DNA of 64,000 bases. It comes from Cephalotus follicularis. Lineage: Eukaryota > Streptophyta > Magnoliopsida > Oxalidales > Cephalotaceae. The position numbers and the translations under genes were made by a program. Shown here piece by piece: positions 1-64,000 of the stretch (position 1 is the first letter of the stretch; every line of letters begins with the position of its first letter). Below the pieces are notes generated by a model, which had not been told where the DNA came from, did no database searches, and saw only the letters and a program-made list of their open reading frames with translations. Location: NCBI GenBank assembly GCA_001972305.1, contig BDDD01001480.1, forward strand, positions 340,392-404,391, given 5' to 3'.

Positions 1-971
1 TCTCAATCAATTGTTGTGATCTTGAGCTTTATGAAGTTGTAAAGATGTCTACTTTAATGTTCATGTTTTAAGTTTTTACTGAAAAGGCTTAATTCTATAT
101 GAATTACTAGATTTCGCAAAGTGATGCAAAACTGATTTTTATGAACTATTGGAGTCAATTACTCAAATGAAAGAAAAGTTTATGAATTGTGAAAGAGATG
201 TTATGAAACGATTTTTATGGTTACTTTGAGCTGATCACTCAAAGTAAATGATGAATGAACCGCCCTTGGTTTGTAATCCAAGGGGAATGGAGCGAGATTG
301 CTCAAAGTTAATGGAGCCGAGCGTGCTCACGGACATGCATGTGATGTAAGGATAGTAATCGGGGAGTGCACAATGCCCCGGTGAAGCGGTGTAAAGGGTT
401 CATTAAGGTTTTTATGATGTTTATGTTACGAAATGATCTAGTTATGATATTAACTAGAAAATAATATGTTTTATGAAATGTTCTAGTTATATGTATTGAC
501 TAGAAAAATGTTATGTTGAAATGTGTTTAAACACCTTACTGAGCTATTTTGAGCTCATTCCTTTCAATGTTGTTTTCAAATAAATGTTTTCAGGAAAAGA
601 ATGAATGGAGAATGCGAGCTTAGAGGAAGCTCTTAAGAAGGAATTTTTGAGAAACGAAGGCTATGCGATGATATTCGCATTATGTTTTGTTATGTAATAA
701 GAATAATGTTTTTCCGCTGTAATATGTGTTTATGTACAATAGTGATCCTGTGTAATGTAGACCTATAATATGGTTATGACATCTTTTTATAAGATGATTA
801 TGTGTAAAGATGAATTGAAGATTATGTACGATTTTGCAAGACGTGAATTTATCATGTTATGTACTTTTAGAAAAGAGTACCTAAGGATGTAACGTTTCAC
901 ACCCAACGTAACGCAACCGATCTTTGGAGTTCGCTTTGAGCTATTAGCGAGCTCGGGTCGGGGTCGTTACA
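1..971 (+). mobile_element. LTR 3' part, gypsy-type (O), cut by window start
   Basis: No coding capacity. The segment ends in a GC-rich stretch closing with CGTTACA at 971, after which the sequence switches to another LTR family. The last 80 bases match, as reverse complement, the segment starting at 21258 (shared words include cgtaacgc, ccgatctt and gctttgagct). I read it as the 3' end of a long LTR, inserted into the LTR piece that follows. Its other end lies outside the window, so no target duplication can be checked. An AT-rich stretch near 430-520 holds two copies of a ctagttat...gactagaaa motif. Confidence 0.6.
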
Positions 972-2340
972 ATTCATTTCAGTACAAGACATGGTAATAA
1001 CAACCTTAAACCACATAGAAGCTCTCCAATAAGCTTCAGCAGCACTTCCCCGAACGCCTACACTTAATCTGAAATTATAGGGGGTTAGCCGTTGTCCTCA
1101 CTTTGCTAGGTAGGAATAAAGCATAAGAAAGAATATATAAATGTAAACATGTATGACAGTTTTTTTGAGTAACATATGTGAATAAGTATTCCAATATTTA
1201 TAAGCAATCATGCCAAGTGGCCATAGACAATACAATTCAGGAATACCGCACAAGGGTAAAATCAATCAATACAGTGATTTGTGTGTCACATGTCGCTAAC
1301 TCCTAGCACCAACTGCACACCACCGAACTATCACCCTACACTCCGAAGATGATATATCAGGTCAAATCTGTCGGCATTTAGCGAGCAGGTAACAATTAGG
1401 ATCTGCATTGCAGATAAGTGTGGTGGAAGCTCTAGCCAACTCCTGGCACATAGGACCACCCCTTAGCCAGTGATGTCTCCTATCACTCGACTAAAGGCAA
1501 TAACATAGACAAACAATTCTGTCAATTCAATAGCAATATTACATATATCTATAATATTCAATATAGTAGTTGTTTCTTTTGGAAACATTTAACAGTTCAG
1601 TAATCGTACCTCTCATCGGAGGAAACGGTATTCAATACAGTACTTGTTCCTCTCAATGGAGGAAAATCAGTAAATCATTTGACAATAAGTTTTCAATTTG
1701 AAAACAATGAGAAGAAAACCATATTTGTGCTTATAGCACTAGTTGGTTCAATCATTAATATTAAGTGTAACAATAGTATTTATGAACACTTAATAGCTAT
1801 ACAGTATCTATAGCAGCATCATTAGACAGTAGCGGAACAATCACAATTCAAGGGTTCAACCAAGATGTTAGTATACCCTAATCATTCTTGCATAACTCTC
1901 GCAAGGAGTGCATAAGTCGTTTACTTTCTGTAATGTAACTACATAAGACCAGGATTGACTGTTACAATCATCCCATGTGGAGGCCAGGGTAATTGCATAC
2001 AATTTAAGCCTAACAGCAGCTAATATCAGTAATTTGTCACTTAACAGTCGGTTGTTCATAAGAATAACTGGCTGTTTTCATTAAGCAGTCGACTGTTTGT
2101 CCTTAACAGTATGCTGTTTACATTGAGCGGTCGACTGTTAGGTTATATAGTCGACTGTTTTTGTCCAGAAATATCAGGCAGCAGTTTAATCAAAGCAGAG
2201 TATGCATGTACAATGTCCAATTCAATCCAATCAATAACATGCAATCACAGAGAAATTATCCAGACATGCTATACATATTATATCTTCTAAAACATGTCAA
2301 TATCCCTACCTAAAATGCTATCCCGAAATCAAATTGAGTC
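972..2340 (-). mobile_element. Truncated LTR of the I family
   Basis: Read on the minus strand this matches the solo LTR at about 40700-42110: the palindrome cluster, the ggcctccacatgg stretch, repeated tcctccnatgagaggtac words, the gccaggagttggctagag block and the gaggacaacggctaac block before the 3' end. It is cut at its 3' end by the LTR ending at 971 and joins unrelated internal sequence near 2340. It is therefore a fragment with no LTR terminus of its own. No ORF is credible. Confidence 0.75.
2047..2156 (-). repeat. Six phased GTCGAC palindromes
   Basis: Core hexamers, intact or decayed, start at 2047, 2067, 2088, 2109, 2130 and 2150, so the spacing is 20-21 bp throughout. The best copy is CAGTCGACTG at 2086-2095. 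The others carry one or two changes (GTCGGT, ACTGGC, GTATGC). The homologous LTR at 40868-40976 shows the same six-site array. Confidence 0.85.
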
Positions 2341-3330
2341 CCTCATATCTCATCACAATCTATATGTTGGGGGCTCCGCCCACACCAGGCAACATCTCAA
2401 TTAAATCCAATTATATCGTTTGCATGCAAAGGACAATCCTTTCAATACCCTCAATGATGGGTTTGATCATATCCAATAATATCACACGCATGCAAAGGAT
2501 AGTCATGTCAAGACCTCAAAAGATGGGTATGATCATATCCAATAATATCATACATCGATCGACTTATGCACTGCCACATGCCGGCAGGTCCAATACATCA
2601 ACACACATTTATATTCTCGCACTGCCACAAGCCGGCAGATCATATAATGTACAATAACAATCCTCAAAATATCAGTTCCCTTACCTTATTCATATAACAC
2701 AAGATAAGCTGGAGAAATATAATTTCTTACCATGCGCTTGTCTTCACTAATCACTATAGCTGTCATGTGAACCTGAACCTGACCACTTCACCTCAATGAA
2801 ACAGGTCAGCAACCAATGGCTGTGTGCAATATACATATGTAATAAATGCGTGCCAGGGTGTAGCAGATATATATAAAATATCAATCATGTGAGATGCGCA
2901 CATAGCATAAGCAACACAAACAATGTCATTTCACATCTATACAAGTCATAACACAATACGTCATCAGTAACTCTACCATCTACTATCATCCGAGGCTTAT
3001 CGTCCCGTATCAATCCATGATTGTGCTCTATCCAATACATTTCACATCCGTTTACGGTCCATAGCCGTTTACGGTCTATATCCATTCACAATTCGTATCC
3101 GTTTACGACCCACAGCCGTTAACGGTCAATACCAATTTACAATCCATGTCCGTTACGGCCAACAGCCGTTCGCGGTCCATATCCGTTCACTCTACCAGGG
3201 ATCTAGAGGCTAACAACATACGTAGTTAACATCTAATGGTCGACTAAACATATATACTGTCCCATACCAGCACATATAAGTAGTTGGCCGCCCCATTGGT
3301 TCATTCACGATCTATTCCGAGCATTCACGC

Positions 3331-3540
3331 AATGCCTATCTATTCGATAACTGTCCATTCGACCACTATCCAATCGATAGCGACCCATTCGATCATTAAC
3401 CGTTCAATAACAGTTCATACGATCACTAACCGCTCAACAACGGTTCATACGATCGCCAACCGCTCAACAACGGTTCAAACGATCACTATCCCTCCAATAA
3501 CGGTACATTCGATCACCAACCGTTCAACAACGGTCCATTC
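3331..3540. repeat. 30-bp tandem repeat, seven units
   Basis: Units begin at 3331, 3361, 3391, 3421, 3451, 3481 and 3511. The clearest five start with GATC and contain an inverted pair AACCG...CGGTT around an AT-rich middle. The same 30-bp periodicity appears in D (units near 30853, 30883, 30913, 30943, 30973) and, inverted, in G near 23210-23385. Because 30 is a multiple of three, it creates a long repetitive open frame that I regard as an artefact. Confidence 0.85.
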
Positions 3541-3994
3541 CGATACGATGCGATCGATAATGATAGAATACGATCCATGATGACACACACTAGCCATTCG
3601 CAATGACCATTCATATTCTATTCCGATCAACCACTATTCGATACAGAAACTTTTCCGACAACACTTACGCCTTTCAGTCTATTCGATCGACCCTTTAGCC
3701 ATTACGGCTTATTCGGTGGGTCACTCGACCATTTCGGACTTCAAAGCCCTCGCTGTCACTTCATTCGATGTATCCCGCAGGATTTTGGGAGGTCTGCCTT
3801 CTTGAGGTCAGCCTTTCAGGCAAGTCTAGACCGCTTGGCAGCCTTAGGCACTATTTCGGAGGCTTAAACATTAGCCTGATCTCAATCAGAATTGAGATCC
3901 ATGCGAAACTGGGCAGTTTCACCAAAACAGGGCTATTAGCGTCAACACCACCCTTTAGGTATCGACGTCATCACTCCAGGTATCTACGTTCGTA

Positions 3995-4228
3995 TCAGGC
4001 TCTTCCAAAATGGTTTCCATCATGCCACGCAACATGGTCAGAAACCATGTGCTGTGGCTATGCTTGTGCGTACAATCGACGCATATCCTCCACGTTTGCA
4101 GCATTCGCAACCATCTGCTGCTGGAAGTAATCCGTTATACGGGTCATAAGGTCCGTTCTGTCATTTACTTCCTCAGGAACACTTCCATTAGCGGCTCAAG
4201 GCCTTCCGCGTTCTCTCCTTCCATCCAT
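3995..4228 (-). pseudogene. gag N-terminal remnant of element A
   Basis: An ATG at 4228 lies about 150 bases after the primer site, where gypsy gag starts. The frame begins MDGRRERGRP and is then broken by TGA at codon 11 and TAG at codon 57, ending at TGA (3995-3997). Between the stops is a plausible gag-like segment with ITDYFQQQMVANAAN. G at 22546 has the same start and the same three stops. No matrix/capsid core or zinc knuckle follows. The function is lost; the assignment as gag rests on position and composition. Confidence 0.6.
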
Positions 4229-4378
4229 TTCGTTTCCTTTAAGGAAAGATGATAGCAGTCATCTTCAGGAAACAATTCGTCAATTGCCAAGGAACCTATT
4301 AGCATGGACAAGTTCCTTCATCCAACTATTTAGTTGCCGAGGATAGTATCCCAGTGATAGCTTATAAAAGGAATATAA

Positions 4379-4390
4379 GCTCTGATACCA
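4379..4390 (-). promoter_or_regulatory. Primer binding site of A
   Basis: The reverse strand reads TGGTATCAGAGC, the standard sequence complementary to the 3' end of initiator tRNA-Met. It lies four bases inside the LTR edge at 4395. G has the same PBS and the same four-base spacer. Confidence 0.9.
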
Positions 4391-4394
4391 CTGT

Positions 4395-5341
4395 TGTCAC
4401 ACCCCGTTTATAAAACGCGACATTAAAATGGTAAAGGCAATTAACATAAAATACAGCTCATGTAAAAACCATAAAACTTAAAACTTTTAAACAAACTGTC
4501 AGTTGCGGAAGCATAACAAGTTCATAAGCTGTAAACACGTAACGTGCGTCCCATACCGCACGCTACCCAAATACCAGTCATCAAAGCTAATCGCCCATAA
4601 AACGGAGTGTGAATTACAGTACAATATAGAACTCCATCAGAAACAGAACCATAATAATGGTACATTATTCATCAATACATTGATTCATTTATTACAAAGA
4701 TCCATAAACGTTTCTCAAAGCAGAAACAACATAACTAGCCATCTATAACAAAACCCAGGCCACCCGCGACGCTAACGACGCCGGGAAATGCCGGGAAAGA
4801 GGAGCGATAGTGACGGTAGCGGGGAAGAAAAAAGAAGAAAAAGAGAAGAAGGGGGAGGAGGTTACCGTCGGTTGGAGGCCCTGGGTTGACCGGCGTGCTC
4901 TCCCGGTCCGGTAGCTGCCTCCGGCGTCCTCTACCGTTCTCTCTCCCAATCTCTCTTGCACTCTCTCCCTGTCTCTCTCTCCCTCTAATCTGCAGGTACA
5001 AAACGCACGGGCGCGCGATGCGCCCGTGTGTGTCCCTCATTTCCTTTATAATTTGCCTCTTCCTTAGTATTTTCTGGTAAAATACTAAGGTACGGGTCCC
5101 GATTTTTCCGCAAATCGCGACATAAATTATCCAAACAACCACCAAAATAGTCGCAATAATATTGCGAACATTTGGGCTTTGTTGTCACGCATTAAAAATA
5201 GATTTATATTAGCCGTCTTAGCTAACACAATTACGACTTAAATGCGTAATGCCTTTTTTATTACTCCGGCTCTATCGATTTTATCGCAACTGTACACACA
5301 CCAATTTCATAATAATTATTTATTAAATTCGGGGCGTCACA
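4395..5341 (-). mobile_element. 5' LTR of element A (947 bp)
   Basis: Read on the minus strand it starts TGTGACGCCCCGAATTT and ends AAACGGGGTGTGACA, directly followed by the PBS. The first half and the terminus match solo LTR F (17532-19914), but about 1.4 kb of the middle of F is absent, so this is a deletion derivative. A retains about 170 bp with two hairpins that F lacks. It interrupts B's 5' LTR at 5342. Long open frames here are shadows of GC-rich LTR sequence. Confidence 0.85.
5006..5090. other. Two strong hairpins in LTR A
   Basis: First: CACGGGCGC at 5006-5014 pairs perfectly with GCGCCCGTG at 5020-5028 (five-base loop). Second: CCTTAGTATTTT at 5062-5073 pairs perfectly with AAAATACTAAGG at 5079-5090 (five-base loop). 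B's 3' LTR has a comparable hairpin at a similar position (10874-10897). Confidence 0.85.
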
Positions 5342-6255
5342 CAGTGAACCTAACAAGCTGCCGTCTTTGACCGCGCGTTTAGCACCGAGTCTTGGCCTGT
5401 TTAAGGTAGTGGTGTGTTGACCTAATGATTGGGTGGCGATTTCGGGTAATGACTAAAGTTGTGGTTGACCGGCGAGTTGACTTAGTGAGTTGAACTCACT
5501 GCCGGCCGTGACTGGGCGTTTCGGCGCCGATTCATGGCGAGTTACGAGTGGAGACACCTTAATCCGACTGTTTTGTGACACTTTTAGGAAGTGGCCGGAA
5601 TTGTGGATGTCTGGCGAGTTGACTCACTGTCTGTTGTGACTGCGCGATTCACGGCGAGTCGGGGTTATCAGTGTGTAGATCGTAACGGAATGTGTGATTG
5701 TTATTGCAGCGATGCTGAAAGAGAAATAGAGTTCTATTGAAACAAGATGGAGCTGTGCTCGTAACGACGAGTGGAACTTAGAGGAGGTAGCGGTTCGTCG
5801 AGTCTGCTGCAATTCCTTCCAACTCGCAAGCTCAATTGTTAACAGGTAGGTATACATATGTTTCGATGGTACGTGCTCAGATGGCTGTTGCCTTGATCCC
5901 ATTCGTATACACCGGGATGGGACAGTGGTGTACGAATGGTAGATCACTAGAGTAGGTTATGCTACTTGCATTGCATTCATGCATTCTAAAAGGTTATATG
6001 GATTCATATGTGTACGTATTGTAATTATATGAATGCATGATTGTACATATATATATATATACATACGAGTATACAAAGGGATGTGGATATTGCATATGGT
6101 ATAAGGTTTAGATGTTGAATTGAGAGGAGATGAATTCCTCCCTTCTCTCAATTCATGAGCTATGAGATGGATCTTAAAGGGTCTTTGAACAGGTTTTGGA
6201 CATTGTTTTCACTGAATTGCGAATTGTTTTGCAAAACAATATTTCTTCCAAAACC

Positions 6256-6391
6256 GTCGACGCTTTCTTCTTAACTGTCAACGCTTTTATGTGTTAAACC
6301 AAACAGTCGACGCCTTATGCTTTGAAACAAACCGTTGATGCTTTATACTTATGCTTTTTAAAACTGTCGATGCCTAGGGCTAAGCATCGAC
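6256..6391 (+). repeat. GTCGAC palindrome cluster in B 5' LTR
   Basis: Cores start at 6256 and 6277 (21 bp apart), then 6306, 6334, 6366 and 6386 (last step 20 bp). Forms include CCGTCGACGCTT and the transition derivatives GTCAAC, GTTGAT and GTCGAT, as expected from deamination of methylated CpG. The 3' LTR has the cluster at 12207-12340, where the second site is still an intact GTCGAC. Confidence 0.8.
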
Positions 6392-6980
6392 GCTTAGTGC
6401 CCTGTTTTAGTTAAACTCAACTGTTTTAAATGGTTTTGATCCGAAATGGATTTCTATACAAATGGATTTGATAGGAAGCCTCCCTAAGGCCTTGTAGCCT
6501 ATGAAAATCCTCTTATGACATTTTTAAACTACGGATAAACCTGCAAAATGATTCGTTAAAGGAAGTTTCATAAAAAGGGGATTTTATACAAATGGTTTTC
6601 AAAAATGGTTAGGATAGTTCCATTGGGACATCTGGACGCGGATCCTCCCATTTGGACTTCCTTTCCATTTATTATAACTTCGATAGGGACCAACCAAATG
6701 ATATATGGAAAATTGATTACAAAAAGGATTATGGAAGTGAAAATGGCCATTGAATATGAAAAATGATTTATGACTACGAACTTGATCTTATATGATTTGA
6801 CTGATGTGGATCCATGAGATCCTTTACAAATTGGTCCCTATCATTTAAAAGCATACATGATTTTGGGTCACAACTACGGGATGAATTATTGATTGTATTG
6901 TATGAGACGTAAATGAGATAACCCATTCATGATCCTCACCTCCGTCATGAAGGTCATGAATGCTAGACCACATAATACAG

Positions 6981-7112
6981 GCTAGACTATTGTGAACAGT
7001 CGAGACAATATAGGTTGGACTATTGTGAACAGTCAAGACAATACAAGTTGGACTATTGTGAACAGTCGAGACAATATAGGATGGATTATTGTGAACAGTC
7101 GAGACCATATGG
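6981..7112. repeat. 33-bp tandem repeat, four units plus partial
   Basis: The unit is roughly ggactattgtgaacagtc plus gagacaatata, starting at 6981, 7014, 7047 and 7080, with a decayed partial unit after it. B's 3' LTR (about 35154-35252) has three units plus the partial, so one unit was gained or lost after insertion. Each unit has the weak dyad TATTGT...ACAATA. Confidence 0.85.
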
Positions 7113-8602
7113 GCTTGGACCATTGCGAACAAGCTTTACTGTAAGCACTGAGTGGTCAGTGTTATCTCATTCCTCACTCCTCCACGACACCAAAAGTGCG
7201 TCGAGGGTGGGATGGACCCTATGGATTGATTGTCCCTTTGATTGATATGGATTGTTATATGGATTGTCTGCAGGCCAATGGCCTTTGATGTAATTAGGAC
7301 TAGCTAAATATACCTCGCTTAGGGACGGCTGGTATATTGAAGCTGTCCACGTTTGCCATTTACACACATGACATCACATGGCATATTGATACACATGTGG
7401 TATATAGTATAGTCGTCCGCCATACGAATGGTATGGTTACGAATCGTGTGGTTATGGAACGAGTACTATATGGTTGCGGATCATATCGTTATGGATCGTA
7501 ATGGTCCAGATTGAAATGGTATATGGACATTGATGGTGGCAGTGGCTAGAGAGATCAGTGTTAGAGAAGGTCCCTCTTCTCATCTCTGTTCTACTTACGA
7601 ATGTTACTCTAGTCTGCCAGTGGAATAAGGACCTATGCCTAGAACGCCAAAAGCGTCTAGTCTGTGACCTCGGCAAGGAAGACTGAGAAACGCTTGTATA
7701 TGCTTTGAAAGGACTTTGGAATGATATGGACGCCGAATGATATTGGATTTGTGTTGGGATCGTATGGATATGGTTGTTGAACGGTGGCTACTATGGAAAA
7801 TGGCATGGTTCTAAATGCTAGTTTTCATAGCATGGTTTATATCGACTGTCGTGCATATATCTCTCACATTGTACATACATCTCGTATGGCATACTTATCT
7901 GCCTCCTATATGTACCTTGCACATGTGTATCCTACACAACCTTCGGGTTGCTGACCCATTGCATTGTATTGTAATGTAATGGGTCAGGTTCAGGTTCAGG
8001 TGACGCACAGCAGGGACTAGCCAGGTTAAAACGCAGGGTAAGGATTTACATATCCTCCGACCTACTTTGTACAAATGTGATATTGTAAAAGGACAGATAT
8101 TGAATATGGATGTATTTATAGTTATTGTGTAAGAGACAAATGTAAAGATGAAATAGAGATATGTTTATATTCAGCTATTGACCTGCCAGCTTGTGGCAGC
8201 GCTTGTTTAATATGTGTGTTGATGTAAAGGGCATGGAAGGGTCCATACATTGTGATATATTGCTGATTTCCTCCTACGAGAGTGTGATTGTTGAGGGCTG
8301 AGCCCCAGATATAAACTATGTTTTTCTTTACAGGGAGTTTAGTCTGATAAACGAATACTTCATGCCGAAATTTCGGGAGATTTTAAGTGTTAGTTTTTGT
8401 TTGATTTAGTTATTCCGCTGATGTTATAAAGGATTCTTCCGCTTATATGACTTGATTTAAAGTTTTATATGTATATCACTTTGAGACATGATTGATAGAT
8501 GATATGGAGTATGATTTATGTTTGATTGAACGGACTGAATGGATGGTATCTGACGCGTTGGATCGTGGGGGTTTACTCTCGCGGTTTGGGGCATGACAGG
8601 CT

Positions 8603-8614
8603 TGGTATCAGAGC
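8603..8614 (+). promoter_or_regulatory. Primer binding site of B
   Basis: TGGTATCAGAGC, four bases after the LTR end at 8598. It is complementary to initiator tRNA-Met and fixes B's orientation as plus. Confidence 0.9.
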
Positions 8615-8798
8615 CGGTCCTATGCTGGATACGCCAGGATAGGGTCCTCGGCTAGTGGAATTGAGATTGATTGATTGAGTTAAAGTGCTATAGTTGGAGT
8701 TACTTAGAGTAGCGGAATGATAAGTGTTACATGAAGTATCTTGGAATTATGGTTATGAAAGTTGATAGCCGTCTGTTGTCTCTTATACAAGGTAGAAT

Positions 8799-8924
8799 AT
8801 GGAAGGTCGACGCGGAAAAACCGCAAGAGGAATAGCCGGACCGACAACTAGACGGACCCGAGCTAGGGCTGCAGAAGAAGAAAGTACAGCCCAAGAAGTA
8901 GAACGTGTTACTTCGGCTCAATAA
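8799..8924 (+). pseudogene. gag start of element B (41 codons)
   Basis: An ATG 200 bases after the PBS opens a frame MEGRRGKTARG that is very rich in Arg/Ala/Glu and ends at TAA 8922-8924. A basic N-terminus of this kind is usual for chromovirus gag. Downstream sequence to about 9200 no longer reads as gag, so most of gag and all of the protease region appear deleted or decayed. The call rests on position and composition, not on a conserved domain. Confidence 0.5.
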
Positions 8925-9204
8925 GAGCCTAGTGATTATTTAAGAAAGATGCATGACATTATGGACAAATATATGCAATGATGCAGCGACAAGTGGCTGC
9001 AAATTGACGGTAACCAATGTGAGGCTAAGTCTATTGGGTTATCAAGGATAACATCTCATATGGTTAGCATGGAAGCAAGGTAGGCTAAGAAGTTTCCTAG
9101 TGGGTCCTAACCCACAGATCAATGGATCTTGCTAAGCGATCCCGTAGTGTTGCCGATGGATGAATTGAAAGTGATTACAGCGATGGATTCATACGGATAT
9201 GTGT

Positions 9205-10045
9205 TGTTATCGGTAGCGTCTAAGTCAAAATATGGACCTTATGAGTTGATCGTAATGTTGTTTGGGGTGGCCAATGCCCTCCTGGATTCATGAACCTTAT
9301 AAAAGGGGTGTGTAGTCCATATCTTGACTAGTTCATCGTAGTCTCCTTCGATGATGTGTTAGTGCATTCCATGTCTATGGAATGCCTTGAGAAGCAGTTG
9401 CACTGAGCATGGCAGGTCTTGCGAGATCGCCAATGGTATGCCATGTTCCGCAAATATGGATTTTGGTTATCAGAGGTAGTTTCCTTAGTCACATTGTCTT
9501 CAGTGCTGGTTCATTGGTGGACCTAACAATGATAGAAGTAACGGGGGATTGGAAATGGCTGATAAACGTGACAACAGTCCGTGGATTCTTAGGCTTAGAG
9601 GGTTACTATCGTCGCTTTGTCGAGAAATTTTTATGGATTACTACGCTATTGACCCAATTGACATGCAAAAGATGGTGGTTGTATGGGATTACAATTATGA
9701 AGGAAATGGTTGAATTGTGTTTTAAGGTTGTTTGGGGAAGTGAGCTCCTATGTCTTAAGGAAAGTTAGAGCTCATGAGTGAGTAATTCCACTCATGGTCT
9801 AGAATTTTTCGCGTTAGCCGTGTGCTACGCCGATTAAGACCCTATCTTTGTGGCACAAAGTTTGAGGTTTTCACAGATCACAAGGGTCCGAAACATCCTT
9901 TCTCCTAGAAGGATCTAAATATGAGACAAAGAAGGTGGATGGAGCCGTTCAATGGTTACATCCATGAGATCCAATGTCAACCAGGCGAGGCTAATATGGT
10001 GGCAGACCTCATAAGTCGCCGATTAGCTTGCTTGACGGTCTCTTA
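9205..10045 (+). pseudogene. RT and RNase H remnant of B (Ty3/gypsy)
   Basis: RT motifs are recognisable across frames: KYGPYELIVMLFG then NAP (family consensus [13 protein letters not shown]...NAP), PYLD followed by a stop, then DDVLVHS, corresponding to the catalytic FIDDILVYS box. Downstream are FLGLEGYYRRFVEKF (RT connection), TDHKGPKHPF, NMRQRRWMEPF and MVADLISRR, all standard gypsy RNase H landmarks. The order RT then RNase H is canonical. Multiple stops and frameshifts make it inactive. The region upstream of the RT core (fingers) is missing. Confidence 0.85.
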
Positions 10046-10229
10046 AGTTCAAGAATGACCATGGTTGATGGACAGAATTGAGAGGCTCAAGGGATGGATG
10101 ATGAATTGCTTAAGGCTGCATTACATGATCAAGATGAGTTCAAACTCGAATCCTCGATCCATGGTGATGGATTGATAAGATTCCCAGGGCAGAGTTTGTA
10201 TCCTTTACAACAGATGGATGAAGGGTAAG

Positions 10230-10780
10230 CTATGGACACGCCTATCGCTCCCGTTTCTCAGTACATCCAACGAATAGTAAGATGTATCAGAATTTGAAGC
10301 CTATTTGGTAGAATGATATGAAGAGAGGATAGACACTGTTGCCTACATGCTTGCCTTACTAACCAACTTATGGGATCAGAACCTACCATATAAGGTAGAG
10401 TATATGCCCTGGATCAGAGTGGCGCAGCGGAAGCGTGATGGATGGGGATAACAGTTGGAATGGACCCCTGCCGTTAGAAGAATTCACACAGGGAGATCAT
10501 GTATTGCATAATGTGTTCATGTCTCAATGCTCTAAATGTATTATCCAGATCCTTCTCACGTGCTACAATATGAGATGTTAGAGTTGAGGACGGATACGAA
10601 CTTGAAGAGATACCTTTTTGGATGGTCGATCGTCGAATCGAACAGCTGAGAAAGAAGGGTATTTTGTTAATGGAAGTGTTATAACAATGTTATGGACTTG
10701 AGAAAGCCACGTGGGATGTGAGAAAGGAATGAAACATTCTACCCTCACATGTTTTAACCTAAGGAATCTTGAGGACGAGA
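10230..10780 (+). pseudogene. Integrase and chromodomain-region remnant of B
   Basis: Fragments match the N-terminal integrase zinc-binding region (SRFSVHPTNSKMYQNLK, then NDMKRG). After a gap comes a C-terminal stretch with GDHVLHNVF and DPSHVLQYEMLELR, which resembles the segment just before the chromodomain of Tekay-like chromoviruses. The catalytic D,D,E core is not found, so a central deletion is likely. Frames change repeatedly. The clade call is an inference from these motifs and the very long LTR. Confidence 0.65.
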
Positions 10781-10783
10781 TTT

Positions 10784-10800
10784 CTCTAAGGAGGGGAGGA
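10784..10800 (+). other. Polypurine tract of B
   Basis: A purine-rich run ending aaggaggggagga sits immediately before the 3' LTR start TGTAAGCCCCC at 10801, the expected plus-strand priming site. Confidence 0.85.
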
Positions 10801-11956
10801 TGTAAGCCCCCAATATATATATATTTGTATATTTGAAAAAAAAAGAAAAAGCAAAAAGCAAAAAGCCATCAGGCGCATAACACAAGTGTGTTATGCGTCG
10901 GGCGCATTACTTGCGCCAAAGTAAAAGAAAGGGAGAGAGTGCGAGAGAGGAAGAATGCGGGAGAGAGAACCAGAGAGGGAGAGAGAGCTTGACATAGGTG
11001 AGCAAGCGGCCGTCACCGGAGGAGATGGCGCGGCACGGGTCGTCCACCACTGACCTGTAACCTCCTTCCCCTTCTCTTTTCATTTCCTTCTTCTCCCCGT
11101 CACTGTCACCATTGTCACTCCGCTGCCGTGCGCTCCATTGCCAGTTAGCGTCGCGGGAAGGTTAGGTCTTCACTAAGGAGGTTGACTACACCTATTTCAG
11201 TGGCTGGTTTGGCACCATTCGGCCGGAAACGGCCGGATTCCTACTGCCGAGTTGACTCAGTGAACCTAATTCGCTGCTGCCTTTGACTGTGCGTGTAGCG
11301 TCGAGTCTTGGCCGGTTTAAGGTAGTGGTGTGTTGACATGATGATTGGGTGGCGATTTTGGGTGCTTACTAAAGTTTTTGTTGACCAGCGAGTTGACTCA
11401 GTGAGTTGAACTCACTACCGGCCGTGACTGGGCGTTTTGGCTCCGATTCACGGCGAGTTACGAGTGGAGACACCTTAAGCCGACTGTTTTGTGACACTTT
11501 TATGAAGTGGCCGGAATTGTGGATGTCCAACGAGTTTACTCACTGTCGGCTGTGACTGCGCGATTCATGGCGAGTCGTGTTTATCAGTGTGTAGATCGTA
11601 ACGGAATGTGTGATTGTTATTGCAGCGATGCTGAAAGAGAAATAGAGTTCTGTTGACACAAGATGGAGCTGTGCTCGTAACGACGAGTGGAACTTAGAGG
11701 AGGTAGCAGTTCGTCGATTCTGCTACAAGTCCTCCCAACTCGCAAGCTCAATTGTTAACCGGTAGGTATACATATGTTCCGATGGTACGTGCTCAGATGG
11801 CTGTTGCCTTGATCCCATTCGTGTATGCCGAGATGGGACGGTGGTGTACGAATGGTAGATCACTAGAGTAGGTTATGCTACTTGCATTGCATTCATGCAT
11901 TCTAAATGGCTATGTGGATTGATATGTGTACGTATTGTAATTATATGAATGCATGA

Positions 11957-11958
11957 TT

Positions 11959-12011
<53 letters not shown>
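11957..12011. repeat. (CA)n(TA)n microsatellite
   Basis: A run of CA dinucleotides passes into TA dinucleotides. B's 5' LTR has only a short TA run at the same place (about 6045-6062), so the repeat changed length after insertion. Confidence 0.9.
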
Positions 12012-12547
12012 CAAACGAGTATACAAAGGGATGTGGATATTGCATATGGTATAAGGTTTAGATGTTGAATTGAGAGGAGATGAGTTCTTGCCTTCTCTCA
12101 ATTCACGAGCTATGGGATGAATCGTAAATGGGGTTTTGAACGGGTTTTGGACATGGTTTTCACTGAATTGCGAACTGTTTTGCAAAACGATATTTCTTCC
12201 AAAACCGTCGACGCTTTCTTCTTAACTGTCGACGCTTTTATGTGTTAAACAAAACAGTCGACGCCTTATGCTTTCAAACAAACCGTTGATGCTTTATACT
12301 TATGCTTTTTAAAATTGTCGACGCCTAGGGCTAAGGATCGACGCTTAGTGCCCTGTTTTAGTTAAACTCAACTGTTTTATATGGTTTTGATCCGAAATGG
12401 ATTTCTATACAAATGGATTTCATAGGAAGCCTCCCTAAGGCCTTGTAGCCTATGAAAATCCTCTTATAAAATTTTTAAACTACGGATCAACCTGCAAAAT
12501 GAATGTTTAAAGGAAGTTTCATAAAAAGGGGATTTTATACAAATGGT

Positions 12548-15500
12548 TCACACCCCGTTTTCCAACAACATATAAGTGATAGCCATTAGCATACTAATCC
12601 GGCTTATCCATTTTACGATAAATTTAAACCTTTTTAAAACATATATATCAGGTGCGAAAGCCTTCAAATATAAGCCGAACCAACAACGTAACACGCATCC
12701 CATACTACGTGTTACAAAAAAACAACATCGTTGTTAATTGCTCACGATACGGAGCGTGAAATAATCTTCATTTTAACCATAAATAACTCTCAAAGAGAAG
12801 TTCACATTTATGAATCAAAACCCAAAACATTGTTCCAAAACCCAAATACAAAGTTATCCAAATTAAACAAGTACAAATCATCATCCTCTCCAACCTGAGC
12901 AGGATTGTCATAATACATAATTAGCTTAAACAACCTTCAAATAGCAGCTCCCAAAATGGCCTTAACCGCACTTGTCCGACAATCTCCGTCAATCTGAAAT
13001 AGTAGGGGGTTAGCCTTTGTCCTCACTCAGCTAAATATAAATACATTTTGGGATCAAGTAATGAATGACATGAAATGAATGAATTCATGATGCAGTACCT
13101 AAGTAACATAGGATATACATGAATATATATATATATCTACATGCAGGTATCACCCGAGGGTTACATTAACACAGGTACGAGTCAATCCCCGAAGGGGCCA
13201 GATAAAACAATCTGGTCTCTAGGACCCATCAAGCCAGATCAAAGTTGTTGACACCCAGGCTCAACAACCGGTTACTTACACAGCAGTGCTTAGTAACCAA
13301 ATGGGAGTCCCTAGCTACTTGCTCAACAGAGCTCAGTAACCATTTCATGGAAAACCCTAGCTACTTACTCAACAGAGTTTAGTGGCTACCGTATATGGAA
13401 TCTCCAACTACTTTCCCAACAGAGCTCAGTAGTAGAATTCCTGGCTACTCACTCAATAGAGTTTAGTAACCCAAACAAGGCATCACAAGCAGTTAACCAA
13501 ATGAATACTTGCAATCAAAACATCCCTAGTGGGCATCAGTCCTTTTAACACAGATTACAGTTTTAGCTACTCACCCAACAGGGCTTGGTAGATATCAAAA
13601 TTTCACAGTCCTTTTCAAGTAGTTTTAGTGTATCATAAAATACTTGAAAACAATACATTAAAATGTACTCCAATCCTTTGAAAATACTCATGTCCGTATA
13701 ACATAATTTAATTATGTGAAACCGTTTCGCAATTCTTTTTTTTTTTTGAAAATATACATTTCCGTCACAATCCATTTCCAAGTAAATTATTATGTATAAA
13801 ATACTTGACAACATTATATTTATTTAAAACGTATAACCAGCCCTTTTTGTACAGTACTTATTTTTGTATACACAATTCCAAACATTTGAAACCATTTCCA
13901 CAATCCCTTTTGGAAAATATATTTTTCCACACAACATCATATACACATTTCCCAAATCAAAATCATTTAAGAAATCGTGCGACATCATAAACAAATCAAT
14001 TCACAGTGGTATGCAATGCAACCATATGCTCAAACATGCCTAGAGTCATTTCTAGCATCGATACGGGGCCAACGGTTCCAAATTGGACCAAACCATACAA
14101 ACCAGGAGGAAAGACGTCGATGTCTTTCCTCAACGCGTCGATGTCCATTGCCCCAAAAGCGTCGAGGTTCACCTTCAAGGTCAGTGCTTGCAACAGTACA
14201 AATCGCGTCGAAGTCTTTCTGTAGGTGTCGATGCCTACAGGTCCAAATCCTTGGGCGTCGATGTTCATCACAACGCGTCGACGTTTAAGGTAGGAACCTT
14301 AACACATTCTCGCGTTTTGAAGAAGACTTAATGTACAGTAACCAAAGACGTCGATGTCTTCCATAGACGTCGATGTTTAAGTGGTACCAGCAGGTATCAA
14401 TTCATCCAATCTCCATTTCCAAGGAAGAAACATCCTCCATCCATGCATGCAATTCCAGATACATTACTCATAGAGTAACATGCACAAAAGGTTATCCACG
14501 TATATTACCAGGTCATCAACCCACCAGAAATCCATAAAGTCCAGAAGGTAACATCGCATTCTGGAAATGTTTGAAATAAACATCGACGCTTAACTAAGAC
14601 GTCGACGTCTATTGCCTCATTGCATAAAGACATCGATGCTTATCACAAGAGCATCGACGTTTAAGAGTCCAGAACACTGTCTCTTTCGTTCTATCCACAA
14701 ACAGGGGGTACTCAACCCTTATGCACATACAATCAAGCATGGGATTCACCCAGAAATCAACATGCATGCATAATCTACACCAACATGTGTTCATATCATC
14801 AACCAAGCATTTAGTTCAACTCCCAACAAGCATGCAATTCATTCATGGCAACACATTAACTTTGAACTCAAAAATGTACATATAATTCCCGTACCTCTGG
14901 TTTCAAGCTAGAAACCTTGTAAGTCCACCTCTTTGAGTTCCAGGAATTGATCACAGCAGCCCCAAGGTTGTCCCATTGCTGCAAGCTATCAGCTCCAAAC
15001 TCCCAAGCTCCACTGGTTCAACAATGGTGGTATTCTTCTTTCACACTCACTATTTCTTTCTTTTCTTCTTCTCAGGTGTTTTAAATGAGAGAGAGAGGTG
15101 GGGATGGGGTTGTTCTTATGCAGATGGCTCCCTCTCCCTCATTCTTTCTGCACTAAATGAACCTTCCCGTGTCCTCTCCCCTTCCCCATTCCATTTCTGC
15201 ATTCTCACTTTTGTTTCCTTCTCCTTTCCTGTTGCAGGTTCCATGCATCACAACACTTGTTACATTCTCCATCCCTATTCAGTCATGCAGGTCAGGAGGC
15301 TATTATGCATGGTCAAAACGTCCCACTTCGTGTCCCAAGGTCCCTGCAACAAGCCCAGAATGGTCTCCTTTGCACGTTAGTCTGTCAGTTCATAACATGA
15401 CTGATATCCTTCTCAAAGACGTCGATGTCTTCTCTAGATGTCGATGTCTTTTCCTCTTTCACACCAGGACGTCGATGCCTTCATCTGCATCGACGTGCAT

Positions 15501-15770
15501 GTTCATGCCTTTACGTGCGCCCTTCGCTCCCATAGGCGTGGACGTCTTTACAAAGACATCGACGCATTTAGCCCAAAACTACATCGTTTTGCCTCTAATT
15601 ACATCATTTAGAATTTCTTTATAATCCCAATCATTCCCTCTTCCAAAATCTAACCTTTTAAGTTTTGGAAAGCATCATCTAAGTCAAAAACCATGCCATT
15701 CCCTTAAATTCCATAATAATAGTTCAATAAAATTGAAATATTACATTGTGCAAAAATCTCGGGAGTTACA
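12548..15770 (-). mobile_element. Solo LTR C inside B's 3' LTR
   Basis: Read on the minus strand it starts TGTAACTCCCGAG at 15770 and ends CGGGGTGTGA near 12548, giving about 3.2 kb. It interrupts B's sequence caaatggttttcaaaaatgg (intact at 6590). It carries the block aaaggctaaccccctac also found in F and G (minus strand, near 13000), a palindrome cluster, a 13740 poly(T) run and an imperfect repeat of about 45-50 bp around caacagagctcagtaacc (13260-13470). No internal domain or PBS is present, so it is a solo LTR. The TSD is not clean because the left terminus has lost its TG/CA bases. Confidence 0.7.
14116..14660. repeat. Paired GTCGAC-type sites in LTR C
   Basis: Cores occur mostly as pairs: 14116/14137, 14207/14227, 14257/14277, 14350/14369, 14582/14601 and 14632/14653. 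Spacing within a pair is 19-21 bp. The dominant arm is GACGTC (GACGTCGATGTC, near-palindromic), with one intact GACGTCGACGTC at 14599-14610. Further sites lie at 15421/15440 and 15471/15489. Confidence 0.8.
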
Positions 15771-17437
15771 ATTTTTCAATAATGGTTAGGATAGTTCCAT
15801 TGGGACATCTGGACGCGGATCCTCCCATTTGGACTTCCTTTCCATTTATTATAACTTCGATAGGGACAACCAAATGATATATGGAAAATTGATTACAAAA
15901 AGGATTATGGAAGTGAAAATGGCCATTGTGTAACACCCCCCCGATTCAGAACCGGGATCACTCCCGATTCGGGATCGGTGTTTCATACAAACTGAACTAA
16001 AAACATATCAAAGATCTTAATCTTAATCATCATCAATACGTGGTGGTTCTAAAAATCTGAAAACATGTATAATCATGGAACATAAACTGAATCTGAAACA
16101 TAATCTGAAAACTTTGTCATAAACCAAAATCACAATATTGTTTGCATAACTGGCTTATACACGACCATAACACTACTAAAAACATTACCAGATCAAACTC
16201 CTAGATGATCCTCTGACATAGGGTAACTCTCTCATCACACTTGCCCATGCTGTCCCTGAAAACCTGCCGCATGGAAAATAAAACGTGGCTGAGCAAACCT
16301 CAGTACAGATATAGAATCATAAAACAGTTTACAAACAGTTTATGAAACAAATCAGTTACAAAACAACATAAATACGAATCAAAACAGATACGAATCAAAA
16401 CAGAACGGTTTATGAAACAAAACAGAACAGTTACGAATCATAACAGATCAGTTACAAATCATAACAGAACGAAACAAAACTGTATCCGAAATAAAAAAAA
16501 TTTACCAAAACAAAACAGTATCCGAAACAAAACAATATCATGCCTAATACAGTATCTGAAACAAACACGATACGATACAAAACATTTTACGAAACGAAAC
16601 ACTTTACGAAACAGCAAAGAACAGTTTACGAAACAAAAGAAAATAGTTTCTGAACAGTAGGAAACAAGCAAATTATGGAACAAAAAAAAATAAACAGTAA
16701 ACGATAATGATAACGATAATTTAAAAGCAGTAAGATTTCAAAGTTAAATCCAAACAGAAATCTTAAGCAATATATCAGTTTAAACATTCTTTGAAATCAC
16801 GTATGAATTTTCATAAAAACCAAATCCATAACTTTCAAAACATACACGAAACCTTTCAAAACATAAGTTCCATACTGAGCCACATAACATATCACATATC
16901 GAAACACATATAGCAAGGGAGTAGCTTGAAAGTTAAATGTATGGCAACCTTTAACTACTAACTTTGTATGCGGAAAGTACAATTTAAGCAATGAACATAA
17001 ACAATCACACAATAACAAATAAATAAGGAGTTAAGGGATAGAGAGTGCAAACAAATTTATAGTAGTTCAGCAAATCCGTGCCTACGTCCACTTTCTCAAG
17101 AACTCCTTGAGATTCCACTAGCCACCACTAGAAACCTTTGATTTTTGGCTTATGGGTACAAATCAAACAAACCACCTTACAATTGATTTTGGGTTCCGGG
17201 TGCAAATCAATAAACACCTTACAAGGGTTCACTCCCCTCTATTACAAAGAATGATAAAAGTGATTTGTGTTGTGTTTACAATAACCTCTCAATAGGTTTG
17301 ATATGAAAATGATAGCTTTGTGTAGGCTTTGGATATTGATTTGAAAGATGTAGAATAGCTCTAGTGTTGCTTGGAAGTAATGTGTATTTGCTTGTTATCT
17401 CTTGATGTGTCTCTTCTGTAAAAATACCAAATTCTTC

Positions 17438-17445
17438 CTTTTATA
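17438..17445 (-). promoter_or_regulatory. TATA box of E LTR
   Basis: The minus strand reads TATAAAAG, just downstream of the palindrome array and shared by the other LTR copy near 26650. It is the likely core promoter, by position and sequence only. Confidence 0.6.
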
Positions 17446-17531
17446 GAGATCCTCCAACGGATCTATTTTTGTGCAATCAGACCAAATCCAGTCGGCTGGA
17501 TTTTCCATGCAGTCGGCTGGTAAAATGTTGT

Positions 17532-19914
17532 TGTAACGCCCCGAATTTCATAAATAATTATTATGAAATTGGTGCGTGTACGATCGTAATAAAATCGATA
17601 GAGCCCGGAGTAATAAAAAGCCTTTGCGCATTTAAGTCGTAATTGTGTTGGCCGAGACGACAAATAAAATCTATTTTTTTTTAATGCGCGACGATAAAGC
17701 CCAAATGTTCGCAATATTATTTCGATCATTTTGGTGGTCGTTTGGAAAATTTATGTCGCGATTTGCGGGACGCCGGAGGCAGCTACCGGACCGGGAGAGC
17801 ACGCCGGTCAACCCAGGGCCTCCAACCGACGGTAACCTCCTCCCCCTCCTTCTCTTTTTCTTCATTTTTTCTCCTCCTGGCCGCCACTGTTCGCGCAAGA
17901 TCCCGGCGTTTCCCGGCGTCGTTAGCGTCGCAGGTGGCCTGGGTTTTGGTGTAGAGGACTAGCTCTACCCATTTCGACCACTGGTGCACCGTGATTCGGC
18001 CGGAAACGGCCGGAACAAGCTAAATGAGTCGACTCAGCGAGTCGACTCACTGTTGCCTGAGACACGGCGTTTGGCGCCGAGTCTTGGCGAGTCACGGGCA
18101 GTGACGGGTATAACTGGTGGATATGTGACGTTTTTGGGTGGTGATCGGACCTGTGGAGGTCCGGCGAGTTTGACTCAGTGAGTCACGACTCACTGCCGGC
18201 CGTGGCGCGGCGTTCGGCGCCGATTCCCGGCGAGTCATGACCGGTTCTGTGTTCACCGTCCAATGTGGAACCCGTTGATGTATGTTTTGTCGCCTGGTTG
18301 TGTCGGTTGGAATCCGGCCGGCGTTTCGGCGACGGAAATGTTTTGTGTGTCGAACGTAACAGAAATGTGTTATATGTGCAGTGTGCGAGTGGCGATTGGA
18401 TTTGGCATTGAGGAATTGATCAATTGGCGAGAACCGGCTTCGGTTCAACAGTTATCGGAAAGGTTCGACAATTGAACCCGCGGCTCGACTGTGCTGTTGC
18501 TACTGCGATTCCTAACTCGGAATCAGAGGTAGGGGTAATAGTAGGGGATTTATAATTATTTATTTGAGTTCAAGAATGATGTTTATCATTGATGAAATGC
18601 ATGAACCTTATGGATTGAATTGCATGCACGTTTTGGGATGACTTTCCCTTTGTGTGTGAATGGTGTGAATTGTGTTAGGGTTGCTATGAGTAGCTAACCT
18701 GCCTTGCATATTGTGATTGAAATGATTGTGGATCGAATTGCATGTGTGATTATGCATGTTGATCTCCTTGTATTGAACGTGTTGAAGGAGAAGATGTTTC
18801 TGATCTTCTCTAACCGTCGATGCTTAAACGATAGGCGTTGATGCCATGGACTTTTACGTGTAGGTGTGTACACTGACTTCGCGATAAACGTCGATGCTTA
18901 AGGAAAATGTTGACGCCCTGGTTTGAATACTCGTAGTGATGGACACGTGGATGTTGACGCTTGAGGTCCTACCTCAAAGCGTCGAAGCCAAAGTAAGGAA
19001 CGCTGACGCTCAAGGATTCTTACCTTGAAGCGTCGACGTCAAGGACGATTGTTGACACAGGGTTACTGGTTAAAGCGCCGACGCTTAAAGGGTATAAGCG
19101 TTGATGCCTAGGGTTAAGCGGCGACGCTTAAGTGACTAATATGAACGATTGGCGCCTAGAGGTTAGGTGTCGACGTTGAAAGGGTCGGGTTGCATTTTGA
19201 GCATATGTTTGCTTGCATATTACTATGGATTGGTCGAGCTTTCCTTGCCTTGTGCCGGTTAGCGTCGATGTATGTATGAATTGAACTGTGAACTGAATCG
19301 TGAATTGAAATGTGATTGAATTCTAAAGTGTTTTACCATTTTAGAAGAGGACAAAGGCTAACCCCCTACAATTTCAGATTGACAGGGGCAATCGAACGTG
19401 TGCTACTGAAGCTGTGTTGGAAGCTTCTTTCCTGAATGTTGTTTTAATTGTATTGTACTGTAATAATCATACTCGTGTTTTAAGAGAATGATGAGACGTG
19501 CTTGTTAAGAATTATCAGTTGGATATTGTATCAATTGGTTATTGTAATGATGGAATATTGTACTGGATTAATGTATAATGGATTAATGTATAATGGTTTA
19601 TAACTTTACTAATTTGGGATAATGTATTATTGTATTTGATGGATATCATTAAGTATGGATTATGTATTTAATGAAATATTGTATCGACATGTTTTGATCA
19701 CGCTCCGTTTTGAGGGCAATTAACAATGAAATGTCGTATGTTGGTAACACGTAGTATGGGATGCGTGTTACGTTGTTATTTCGGCTTATAATTGAATGCT
19801 TCCGCAAGTTGTTAATCGTTCTGAAAGTTTTAAATTTCTGCGTAAAGCTGTATAAGCCGGATATTATGTTGATTGCTACCATTATTATCGTTGTTATGGG
19901 AACGGGGTGTGACA
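17532..19914 (+). mobile_element. Solo LTR F (gypsy-type, 2,383 bp)
   Basis: Target duplication gttgt lies at 17527-17531 and 19915-19919; E's other LTR shows the empty site aaaatgttgtgcatttg near 26715. It runs TGTAACGCCCCGAATTT to GGAACGGGGTGTGACA. There is no PBS, PPT or internal region, so it is a solo LTR left by LTR-LTR recombination. It contains GC-rich sequence (17770-18500), a palindrome cluster (18816-19126) and the ggacaaaggctaaccccctac block near 19350. Its last 540 bp match G's LTR (21893-22429) almost base for base. Confidence 0.9.
18816..19126 (+). repeat. GTCGAC-type palindrome cluster in F
   Basis: Cores start at 18816/18837, 18890/18909, 18953, 18981/19002, 19032/19051, 19077/19100/19120. 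Within-pair spacing is 19-23 bp. Arms are of the AGCG...CGCT type (for example AAGCGTCGACG at 19028-19038), with many CpG-to-TpG derivatives. Confidence 0.8.
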
Positions 19915-20437
19915 GTTGTGCATTTGTAAATATAGCCGTTGGGAGGAGGCAGTTGGCTGGAGCCCTGTGACAGTCGGCTGTATGTCTGGGCAGTCGGCTG
20001 TTGCTCTGTTCCAGTCGGCTGTTTGGGCTAGAAAATTGATTTCCAAAGCTACTGGTTGAATTGTGTATATCTTGGCAGTCGGCTGGAAAGCCTTGGCAGT
20101 CGACTGGATTGTCACGGCAGTCGACTGGAGCCCTGTGGCAGTCGGCTGGCTGGAGTGCACCTGCAGATTATGGGTTTGTTTGAAGGTCCAGTCGGCTGGT
20201 CATATGTTGGCAGTCGACTGTATGCCTTGGCAGTCAACTGAAGCTCTGTTCCAGTCGGCTGCAATGCTTGTTTCTGCAATTTAGAACCTTTGCAACACTT
20301 TCAACAATACAACCAAGTGAGTATATGAAATTGTATTAAATCAAAACATGCATACAAGTATTTATTGATAGTTACTTGTTTGTTAATCATCGAAACATAA
20401 TCTTTAACACAATTGAAGGAGTGGCAAAAAGCCAACA

Positions 20438-21032
20438 ATCTCCCCCCTTTTTGATGATTGACAAAACAAACCTAATATTGCATGATTTTGACTTCTAACT
20501 TACTGAAAATAACTCACTACAATTTTATCAAGTCTAAGCATATGTCCAATTCATTTAGCAATAATTCTCCCCCTCTTTGTATGCATAGACTAAAAAAGAT
20601 AGTTTAAAAAACAATGTAAACCTAAGCACTTTTGCAAATGCAAAACTCAATTTTACCAATGAAAAAGAAAACAATCTATCAATACCAATTCATTAATGCA
20701 ATACCAATAAACATCTCCCTCTTTTTGTCAAGCAACAAAAAGATCAAAGAGACTCCCCCTTAATCATAGCATATGTGTAAGCATTCTTTAACTAAGACAT
20801 ACACAAATTTAAATACGGAGGGGAACCAAAAAAAAAGTAAGCATAACCAAAATATATTTAATTTCATCAACATAATATAAAAACTTCATCACATAAAATA
20901 GCAATGCAAATTCATTACATAACATTTCAAAGTCATTTTACAATAAAAAAATACCAAGTTAAACACAAACTACAAGATAAAAACTCATAACAAGTTCATC
21001 ACACTAAAATATGAAATGCATAAGATGTTTGC
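20438..21032 (-). other. E region between 3' ORF and 3' LTR, several polypurine tracts
   Basis: On the minus strand three A/G-rich tracts occur: aaaaaggggggagat directly before the LTR (20438-20452), agagggggagaatt near 20570, and aagggggagtc with aaagagggagatg near 20710-20760. Repeated PPT-like tracts before the 3' LTR are a known Sirevirus feature. No ORF is credible here. Confidence 0.75.
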
Positions 21033-21257
21033 TCAAGAAGATCCGGGAGGTGGTGGTTGAGGGTAAGCATTTTGGAGCATTTGGATCACTTGCGCCATTT
21101 GCGCGTCTTGGGAGTCTAATCGATCATAAATTTTATCCACCCTTCCTTGAATGTAGCCCATCTTCGCTTGTAGAGATTCTATTGTTGGCCGACTACTACC
21201 ACTTCCACTTCCACTTCCACTAGGCCTCACTTCGAATCTATCTCCATCATCATCTTT
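21033..21257 (-). pseudogene. C-terminal end of Sirevirus 3' (post-pol) ORF in E
   Basis: The frame is open up to the junction at 21257 and ends with a stop at 21033-21035. It shows an acidic start, a (Gly-Ser)n linker, then a heptad-like helix (IESLQAKMGYIQGRVDKIYD, then RLDSQDAQMAQVIQMLQN), and ends PPPPGSS. This fits the coiled-coil tail of the extra ORF carried after RNase H in many Sireviruses. Its N-terminal part has been replaced by the LTR fragment at 21258. H keeps the opposite half (60847-61146). Confidence 0.6.
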
Positions 21258-21640
21258 GTAGCGCCCCCGTCCCGAGTCCGCTTTAAGCTCAAAGCGAGCT
21301 TCGAAGATCGGTGCGTTACGTGGGTGTAACCTTTAACCGTCAAATTATTTAATCATTCAACGATTCATTTTATATCATTTAATCTTAACTTAGATTTAAA
21401 ATCTAACATTATTACTTAATAACTTCACAGGATCGCATATGCTTACATTTTTGAAACACCAATTTCAAAATGTCATATTCTCATTATCATGATCATTTCT
21501 AATATCTTTACATATGTCACAACAATTGATCTTAGCTTAGATCCTCTTCAAAACATGACATCATTACTCAGCAGAAACATCATTTCATAAACTATAGCAA
21601 TCATATATACATTTACATTTAAACAAATACTAACCTACGG
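21258..21640 (-). mobile_element. LTR fragment of the O family
   Basis: It begins TGTAGCGCCCCCGTCCCGAG. The reverse complement of its first 80 bases matches the LTR end at 890-971. It switches to G-type LTR sequence at about 21640. It sits directly against E's 3' ORF with no visible target duplication. Confidence 0.55.
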
Positions 21641-22433
21641 GTGGTGGTTATCGAATACTGATTGAATTGATTGGTCCTTAGTGACATGACTGATGATTGT
21701 GTTGATGTAGCCACTTGGCATGGTTGCATAACTATTGATCGAGATACATATACAAATACATATTGTATATATATATTGTACTGCATCATTATGCATTCAT
21801 TACAGGATTTACATTATTGTTGATCCCGAAAGGTATTTATACTTTCTCTACCTAGCCGAGTGAGGACAAAGGCTAACCCCCTACAATTTCAGATTGACAG
21901 GGGCAATCGGACATGTGCTGCTGAAGCTGTGTTGGAAGCTTCTTTCCTGAATTTTGTTTTAATTGTATTGTACTGTAATAATCATACTCGTGTTTTAAGA
22001 GAATGATGAGACGTGCTTGTTAAGAATTATCAGTTGGATATTGTATCAATTGGTTATTGTAATGATGGAATATTGTACTGGATTAATGTATAATGGATTA
22101 ATGTATAATGGTTTATAACTTTACTAATTTGGGATAATGTATTATTGTATTTGATGGATATCATTAAGTATGGATTATGTATTTAATGAAATATTGTATC
22201 GACATGTTTTGATCACGCTCCGTTTTGAGGGCAATTAACAATGAAATGTCGTATGTTGGTAACACGTAGTATGGGATGCGTGTTACGTTGTTATTTCGGC
22301 TTATAATTGAATGCTTCCGCAAGTTGTTAATCGTTCTGAAAGTTTTAAATTTCCGGGTAAAGCTGTATAAGCCGGATATTATGTTGATTGCTACCATTAT
22401 TATCGTTGTTATGGGAACGGGGTGTGACAACAG

Positions 22434-22445
22434 TGGTATCAGAGC
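22434..22445 (+). promoter_or_regulatory. Primer binding site of G
   Basis: TGGTATCAGAGC follows the LTR end (22429) after a four-base spacer. The spacer acag is identical to that of A. Confidence 0.9.
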
Positions 22446-22545
22446 TTATATTCCTTTTATAAGCTATCGCTGGGATACTTTCCTTGGCAATTGACAAATT
22501 GTTTCCTGAAGATGACTGCTATCATCTTTCCTTAAAGGAAACAAA

Positions 22546-22779
22546 ATGGATGGAAGTAGAAAACGCGGAAGGCCTTGAGCCGCCAATGGAAGTGTTTCTA
22601 AGGAAGTAAATGACAGAACGAACCTTATGAGCCGTATAGCGGATTACTTCCAGCAACAGATGGTTGCGAATGCTGCAAACGTGGAGGATATGCGTCGATT
22701 GTACGCACAAGCATAGCCACAGCACATGGTTCCTGACCATGTTGCGCGGCATGATGGAGACCATTTTGGAAGAGCCTGA
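22546..22779 (+). pseudogene. gag N-terminal remnant of G
   Basis: The ATG at 22546 opens MDGSRKRGRP, then TGA (codon 11), 45 codons including IADYFQQQMVANAAN, TAG at 22714-22716, and TGA at 22777-22779. Start, length and all three stop positions match A's remnant at 3995-4228. Beyond it the sequence is non-coding. It is non-functional. Confidence 0.6.
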
Positions 22780-24704
22780 TATGACCGTGGATACCTAGAG
22801 TGATGACGTTGATGCCTAGTAGGTGGTGTTGACGCCAATAGCCCTGTTTCGATGAAACTGCCCAGTTTCGCATGGATCTCGATTCCGATTGAGATTAGGC
22901 TAGTGTCTAAGCCTCCGAAATAGCGCGTAAGGCTACCAAGCAGTCTAGACTTGCCTGAAAGGCTGACCTCAAGAAGGCAGACCTCCCGAAATCCTGCAGG
23001 ATACATCGGATGAAGTGACTGTGAGGGCTTTGAAGTCCGAAATGGCCAAGTGACCAACCGAATAAGTCGTAATGGCTAAATGGTCGATCGGATGAGCCGA
23101 AAGGCATAAGTGTTATCGGAAAAGTTTCCGTATCGAATAGCGGTTGATCGGAATAGAATATGAATGGTCATTGTGAATGGCTAGTGTGTCATCATGGATC
23201 GTATTGTATCGTTATCGATTGCATCGTATCGGAATGGGCCGTTGTTGAACGAATAGTGATCGTTTGAACCGTTGTTGAGCGGTTAGCAATCGTATGAACC
23301 GTTATTGAACGGTTAATGATCAAATGGGTCGTTATCAATCGGATAGTGGTCGAATGGACTATTATCGAATAGATGGGCATTGCGTGGATGCTCGGACTAG
23401 ATTGCGAGTGAACTGATAGGGCGGCCAACTACTTATATGTGCTGGTATGGGACAGTATATGTATTTAGTCGACTGTTAGATGTGAACTATACACATGTTG
23501 AGTGAACGGATGTGGACCGCGAGCAGCTGTTGGCCGTAACAGACAAGAATTGTATATTGGTATTGACCGTTAACGGCTGTGGGTCGTAAACGGACACGAA
23601 TTGTGAATGGATATAGACCGTAAACGGCTATGGACCGTAAACGGATGTGAAATGTAATGGATTGGGCACGATCATGGATTGACACGGGACGAAAAGCCCC
23701 GGATGATAGTATATGGTAGAGTTACTGTTGACGTATTGTGTTATGACTTGTATAGATGTGAAATGACATTGTTTGTGTTGCTTATGCTATGTGCGCATCT
23801 CACATGATTAATATTTAATATATATCTGCTACACCTTGGCACGCATTCATTGCATATGTCTATTGTACACAGCCATTGGTTGCTGACCTGTTTCATTGAG
23901 ATGAAGTGGGTCAGGTTCAGGTTCATATGACAGCTACAGTGATTAGTCAAGACAAGCGCATGGTAAGAAATTACATTTCTCCAGCTTCTCTTGTGTTATA
24001 TGAATAAGGTAAGGGAACTGATATTTTGAGGATTGTTATTGTACATTATATGACCTGCCGGCTTGTGGCAGTGCGAGAATATAAATGTGTGTTGATGTAT
24101 TGGACCTGCCGGCATGTGGCAGTGCATCATTTGATCGATGTATGATATTCTTAAATATGATCAGACCCATCATTTGAGGTTTTGACGTGATTATCCTTCG
24201 CATGCGTGTGATATTATTGGATATGATCAAACCCATCATTGTGGGTATTGAAAGGATTGTCCTTCCGCATGCAAATGATATACTTGATTTAGTTGTGATG
24301 TAGTCTGGTGCGGGCGGAGCCCCCAGCATAAAGATTGTGATGAGATATGAGGGTTAAACCCCAAAACATATAAACTGTGGTTTATCAGGTGGCATGGAGT
24401 CCGATAAACGAATACTTCATGCCGAAATTTCGAGAAATCTTAAGAGTTTGATTTTAATGGATTCATCACTTGAGATGTTAGAATGATGATTCGGATTTAA
24501 ATTGTGGTTGTTGAGGGCTGAGCCCATTTGTGAACTGCTGATTCCTCCTTCAGGAGTGTGGACATATAAATTGTGTTTTCCTTACAGGGGGCATAGTCCT
24601 GTAAACGAATACTTCATGCCCGATTTTTGGGAGATTATAAGAGTTGAAATGTATTCAATTGATTGAATATCATTTCCTTTGAGCACACCTACAAAGTAAG
24701 AGAT

Positions 24705-26389
24705 TTAAACTTTTGGTACCCAAATAAATTTGGGTCCTTGAGTGTTAGTCACGAAAGTTCCTTTCAGAACCCAAATTTTCTTAGTTTTACCATAACAACG
24801 ATTACTTCTATAAAAGCATGAGGTAGATACATGTCCTATTCTACCACAATAATTACAAGATATTTTAGGCTCACTTTTCTTCATAAAGAAATTTTGAAAA
24901 TGCTTGACATTTTTCATTTCATCGTAGCCGAGACCGGCTTTGTCAAACACACATCTTTGGAGACCTAACAATTTATCCAACTTGTCACTACTATTAGAAA
25001 ATTTGGAAAACGTTTTCTTCAAAGCATCAATTTCAATTTTTAGTTTTTCATTTTCTTCCAAAAAATCAATTGATAGTTTTGAAGAAACATTTTGAATTTC
25101 AATCTCATTCATGTAAAAACTATTTTTATCTTTTAGTGATTCAATTTCATTTAAAAACTTGCTATTCTCATTCTTTAAAACATCAATTTCTTTTGACATA
25201 GAGATAGCATTTTTCTTTAAAGTCTTATTTTTCAAACATATATTCTCATATTCATTATACAATTTTTCATAAGCAATTTGCAATTCATCAAATGTAAAGT
25301 TTACCTCATCTTCTTCCTCATCCTCAATTGCCATGTAAGCAATGTGTGCAACCTCTTCATCACTTTCCTCTTCGGAGCTCGAGGAGTCGCTATCCGACCA
25401 TGTGGCTACCATTGCTTTCTTCTTCTTGAAGTATTCATTATTTTTCTTAAATTACTCTTTCTTTTTGAGGTTTGGACATTCGTTCTTGAAGTGGCCGGGC
25501 TTCTTGCATTCATAGCAAGTTGGTTCTTCTCGTTTGCTTGGTTCTTCATCTTGAAGGTAATTCTTTTTGAAATTCTTTTTACCTTTTTGATTCTTGAGGA
25601 ACCGTTTGAATTGGGAGGTAATAAGCGCGACATCTCCATCTTCATCACTTTCACTATCTTCCTTTGAAGCTTTGAAAGCGATTGCCTTTTTCTTCTTGAC
25701 TTCCACATTCTCATGATTCTTCATTGTTGTCTCATGTGTCATCAAGGAGCCAAGTAATTGTTCGAGTGGGAGAGTGGAGAGATCTTTGGCCTCCTCAATA
25801 GCCGTCACCTTAGGCGTCCAACTCTTTGGCAAGCACCTTAAGATTTTTCTTATAAGTTCATGGTTAGGATAAGATTTGCCAAGATTTTTGAGAGAGTTGA
25901 TAATTGTAGTAAAGCGAGTAAACATATCACTAATACTCTCATTATCATGCATTATAAACAATTCATACTCATGTACAAGCATGCTAATTTTAGATTCCTT
26001 AACTTGATTCGCGCCTTCATATGTGACCTCTAATAAATCCCACATTTTTTTTTGCCGAATCACAAGAGGATATCCGATTAAATTCATTCGGGCCAACGGC
26101 ACAAAATAAAACATGTTTGGCCTTAGAACTTAATTGGAGCATTCTAAAGTCATTGTCATTATATTCATTTTGGTTTAGGCGATACTACTCCATCTATAGT
26201 TCTAGTGGGCATCCTAGGACCATTTACTATTATGTGCCACAATTGATAGTCAAGGGATTGTAAAAACATAGTCATTCTAGTTTTCCAAAAGCTACAGTTA
26301 ATTCCGTAAAAAAACGGAGGTCTAGTGATAGAGGAGCCTTCTAATCCTATGTTCATTTGGTTTGCCATGGATTTTTGTATCTCTAGCAA
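24705..26389 (-). pseudogene. gag of Sirevirus-like element E
   Basis: It reads in three open blocks on the minus strand: N-terminus with MANQMN, then RPPFFYGINCSFWKTRM and LDYQLWHIIVNGP; the capsid-like core (UBN2/Retrotran_gag type) with KMWDLLEVTYEGANQVKE, KILRCLPKSW and LLGSLMTHE; then CCHC knuckle CYECKKPGHFKNEC. After a stop (TAA, near 25452) follow an acidic SSSSEEESDEE segment, a long coiled coil, GLQRCVFDKAGLGYDEM and a second knuckle CNYCGRIGHVSTSC, ending WVPKV. The first and second blocks are also separated by a stop and a frame change near 26160. It is about 35-40% identical by eye to H's gag and has two knuckles where H has five. Confidence 0.9.
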
Positions 26390-26416
26390 TTAAGAATAAT
26401 GAGATAACCTCTCTGA

Positions 26417-27103
26417 TAAATAAACACCTTACAAGGGTTCACTCCCCTCTATTACAAAGAATGATAAAAGTGATTTGTGTTGTGTTTACAATAACCTCTC
26501 AATAGGTTTGATATGAAAATGATAGCTTTGTGTAGGCTTTGGATATTGATTTGAAAGATGTAGAATAGCTCTAGTGTTGCTTGGAAGTAATGTGTATTTG
26601 CTTGTTATCTCTTGATGTGTCTCTTCTGTAAAAATACCACATTCTTCCTTTTATAGAGATCCTCCAACGGATCTATTTTTGTGCAATCAAACCAAATCCA
26701 GTCGGCTGGTAAAATGTTGTGCATTTGTAAATATAGCCGTTGGGAGGAGGCAGTCGACTGGAGCCCTGTGGCAGTCGGCTGTATGTCTGGGCAGTCGGCT
26801 GTTGCTCTGTTCTAGTCGGCTGTTTGGGCTAGAAAATTGATTTCCAAAGCTACTGGTTGAATTGTGCATATCTTGGCAGTCGACTGTATGCCTTGGCAGT
26901 CGACTGAAGCTCTGTTCCAGTCGGCTGCAATGCTTGTTTCCGCAATTTAGAACCTTTGCAACACTTTCAACAATACAACCAATTGAGTATATGAAATTGT
27001 ATTAAATCAAAACATGAATACAAGTATTTATTGATAGTTACTTGTTTGTTAATCATCGAAACATAATCTTTAACACAATTGAAGGAGTGGCAAAAAGCCA
27101 ACA
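26417..27103 (-). mobile_element. 5' LTR of E, 3'-truncated
   Basis: It matches 17210-20437 with F removed. About 285 bases corresponding to 16927-17210 are missing next to the leader (PBS-like tatcagagagg, minus strand, near 26405-26415). Palindrome cores start at 26699, 26751, 26772, 26792, 26813, 26877, 26897 and 26918, again 20-21 bp apart within groups. Relative to the 3' LTR it lacks the stretch 20076-20210 (135 bp). Confidence 0.85.
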
Positions 27104-27599
27104 TAGCTAATTCCACATTGCAAAATAGAATTGCAGTGTACGGCACTACACGTACAATTCCCATATCATAACATATCCCAAATCATATAACTAGGATCGA
27201 TCCATACGCCTCTATCACAAATCCTATCCAAGGATATCCCAGAGAGACACCGTAAACTAATCACACTGTTACGGAAAGTGTCATGCCCCCGTGCCAGGCC
27301 CACAACATGCCTATGGTACCCCCATAGGTGGTTACAAATGCTCAGTATTTCACCATTTCAAAAACTTTGATTTCATCAAATCAATTAAAACACATAGAAA
27401 GGTTTCCCAAAACATAATCATAAATCGTTCTCAACGATATAGTTTCACATAACGTATACTTTCATAATCAAAAGGCAACTCTTTTATTTTCACAATAAAG
27501 AGACATTTGCATAGCATTTCGTAAACATAACACAGCTGAATTCATTAAGCCAGAAAAATATTCGTTTTCGCAAAATATCAAACTGACTTCATTTTGAGG

Positions 27600-28380
27600 C
27601 ATGCAAAATATACTTAGTTCATAAATCCAAATAAAACATATCATAAAACTGAATTCATTTTAAATAATTCAGATGTCCAAAACTGATTTTATTTCGCTAA
27701 AATCGAAGAGAGTAGCAAAGAGCAGAATATCTGTACCCCATTCACAAAAGTAAAACTGAATTCATTTTAATAAAACTGATAGGGAAACCAGGGAAAGGAA
27801 ATCTATACCAAATACAGAATCTAAAATTATCTCAAATAAAATCAGAAGGATAGCCAAGGAATAAGGACATCCGTACAAAAGAAAACATAACCGTTTCAAT
27901 AAAACCGACAGAGAAATCCAAAGCAAAGATAATCCGTAAAATAACGAAAGATAAAGATGAAATTTATTCTTTAACAAACCAGTAGGAGGATATCAAAGAA
28001 AGAGTTATACGTACATAATCATTATACAGTAAAATTGAATTTATTCAAATAAAATCGAAGGGAGTATCCAAGAACGAAAGAATAATCCGTACATTAATCA
28101 TAAAAGTGAAACTGGATTGTTTCAATAACATCAGATAGCCAAAGAACGATAGAATCCGTACATTTCAGCAACAGATTCGATTCAGATAAAACCGAATATA
28201 ACTAAAACAAAGAATCCGTATTTTATTCTCAAAACATATTGAATTTGTACTCTAATAAAATCAGTAAGAGTGTATCAAGAAACGAAGATCCGTACTAAAA
28301 ACATAATCCGAATTTATTGTAAATAAACCGATAGAGAACCCAAAGAAAGAAGAATCCGTACCTCATGCAATCACCAAAAC
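27600..28380. repeat. Degenerate tandem repeats in D LTR
   Basis: About ten diverged units of roughly 75-90 bp share the order aaaactgaattcatt, aataaaaccgatagag, ccaaagaa..gaa, aatccgtac. The other LTR has the same array at 33000-33715. Unit lengths vary, so this is an old array inside the LTR. Confidence 0.7.
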
Positions 28381-29600
28381 AACCTCAAGAATATATATCA
28401 AGACTTCTCTAGAACGCTCATCAATTGTTGCAAATATCTAACAGAAATAAAATCGTTCTCATAAGGACTTGAAATAAAATCAAACCTCGACTCATGGGTC
28501 ATTGTACACTAATCATGACCATATAAGATAACAATAGGTTTAATACATCCAATTCACAGAAGTCTCATCTAAACATATTTTTGAATTCACTAAGGTAAGT
28601 CCAAGTTGTCCAATTCAGCCAATTTCGAATCATAATACTAGTTCAGCTCATAATATCATAAAACGATTACAGAAATACATAATTCAACCAAAAACAGAAT
28701 TTAACGAAATAGGGTTCAGAGTTTACCAAAAGCAGACGGAACAGATAATAGAGCCATAATCACACCGCGAAATTGGAGCGGATCACACCTATGCGGGGAA
28801 CGGAGTCGGAAACTGTCAAAAAAAGTGTCACCGGAGACTGCCGCATGTGGGCCCACGGGCTGCCGCTGGCCGGCCCGTGTCTGTCACACGTCGCCGGCCA
28901 GACGCTGAAAAGGGCCGATCTGAAGCATTTGAGGCCGGGGATCACATATCCAGGGCGCGTTTGCCACAACGCCGTCGTATTTGGTCGGAACGAACGCTTT
29001 TGACCGTGGTTGACTTTGTGTCGATCTACTTTTCCGGCGTCGCCAAAGGTCGGGGCCGGTCGGGTTCGCTTCCTCTCGACGCCAGGATGCCGAATATGTG
29101 ATTATCTTGTGGTGACGATCACCGGAGATGGAGCTATGGCGTTCGACAGTGGCGGGGAGAGAAGACGTCGCGCACGCCGATTGGGTCGTTGGCCGGTGCA
29201 GGGGTTGGGTCCGTGTGGACTCAGGAGCTCGTGGGGGTTCGAACGGTGCCTCACAGGTGCCATATCGGTACCGACGCCGGTGACAGCGGATGAAGGAGAG
29301 AGAGATGGGAGAGAGGGTGGCGGGAGAGAGAGAGAGAAAAATTTTAATGTAAAATAGGGTTTTTGATTATTAAAATGCAGAAATGGTTTTTAACAAATAA
29401 ATATAAAGCCAAAAATTGTTTTATTTATTCATTGATTGAATATCAAAACACACTAGGCTAAGGCCAAAACCCGCTTAGCCTAGCCAAAAGTAAAACAAAC
29501 CGAAAAAATGGGCAGTCAATAAACCGAAAAAAAATCGACAGCCCAAACGAAACAGATCGAAAAGGTCCAAAAATTATATACGGAAAAACGGGATATTACA

Positions 29601-31451
29601 TCTCCACCCCCCTAAAAAAAAGATTTCGTCCCGAAATCTAAAACCCCTACTAACCTAAAACAAACAGATTATCCAGACGGAACGCGCCATATCATATCAA
29701 CGGAAACCTCAAACCATATGTAAAAACAGTATGGATAACCATTACAAACCATACCCTTAGGATTTCCCGAAAATCGGGCATGATGTATTCGTTTATCGTA
29801 CTCCATGCCACCTGATAAACCACAGTTTATATGTTTTGTGATCAATTCTCATATCTCATCACAATCTATATGCTGGGCTCAATCCGCACCAGACTATATC
29901 ACCACTAAATAAAAAATACCATTTACATGCGAAGGACAGTCCTTTCAATACTCTCAAAGATTGGCTTAATCATATCCAATAATATCATAAGCATGCAAAA
30001 GATAATCATGTCAAAGAAATAATCAATTGATTACATTCTAACTCTTATAATCTCCCGAAAATTGGGCATGTAGTATTCGTTTATCGGACTTATGCCCCCT
30101 GTAAAGAAAACACAATTTATATCCACACTCCCGAAGGAGGAACAATCAGTTATAAATAGGCTCAGCCCTCAGTAAACCACAATTTAAGTCTGAATCATCA
30201 TTCCAATCTCTCAAGTATGAACTCACGCATATCCAATACATCAACACACATATCATAAGCACTGCCACATGTCGGCAGGTCGATAATTGAATAAACACAT
30301 CTCTTAAGTTACCTCTTATACATAACAAGTCTCATAAATCTATACAATTTAGTTTATGAACAAAAGGCACTCTTTACAAATCATATAAACAAATCCATAT
30401 CAATTATCATAAGCAATAAATGTGTGCATAGGTGTAGCAGATATATATAAAATCGATCATGTGAGATGTATATATAGCATAAAAAAGATGTGAACAATGC
30501 CGTATCATATCCATATAAGCCATAACATAACCTGTCATTAGTAACTCCACCATATGTCATCATCCGAAGCCTTTTATCCATATCAATCCATGACCATGCT
30601 ATATCTATTACATTTCATATCCGTTTACGGCCCATATCCATTTACAATCCATATCCGTTTATGATTCATAGTCATTTAGCACTCCACTAGGAATCTAGAA
30701 GTAAACTCCGTATGTAGTTGAAATCGAGGGGCTGACTAAATACATATACTATCCCATACCAGCATATATAAGTAGTTAATTGTCATGTCCGTTCATCCAC
30801 AAACTATTTTGAGCATCCATGCAACGCCCATCCAATCAATAACAGTCCATCCGATCACTAACCGTTCAATAATGACCCATTCGATCACTGTCTGATCAGT
30901 AACGGTCCATTCGATCACTGTTCATTCGATAACGGGTCACACGATCACTATCCGTTCAACAATGGTCCGTACGATCACGATTTGTTCAATAACGGTCCTT
31001 AACGATACGATGCGATTGATAACGATACACTAGCCATCCATACACTATCCATTCACAATGACCATTCATATTCTATCTCGATCAACCACTATTCCATACG
31101 GAAGCTATTCAAAAAACACTTAAGCCTTTCGGCCCATTCGATTGATCGCTTAGCATTACGGCTCATTCGGTCAGTCTTTTAATCGCTATACAGTTGGCTT
31201 ATATCGTGCATCCTCTTGTGAAACAACTGACTCAGCTTCCGGATTAACATTCCTTAGTCGTCGGACTCTTCGTGTCATCAAGAAACAAAACCGAAACGGA
31301 GTAAAACAAAGAGAGACAGAAAACTGGAATACAAAGGACATATCGAAATGACTCTTAATGAATAGCCCTAACCCAAATGTCTACCCATCTCACAGGTCAA
31401 ACCTAGATAGGTCTTCTAAGGAAAGAAAAACCTATTATCTGATACCATAAC
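29601..31451 (-). mobile_element. Internal region of D (1.85 kb, non-coding)
   Basis: On the minus strand: spacer, PBS TGGTATCAGATA (31436-31447), a 30-codon gag-like start, then the non-coding module shared with A and G (30-bp repeats at about 30830-31010; ctgacc/cagg blocks; gacctgccgacatgtggcag near 30270; cgaatacatcatgcccg near 29780), and a polypurine tract aaaaaaaaggggggtggaga-like run at 29601-29620. No protease, RT or integrase motif in any frame. Confidence 0.8.
31186..31278 (-). pseudogene. gag start remnant of D (30 codons)
   Basis: The ATG at 31278 opens MTRRVRRLRNVNPEAESVV and stops at TAG 31186-31188. The basic start and its place about 165 bases after the PBS suggest a truncated gag. 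It shows no sequence similarity to the A and G gag starts that I can see. Confidence 0.4.
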
Positions 31452-34400
31452 TGTAACACCCCCCGATTCGGAACCGGGATCACTCCCGATTCGGGATCGG
31501 TGTGTCACACAAACTGAACTAAAAACATATCAAAGATCTTAATCTTAATCATCATCAATACGTGGTGGTTCTAAAAATCTGAAAACATGTATAATCATGG
31601 AACATAAACTGAATCAGAAACATAATCTGAAAACTTTGTCATAAACCAAAATCACAATACTGTTTAGATAACTGGCCTATACACGACCATAACACTACTA
31701 AAAACATAACCAGATCAAACACCTAGATGATCCTCTGACATAGGGTAACTCTCTCATCACACTTGCCCATGCTGTCCCTGAAATCCTGCCGCATGGAAAA
31801 CAAAACGCGGATGAGCAAACCTCAGTACAGATATAGAATCATAAAACAGTTTACGAACAGTTTATGAAACAAATCAGTTACGAAACAACATAAATACGAA
31901 TCAAAACCGATACGAATCTAAACAGAACTGTTTACAAAACAAAACAGAACAGTTAAGAATCATAACAGATCAGTTACGAATCATAACAGAACGAAACAAA
32001 ACTGTATCCGAAATAAAACAGTTTACCAAAACGAAACAGTATCCGAAACAAAACAATATCATGCTCAATACAGTATCTGAAACAAACACGATACGATACA
32101 AAACATTTTACGAAACAAAACACTTTACGAAATAGCAAAGAACTGTTTACGGAACAAAAGAAAACAGTTTCTGAACAGTACAAAACAAACAAATTACGGA
32201 ACAAAACAAAATAAACAGTAAACGATAACAATAACGATAATTTAAAAGCGGTAAGATTTCAAAGTTAACTCCAAACAGAAATCTTAAGCAATATATCAGT
32301 TTAAACATTCTTTGAAATCACGTATGAATTTTCATAAAAACCAAATCCATAACTTTCAAAACATACACGAAACCTTTCAAAACATAAGTTCCATACTGAG
32401 CCACATAACATATCACATATCGAAACACATATAGCAAGGGAGTAGCTAATTCCATATTGCAAAATAGAATTGCAGTGTACGACACTACACGTACAATTCC
32501 CATATCATAACATATCCCAAATCATATAACTAGGATCGATCCATACGCCTCTATCACAAATCCTATCCAAGGATATCCCAGAGAAACGCCGTAAACTAAT
32601 CACACTGTTACGGAAAGTGTCATGCCCCCGTGTCAGGCCCACAGCATGCCTATGGTAGCCCCATAGGTGGTTACAAATGCCCAGTATTTCACCATTTCAA
32701 AAACTTTGATTTCATCAAATCAATTAAAACACATAGAAAGGTTTCCCAAAACATAATCATAAATCGTTCTCAATGATATAGTTTCACATAACGTATACTT
32801 TCATAATCAAAATGCAACTCTTTTATTTTCACAATAAAGAGACATTTGCATAGCATTTCGTAAACATAACAGAGCTGAATTCATTAAGCCAGAAAAATAT
32901 TCGTTTTCACAAAATATCAAACTGACTTCATTTTGAGGCATGCAAAATATACTTAGTTCATAAAGCCAAATAAAACATATCATAAAACTGAATTCATTTC
33001 AAATAATTCAGATGTCCAAAACTGATTTTATTTCGCTAAAATCGAAGAGAGTAGCAAAGAGCAGAATATCCGTACCCCATTCACAAAAGTAAAACTGAAT
33101 TCATTTTAATAAAACTGATAGGGAAACCAAGGAAAGGAAATTTTTACCAAATACAGAATCTGAAATTATCTCAAATAAAATCAGAAGGATAGCCAAGGAA
33201 GAAGGACATCAGTTCAAAAGAAAACATAACCGACTTTATTTCAATAAAACCGATAGAGAAATCCAAAGCAAAGATAATCTGTAGAATAACGAAAGATAAA
33301 GCTGAAATTTATTCATTAACAAACCAGTAGGAGGATATCAAAGAAAGAGTTATCCCTACATAATCATTATACAGTAAAATTGACTTCATTCAAATAAAAT
33401 CGAAGGGAATATCCAAGAACGAAAGAATAATCCGGACATTAATCATAAAAGTGAGACTGGATTGTTTCAATAAAATCAGATAGCCAAAGAATGATAGAAT
33501 CTGTACATTTCAACAACAGATTCGATTCAGATAAAACCGAATGTAACTAAAACAAAGAATCCGTATTTTATTCTCAAAACAGAACTGAATTTGTACTCTA
33601 ATAAAATCAGTAAGAGTGTAACAAGAAATGAAAATCCGTACTAAAAACATAATCCGAATTTATTTTAAATAAACCGATAGAGAACCCAAAGAAAGGAGAA
33701 TCCCTACCTCATGCAATCACCAAAACAACCTCAAGAATATATATCGAGACTTCTCTAGAACGCTCATCAATTGTTGCAAATATCTAACAGAAATAAAATC
33801 GTTCTCATAAGGACTTGAAATAAAATCAGACCTCGACTCATGGGTCATTGTACACTAATCATGACCATATAAGATAAAAATAGGTTTAATACATCCAATT
33901 CGCAGAAGTCTCATCTAAGCATATTTTCGAATTCACTAAGGTAAGTCCAAGTTTTCCAATTCATCCAATTTCGAATCATAATACTAGTTCAGCTCATAAT
34001 ATCATAAAACGATTACAGAAATACATAATTCAACCGAAAACAGAATTTAATGGAATAGGGTTCAGAATTTACCGAAAGCAGACGGAACAGATAATAGAGC
34101 CATAATCACAATGCAGAATCAGAGTGGATCACACCTATGCGGAGAATGGAGTCGGAAACTATCGAAAAATTTGTCACCGGAGACTGCCGCGAGTGGGCCC
34201 AAGCGTCGCCGCTGGCCGACGTATGTCTGTCACGCGTCGCTGGTCAGACGCTAAAAAGGGCCGATCTGAAGTGTTTGAGGCCGGGGATCACATATCCAGG
34301 GCGCGTTTGCCACAACACCGCCGTATTTGGCCAGAACGAACGCTTTAGACCGCGGTTGACTTTGTGACGATCTACTTTTTCGGCATCGCCAAGGGTTGGG

Positions 34401-34920
34401 GCCGGTCGGGTTCGCTTCCTCCCGATGCCAGGATGCCAAATATGTGATTGTCTTATCGTGACGATCACCGGAGACAGAGCTATGGCGTTCGACAGTGGCG
34501 GGGAGAGAAGACGTCGAGCACGCCGATTGGGCCATTGGCCGGTGCAGGGGTTGGGTCCGGTGGACTCAGGAGCTCGTGGGGGTTCGACCAGTGCCTTCGC
34601 CGATGCCATATCGGTACCAACGCCGGTGACAGCGGCTGAAGGAGAGAGAGAGAGAGAGAAATTTTAATGTAAAATACGGTTTTTGATTATTAAAATGCAG
34701 AAATGGTTTTTAACCGATAAATAAAAAGCCAAAAATTGTTTTATTTATTCATGGACTTAATATCAAAACCCACTAGGCTAAGGCCAAAACCCGCTTAGCC
34801 TAGCCAAAAGCAAAACAAACCGAAAAAATGGGCTGTCAACAAACCGAAAAAAAATCGACAGCCCAAACGAAACAGATCGAAAAGGTCCAAAAATTCTATA
34901 CGGAAAAACGGGATATTACA
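31452..34920 (-). mobile_element. 5' LTR of D (3,469 bp)
   Basis: Uninterrupted copy: TGTAACACCCCCCGATTC at 31452 to GGATATTACA at 34920 (plus strand). PBS lies four bases outside it. It holds the same A-rich, degenerate-repeat and GC-rich blocks as the 3' LTR. Near 34640 a GA run is longer in the 3' LTR copy (29300-29337). Confidence 0.9.
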
Positions 34921-35516
34921 CATTGAATATGAAAAATGATTTATGACTACGAAATTGATCTGATATGATTTGACGGATGTGGATTTATGAGATCCTTTAC
35001 AAACTGGTCCCTATCATTTAAAAGCATACATGATTTTGGGACACAACTACAGGATGAATTATTGATTTTATTGTATGAGACCTAAATGAGATAACCCATT
35101 CATGATCCTCACCTCCGTCATGAAGGCCAAGAATGCTAGAACACATAATACAGGCTGGACTATTGTGAACAGTCGAGACAATACAAGCTGGACTATTGTG
35201 AACAGTCGAGACAATATAGGCTGGACTATTGTGAACAATCGAGACCATATGGGCTTGGACCATTGTGAACAAGCTCTACTGTAAGCACTGAGTGGTCAGT
35301 GATATCTCATTCCTCACTCCTCCGCGACACCAAAAGTGCGTCGAGGGTGGGATGGACCCTATGGATTGATTGTCCCTACGATTGATATGGATTGTCTGCA
35401 GGCTAATGGCCTTTGATGTAATTAGGACTAGCTAAATATACCACGCTTAGGGACGGTTGGTATATTGAAGCTGTCCACGTTTGCCATTTACACACCTGAC
35501 ATCACATGGCATATTG

Positions 35517-35518
<2 letters not shown>

Positions 35519-35560
<42 letters not shown>
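35519..35560. repeat. (CA)n(TA)n microsatellite in B 3' LTR
   Basis: A CA run passing into TA, absent from the equivalent place in the 5' LTR (about 7385-7400), where the sequence reads tacacatgtggtatatag. Confidence 0.9.
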
Positions 35561-36857
35561 TGTTCACCACATGACTTGTGATTACACTGGATGCATGCAT
35601 ATCACCTTATTCCTCGTGGCATACATAACACATCTTTATATTGTTGCATGCGTGGTATATGGTTTAGTCATCCGCCATACGAACGGTATGGTTACGAATC
35701 GTGTGGTTATGGAATGAGTACGATATGGTTGCGGATCATATCGTTATGGATCGTAATGGTCCGGATTGAAATGGTATATGGACATTTATGGTGGCAGTGG
35801 CTAGAGAGATCAGTGTTAGAGAAGGTCCCTCTTCTCACCTCTGTTCTACTTACGAATGTTACTCTAGTCTGCCAGTGGAATAAGGACCTCTGCCTAGAAC
35901 GCCAAAAGCGTATAGTATGTGACCTCGACAAGGAAGACCGAGAAAAGCTTGTATATGCTTTGAAAGGACTTTGGAATGATATGGACGCCGAATGATATTG
36001 GATTTGTGTTGGTATCGTATGGATATGGTTGTTGAACGGTGGCTACTATGGAAAATGGAATGGTTCTAAATGCTAGTTTTCATAGCATGGTTTATATCGA
36101 CTGTCGTGCATATATCTCTCATATTGTACATACATCTCATATGGCATACTTATCTGCTACACTCCTAAATGTACCTTGCACATGTGTATCCTACACAATC
36201 TTCGGGTTGCTGACCCATTGCATTGTATTATAATGTAATAGGTCAGGTTCAGGTCCAGGTGACACACAGCAGGGACTAGCCAGGTTAAAATGCAGGGTAA
36301 GGATTTACATCTCCTCCGACCTACTTTGTACAAATGTGATATAGTAAAAGGACAGATATTGAATATGGATGTAGTTATAGTTATTGTATAAGAGACAAAT
36401 GTAAAGATGAAATAGAGATAAGTTTATATTCAGCTATTGACCTGCAGGCTTGTGGCAGCGCTTATTTAATATGTGTGTTGATGTAAAGGGCATGGAAGGG
36501 TCCATACATTGTGATATATTGCTGATTTCCTCCTACGGGAGTGTGATTGTTGAGGGATGAGCCTCAGATATAAACTGTGTTTTTCTTTATAGGGAGTTTA
36601 GTCCGATAAACGAATACTTCATGCCGAAATTTTGGGAGATTTTAAGAGGTAGTTTTTAGTTCATTTGATTATTTTGCTGATGTTATAAATGATTCTTCCG
36701 GTTATATGACTTGATTTAAAGTTTTATATGTATAGCACTTTGAGATATGATTGATAAATGATATGGAGTATGATTTATGTTTGATTGAATGGACTGAATG
36801 GATGGTATCTCACGTGTCGGATCGTGGGGGTTTACTCTCGCGGTTCGGGGCGTGACA

Positions 36858-37546
36858 CTCCCATCATTGCACGTTATGGAAACGTGGGGATCATGGCTAC
36901 GGACTCCCTGGGAGTGAGGACCTTGATCCCATGTTTATAGGAGAATGGGGAGAGGGAGAGTGGGCTAGTGAGAAGCTTTTATTGCAAAAACGTTTCTGGT
37001 TCATGTGTGGGGAATTTTGCTTGGCAAAACGAGACATAGAATTCTCTATGCACTTACAGTTTTCCTTCATCCACAAACACCAAGCAAGTAATTTATCTAG
37101 GGTAGATTATTTTTTATTGTATGAATCAAACTTAATTTTCCTTTTATAAGTTTTGAGAGAGAAAGAGAGAGTGCATAAGGAAAATGCTTTGTTTCTTCCT
37201 TCTGGTGTGCATCTGCTGGGAGAAGTAGCTGAACATTTTTGGAGGGCAATAAAGAAGGAGTCTTCGTAAGCTAGTAGCGGAAAAGACGAAGGAGCCAACA
37301 CCCGCTGGTATATCTCCTTGTCTCCCTCTCTTATTGCTTTGCTTGTATGTCACCACTGAATGTAATGGTGACATCTTTTTCAATTAATGTGCTGATGTGG
37401 TGATCCATGTGGCTTGTGGTCATGCCATAATGGACTGGTTATTAACTTTTGTTGGGTGTTTTCCGCTGCCATGATTGTATGTTTAGTTTTTTTCTACACC
37501 CTACACCCCTTAGTCCATTTATGGCATAGGAATTGGTTAATCCGAT
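36858..37546. other. Unassigned segment between B and the satellite
   Basis: I recognise no domain, LTR terminus or match to the rest of the window. It has a GA-rich patch (37150-37175) and a perfect hairpin ATGTCACCA / TGGTGACAT (37347-37355 with 37366-37374, 10-base loop). Short open frames (for example 36931-37149, plus) look random. It may be the only non-repetitive DNA in the window or an old decayed element. Confidence 0.5.
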
Positions 37547-39330
37547 TCCAATAAATTTATCGTATTTATATTTTAGGGGTGCAATTACAAATTTTTTAAA
37601 GTTATGTTTTAAGTCATTTTAGGATTTCTTTTTGCAGACAATGTAAATACATCAACGTAAGTTGTTTGAGACAGTTTATTCGGAGGTGTCAGAATGAAAC
37701 AAAACTTGGCCGATTGATTGGAAACGAACCGCTGATCAATACTCACAATTGTTTCTTGATTTCGATGGAAAATTAGCGTTCCGAGATCATTTAGTGGGTC
37801 AATTTATCGTATTTATATTTTAGTAGTGTAAATGTAAAAATATAAAAGTTATATTTTAAGTTGTTTTAGGGTTTCTTCTTACAAGCAATGTAAATACATC
37901 ATTATAAGTTGTTTGAGACAGTTTTTTCGTTCGTGTTAGAATGAAACGAAACTTGGTCGGTTGATTAAAAACGAGCCGCTAATCAATACTCGCCGCTTTG
38001 TCGTGATTTCGGAGAAAAATTAGCATTCTGAGATCGTTTAGTGGGTCAATTTATCGTATTAATATTTTAAAGGTGTAATTAAAAATTTCTAAAAGTTATG
38101 TTTTAAGTCGTTTTAGGGTTTATTTTTGCAAAAAATATAAATACATCATTGTAAGTTACTTGAGAGAGTTTTTTTCGCCGGTGTAAAAATAAAACGAAAC
38201 TTTGCCAGTTGATTAGAAAAGAGCCGATGATCAATACTCACTGCCATGCCGTAATTTCGATTGGAAATTAGCGTTATGAGATCGTTTAGTGGGTCAATTT
38301 ATCGTATTTCTATTTTAGGGGTGTAATTGTATTAATCTAAAAGTTATATTTTCAGTTGTTTTAGGGTTTCTTTTTGCAGACAATGTAAATACATCATTGT
38401 AAGTTGTTTGAGACAGTTTATTCGTTGGTGTCAGAATGAAACAAAACTTGTCTAGCTGATTAGAAACGAGCGGCTGATCAATACTCACGACTTTTTCGTG
38501 ATTTGAGGGGAAAATTCGCGTTCCGAGATTGTTTACTGGGTCAATTTATCGTATTAATATTTGATGGGTGTAATTACAAATTTCTAAAAGTTATGTTTTA
38601 AGTCGTTTTAGGATTTATTTTTGCAGACAATATAAATACATCAACGTAAGTTGTTTAAGACATTTTATTTGTCGGTGTCAAAATGAAACGAAACTTGGCC
38701 GGTTGATTGGAAACGAGCCTTGATCAAAACTCACAGCTCTGGCGTGATTTCGGTGGGAAATTCGCGTTTTGAAATCATTTAGTAGGTCAATTTATCGTAT
38801 TTATATTTTAGGGGTGTAAATGTAAAAATCTAAAAGTTATATTTTAAGTTGTTTTAGTGTTTCTTTTTGCAAACAATGTAAATACATCATTGTAAGTTGT
38901 TTAAGGCAGTTTATTTGTCGGTGTCAGAATGAAACGAAACTTGGTCGGTTGATTAAAAATGAGCCTCTGATCAATACCCACGACTCTCTCGTGATTTCGA
39001 GGAAAAATTAGAATTCCGAGATCGTTTAGTTGGTCAATTTAACATATTTATATTTTAGGAGTGTAATTAAAAAAATTTCAAAGTTATGTTTTAAGTCGTT
39101 TTAGGGTTTCTTTTTACAGACAATATAAATACATCATTGTAAGTTGTTTAAGAGAGTTTTTTCGCCGGTGTCAAAATGAAACGAAACTTGGCCAGTTGGT
39201 TAGAAACGAGCCGCTGATCAATAATCACCGTCCTGCCGTGATTTCGGTTAGAAATTCGCGTTCTGAGATCGTTTAATAGGTCAATTTTTCGTATTTATAT
39301 TTTAGGGGTGTAATTTAAAATTTTCAATGT

Positions 39331-39544
39331 TGTTGTAAACTTAAGACGTTAACTCACAAAAGAAGATTACACTATAAAGATATTTTGAGAGAAAGTGAGA
39401 GAGAATAAGAGATTTTCTTATTATGAATTTCTTAACATCTTCTGAACAATACATTCCTATTTATAAGAGTTTAGGGGTGTTGTTGGAATAGTGTTTGGTT
39501 GTTGGAATAGTAATTCACTATTCATTGTTGACTTCTTTACAATA
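39331..39544 (-). mobile_element. 3' LTR of J
   Basis: TGTTGTAAACTTAAG to CTTTACAATA (plus-strand reading), preceded on the element's strand by the purine-rich run attcaaggggtag. It matches 47734-47948. Confidence 0.9.
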
Positions 39545-39748
39545 CTACCCCTTGAATTTCTATTCCATATTACTATGACTGCCTCGTTAAAATCTTGCTA
39601 GGAAAAACCCATTGGGATAAAAACCTTTGCGAAGGAAAAACAGTATAGTCTCCCCCTGAAACAAAACTTCACAAGTTCTTGAACTGTATTAATGAAGATC
39701 TTTAATCTGACGCATCACAATATCATGTCTGAACTTCTTGAACGTAGT

Positions 39749-42315
39749 TGTAATAACCGCAATTTCAATTAATGTATATTACTCTTAAATAAAATATACA
39801 TTTTAATTGAGATTAATTGTCCAATTATCATACGGATTACGGTTGTTAATTTAATTGAGCAAATGGACCTAAAATAACCAAAAGCAGCCATTGACAGCCG
39901 ACTGCCATAGGGGAACAGTCGATTGTCTGATGCGTGGGGTGACAGTCGACTGCCTGTTAAAGACAGTTGACTGGAATGGTACAGAACAGGCATCTGGCAT
40001 GCGCAGAGACAAGGATGACAGGTGTGCTAATCGTAGCATGCAGGAGGGATGCGTGTCACCACCTGCCATAACATGCAAGGGGAGTGCCTTGCATGCCCTC
40101 TATTCCTTCTGCAAGATTTGCAGACCTGCAACCTGCAAAAACAGAAGAGAAAAGTGAGGAGAGGTGCATGTGAGCGAGAGAAGGAAAAGAGAGAAGGCTG
40201 AGTAATGTAATCTGGCCATTCCTAGGTTTTTCTAAGCTTTATATCAGTTGTTTTAGAGAGTATGAATGTTGAAAACACTTGAGAGAGAAGGAAACTTTGG
40301 ACAGTAGCTGTTGGCAAGTGGATGCATGTTGAAGGATTAGAGTGCAAAGGAGGACTTGAAGCTTGGATTTCCTGGTAAGCTCCAAGCTCTGTTAGTATTA
40401 AGGTTATGGTTAAATAGTCTCACATTCGTCCTATAACCACTGATTAAACATGATCACCAGTAATAAGCTGGAATTTGGAGATAGAAATTGTAATGGAAGT
40501 GGTTAAATATGAAAATGGAGTTAAGGAATTGTTGATAAGCCTGTGATTCGATTATAGTCATTGTTATAGTTGTCTCTAGGTATGTGTATACTGACTATAC
40601 ATATATACATCTTCTGTAACATGCAAAGATAAATAATTACTGGATTTTGGAAGATTGGTTGGTGAAAAGGCTTGGAAACTCAAAGAGAGAGATCAATCCC
40701 AATTGATCTCAGGATAGCAATTTAGGTAGGGGTAATGACATATTTTGGAAGATATGAGTATGCATATCATGTATGGTTATTTTCTGCTTAATTGCATGCA
40801 CTGATTGCTTTTGTTTTAGGCATTGAAATATACAACCTACTGCTGCCTACATTTTCTGGGCAAAGCAGTCGACTATTCTTCATGACAGTCGACTACTCAA
40901 TCTATCTAGTCGACTGTTAAGAGAAAACAGTCGACTACTCAATCGAAACAGCCGACTGTTCTTAAGAACAGACGACTGTCCTGGGTTAAAATTCTGATAT
41001 AGGTCCTGTTTTGGCCTTAATTTTAATGTAATTAACTTAGCCTCCATATGGATGTTTAGAACAATCAATCCTGGCCTTATATACAATTACATTTCAGAAA
41101 CTAAACAAGTATGCAACCCTTGTGTGAGTCGCACATGAATGACTATGGTATGCTAATTACCTCATTGGATGTCTTGAATTGCTATTGTGCTTCACTGTTT
41201 GCTGTATATACTACTATCATAATTCGTATATACTGTCTAAGTGTTCTTCAACACTATTATCACTTATCTTCAATGATTAAACCAAACTAAGTGCTATAAG
41301 CACGGATATGGGTTTTACTAATGGTTTCAAACTGAAATTTATTGCCAATGATTTACTGTTCTCCTCCTATGAGAGGTACCTACTGTTTTGTTCCCCAACT
41401 GGGAACCACTACTGTACTGATATCGTTTTCCTCCTATGAGATGTATGATCAATGAATTGTTAAATGTTTCTAAAGAAAACAACTTTTATATTGCATATTA
41501 TACATATATGTAATATTATTATTGAACTAAATTGATTTAATTGATTGTCTATGTTATTGCCGATTAGTTGAGTGATGGCAGATGTCACTGGCTAACGGAG
41601 GTGGCCCTATGTGCCAGGAGTTGGCTAGAGTACACACCCAAACTGTCTGCAATGCAGATCTTATTGTTAAACTGCCCACTAATGCCGGTAGTAAATGTTA
41701 CCTTATCTATCATCTTCGGAGTGTAGGGTGATAGTTAGGTGGTGCACAGTTGGTGCTAGGAGTTAGCGACATGTGACACCCAAACCACAATATGAATTGA
41801 TTGTACCCTTGTGCGGTATTCTTGCATTGTATTGTCTATGGCCACTTGGCATGGTTGCTTATATATTGGAATACTTAAAAATGTTATGTTCAATATAAAA
41901 TGTCATACATGTTGCATTTATATATTCCTTAGCATGGATTATCTTCCTACTTAGGCAAGTGAGGACAACGGCTAACCTCCAACAATTTCAGATTAAGCGA
42001 AGACGTTGGAGGGTGCTACTGAAGCTTTTGGGGAGCTTCTTTCTATCTTAAAGTTGTTATTTTTATGATGTACTGTATTGTAATGAACGGTTCATACCCC
42101 GTGATGTTGTTGTACTTTAGTTATGTATAAGGATATTGTTGGATTGTGCCTGCACGTAGTATGGGCTGCGTGCAGATGACTTGTATTTTATATTCTGGCT
42201 TATTGAATGCTTCCGCTTATATATGAATTGTTGATTGGAATGCTAGAATATTGTTTTATTTCTGATATCACCATATATGGTTGTGACTAATGGAACTGAA
42301 GGGCGGGGTGTGACA
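39749..42315 (+). mobile_element. Solo LTR I (2,567 bp) inside J
   Basis: Target duplication gtagt lies at 39744-39748 and 42316-42320. Ends are TGTAATAACCGCAATTT and GGGCGGGGTGTGACA. It interrupts the very end of J's pol: removing it joins the frame through LFTKALPGT to TFKKFRHD. It has two palindrome clusters (39897-39971, 40868-40976) and the gaggacaacggctaac block near 41965. No PBS or interior, so it is a solo LTR of the gypsy type. Confidence 0.92.
40868..40976 (+). repeat. Six phased GTCGAC palindromes in LTR I
   Basis: Cores start at 40868, 40888, 40909, 40930, 40951 and 40971, each step 20-21 bp. Forms are AGTCGACT with GCCGAC and GACGAC variants. A second cluster upstream has pairs 39897/39918 and 39945/39966, 21 bp apart. 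Confidence 0.9.
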
Positions 42316-42320
42316 GTAGT

Positions 42321-42761
42321 ACCTGGTAATGCCTTCGTAAATAAATCCGCTAAATTGTCACTTGATCAGATTTGTTGTACATCAATATCACCCCTTTTAT
42401 GAAGCTCATGGGAGTAGAAGAATTTTGGCGAAGTATGTTTCGTTCGATCACCCTTGATATATCCTCCTCTGAGTTGTGTGATGCAAGCAGCATTATCTTC
42501 ATATATTACAGTGGGATTATTTCTAATAGAAGATAGTCCACATGAATCTTGTATATGTTGAATCATAGATCTCAACCATATACATTCTCGGCTTGCTTCA
42601 TGAATTGCAAAGATCTCTGAATGATTTGAAGAAGTTGCTGTCATTGTCTGTTTTGTTGATCGACATGATATAGCAGTGTCACAAAAGGTAAAGACATAAC
42701 CGGTTTGTGATCTTGCTTTATGTGGATCAGATAAGTATCCCGCAACAGCATATCCAATCAA
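42321..42761 (-). pseudogene. RNase H end of J pol
   Basis: Copia RNase H landmarks: GYLSDPHKARSQTGYVF, a degraded catalytic region ATSSNHSEIFAIHEASRECIWL, YEDNAACI and KHTSPKFFYSHEL, then past a stop QI.SSDNLADLFTKALPGT. It lies directly after the RT block with a frame break near 42763. The usual TDAEYLSAH-like site is replaced by NHSEIFAIHE, normal for this copia group. Confidence 0.85.
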
Positions 42762-42764
42762 TGT

Positions 42765-43680
42765 TCATTTTGTTCCGCTCGGATAAAATAGACTCATATC
42801 AGTGCTTCCACGCAGATAGCGCATTATGTGCTTAATCCCATTCCAATGTCTTCTTGTAGGTGTAGAGCTATATCTTGCTAGCAAATTAACGGAAAATGCA
42901 ATATCAGGTCTTGTGCAATTTTCAAGATACAATAGTTCTCCAATTGCGCTAAGATAAGGGACTTCAGGTCCAAGTATTTCTTCTCGTTCTTCTTGAGGAC
43001 GAAATGGATCCTTCTTGACATCAAGAGATCTGACGACCATTGGAGTGCTTAGAGGATAAGCTTTGTCCAAGTTGAATCGACTAAGAACCTTTTCAGTGTA
43101 TGTGGATTGATGGATGAAGATCCCAGATGATATGTGCTCCACCTGTATACCCAGACAAAATTTTGTTTTTCCAAGATTTTTCATTTCAAACTCGCCTTTT
43201 AAATTTGTTGCAGTCTTTGTAAGTTCTTCAGAAGTACCTACAAGATTTAAGTCATCCACATATACTGCAATAATAGCAAATCCATCGTTAGATTTTTGGA
43301 TAAAAATACATGGACATATTTGATCATTTGTATACCCTTCTTTGATTAAATATTCACTTATTCGATTGTACCACATTCGACCAGATTGTTTCAATCCATA
43401 CAACGAACGTTGTAGCTTAATTGAATACATGTGGAGAGATTTGTTCGATTCAGGAACTTCAAATCCATCAGGAATTCTCATGTATATGTCACTATCAAGT
43501 GATCCATATAAGTATGCTGTTACTACATCCATAAGACGAGTTTCAAGTCCGTTCGAAGCAGCCATACTAATTAGGAATCGAAAAGTGATTCCATCCATAA
43601 CTGGAGAATATGTTTCCTGGTAATCAATACCTGGTCTCTATGAGAAACCTTGAGCTACAAGCCTTGCTTTGTATCTCACA
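42765..43680 (-). pseudogene. Reverse transcriptase of J
   Basis: Open for 277 codons (to 43598), with the rest of the N-terminal part upstream in other frames. Motifs: MDVVTAYLYGSLDSDIYM (family DVVTAYLYG), SLYGLKQSGRMWYNR, the catalytic box AVYVDDLNLVG (YVDD intact), ELLYLENCTRPDIAF and IMRYLRGS. Upstream, the start of the RT region (the family YDYQETYSPV area) is near 43600-43640 and broken by stops. It is not functional as a whole. Confidence 0.9.
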
Positions 43681-44006
43681 ATTTCATTTTTCTCATTTCA
43701 TTTTTGAACAAATATCCATCTAAATCTAACAGGGGTTACACCACTTGGTGTTTGAATTATTGGTCCAAATACCTCTCTTTTGGACAAAGATTGCAACTCT
43801 GCTTGTATTGCATCTTTCCATTTTGGCCAATCATTTCTTTGTTAACATTGTTCAACACTTTGTGGTTCAGGATCCATGACAGGATTTGCAATATCCAATA
43901 CAACGACATTGGCAAACTTGTCATTAACTATAATCTCATCTCGATTCCATATTTGTTCACTATGTGCATAATTAATCGAGACTACTTGATTTTGAAATCC
44001 CACAGC

Positions 44007-45605
44007 CTATTCAGGACTTTGTACTCTCTCTGGAGTCAATGTGGGTTCTGGAAATAACACATTATCTTGTGTTAATGCTATTTCAGGGTTTTGTACACCA
44101 CCCTTATTTGCCTTTCGTTTTAGTGGCACAATATCTTTAGCACTAATTGGTCTACCACGTTTCAACTGCGGTGTAGACTTTAATATATCGATTGAGCTTT
44201 CACTAGCTTTAGATATATCAATTATTGCTGGAGCATTCACAGCTGGTATATAAGATTTTACCACCTTTAGAGCATCATTAAATGCATCTGGCATTTGATT
44301 AGCAATATTTTACAAATTAATGATCCTTTGAACTTGTAGTTCACATTCATTTGTATGTGGATCAAAACTATGTAATCTTGATGCTTTCCATGAATTTTCA
44401 TTTTCATTTTTCAATAAAATCTTGTCTCCCCCTAACACTGAGAAAACCAATTCATCAAAGTGACAGTCTGCATAACGTGCAGTAAATATGTCACCTGTTA
44501 ATGGTTCAAGATACCTTAAAATTGATGGATAATCAAATCCCACATAAACGCCAAGTCTGCGTTGTGGTCCCATCTTGCTCCACTGAGGAGGTGAAATAGG
44601 GACATATGCGGCACATCCAAACACTCTTAAGTGTGATATGTTTGGTTCTTGACCAAGAACAAGTTGCAATGGAGAATATTTATGATATGCAGTCGGTCTT
44701 ATACATATAAGAGCTGCAGCATGTAATATTGTATGTCCCCAAGCTGAAATGGGTAGCTTTGAACTCATTAATAGAGGACGAGCAATCAATTGAAGTCTCA
44801 TTATAAGAGATTCGGCTAACCAATTTTGGGTGTGTACGTGAGGAACAGGATGCTCAATGGCAATTCCTATTGCCATGCAATATTCATCAAATGCTTTGGA
44901 ACAAAATTCAGCAGCATTATCTAGACGAATAGACTTTATAGGATGATCTGGAAATTGTGCTCGCAATTTATTTATTTGAGCCAATAGTCTCGCAAATGCA
45001 ACATTGCGAGTTGAAAGTAAGCATACATGCGACCATCTTGTTGATGCATCTATTAAGACCATGAAATACTGAAATGGTCTAGATGGTGGATTAATTGGTC
45101 CACAAATATCTCCTTGAATTCTCTCTAAGAATTTTGGAGATTCTACAACCACTTTTGTTGTAGATGATCTTATAATGAGTTTTCCTTGCGAACAAGAAAC
45201 GCAATGGTTCTCATTATTCAATAGCATTTTCTGCTTTTTAAGTGGATGGCCATGTGAACTTTCAATGATTCGACGCATCATTCTCACACCTGAGTGGCCT
45301 AGCCGTTCATGCAAAATCATGAACCCTTTTAAGTCTATGACTTTTGAATCCACAACATTATGAGATTCAATTGCTCTAATTTTCATAATGTATAGCCCAG
45401 AAGAAAGCCCAGTGGAGTTTCTCCAATATTTGCTTTCGGCCGGAAGCATTACCAGTGATATAAAGATATTCTTTGCCATTTTCATTTGTGGTTTCAATAT
45501 GATAACCATTTCGGCGAATATCTTTGAAACTAAGCAAGTTTCTTCTAAACTTTGTCGAATATAAAGCATCTGTGATGCGCATTTGTATTCCATTTGATAA
45601 CACAA
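44007..45605 (-). pseudogene. GAG-preintegrase and integrase of J
   Basis: Open frame 44310-45605: HERLGHSGVRMMRRI (GAG_pre-integrase), CVSCSQGK, then the integrase core with IQGDICGPINPP (first D), SIRLDNAAEF (second D) and LAESLIMRLQL (catalytic E), FGCAAYVPISPPQ and YVGFDYPS. The usual HTQNG before LAESL is HTQNW here. Continuation 44007-44294 is the low-conservation linker between integrase and RT. Confidence 0.9.
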
Positions 45606-45759
45606 AACTGGCCATCCTAGAACCTTCGATTAGGTCTGATGTACTAGAAATTATTCCAACATTATCCTTTCCTATTGTCAAATGTGAAAAATATTTTTCA
45701 CTCTGGAGTATTGTGTGTGTTGTTGCACTGTCTGCTATGCATATATCTCCAATATCCAT
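45376..45759 (-). pseudogene. Aspartic protease region of J
   Basis: ICIADSATTHTIL is the active-site segment (D-S-A-T-T in place of D-S-G-A-T, seen in some plant copia lineages), followed by IISSTSDLIEGSRMASFVL and ALYSTKFRRNLLSFKDI. It overlaps the integrase frame in another phase, indicating a frameshift near 45400-45600. Confidence 0.8.
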
Positions 45760-45874
45760 TGTATGATGATCTATAGATAAAAACAGACATGTTAATAAAT
45801 ATAACTATGTTATATTTAACTTCATAAGCACGTTATTCAAAAAGTGATAAACATTAAAACAGTAGCACAAAACA

Positions 45875-46940
45875 TCAACCGAGATGGAAGTCTTCGTCGA
45901 CAATTACTTGAGTCATTTTCTCGTTTGGATCAGTTACGAAATCAACAATGTCCAAATGGGTTATACCCATTGAACCAAAGTCTGATTGCATAGTTTCCAA
46001 AGGGTCACAATGACCTATAAAATTTGTTTCAATTCGTTTGTCTTTCTCTTTTAGAGAAGTTTGATATAAGTCGACCCAATGCTTTGCTGTGCGACAAGCA
46101 TGGTACCAATGACCTTCCATACCACATCGGTTGCAATTACCCCTTTTATTTTGGGTTTGTTCATCCTTACTGGATTGTCCAGGATTGCGCCACTTTTGAC
46201 GTTGTTTTGTATCAGGATTTTGCCATTTCATGCTATTATTATTACGTGGCCCCAAGAAATTTTGATTTCTTCCACTACCACGTCCTCTTCCACGTCCTCG
46301 TCCACGCCGCCTTCCTCATCCTCTAAAGTCTGACGAGGTTGCATTTACCTCTGGTAAAGGGGCTGAACCAGTCGGACAACTTTCATGATTTTGCATGAGT
46401 AATTCATTATTTTGCTCCGCAATAAGAAGAGATCCAATTAGTTAACGATATTTCGTGAACCCGTGCAACCTATACTATTGTTGCAGTAACATATTGGATG
46501 CATGAAATGTTCGATATGTTTTCTCCAGCAACATATCCTCGGTGATAACTTCACCACACATCTTTAATTGTGATACAATTTTGAACAACGTGGAATTATA
46601 TTCCGAAACTATTTTAAAATCCTGAAATCGTAGCTGTAACCAATCATTCAATGCCTTTGGCAACAACAGCTTTCAAGTGCTCAAACCTATCATTTAGGTT
46701 TTGCCATAGTTCAAGTGGATTTTCAACAGTTAAATATTAATATTTCAGGCCATCATCAATATGATGCCTTAGGAAAATCAGCGCAGTGGCGCGTTCCTCA
46801 TTTGATGCTGCATTATCTTCATCAATTGTGTGCATCAATTTCTTAGCACTCAAATGCAGTTTCACATCAAGTACCCATGACAGATAATTCTTTTCAGAAA
46901 TATCAAGAGCAATGAATTTTTGATTTTCAATGTTTTCCAC
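45875..46940 (-). pseudogene. gag of J
   Basis: N-terminus at 46940: MENIENQKFIALDISEKNYLS, then LDVKLHLSAKKLMHTI (copia gag start), continuing after breaks with LRFQDFKIVSEYNSTLFKI (46475-46666), an RGRGRGRGRG stretch (46270-46310), and the zinc knuckle CNRCGMEGHWYHAC in 45875-46255. At least two stops or frameshifts separate the blocks. Confidence 0.85.
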
Positions 46941-47010
46941 TTTTATATTGAATCAAAAGATAAAAATAAATGTCATTTGAGCATAGTAAATAAATAAAGT
47001 TTGCTATAAT

Positions 47011-47177
47011 AAAAAAAAAATTGGGACCTCATTGGTGCGATCATAGGCCACGCTCACTTTTCCCCGATTTAATCAGGGCATGAGACCACTTGAGCATAAA
47101 GGGTCTTGCCGAGACTCGAACGCAGGACCTCATGTATGAACGAGCGGCTTCCTACCACTAAGTCACCACCTCAAGTG
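47011..47177 (-). mobile_element. tRNA-derived SINE in J's leader
   Basis: On the minus strand: A-box-like TAGTGGTAGGAAG (47148-47160) and B-box GCGTTCGAGTC (47112-47122), about 35 bases apart as in a tRNA promoter, then an unrelated body and a terminal poly(T) run (plus-strand A run 47011-47020). A poly(T) 3' end is typical of plant Au-like SINEs. Flanks share ataata on both sides, a possible TSD. It lies between J's 5' LTR and gag. Confidence 0.75.
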
Positions 47178-47556
47178 ATAATAATCGTTTCCAAGATTAA
47201 ATATATATAGATATATGATAATATCCTTACTTACATTATTAAATAGATCAAATGTTAGATAATTACAAAAATTAAAATTTATCATAAAGCAAATAATGTA
47301 AATATATAAAGCAGTAAACGGGTTCTCACCTATACATCATAAGGTGATACCGTTCGATATTAAATATATGGGTTCCTACTAAGTCTCGGGCAATTCCAGT
47401 AGGCAAATGGTACCTCAAGAATAATAAATCATAATAATGTTTCACACCACGTATATGGTGATTCACATAGATAAGTAATACATTAAAGTAATAATAGAGA
47501 CATACATTTTCATACGTTGTCGGTACTCCGTACAGAGGATGAAAACGCTAAACTTT

Positions 47557-47558
47557 AT

Positions 47559-47633
<75 letters not shown>

Positions 47634-47674
47634 ATGTATATATATGTATGTATGTATGTATGTATATATATATT
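47557..47674. repeat. (TA)n(TG)n(TATG)n microsatellite
   Basis: Compound simple repeat in the J leader between SINE and PBS. Any open frame through it is an artefact. Confidence 0.95.
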
Positions 47675-47719
47675 CGAAAGACTAATTCAAATTACCTCAA
47701 ATCTCAGTTGGATAGAGTC

Positions 47720-47731
47720 TCGTGCTGATAA
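47720..47731 (-). promoter_or_regulatory. Primer binding site of J
   Basis: The minus strand reads TTATCAGCACGA, two bases from the 5' LTR edge at 47734, the PBS form used by many plant copia elements. Confidence 0.8.
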
Positions 47732-47733
47732 CG

Positions 47734-47948
47734 TGTTGTAAACTTAAGACGTTAACTCAGAAAAGAAGATTGCACTATAAAGATATTTAGAGAGAAAGTG
47801 AGAGAGAATAAGAGATTTTCTTATTACGAATTTCTTAACTTCTTCTTAACAATAAATTCCTATTTATAGGAGTTTAGGGGGGTTGTTGGAATAGTATTTG
47901 GTTGTTGGAATAGTAATTCACTATTCATTTGTTGACTTCTTTACAATA
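47734..47948 (-). mobile_element. 5' LTR of J
   Basis: 215 bp, matching 39331-39544. It ends at the TSD aatgt (47949-47953), after which the satellite resumes. Confidence 0.9.
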
Positions 47949-48877
47949 AATGTTATGTTTTAAGTAGTTTTAGGGTTTCTTTTTATAGACAATATAAATA
48001 AATCACTGTAAGTTGTTTGAGAAATTTTTTTTCGCCATTGTCAAAATGAAACGAAACTTGACCAGTTGATTAGAAACGATCAGCTAATAAATACTAAAGT
48101 CCATGTCGTGATTTCGGTTAGAAATTCGCGTTCTAAGATCGTTTAGTGGGTCAATTTATCGTATTTATATTTTAGGGGTGTAATTACAAATTTCTAAAAG
48201 TTATGTTTTAAGTCATTTTAGGGTTTCTTTTTGCAGACAATGTAAACATATCAACATAAGTAGTTTGAGACAGTTTATTCGTCGGTGTCAGAATGAAACG
48301 AAACTTGACGGGTTGATTGGAAACGAGTCACTGATCAATACTCATGGCTATGCAATGATTTCGTAGGGAAATTCTCATTCCAAGATCATTTAGTGGGTCA
48401 ATTTATCGTATTTCTATTTTAAGGGTGTACTTATAAAAATCTAAAAGTTACATTTTCAGCCGTTTTAGGGTTTCGTTTTGCAGACAATGTAAATACATCA
48501 TTGTAAGTTGTTTAAGACAGTTTATTCGCCGGTGTCAGAATGAAACGAAACTTGGCCGGTTTATTAGAAACGAGTAGCTGATCAATACTCATGTCTTTTT
48601 AGTGATTTCAGGAGAAAATTCGCGTTTCGAGATCGTTTAGTGGGTCAATCTATCGTATTTATATTTCAGGAGTGCAATTACAAATTTCTAAAAGTTATGT
48701 TTTAAGTCGTTTTTGGATTTCTTTTTGCAGAAAATGTAAATACATCAACGTAAGTTGTTTGAGACAGTTTATTCATCGGTGTCAGAATGAAACAAAACTT
48801 GGCTGGTTGATTGGAAAGAGCCGCTGATCAATACTCACAGTTGTGGCGTGATTTCGGTGGAAAATTAGCGTTCCGAG

Positions 48878-50662
48878 TGTCACACCCCGTTTAGGTAGGA
48901 CAACATTAAAGCGGTAAAGGCAATTAACATATAAATACAGCTTATGCAAATACCATAAAATTTAAACTTTTCCAAGGAACATTAGTGGCGGAAGCATAAA
49001 AATTCATAAGCTGTAAACTCGTAAAGTGCATCCCATACTGCACGCTACCCAATACAAGTCCGTCACTGTTAATCGCCCATAAAACAGAGCGTGATCACAG
49101 TAGAAAATTAAATCCCATCATTAATAAAACATAGTACAGTACACTAGTCCTTTAATAAAACTCAGTTTATTACAAAACATGAGAAAAGTAAAGCCAAGAA
49201 CAAAACAACATAACATCTTGTTCTTCGCCCATGCCAGTCCAATCGGTCCACTGCATCAATCTGTAAAGTAGAGGATTAGCCTTTGTCCTCACTCGACTAA
49301 GTCATAAAAGTAGCATGGGATCAACATTAGATGCATGTCATGTAATGTATGCATAAATGATGCAGTGCAGGAAATACCAGTTTATATATATGTGAGAAAT
49401 ATATGCATTTTAGCAGTACAGTAAAATAATAGTGGGTACATATATAAGAAAATATATGTATGCAGGAATAGTACAGTTGTAACCTGGCCAGGGTTCCATC
49501 AACAGGCATAGTAATGTCCAAAAAGGACCAACAGGCAGTACAGTATGTCCGTAAGAGGACCACAACAAGCAGGCAATATGTGTAACGCCGCCAACTCCTG
49601 GCCCCATGCTACACTCCCACTCCGGTCCCTACTCCAGGCAACCGAGCGAGGCAACAGTATAGTACAGTGAGTCACCCAGCCAACTCCTGGCCCCGAGGTC
49701 AACCCTACCACTAGCCGGCGCTGGCAGCCTCCGCCATGCAACCAGTGGCTCAAGCACAACCACATAGAAATTCACAGAGCAAACAGTGAAACAAACAGTA
49801 AACAGTACAGTGGAGATCGTTTAGATCGACATTAGGCAGTTCATTTTCCAATATTTCTGAAAGTAATAAATATTTGAAACATGTAATTTCAGTAGTAGAA
49901 ATACCTTTGAACAAATCAGTAGTGTAAATCGTTTACCAGTTCGTTCGAAAATACGTTATTAACCAATACATATTTTCATACTCAAAATAGCACATTTCGA
50001 GTTCACATATGCATTTCTAAACATCACAACTTTAGAAAATCATAAACGATTTACAAACAGTAACCAATAAGAAGTAAACAGTGTATATGAAATGCATACA
50101 AATGCTCTAATGCATCCTAAGAGAAATCGGGATCGTCGGGTATCAAAACCGTAAAACTGTCCAAACAGGACTATAAAGCGTCCGCGTTTATTCCTTAGGC
50201 GTCGACGCTTGTGTCCCTCAAGCGTCAACATTCAGTTTCATAGCGTCAGCGCTTTCAGTGTCTGGGTGTCGATATCTCCTCCCTTAGACGTTGACGTTTT
50301 AACGCATTTCAACATATAAAACGCCGTTCATAGTATTAAGCGTCGATGCTTATACAAGGCGTCAACGGTTTCAAGCAGGGGTCGTCTTCTTCCTCACGAC
50401 ATGGCAAACAGTGACATTTCCATGACCATAACATGCACTCCAACATGTATAAAGCCCAGCAAACTAGCATGCAATATCACATCATACATCCAGTATAGCA
50501 TAGCAACATTTCATTAACTCAAAAATAGTCCAACAAGCCATGAAATCTATGCAAAACATCACTGAACAAACATCAACTATTGGATCCAAAAATACAGTTA
50601 TGGCTTCCCCTACCTCTGGCCTCAAGTTAGAAGCCGAAAGTCCATATTTTTTAGTATCCACT
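48878..50662 (-). mobile_element. Truncated LTR L (gypsy-type)
   Basis: On the minus strand the 3' end is CGGGGTGTGACA at 48878. It carries the gaggacaaaggctaat block near 49280 and a palindrome cluster, and near 50610 a tagcttgaaaccagaggta-like block as in C. It breaks off at about 50662 straight into integrase sequence of M, so the LTR start is lost. A simple-repeat-like stretch of cagtacag words lies at 49400-49830. Confidence 0.7.
50180..50366 (-). repeat. GTCGAC-type cluster in L
   Basis: Cores at 50180, 50201, 50224, 50245, 50268, then 50290, 50342 and 50361. Most steps are 19-23 bp. Arms are AGCG/CGCT (GGCGTCGACGCTT at 50199-50211). Confidence 0.8.
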
Positions 50663-51371
50663 TCCTCCCATACAGTGCTTCAAACGGTGCCATGCCGATA
50701 CTGGAATGATAGCTGTTATTATAAGAGAACTCTATCAAAGGAATGCGATCCTCCCATGTACCAGCAAAATCAATAATGCAAGCCCGTAGCATATCCTCCA
50801 AGGTCTGGATGGTACGCTCAGACTGCCCATCGGTCTGAGGGTGAAAGGCAGTACTCAGGTTTAGCTTCGTCCTGAAAGCTGTCTAAAATCTCTTCCAGAA
50901 GTTGGAAGTGAAGATGGAATCTCTATCACATACGATGCTAACTGGAACACCGTGTAGCCTCACTATCTCCTTCACATACAAACGAGCTAGCTTGCTCGCA
51001 GAATTGGTAACGTCTGTAGGCAGAAAGTGTGCTGATTTAGTGAGTCTATCTACGACAACCCACACGGCGTTGTGGCAGTTCTGAGTCAGAGGAAAACCCA
51101 AAACAAAATCCATCGTAACATGTTCCCACTTCCACTCTGGAATTGGTAAAGGTTGTAGTAAACTTGCCGGTCTCTGGTGCTCAGCCTTGACTGTCTGGCA
51201 TGTCAAACACTTTGCCACATACTCGGCGATCTCTCGTTTCATGCCAGGCCACCAGTAAGTCTTCTTCATATCTTGATACATTTTAGTGCTACCAGGATGG
51301 ATACTGTACAGAGATTTATGAGCCCCGCGAAGTAACTCATTCTTAAACCCTAGTTCATTCGGAAGACACAC
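50663..51371 (-). pseudogene. Integrase of M
   Basis: Zinc-binding H-H-C-C region ([25 protein letters not shown]), catalytic core with [10 protein letters not shown] (first D), [12 protein letters not shown] (second D) and [13 protein letters not shown] (catalytic E), then [22 protein letters not shown] stop after TSNFWKRF (50883-50885) interrupts the core between second D and E. The C-terminal part is lost at the junction with L. Confidence 0.92.
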
Positions 51372-51504
51372 ACGTCCTCGATATCTCAGAATACCATCAG
51401 CATGTAATCAAAAATCAGATTCCGAGTCTAGGTTCTCAAATTCGTAGGAATTCCGCATCGTGCGGTTGTGCATCCCTGATGTGATCCAGTAACACAGGCT
51501 GTAC

Positions 51505-51894
51505 TCACATGTCGGCCACAAAAATCCTCGGTGACTGATTAAACGGAGACCACTCTTGGAAGTCTTCTAACATCTTCCATTGCGACACCATCACACTGGA
51601 AACCATAGCCTTGCGGCTCATGGCATCAGCGACTACATTCGCTTTTCCCGGGTGGTACTGAACACTGCAATCATAATCATCAAAGAATTCTACCCACCTG
51701 CGTTGTCTCATGTTCAGTGTGTCCTGACAAAACAGGTACCTCAAACTCTTATGATCGGTAAAGATCTCAAATTGCACACCATAAAGATAGTGCCACCACT
51801 TCTGAAGGGCGAAGATAATAGCTGCAAGTTCGAGGTCATGAGTCGGGTAGTTTTCTTCATACGGCTTTAGCTTCCTCGAGGCACATGCAATCAC
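51505..51894 (-). pseudogene. RNase H of M
   Basis: [49 protein letters not shown] and [13 protein letters not shown] are the standard gypsy RNase H landmarks. The first part (YNDASGRGLGCVLM) is in the neighbouring block 51904-52096, separated by a TAG stop at 51904-51906. Confidence 0.92.
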
Positions 51895-51903
51895 TCTGCC
51901 TCG

Positions 51904-52096
51904 CTACATCAATACACAGCCCAAACCCCTACCTGACGCATCATTGTAGACTGCAAAGCCCTCATTACCATTGGGTAATGCCAAGACAGGAGTGGAAACT
52001 AACCGATCCTTCAGTTCACGGAAGCTAGCTTCACAGTCTTCATCCCAGACAAAAGGGGTCTTTTTCTGGGTCAGTCTAGTCAAGGGCTCGGCTATC
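51904..52096 (-). pseudogene. RT connection of M, left of H
   Basis: It continues the RT frame after H: IAEPLTRLTQKKTPFVWDED, then LKDRLVSTPVLALP and YNDASGRGLG. The M-S-T start of the open frame here belongs to H's LTR edge, not to M. Confidence 0.9.
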
Positions 52097-52230
52097 CTTG
52101 ATGTTGACATTTATGTCTCAATCCTAAGTTTTGATGATAACATATTTGTGTTTACCAAAGTTTCTTGGTGTGCAAGAAAACCATGAAATGCACAAACCAG
52201 CACAAGAATTCTGCAGATACAGGGCAAACC

Positions 52231-52590
52231 GTCGACGCTCAAGGATAAAGCGTCAGCGCTTTGAGAGGCAGTCGAGACAAGGAACAAAGCGTCTACCGGT
52301 GAAGCACTTTCAAAAGAGGAACAAACACTCAAACCTTCGATGCCCAAATCCAAAGCGTCTGCGCTTTGACACAAAACGTCTGCGCTTTGTGCAAATCGTC
52401 TGCCGATTATACCAGTGAGGCCAATTGGAATTCAATTGGGCCTAAGCGTCGACGCTCAAACTTAAGCGTCAGCGCTTTGAGGTGCCGGTCGACTCCAACG
52501 CTTAGAACGCCTACGCTTTGAGCTAACAATTTCAAATTAAAGTTCCCAATGGTCACATAAGCGTCGACGCTTTGAAGGTGACAGTCGACG
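52231..52590 (+). repeat. Phased AGCGTCGACGCT array, 4-4-4-2
   Basis: Cores start at 52231, 52252, 52271, 52291; 52336, 52357, 52378, 52398; 52448, 52468, 52488, 52509; and 52563, 52584. Steps within groups are 19-21 bp; gaps between groups are 45-54 bp. Arms AGCG/CGCT are kept while the centre varies (GTCGAC, GTCAGC, GTCTGC, GTCTAC). A TATA box follows at 52686. The 3' LTR copy repeats it from 61389. Confidence 0.92.
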
Positions 52591-52685
52591 CTTTGCACGG
52601 CTGGAAAATTTCTGACAGAGTTTTAGTGGACATTCCATGATGGAACAATTCCTAAAACATTCCCAACGGATCTCTGAGGCAAAGA

Positions 52686-52693
52686 TATATATA
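52686..52693 (+). promoter_or_regulatory. TATA box of H LTR
   Basis: TATATATA in aaagatatatatatgcaagg, about 100 bases after the last palindrome and conserved in the 3' LTR (61843-61852). Likely core promoter by position. Confidence 0.6.
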
Positions 52694-53231
52694 TGCAAGG
52701 ATGTTTTGAAGAAAAAAAGAGAGAACAACACAAGAGAAATCAAATCACAAAAGAATTCAAAGAAATCATATACCAAGCATTCAAATACAAAGCTAATCTA
52801 AAAAGCTTTCATCTTACATCTTAAGCCATTGTTTTTTTTTTTTTTGGGAACAATTTGGTTAATATATATCAATAAAAGATGTTACACAAAGGCATTAGCA
52901 TGTTTACAAAAAGGACATGCCAAATGCACACTACCTAGAAGCCCAAAAAACTTGGGTATTAAACCCTAAACCATAACAAATCATACAAAAAAGGCCCTAA
53001 ACATGGGTATGTATCACCTATTCAAGCAAGAGCCACACTAGTGGGCCTTAGCCCAACCCGTGGCCAACTAACAGCAAAGGGCATCGCACGCCAACAGCCC
53101 AATCTTAGCGCACGTTGCGCCCATACATTTCTGCCAGCAGATGCCCAACCTTCCTCCCGTGCCAGCAGCCCAAAAAGCCACTGCATTGCGCACGTATGCA
53201 CCAATGCATCTCCGCCACCTTTGTACCAGTA

Positions 53232-54320
53232 TCAAATTTCCTCACCCAACGGGACACCCCAATTAACACAGAGGCTATGGTGGCGTTCACATCTTAGAGA
53301 GCTATTGCCTGACGCCAGCTTCCCACTCACATCCTGTCTCACCAAACGAATGATCTCCTGGTGAGGTAAGAACAAGTTCTTGAAGCAGCGACGATTCCTT
53401 TCTATCCACAGATGATAAGTGGTGGCTGCAAAGGCAAGTCTCCTCACAGTATGATGAAACGCACTGCCTCTCGCATGGGTGGACATCCACAGCACTTCAT
53501 CCGCCCAAGGGAGGATGGGTCTAACTATATTGCACATGTACAGGACTTCCCTCCATACCATGGCTGAGAACGGGGATTGGAAGAAGAGATGTTATAGCGT
53601 TTCTGTCTCCCCACAGAGGAAGGCACACTCAGCACTATGTACCACCCCAAAAGCCAACAACTTGTCCTTAGTCCTATGAGCTCCCCGATGCGCTAACCAT
53701 AAGCTGAAAGCATGCTTAGGTATTCTTTTACTATGCCAAACAATGTCGTGCCAATCCACCGAACTTGACCTTTGTCTAATACCATGGAATGCCCTGGCAG
53801 TGGAGAAGGCCTCCCCCACTTTGTCCCAATGTATACTATCTGGAACAGTAGAGATTGGGATGTTTCTCACTCTCTGTTGCAATTCAACCAAATCACATGA
53901 GGCCTGGGGCCAACACCACTCACCCTCCCATATAACATCCTTAACCCGTGCATGCTTGCTCAGACCAGCATCAAGAATTACCCTGTGTCCATATAGAGCA
54001 TGAACGGAGTGCCCATGCAGCCACGGGTCGAACCAGAGGGAGAATTGCTCGCCGTTCCCACATTTGTAAATAAGGTGCTCCTTCGCCAATGGCCTCAGAA
54101 GAAGGATCTGCCTCCATGACCAGGAAAGATGGCCATGTGACGAAGCTGACCAAAGGTTGGAATTATGGAGAAGATAAACATGGTACCATTTGGCCCAGAT
54201 AGATTCCTCCGTAAGCACACACCAAAGTTGTTTGAGGAGCAAAGCTTTGTTCCATGTCTTCAAATCACGGATACCCAGCCCACCCTCCAAAAACGGTTTA
54301 CAAACGTCAGCCCATTTCAC
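53232..54320 (-). pseudogene. LINE ORF2 C-terminal part (zf-RVT)
   Basis: Block 53592-54320: KWADVCKPFLEGGLGIRDLK, LWFDPWLHG and the zinc-finger region WHSKRIPKHAFSLWLAHRGA, CAFLCGETETL, followed after a stop by HLFFQSPFSAMVW in block 53232-53561 with TTYHLWIERNRRCF. This is the classic plant L1 C-terminus after RT. Stops at 53592 and about 54325 disable it. Confidence 0.9.
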
Positions 54321-54335
54321 CTTGCCTCTACCTCT

Positions 54336-55480
54336 TCAACCCCACAAGAGTGTCCTAAGGACACGCTCACAATCCTTTATAGTGCTCATAGGAAGCAGAA
54401 AAATGTTACACCAATAGCACTGCATGCTGACAAGGGTAGCCTTCACCAGTTGTAGCCGACCAGCAAAAGACAAAGCCTTACTTACCCAAGAATTGGCTCT
54501 GGCCGTGATACGCTCCACCAGAGTGCTACACTCAACCTTAGATAGTCTTTTCGTGATCAGGGGAAGACCTAGATAAGTCACTGGCAACGTACCTTCAAGG
54601 CATCCAACCCTATGGAGAATGTCCCTTCTCGTTCTAGCATTAGTGTTGCAGAAAAACACCAAACTCTTCTGAGGACTGACTGTGAGACCCGAGGCTTCTT
54701 TAAACTTATCCAAGCTCACCAAAAGGCAGTTTACGGATGGGAGGCTCGCCGCCGATAGAAAGAGGAGGTCGTCTGCATAACACAAGTGGGTAATGCCCAC
54801 ACGCTGGCACCTCGGGTGGAACCTGAACTGTCGCCCTAAAACAGAGGGATGGAGAAGGTGGGAGAGGAGATCCATACTCAAAGCAAAGAGGTAAGGCGAG
54901 AGAGGGTCTCCCTGCCTAAGCCCCCTCTTACCAGGAAAGTATCCATACATGCTACCATTAAGAATCACCGAGTACATAGGAGAAGAGATGCATTGTCGAA
55001 CCCACCCTACAAAATTCCTGGGGCACCCAAATTTTGTCAGCATGGCCAGGACAAAGTCCCACTCAATCGTATCATAAGCCTTGTGTATGTCCACTTTAAA
55101 GGCACAACGGGCAGCACCCCTATTCAAGCGGTATCCACGCAAGAGCTCCTGGGCAAGCAGAATGTTATGTCTTATGTTACGACCCTTGACAAAGGCCGAT
55201 TGGGCAGGGTCTACCAGGTGTTGGAGGGCTTGCTTCAATCTATTAGCAAGGATCTTCGAAATAGTTTTGTAAAGGAAGTTACAGTAGGCTATAGGTCTAA
55301 AGTCACCCATCCTCTCTGGACACTTCACCTTGGGCACAAGGGCTAAGGCTGTGGCGTTGAGACTTCTAGGCATGAAACCCGTGGCAAAGAAACTAAGAAT
55401 GGCCTGGGTGCAATCTTCACCAACAATGCTCCACGCATCTACGATCTTAGACGACAATGAACTCAAACGTTGGAGAGAGC
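54336..55480 (-). pseudogene. LINE reverse transcriptase
   Basis: RT motifs in order: FRPIAYCNFLYKTISKILANR, VDPAQSAFVKGRNI, FKVDIHKAYDTIEWDFV, GLRQGDPLSPYLFALSMD, the catalytic box LCYADDLLFLS (YADD), SGLTVSPQKS, and VTYLGLPLITKR. It is open for about 380 codons until a TGA after RTLLWG. The first codons of the open frame are junction sequence, not LINE. Confidence 0.93.
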
Positions 55481-55485
55481 TAAAA

Positions 55486-57381
55486 CATCTCAAAACCCCC
55501 TTACTTCGATGGCAATAACTATAGCCATTGGAAGGCTAAGATGAGCATTTTCATTCAATCCCTTGACTACAACCTATGGGACCTTATAGTTAATGGTCCA
55601 AATCTCCCCACCATCACACTTGAAAACAGGGATGTAGTTTCCAAGCCTAGAAATCTCCATGATGATAATGATAGGAAGAGAGTTCAAATAAATGCTAAGG
55701 CTAAGCATATCATTATTTGTGCCATAAATTCTAATGAATTCAATAGAATTTCTTCTTGCGTTTCCGCTAAGGAAATGTGGGATAGACTTGAGGTCACCTA
55801 TGAAGGGACTAATCAAGTTAAGGAAGCCAAAATTAGCATGTTAGTCCATGAATACGAAATGTTTACCATGAATGAGAACGAAGATATAAAATCCATGTTC
55901 TCTAGATTTACATACATTATTAATGCATTACAAGCTTTAGATAAGATGTATTCTAACAATGAAATGGTAAGAAAAATTCTTAGGTGCTTGCCAAGATCAT
56001 GGATGCCGAAGGTCACCGCGATTGAAGATGCGAAAAATCTCAATGTCCTTCCATTAGAAGATCTTCTTGGATCATTAATGACTCATGAACTATCTATGCA
56101 AAAGAAGGATGACGATGAAGAAAAGGAGAAGAAGAAGAAGAAGATAGTTTCCTTAAAATCATCCCAAACGGAAGATTCCGAGGATGATGATGATGATGAA
56201 GAGCTAGCCTTCATAACAAGGAAGTTCAAAAAATTCCTTGCTAGCAAGAAGAAATTTGGTGGAAAGCCAAATAATAAATTTCACCAAAAAGGAGAGTCAA
56301 GCAAGCTTGAGGAAATCATATGCTTCGAGTGCAACAAACTGGGGCACTATAAAAGTGATTGCCCCCGCCTCAAGAAGAAGGACCTATTGAAGAAGAAGAA
56401 GAAGGCCATGATCGCAACATGGGACGATAGTGATGAGTCTAGCTCGGATGAAGACTCAAATGAAGAAGTGGCTCAAATAGCCTTGATGGCTTTAGAGGAA
56501 GAAGAAGAAGAAGAAGAAGAAAGCGATGAGTTAACATATGACGAACTTGTTTTAGTAGTAGAAAAATATAGTTCTATAATTGCATCATTAAAGAAAAAGG
56601 TTAAGTCTTTGGTAAACGAAAATGATGAACTTAAATTGGCCAAGGAAGAAACCTCAAATGAAATTGAGGTAGATCATTTAGAAAATGAAGTGGTATATCT
56701 TGTAAAAGAAAATAAAAATCTTAAGGAGGAAATAGAAGTTTTAAAGAAAACTTTCTCAAAGTTTTCTAATAGTAGTAGAAGCTTGAAAATCTCCTTGGGA
56801 TGCAAAGATGTGTATTTGATAAAGCCGGACTAGGATATGACGAAATGAACAATGTCAAGCTTTATCAAGCATGCTTTGAAAGGAAAGAAAAATTATAAAA
56901 AGAAAAGGTTGAAAAGGCTAAAATTAAAAGGAAAATTGTAAAAACCACATGTGACTATTGTGGGAGAATTGGACATACATCTTTCACTTGCTTCCATAAA
57001 AAGAATGCCATGTTTAAGAAGAATTTGATTAATTCTTGTAATTTTTGTGGCAAACATGGACACACATCCTCACAATGCTATCATAGGAAAAATGCCATAA
57101 ATAAGAAAAGGATGAATGTCTTGTGTACACATTGTGGTAAGTATGGTCATGCATTTTCATCTTGTGTTTATAGAAGAAATAATATGCATAAAAGAAGAGT
57201 AGTTGTTTCTTGCAATAATTGTGGTAATAATGGCCATACTTCTACATCATGCTTTTATAAAGAGAATGTATTGAATGACTTGAACTTCTCTAGAATAAAA
57301 AGGAGTTGGGTTCCTAAAGGAACCATTTTGACTAACCCCAAAGGACCCAAAGTTTGTTGGGTACCTCAAACAAAAATTTGA
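55486..57381 (+). pseudogene. gag of H with five zinc knuckles
   Basis: It begins at the LINE junction within KPPYFDGNNYSHWKAKM. Core: MSIFIQSLDYNLWDLIVNGP, EMWDRLEVTYEGTNQ, KILRCLPRSW, LLGSLMTHE. First knuckle CFECNKLGHYKSDC (about 56320). An acidic segment and coiled coil follow. A one-base frameshift near 56785 moves LENLLGMQRC out of frame; a TAA lies near 56898. Then four knuckles start at 56950, 57037, 57124 and 57211, exactly 87 bp apart (CDYCGRIGHTSFTC, CNFCGKHGHTSSQC, CTHCGKYGHAFSSC, CNNCGNNGHTSTSC). It ends WVPQTKI at 57381. Confidence 0.93.
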
Positions 57382-57396
57382 AATTTATGTTTGTAG

Positions 57397-57861
57397 GTGT
57401 GCTTGAAGGAATTATCCAAGAAGACACAATGGTACTTGGATAGTGGATGCTCCAAGCATATGACGGGCGACAAGAGTCTATTCGTCAAATATGAATCAAA
57501 GGAAGGAGGAGAAGTAACATTTGGAGACAATGCAAAAGGGAAGATCAAAGGTGTTGGCTCCATAGGTAACCTTAAAACCTCCATTCATAATGTGTTATTT
57601 GTTGATGGACTTAAGCAAAATCTATTGAGCATAAGCCAATTATGTGACAAGGATTGTAGAGTCGTTTTTTAAAAAGACTCGTGCAAAGTGATAGATATTA
57701 ATAACGATCAAATAAAATTTATAGGACATAGACATGGGAATGTATATGTTGTAGATATAGATGATTTGATTAATATTAAATGCTTAGTATCTATGAATGA
57801 AGATAGTTGGCTATGGCATAGAAGGTTAGATCATGTAGGCATGTCAACCATATAAAAGCTT
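57397..57861 (+). pseudogene. Protease and GAG-preintegrase of H
   Basis: WYLDSGCSKHMTGD is the copia protease active site (DSGCS form, common in plants), followed by GGEVTFGDNAKGKIKGVGS and LLSISQLCDKDCRVVF. TAA at 57670-57672 and TAA at 57853-57855 interrupt the frame. Between them [16 protein letters not shown] is the GAG_pre-integrase motif (HRRLGH with G to D). Confidence 0.92.
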
Positions 57862-59100
57862 TTGAAACATGAGTTAGTTAAAGGACTTCCTAAGATTAGC
57901 TTTGAAAAGGATAGAGTTTGTGATGCATGCCAATACGGAAAACAAACAAGGGCTTCATTTCAAAGCAAAAACATTGTATCAACAAATAGGCCTTTGCAAC
58001 TTTTACATATAGACTTATTTGGTCCAATAGATGTTAGAAGCCTAGGTGGAAAATCTTATGCCATGGTCATTGTAGACGATTATTCAAGATATACATGGAC
58101 TATTTTCCTAGCCCACAAAAGTGAATATTTTAAAGAATTTTCAAACTTTTGCAAAACCGTTCAAAGTGAAAAAGACACTTCAATTTCTAAAATTAGAAGT
58201 GATCATGGAAAAGAATTTGAAAATCATTTGTTTGAAAACTTCTGTAATGAAAATGGTTTTATACATGGGTTCTCCACTCCTAGAACCCCTCAACAAAATA
58301 GGGTTGTTGAAAGGAAGAATAGAACATTACAAGAAATGTGTAGAACACTTTTAAATGAAAATAATTTACCAAAATATTTTTGGGCGGAAGCAATAAATAC
58401 TTCATGTTATATCCTAAATCGCATATCAATTAGGCCAATTCTCAAAAAGACTCCATATGAGTTATGGAGGGGGAGAAAGCCGAACATTAGTTACTTTCAT
58501 ACCTTCGGATGCAAGTGCTTTATCCATAATAATGGAAAAGAGCATCTTGGAAAATTCGACTTCAAAGTCGATGAAGGTATTTTTCTTGGTTATTCTCCTA
58601 GTAGTAGGGCTTATAGATGCTTTAATAAAAGAACTTTATTAGTTGAAGAATCAATGCATGTTGTTTTTGATGAATCTAACCCTAAACTTCCAAAAGAAGT
58701 TATTGTTGATGATTGTGTAGATTTCATTGAAAATGGTGTTAACAAGCTTAATCTAGATGAAGCCAAAAGGGAGGAATCTACCATAGAAGAAACCCCTCAA
58801 GAAAGCTATCAAGAAGCTCTTCATGAAAAAACCTTGAAGGTGGTAAAAGGACATCCACATGAAGCTATAATATGTAATCCTAGATTAGGTGTATCCACTA
58901 GATCTAGTATTAATCATAATTATCTTGATTTCTTATCACAAATAGAGCCTAAGAATATAAATGAGGCTGAAAAATATGAAAATTGGATCAATGCCATGCA
59001 AGAAGAATTGAATCAATTTGAAAGAAGTAAAGTATGGAACCTAGTACCTAGACCTAGTAACCAAAACATCATAGGCACAAAATGGGTTTATCGGAACTAA
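57862..59100 (+). pseudogene. Integrase of H pol
   Basis: [14 protein letters not shown] (zinc-binding end), LLHIDLFGPIDVRSL (first D), KIRSDHGKEFENHLF (second D), STPRTPQQNRVVERKNRTLQE (catalytic E; QQNG to QQNR), KTPYELWRGRKPNISYFH and EGIFLGYSPSSRAYR. The C-terminus runs into the RT start WINAMQEELNQFERSKVW. A TAA at 59098-59100 follows GTKWVYRN, replacing a lysine codon. Confidence 0.93.
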
Positions 59101-60471
59101 GTAGACGACCAAGGTATTGTTATTAGAAACAAAGCTAGGTTAGTTGCTAAGGGATATTCCCAAGATGAGGGAATCGACTTTGATGAGTCATATGCACCCG
59201 TAGCTAGATTAGAGTCCATACGTATGTTGGTTGCATATGCATCATTTAAGGATTTCACACTTTTTCAAATGGATGTAAAAAGTGCATTCTTAAATGGGTT
59301 AATAAAGGAGGAAGTTTATGTGGAACAACCTCCCAGGTTTGAAAACTCTCATTATCTCGACCATGTCTTCAAACTTTCAAAGGCATTATATGGCTTGAAA
59401 CAAGCTCCTAGAGCTTGGTACCAAAAATTGAGTGGATATCTACTTGAAAATGGTTTTAAAAGGGGCACTATTGATATTACCCTCTTTACAAAAACTGTCA
59501 ATAATGAAATTTTAATTGTTCAAGTATATGTAGATGATATCATTTTCGGTACTACTAACAAAGGCTTGTGCAAGAATTTCCCTAAGATCATGCAGGTAGA
59601 ATTTGAAATGAGCATGATGGGTGAGCTCAACTACTTCCTTGGACTTCAAGTCAAACAGTTAGAGGAAGGAATCTTCATCAACCAATCAAAGTATGTCAAG
59701 GACTTACTCAAAAGATTTGGGATGGAGAACGCCAAAAAGAGCAAGACCCATATGAGCACAACTACAAAGCCTGATAAGGATGAGCAAGGTAAGTCCATTG
59801 ATCAAAAATTGTATAGAAGCATGATAGGATCATTGCTTTACTTAACGGCAAGTAGGCTGGACATCTTGTTTAGTGTGTGCTTATGTGCTAGATTTCAAGC
59901 ATGCCCCAAAGAATCCCATTTGCATGCCGTAAAACGTATCTTTAAGTATTTAGCATATACACCGTCCTTAGGACTATGGTATCCTAGGAAATCATGCTTT
60001 GACTTACACACTTACTCCGATGCCGATTTCGGAGGATATAAGGTAGATAGAAAAAGCACAAGTGGCACATGTCAATTTTTGGGCAATATGCTCGTTTCTT
60101 GGTTTAGCAAGAAACAAAATTCGGTAGCACTTTCGACTACCGAAGCCGAATATATTGCCGCGGGCAGTTTTTGTGCTCAAATCATGTGGATGAAGCAACA
60201 ACTTCTTGACTATGGTTTCAACTTTGTAAAAGTGCCAATTAGGTGTGATAACACTAGTGCAATATGCTTAGGGAAAAACCCCGTTCATCACTGTAGAACT
60301 AAGCACATTGACATAAGATATCACTTCATAAAAGATCATATAGAAAAAGTTGATATTGAATTAGTTTTTGTCCCGACCCAAGAACAAGTCGCGGACATAT
60401 TCACAAAACCTTTAGATGAACAAACCTTTTCAAAATTTAGATTGGAATTAGGTTTGTGTGAAATTGAGTGA
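59101..60471 (+). pseudogene. Reverse transcriptase and RNase H of H pol
   Basis: Directly after the stop: [73 protein letters not shown] and the catalytic box [14 protein letters not shown] (YVDD intact), then RNase H with [31 protein letters not shown] and [12 protein letters not shown], ending GLCEIE. The 415 codons from 59224 are uninterrupted, so this half of pol looks intact. The stop at 59098 cuts it off from the integrase. Confidence 0.93.
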
Positions 60472-60595
60472 TTGACATGTTTCTATGATTGTTGTGATTA
60501 AATATGTTTGCTAAAAATGCTTGTGTTCTCATTTATGCGTCATTTGCATTCATTCTCGCGCATTTACGAAAAAACAGGAGAAAACAGAGCAAAGC

Positions 60596-60696
60596 GCCGA
60601 CTATTGTTTTTAAAGCGTCCGCGCTTTGAACGAAATTAGGGTTCGAAATTGGGGAATTTGGTTTAAGCGCCGACGCTTACCCCCATTCCGTCGACG
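60596..60696 (+). repeat. Two phased palindrome pairs upstream of H's 3' ORF
   Basis: Cores at 60596/60617 and 60669/60690, each exactly 21 bp apart, with the same AGCG/CGCT arms as the LTR array (AAGCGCCGACGCTT at 60665-60678). They lie outside the LTR, 150-250 bases before the ATG at 60847. Confidence 0.85.
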
Positions 60697-60846
60697 CTTT
60701 AATCGCGTTTTAAGACAGAAAGTGCCATCTGCCAAACCTTTCTACGCATAAAATTCAAACCCTAACTTCTAAACACACTATCTCCGGCGATTTTTTGGCG
60801 AAAAACACTCGAAAAAACACAGATTAAGCTTCGTCCAACATCAATC

Positions 60847-61146
60847 ATGCCAAGAGCTAAGAACATTAAGGCTGGAAAAGGGTCAAAGACAAAGAAGAAA
60901 TCAGTGGGGCACAAGGGCAAGGGTATTGACACTCAACCAGCCACTTCTGAGGTTGCTCCTTCTCTCCCTAGGTACCTTGAGGCTTACTTTAATAGGAAAA
61001 TACGTGTAGGGAAGATTTTAGACTTTAATTTCTGCAATAGTGAAGGTTTTCCAATTATAGGGTGGCTTAATGCTCAAGGGTTAGAACCCTTGTTTTCTCT
61101 AAACNCAGGGGGAGCAAATGTATTTTTGCATCACTTAAGGTCTTAA
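60847..61146 (+). pseudogene. 3' (post-pol) ORF of H, truncated
   Basis: The ATG at 60847 (context caatcATGcc) opens a Lys-rich start MPRAKNIKAGKGSKTKKKS, then PRYLEAYFNRKIRVGKILDF and GFPIIGWLNAQGLEPLF. This resembles the start of the plant transposon-protein domain found in the extra ORF of Sireviruses. It jumps at about 61105 (an ambiguous base N) to GGANVFLHHLRS, where A/G tract-like sequence begins, so the C-terminal two thirds is deleted. E retains the missing tail type (21033-21257). Confidence 0.65.
61105..61105. other. Ambiguous base (N)
   Basis: The only N in the window, in aaacncaggggg. It sits at the deletion junction of H's 3' ORF and may mark a read or assembly ambiguity. Confidence 0.99.
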
Positions 61147-61243
61147 AGCTTTACATTTGTGCATTTTGTATTTTTGTGCATTATTTGTTAAAAGTCTTAA
61201 ACTTAACGTTTATTATGGTAAATTGAAACAAATTTTGTCATCA

Positions 61244-61259
61244 TCAAAAAGGGGGAGAT
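61244..61259 (+). other. Polypurine tract of H
   Basis: Tract aaaaagggggagat, preceded by gtcatcatc, directly before the 3' LTR start TGTTGACATT at 61260. Confidence 0.9.
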
Positions 61260-62405
61260 TGTTGACATTTATGTCTCAATCCTAAGTTTTGATGATAACG
61301 TATTTGTGTTTAACAAAGTTTCTTGATGTGCAAGAAAACCATGAAATGCGCAAAACAGCACAAGATTTCTGCAGATACAGGGCAAACCGTCGACGCTCAA
61401 GGATAAAGCGTCAGCGCTTTGAGAGGCAGTCGAGAAAAGGAACAAAGCGTCTACCGGTGAAGCACTTTGAAAAGAGGAACAAACACTCAAACCGTCGACG
61501 CCCAAATCCAAAGCGTCTGCGCTTTGACACAAAATGTCTGCGCTTTGTGCAAAGCATCTGCCGATTAAACCAGTGAGGCCAATTGGAATTCAATTGGGCC
61601 TAAGCATCGACGCTCAAACTTAAGCGTCAGCGCTTTGAGGTGCCGGTCGACTCCAACGCTTAGAACGCCTACGCTTTGAGCTGACAATTTCAAATTAAAG
61701 TTCACAACGGTCACATAAGCGTCGACGCTTTGAAGGTGACAGTCGACGCTTTGCACGGTTGGAAAATTTCTGACAGAGTTTTAGTGGACATTCCATGATG
61801 GAACAAATCCCAAAACATTCCCAACGGATCTCTAAGGCAAAGATATATATATGCAAGGATGTTTTGAAGAAAAAAAAGAGAGAACAACACAAGAGAAATC
61901 AAATCACAAAAGAATTCAAAGAAATCATATACCAAGCATTCAAATACAAAGCTAATCTCAAAAGCTTTCATCTTACATCTTAAGCCATTGTTGTTCTCAC
62001 TTTGTTTGAGCGAATTTATCTTGTAATATCCAACCTAGTGAGAGGTTTTGATCAAAACACTACTTCATCTTTTTTATTGTAATAGGGGAGTGAACCCTAA
62101 GTGAAATTGGGGAGTGAACCCAAGAGAATTGTAAGTGATTGAGGTCAATCACAAAGGTGTACCAAATAGCACACGAAATTGTATTCGGAGACTAGTGGAA
62201 ACTCAAGGAGATCCTTGGGAAAAGTGGACGTAGGCAAGAGTTACGCCGAACCACTCTAAAATAGTGTTTGCAATCTCTCTAACTCTATCTCTTTAGATTG
62301 TTGTTTAAATTGCTATTGCTTGATATTCTTGTTCATTGTTTTAATTTGCGAAAAGTTTAATTAATTTTTAGAAACTACAATTCACCCCCCCTTGTAGTTT
62401 ATTCA
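61260..62405 (+). mobile_element. 3' LTR of H (1,146 bp)
   Basis: TGTTGACATTTATG to TAGTTTATTCA, followed by TSD cttga. It contains the palindrome array from 61389 to about 61750, a TATA box near 61843 and a second half without palindromes that is lost from the 5' LTR. Confidence 0.93.
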
Positions 62406-62410
62406 CTTGA

Positions 62411-63055
62411 AAAGTTTTGAATGAACCTCCTGTAATATCCTGCCAATCCAAGGAAACTGCACACGTCCGTCACATTCTTCGGTTGTGGCCAGTCTCGTAC
62501 CACTTCAGTCTTTGACGGATCCACTGTCAAGCCTTTCCCAGATACGATGTAACCGAGAAAGATCACATGATCAAGCCAGAACTCACACTTGCCAAACTTG
62601 GCGTACAACCGATGTTCTCTGAGAACCTGCAACACTAGCCTCAGATGATGAGTGTGCTCCTCCTCACTCCTTGAATATACCAGTATGTCATTAATAAATA
62701 CCACAACAAATTGGTCCAGGTATGGTCGAAATACGTCATTCATCAATGACATAAAAGCTTCCGGCGCATTGGTAACACCAAACACCATCACTAGGAACTC
62801 GTAATGACCATACCGTGTCCTAAAGGCAGTCTTCTCAATGTCTCCTTCCCTTACTCTCAGTTGGTGATAACCTGACGTCAAGTCGAGCTTGGAAAACACC
62901 CTTGATCCTTGCAACTGGTCAAACAATTCCTCGATGCGGGGTAAAGGATATTTGTTCTTGATAGTTGCCTTGTTCAACTTTCTATAGTCGATGCAGAGCC
63001 TCATCGACCCATCCTTTTTCTTGATAAACAATACAGGCGCACCCCACGGAGAAAC
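62411..63055 (-). pseudogene. Reverse transcriptase of M
   Basis: [84 protein letters not shown], the catalytic box [14 protein letters not shown] and [15 protein letters not shown]. The box has FIND where FIDD is expected, removing one catalytic aspartate. GVTNAP replaces GLTNAP. Upstream, FIRPSVSPWG reads FI-stop-PSVSPWG (TGA at 63062-63064, likely from CGA). Confidence 0.93.
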
Positions 63056-63061
63056 ACTAGG

Positions 63062-63274
63062 TCAAATAAAACCCTTATCGATCAGATCTTGCAACTGTAA
63101 TTTCAGTTCCCTCAATTCTGCAGGGGCCATTCTATATGGTGCTTTAGAAATAGGGGCTGTACCTGGTATAAGATCGATAACAAACTCCATATTTCTCTTC
63201 GGTGACAAAGATCCCATGTCATCAGGAAATACATCTGGAAATTCGCACACAATAGGAATTTCCTCCAAGCTCAA
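63062..63274 (-). pseudogene. Protease-RT linker of M
   Basis: [20 protein letters not shown], then [32 protein letters not shown] and DLIDKGFI, the well-known stretch preceding gypsy RT. It ends at the TGA that separates it from RT. A stop near 63280 separates it from the protease block. Confidence 0.92.
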
Positions 63275-63280
63275 GCCTTT

Positions 63281-63900
63281 CTATTTCCTACGATCAATCA
63301 CATAGGCCAGATATCCCTCATATCCCTTCTCTAGGTATCTCGATGCTCGAATAAAAGATATGATCGGTGTCGAGAACTCTTTGCCTCCCTTAAACTGAAA
63401 AGTCGTTCCATCGGGCAGACAAAAATCCACAGTTTTATTATAACAATCCATACGAGCATGGTGTGCTGATAACCAATCCATCCCCAATATAACATCGAAG
63501 TCACGGATTGGCAGCACTATCAAATCAGCATACAAGAAAATGCCTGCCATAGACATCTCACAGCCTCTATATACCGAGTCAGTGTACATTGACGTCCCGG
63601 TCGGTGTACTCACATCAAGTATGTATGACATGCAGTCAGGGGTGACATATAAACAAGATGCAAAACATGCAGATATAAAAGAATACGATGCTCCATAATC
63701 TATCAATACTCTAGCAGAAAACCCATATATGTATAGAGTGCCTCCAACAACAGAAGTCGACTCCGGAACCTCTGTCTGAGCAAGTACAAAAACTCTACCT
63801 TTTGTGATGCTCTTGCTGGTGTCCTTCCTCTGTGACGGTCCTCCAGCAATCTTTCTATTGGTGGCCTGTACGACCACAATAATAGCAACCTCCGGATCTA
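63281..63900 (-). pseudogene. Protease and gag tail of M
   Basis: GGTLYIYGFSARVLIDYGAS shows the protease site as D-Y-G-A-S in place of D-S-G-A-T/S, so the second active-site residue is changed. Then FISACFASCL, PIRDFDVILGMDWLSAHHA and MDCYNKTVDF. In another frame, 63850-63890 gives CYYCGRTGHQ.KDC, a gag zinc knuckle interrupted by a stop. A frameshift therefore lies between knuckle and protease. Gag continues past the window edge. Confidence 0.9.
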
Positions 63901-64000
63901 GCATTACTCCCCTGGCTGGGAGTACCCTGTGAAGCTGTCTGTTGAGACTTGTTCTTGGACGACTTCTTCGGAGAACCACCGTCATGCCATTTCGAAGATG

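Follow-up and report, generated by a model that had tools for sequence, protein, structure and literature searches.

Within a 64,000-nucleotide stretch of the Cephalotus follicularis genome (called the window throughout), two LTR retrotransposons, H and E, carry rows of short palindromes ahead of the TATA box of their LTRs, with a shared layout and pitch and with different arms. The locus raises the question whether the geometry of such an array is kept by selection while its motif is exchanged, or whether geometry and motif are both by-products of tandem copying. Palindromic repeated motifs (RMs) were described in 13 Sireviruses, where they cluster ahead of the TATA box and ahead of ENV (Bousios et al., 2010; PMC2829016). 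In the available text of that account, RMs are marked by element-specific arms (nearly all different among the 13 tabulated) and by CpG islands, occur in at least 8 copies per element with 3-14 of them in the 3' LTR, have divergent flanks and are called Sirevirus-specific; a CGG-CCG core is found in 12 of the 13 founding elements, Tnd-1 being the one without it. The same text leaves open which factor binds RMs and why there are so many RM forms (PMC2829016). With a homologous boundary, spacers at background and different arms, E and H together provide a concrete test of geometry selection and of whole-array motif change.

Element H occupies 52102-62405 on the forward strand, with the 5-bp TSD CTTGA at both ends. 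Element E lies on the reverse strand from 27103 down to 16927 with the TSD TAGCT, and a paralogous unfilled site is present at 32443-32447. The gag, integrase and reverse transcriptase frames of H (55484-60471, forward strand) follow the Ty1/copia order, integrase before RT, with Retrotran_gag_2, rve and RVT_2 in sequence; gag was the sole copia frame found in E, and it shares 57% identity with the gag of H across 210 aligned positions. Relatives of the H RT were at most 72% identical in a similarity search (best 120 of 8000 scored), and those with names were mostly plant retrotransposons. H and E are Ty1/copia retrotransposons. The 5' LTR of H, left-flanked by CTTGA, can be followed from 52102 to 52836 (forward strand; 96.6% match to 61260-61995), where it is interrupted by a LINE (RVT_1 and zf-RVT frames) that lies at 52833-55535 on the reverse strand and entered with a T run; between the LINE and gag we found neither the remainder of this LTR nor a PBS or 5' leader. 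The 3' LTR of H (61260-62405, forward strand) ends in TTATTCA, followed by CTTGA. The 5' LTR of E (26416-27103, reverse strand) lacks its 3' end and is adjoined by the TSD TAGCT.

A AAAAGGGGG(G)AGATTGTTG tract is found at the 3' LTR junction of both elements. The PPT of H ends in AAAAGGGGGAGATTGTTG and E has a near-identical one; the PPT/3' LTR junction reads ATCAAAAAGGGGGAGATTG in H and TCAAAAAGGGGGGAGATTG in E, and more GGGGGA tracts lie upstream, two in the 3' internal part of H and three in that of E (the E stretch takes in nested elements). By inspection, both junctions fit the Sirevirus PPT consensus. Near the LTR end of H there is, again by inspection, a poly-C tract, ACAATTCACCCCCCCTTG, and the 3' end of E has none. 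The conserved 5' LTR/PBS junction was found in neither element, its place being taken in H by the LINE insertion and missing sequence and in E by the truncation of the 5' LTR. A short ENV-like frame remnant in H (60847-61146, forward strand) is 40% identical over 57 aa to a PF20167-matching frame at another copia locus (L003, see below) and itself matches no Pfam family; no ENV-like frame was located in E. These hallmarks suggest that H and E are Sirevirus-type elements.

In the 5' LTR of H the array spans 52228-52592 and in the 3' LTR 61386-61750 (both forward strand). Each has 14 positions in groups of 4, 4, 4 and 2 before the TATA box, as the original prediction had it, and the two LTRs agree. 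Compared with AGCGTCGACGCT, 9 of the 14 sites per LTR are close (at most 3 mismatches) and 3 are weaker (4-5 mismatches); the remaining two, sites 3 and 8, have degenerated and were assigned manually by position. Scanning with AGCGTCGACGCT at 5 mismatches also returned matches outside the array, one for the 5' LTR and two for the 3' LTR. The gaps in the 3' LTR are 21, 19 and 20 bp, then 45, then 21, 21 and 20, then 50, then 20, 20 and 21, then 54, and finally 21 bp. The predicted 4-4-4-2 order of 14 sites before the TATA box also holds for the 3' LTR of E, where groups 1-3 (12 sites) lie at 19950-20261 and group 4 (two sites) lies at 17489-17519, beyond the nested element F (both reverse strand); the gaps are 21, 20 and 22 bp, then 50, then 21, 21 and 21, then 64, then 21, 20 and 21, followed by F and by the pair 21 bp apart. 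It does not hold for the 5' LTR of E, which has just 8 sites in a 3-4-1 order (26699-26927, reverse strand). Aligning the two LTRs of E places one large gap in the 5' LTR with both ends inside sites, namely sites 3 and 8, and reading both LTR sequences shows that group 4 of the 5' LTR is short of one 21-bp unit. Exchange between sites thus alters array layout in E. Since an element normally inserts with two identical LTRs, the change in the 5' LTR is probably younger than the insertion of E. The evidence on group sizes comes from these four LTRs of two elements.

The core of the sites is GCGTCGACGC in H and CAGYCGACTG in E. The palindromes originally named as building units serve as such in the sense that variants of them match, but exact copies are few: CAGTCGACTG accounts for 3 of the 14 sites in the E 3' LTR (9 of the 14 are CAGCCGACTG and two are other variants), and the exact 12-mer AGCGTCGACGCT for 2 of the 14 in the H 5' LTR and 1 of the 14 in the H 3' LTR. 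As to candidate factors for GTCGAC, CAGCCGACTG contains the DRE/CRT core RCCGAC. Read from the sequence, several H sites keep the outer arms AAAGCG...CGCTTT while the central four bases vary. Asymmetric sites point uniformly in one direction (9 to 0 in the E 3' LTR, 5 to 0 in the E 5' LTR, 6 to 0 and 5 to 0 in H), which is expected of head-to-tail copying or of a factor that reads orientation. The TATA box follows at 53 bp (E) and 105 bp (H) from the start of the last site. The observed/expected ratio of CpG was 1.36 in the array of the H 3' LTR versus 0.34 in the remaining LTR, and 0.50 in the E array versus 0.27 in the rest of its LTR, with a window mean of 0.80. Separately, the motif AACGG/CCGTT occurs in the gap between groups 3 and 4 and again before the TATA box, at 61706 and 61823 in the H 3' LTR (forward strand) and at 26741 and 26670 in the E 5' LTR (reverse strand); the H 5' LTR has AATGG in its place in gap 3-4. 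The E form CCCAACGGCTA agrees with the MSA consensus of plant M-phase genes.

The arrays of E and H are real and of the known RM kind; H fits in detail, E less well on CpG. Like RMs, they consist of family-specific palindromes before the TATA box with arms that differ between families, and the 14 positions (H and the E 3' LTR) or 8 positions (E 5' LTR) compare with an RM array of at least 8 copies, most of them in the LTR's upstream half (PMC2829016). H may also be RM-like in its CpG content, and it has further sites before ENV, as RMs do: a linker array of four sites in two pairs (60593-60698, forward strand; gaps 21, 52 and 21 bp) precedes the ENV-like frame that begins at 60847. The RM of a Vitis element, CGGTCGACCG, shares the GTCGAC core (PMC2829016). 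Unlike most founding RMs, the sites of E and H lack a CGG-CCG core, which we did not treat as excluding them because that core is not universal in the founding set; unlike the RM that was called Sirevirus-specific, similar arrays occur here in other LTRs too. The original prediction knew of no description of phased grouping with arm switching. Arm differences between RM families are already tabulated in that account; its available text makes no mention of a 20-21 bp pitch, of groups of four or of gap homology between families (PMC2829016). Among the entries listed by a literature search, mainly titles and the openings of abstracts, there was no report of the pitch, of groups of four or of sharing with Ty3/gypsy LTRs; all three may have been described elsewhere. 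The unusual traits here are that spacing is even, that blocks of four are copied and that other retrotransposons in the window have the same core.

Chance as the origin of the arrays was ruled out by shuffling and by dinucleotide expectation. GTCGAC occurs 44 times in the window versus 6.3 expected from dinucleotides, the highest ratio among the 64 palindromic hexamers, and 22 of its occurrences lie outside E and H in 43,509 bases. Nine pairs of GTCGAC are 19-22 bp apart, and no other palindromic hexamer has more than one such pair. When one mismatch and symmetric flanks were allowed, 29 gaps between neighbouring GTCGAC-type sites measured 19-22 bp, versus a mean of 0.1 and a maximum of 2 in 100 dinucleotide shuffles. 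The hexamer and gap counts take in both LTRs of E, both of H and both copies of K (an LTR described below), so that the 29 events are not independent. The pitch within groups is 20.69 ± 0.59 bp (sd) over 29 non-redundant gaps from H, E, K and the H linker, of which three rest on hand-placed H sites; the arrays of F, M, N and X were left out, as was a 27-bp gap in K that was classed as between-group. Of the helical phasing proposed at the outset, the unit of about 21 bp within groups stands, but between groups (gaps of 45-64 bp in E and H) a Rayleigh test gave no clear phase and phasing across groups is not claimed. Five periods between 10.0 and 11.0 bp gave p values of 0.18-0.26 with the Sirevirus gaps (n=7), 0.046-0.50 with n=12 and 0.042-0.28 with n=27, lowest at 11.0 and uncorrected for the number of periods; the gaps were taken manually from the site lists, and the largest set includes uncertain sites. 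Other pitches are seen in copia relatives outside the window (22, 16 and 22 bp in L003; 25 bp in L001). The pitch of 21 bp thus characterises the arrays of this window and is no general rule.

Layout and pitch are common to E and H while the arms differ, as had been claimed, and part of the layout is homologous. Among ten comparisons of gaps between the two elements, P was below 0.05 in two: the gap between groups 2 and 3 (Smith-Waterman score 27 versus a null of 12.3 ± 2.5, P=0.0005) and the sequence that precedes group 1 (P=0.02). Gaps 1-2 (P 0.26) and 3-4 (P 0.13-0.21) and the stretch after group 4 showed no significant likeness, and BLAST of E against H gave no match within the arrays and one downstream of the TATA box. 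Spacers within groups are at background between the elements (identity 0.22 at matching positions versus 0.25 when shuffled, P=0.81, 12 positions). Within an element, same-position spacers of different groups are alike (0.56-0.67 in E and 0.41-0.56 in H, three spacers per group pair; P 0.0003-0.047 in 6/6 comparisons). BLAST agrees: groups 1 and 3 share 54 bp at 85-87% in the two LTRs of E, and groups 1-3 share 34-40 bp at 80-88% in those of H. Since spacers are alike within and at background between elements, we conclude that multi-site blocks were copied or homogenised in each lineage. As one of the three between-group gaps is homologous, E and H probably owe the layout to their common ancestor, with arms and spacers replaced together; independent triplication in each lineage may be an alternative.

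Within-group gaps differ by just 0-2 bp between E and H, and between-group gaps by 5, 14 and 2 bp, the last value using the E 5' LTR. The agreement to 0-2 bp of gaps whose spacers are at background fits a constraint on pitch. Recent tandem duplication with flanks as similar as the sites had been named as grounds against the original prediction, and this applies in part, since spacers within an element are alike (0.41-0.67); the sites are still more alike than the spacers, with 0.93 versus 0.35 in E, 0.59 versus 0.35 in H and 0.85 versus 0.41 in K. After insertion, 7 of 23 substitutions between the LTRs of H fall in sites, which make up 23% of the sequence (not counting four more differences where the LINE adjoins). 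The H sites thus mutate like the rest of the LTR, and selection, if any, would act in the mobile lineage only. As for the proposal that array geometry is under selection, the agreement in pitch fits constraint, but the 4-4-4-2 order need not be selected, because blocks were duplicated or homogenised and the two LTRs of E differ in group sizes.

Arrays with a GTCGAC core also occur in the long LTR-like sequences F, K, M and N, which share a 3' block in BLAST; its exact pattern is present in F, K, M and the K copy and absent from N. The LTR K has four CAGTCGACTG-type sites at 39894-39974 (gaps 21, 27 and 21 bp) and six sites at 40866-40980 (gaps 20, 21, 21, 21 and 20 bp; CpG observed/expected 1.39), both on the forward strand. 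A diverged copy of the second K array lies at 2040-2160 on the reverse strand; over 1331 aligned columns the copies are 77% identical and the array itself has no indel, versus 2.5 expected (P=0.08, not significant). Beside the K LTR lies a broken copia element (42765-45804, reverse strand) with RT, integrase and a Pol beta-barrel domain, whose own LTRs were not located. F (17532-19914, forward strand), a long element nested in the E 3' LTR, has irregular AGCGTCGACGCT-type sites at about 18814-19271 and, away from this main array, two GAGTCGACTC palindromes 13 bp apart at 18026-18048. M has an array with GACGTCGATGTC-type arms and partly regular spacing at 14060-14680 (reverse strand) and a further one at 15410-15570. 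The AGCGTCGACGCT-type array of N (50170-50370, reverse strand), called leniently with up to 4 mismatches to any of three forms, has 7 of its 8 gaps at 19-23 bp and one of 52 bp. It lies downstream of Ty3/gypsy RNase H and integrase frames (50883-51903) on the same strand, and no clean LTR start was found between frames and array; because same-strand frames precede the array, N is probably of gypsy origin. F, K, M and N are probably Ty3/gypsy LTRs. X, of unassigned type, has six sites at 12200-12346 (forward strand; gaps 21, 29, 28, 32 and 20 bp) and a homologous array with the same gaps at 6250-6395. Regularity is clear in K, fair in N and poor or partial in F, M and X. The arms are CAG/CTG in K, mostly GCG/CGC in F and N, and GAC/GTC in M, and from the coordinates the array lies about 0.9-1.0 kb before the 3' block in K, M and N and about 75 bp before it in F.

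An exchange of array units between E and K was considered and rejected, as their spacers show no significant likeness (mean P=0.20; best pair P=0.09) despite a 35-bp BLAST match at 83% over two sites. The variable CpG islands described in LTRs of Del, a Ty3/gypsy element, form a CpG-rich stretch of variable length comparable to the K array, K being the one probable gypsy array here in which CpG was measured (PMC4029996). Unlike K, the Del paper's main text contains neither 'palindrome' nor 'tandem repeat', and eudicot Del elements have no CpG islands (PMC4029996).

Searches for copies elsewhere gave no match among viral contigs or phages, four plasmid records, all below 60% identity, and 18 loci in genome contigs, three of which (L001-L003) were examined. 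L001, L002 (Labilibacter sediminis CG51) and L003 (Eubacterium MAG RUI539) are plant-type copia sequence in bacterial assemblies, which is probably contamination. Two of them share the architecture of E and H: in L003, four GGGTCGACCC/GAGTCGACCC sites lie ahead of the PF20167 frame, and in L001, read from the sequence, a TATA-like box and then an ATG come after a palindrome array. L002 has no repeated palindrome.

Taken as a whole, the arrays are probably best explained as promoter-proximal binding arrays that evolve by concerted tandem turnover. A nuclear DNA-binding protein, probably a dimer, would occupy neighbouring sites about two helical turns apart and drive transcription of the LTR and the internal region. 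Three four-site blocks and one two-site block were probably inherited from the ancestor of E and H. Slippage, or unequal exchange from one site to another, would then have copied units and blocks and made them uniform inside each element, so that the arms changed together; selection would maintain the site sequence and a pitch of roughly 20-21 bp. This explanation builds on the conservation of sites over spacers, the position before the TATA box, the CpG enrichment in H and K, the likeness of spacers within an element and the loss from site to site. Duplication of units could by itself also produce a constant pitch, and the explanations considered here overlap and are not mutually exclusive.

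The closest competitor is a passive minisatellite in a slippage-prone cis-region, with pitch, grouping and arm uniformity as by-products and no selection on geometry. It overlaps with the preferred explanation, which itself has duplication plus selection, and we consider it quite possible although not the favoured account. It would explain why spacers as well as sites are common to groups (the 54-bp and 34-40 bp BLAST matches), why TRF called 21-bp tandem repeats in both E and H, why array losses that end in sites separate the two LTRs of E and why asymmetric sites are uniformly oriented; it leaves unexplained that sites are far more alike than spacers, that within-group gaps of E and H agree so closely despite background spacers, and that the K arrays, with spacers not significantly like those of E, show the same pitch and core. 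Folding offers a different route. Palindromes of maize Sireviruses have reportedly been proposed as small-RNA hotspots (Bousios, 2016), and the present sites might likewise fold as RNA stems that feed small RNAs and host silencing. Predicted folding does beat shuffles (z -3.97 for the H 5' array, with 0 of 100 shuffles as stable; z -2.31 for groups 1-3 of the E 3' array, 3 of 100), the preserved outer arms of H sites would suit a stem, and the copy in the 3' LTR would fall within the genomic transcript. Good folding is expected of any palindrome array, however, and the z-scores therefore have no discriminating power; a constant pitch finds no explanation in this model, and the transcript does not include the 5' copy, which is upstream of the TATA box. 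We regard a silencing hotspot as an unlikely main explanation.

In maize, the LTR palindromes of Sireviruses are siRNA hotspots with the motif CACCGGACNNNGTCCGGTG, as described in the available text of PMC10760457. The arrays here resemble them as a palindrome cluster in the LTR cis-region with strong predicted secondary structure and differ in the motif; phased groups go unmentioned in that text (PMC10760457). Binding by a protein that the element itself encodes, with arms co-evolving with the protein and related elements separating their specificities, is less probable still. It has a close formal parallel in the VANC target motifs of Arabidopsis VANDAL transposons, which form tandem arrays in noncoding DNA in one orientation, and in which, as here, units are gained and lost and diverge together between related elements (PMC5735166, PMC10398659). 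In E and H, too, the arms switch together, one orientation prevails and E has lost units. VANDALs are unlike E and H in being DNA transposons with a 9-base motif, YAGTATTAY, and an element-encoded anti-silencing binder (PMC5735166, PMC10398659). The scanned frames of E and H, part of all their frames, show no DNA-binding candidate beyond the gag zinc knuckles, and the same core in unrelated LTRs points to a shared host factor.

A code across superfamilies can be imagined, which we put forward as doubtful: the LTRs of unrelated elements in this plant (the Sirevirus-type E and H, the probable Ty3/gypsy LTRs K, M, N and F, and X) would have converged on GTCGAC-core arrays with a spacing of some two helical turns, host factors would read core and pitch, and specificity would depend on the arm class, which can be exchanged (CAG/CTG for E and K; GCG/CGC for H, F and N; GAC/GTC for M), with concerted turnover allowing a switch of class while geometry is kept. 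Sharing across superfamilies has a precedent in maize, where the Sirevirus palindrome is also the most abundant motif in Helitrons (PMC10760457). Were GTCGAC-core arrays shared across the LTR superfamilies of a genome, it could become feasible to identify one host factor, or one family of factors, for all of them.

At gathering thresholds, no known RNA families were found in the window. Other tandem repeats are present in it. Arrays of a 247-bp repeat lie at 37554-39320 and 47947-48874 and are roughly 80-95% alike. Element X has a 33-bp tandem repeat, AATAYAGGYTGGACTATTGTGAACAGTCGAGAC, at 6974-7131 and 35147-35271, with a GTCGA core and a different period. Nested repeats of 15, 17 and 30 bp (ATCCGTTTACGG..., CCATTCGATAAC...) occur in related elements at 3046-3540, 23198-23646 and 30608-31024.
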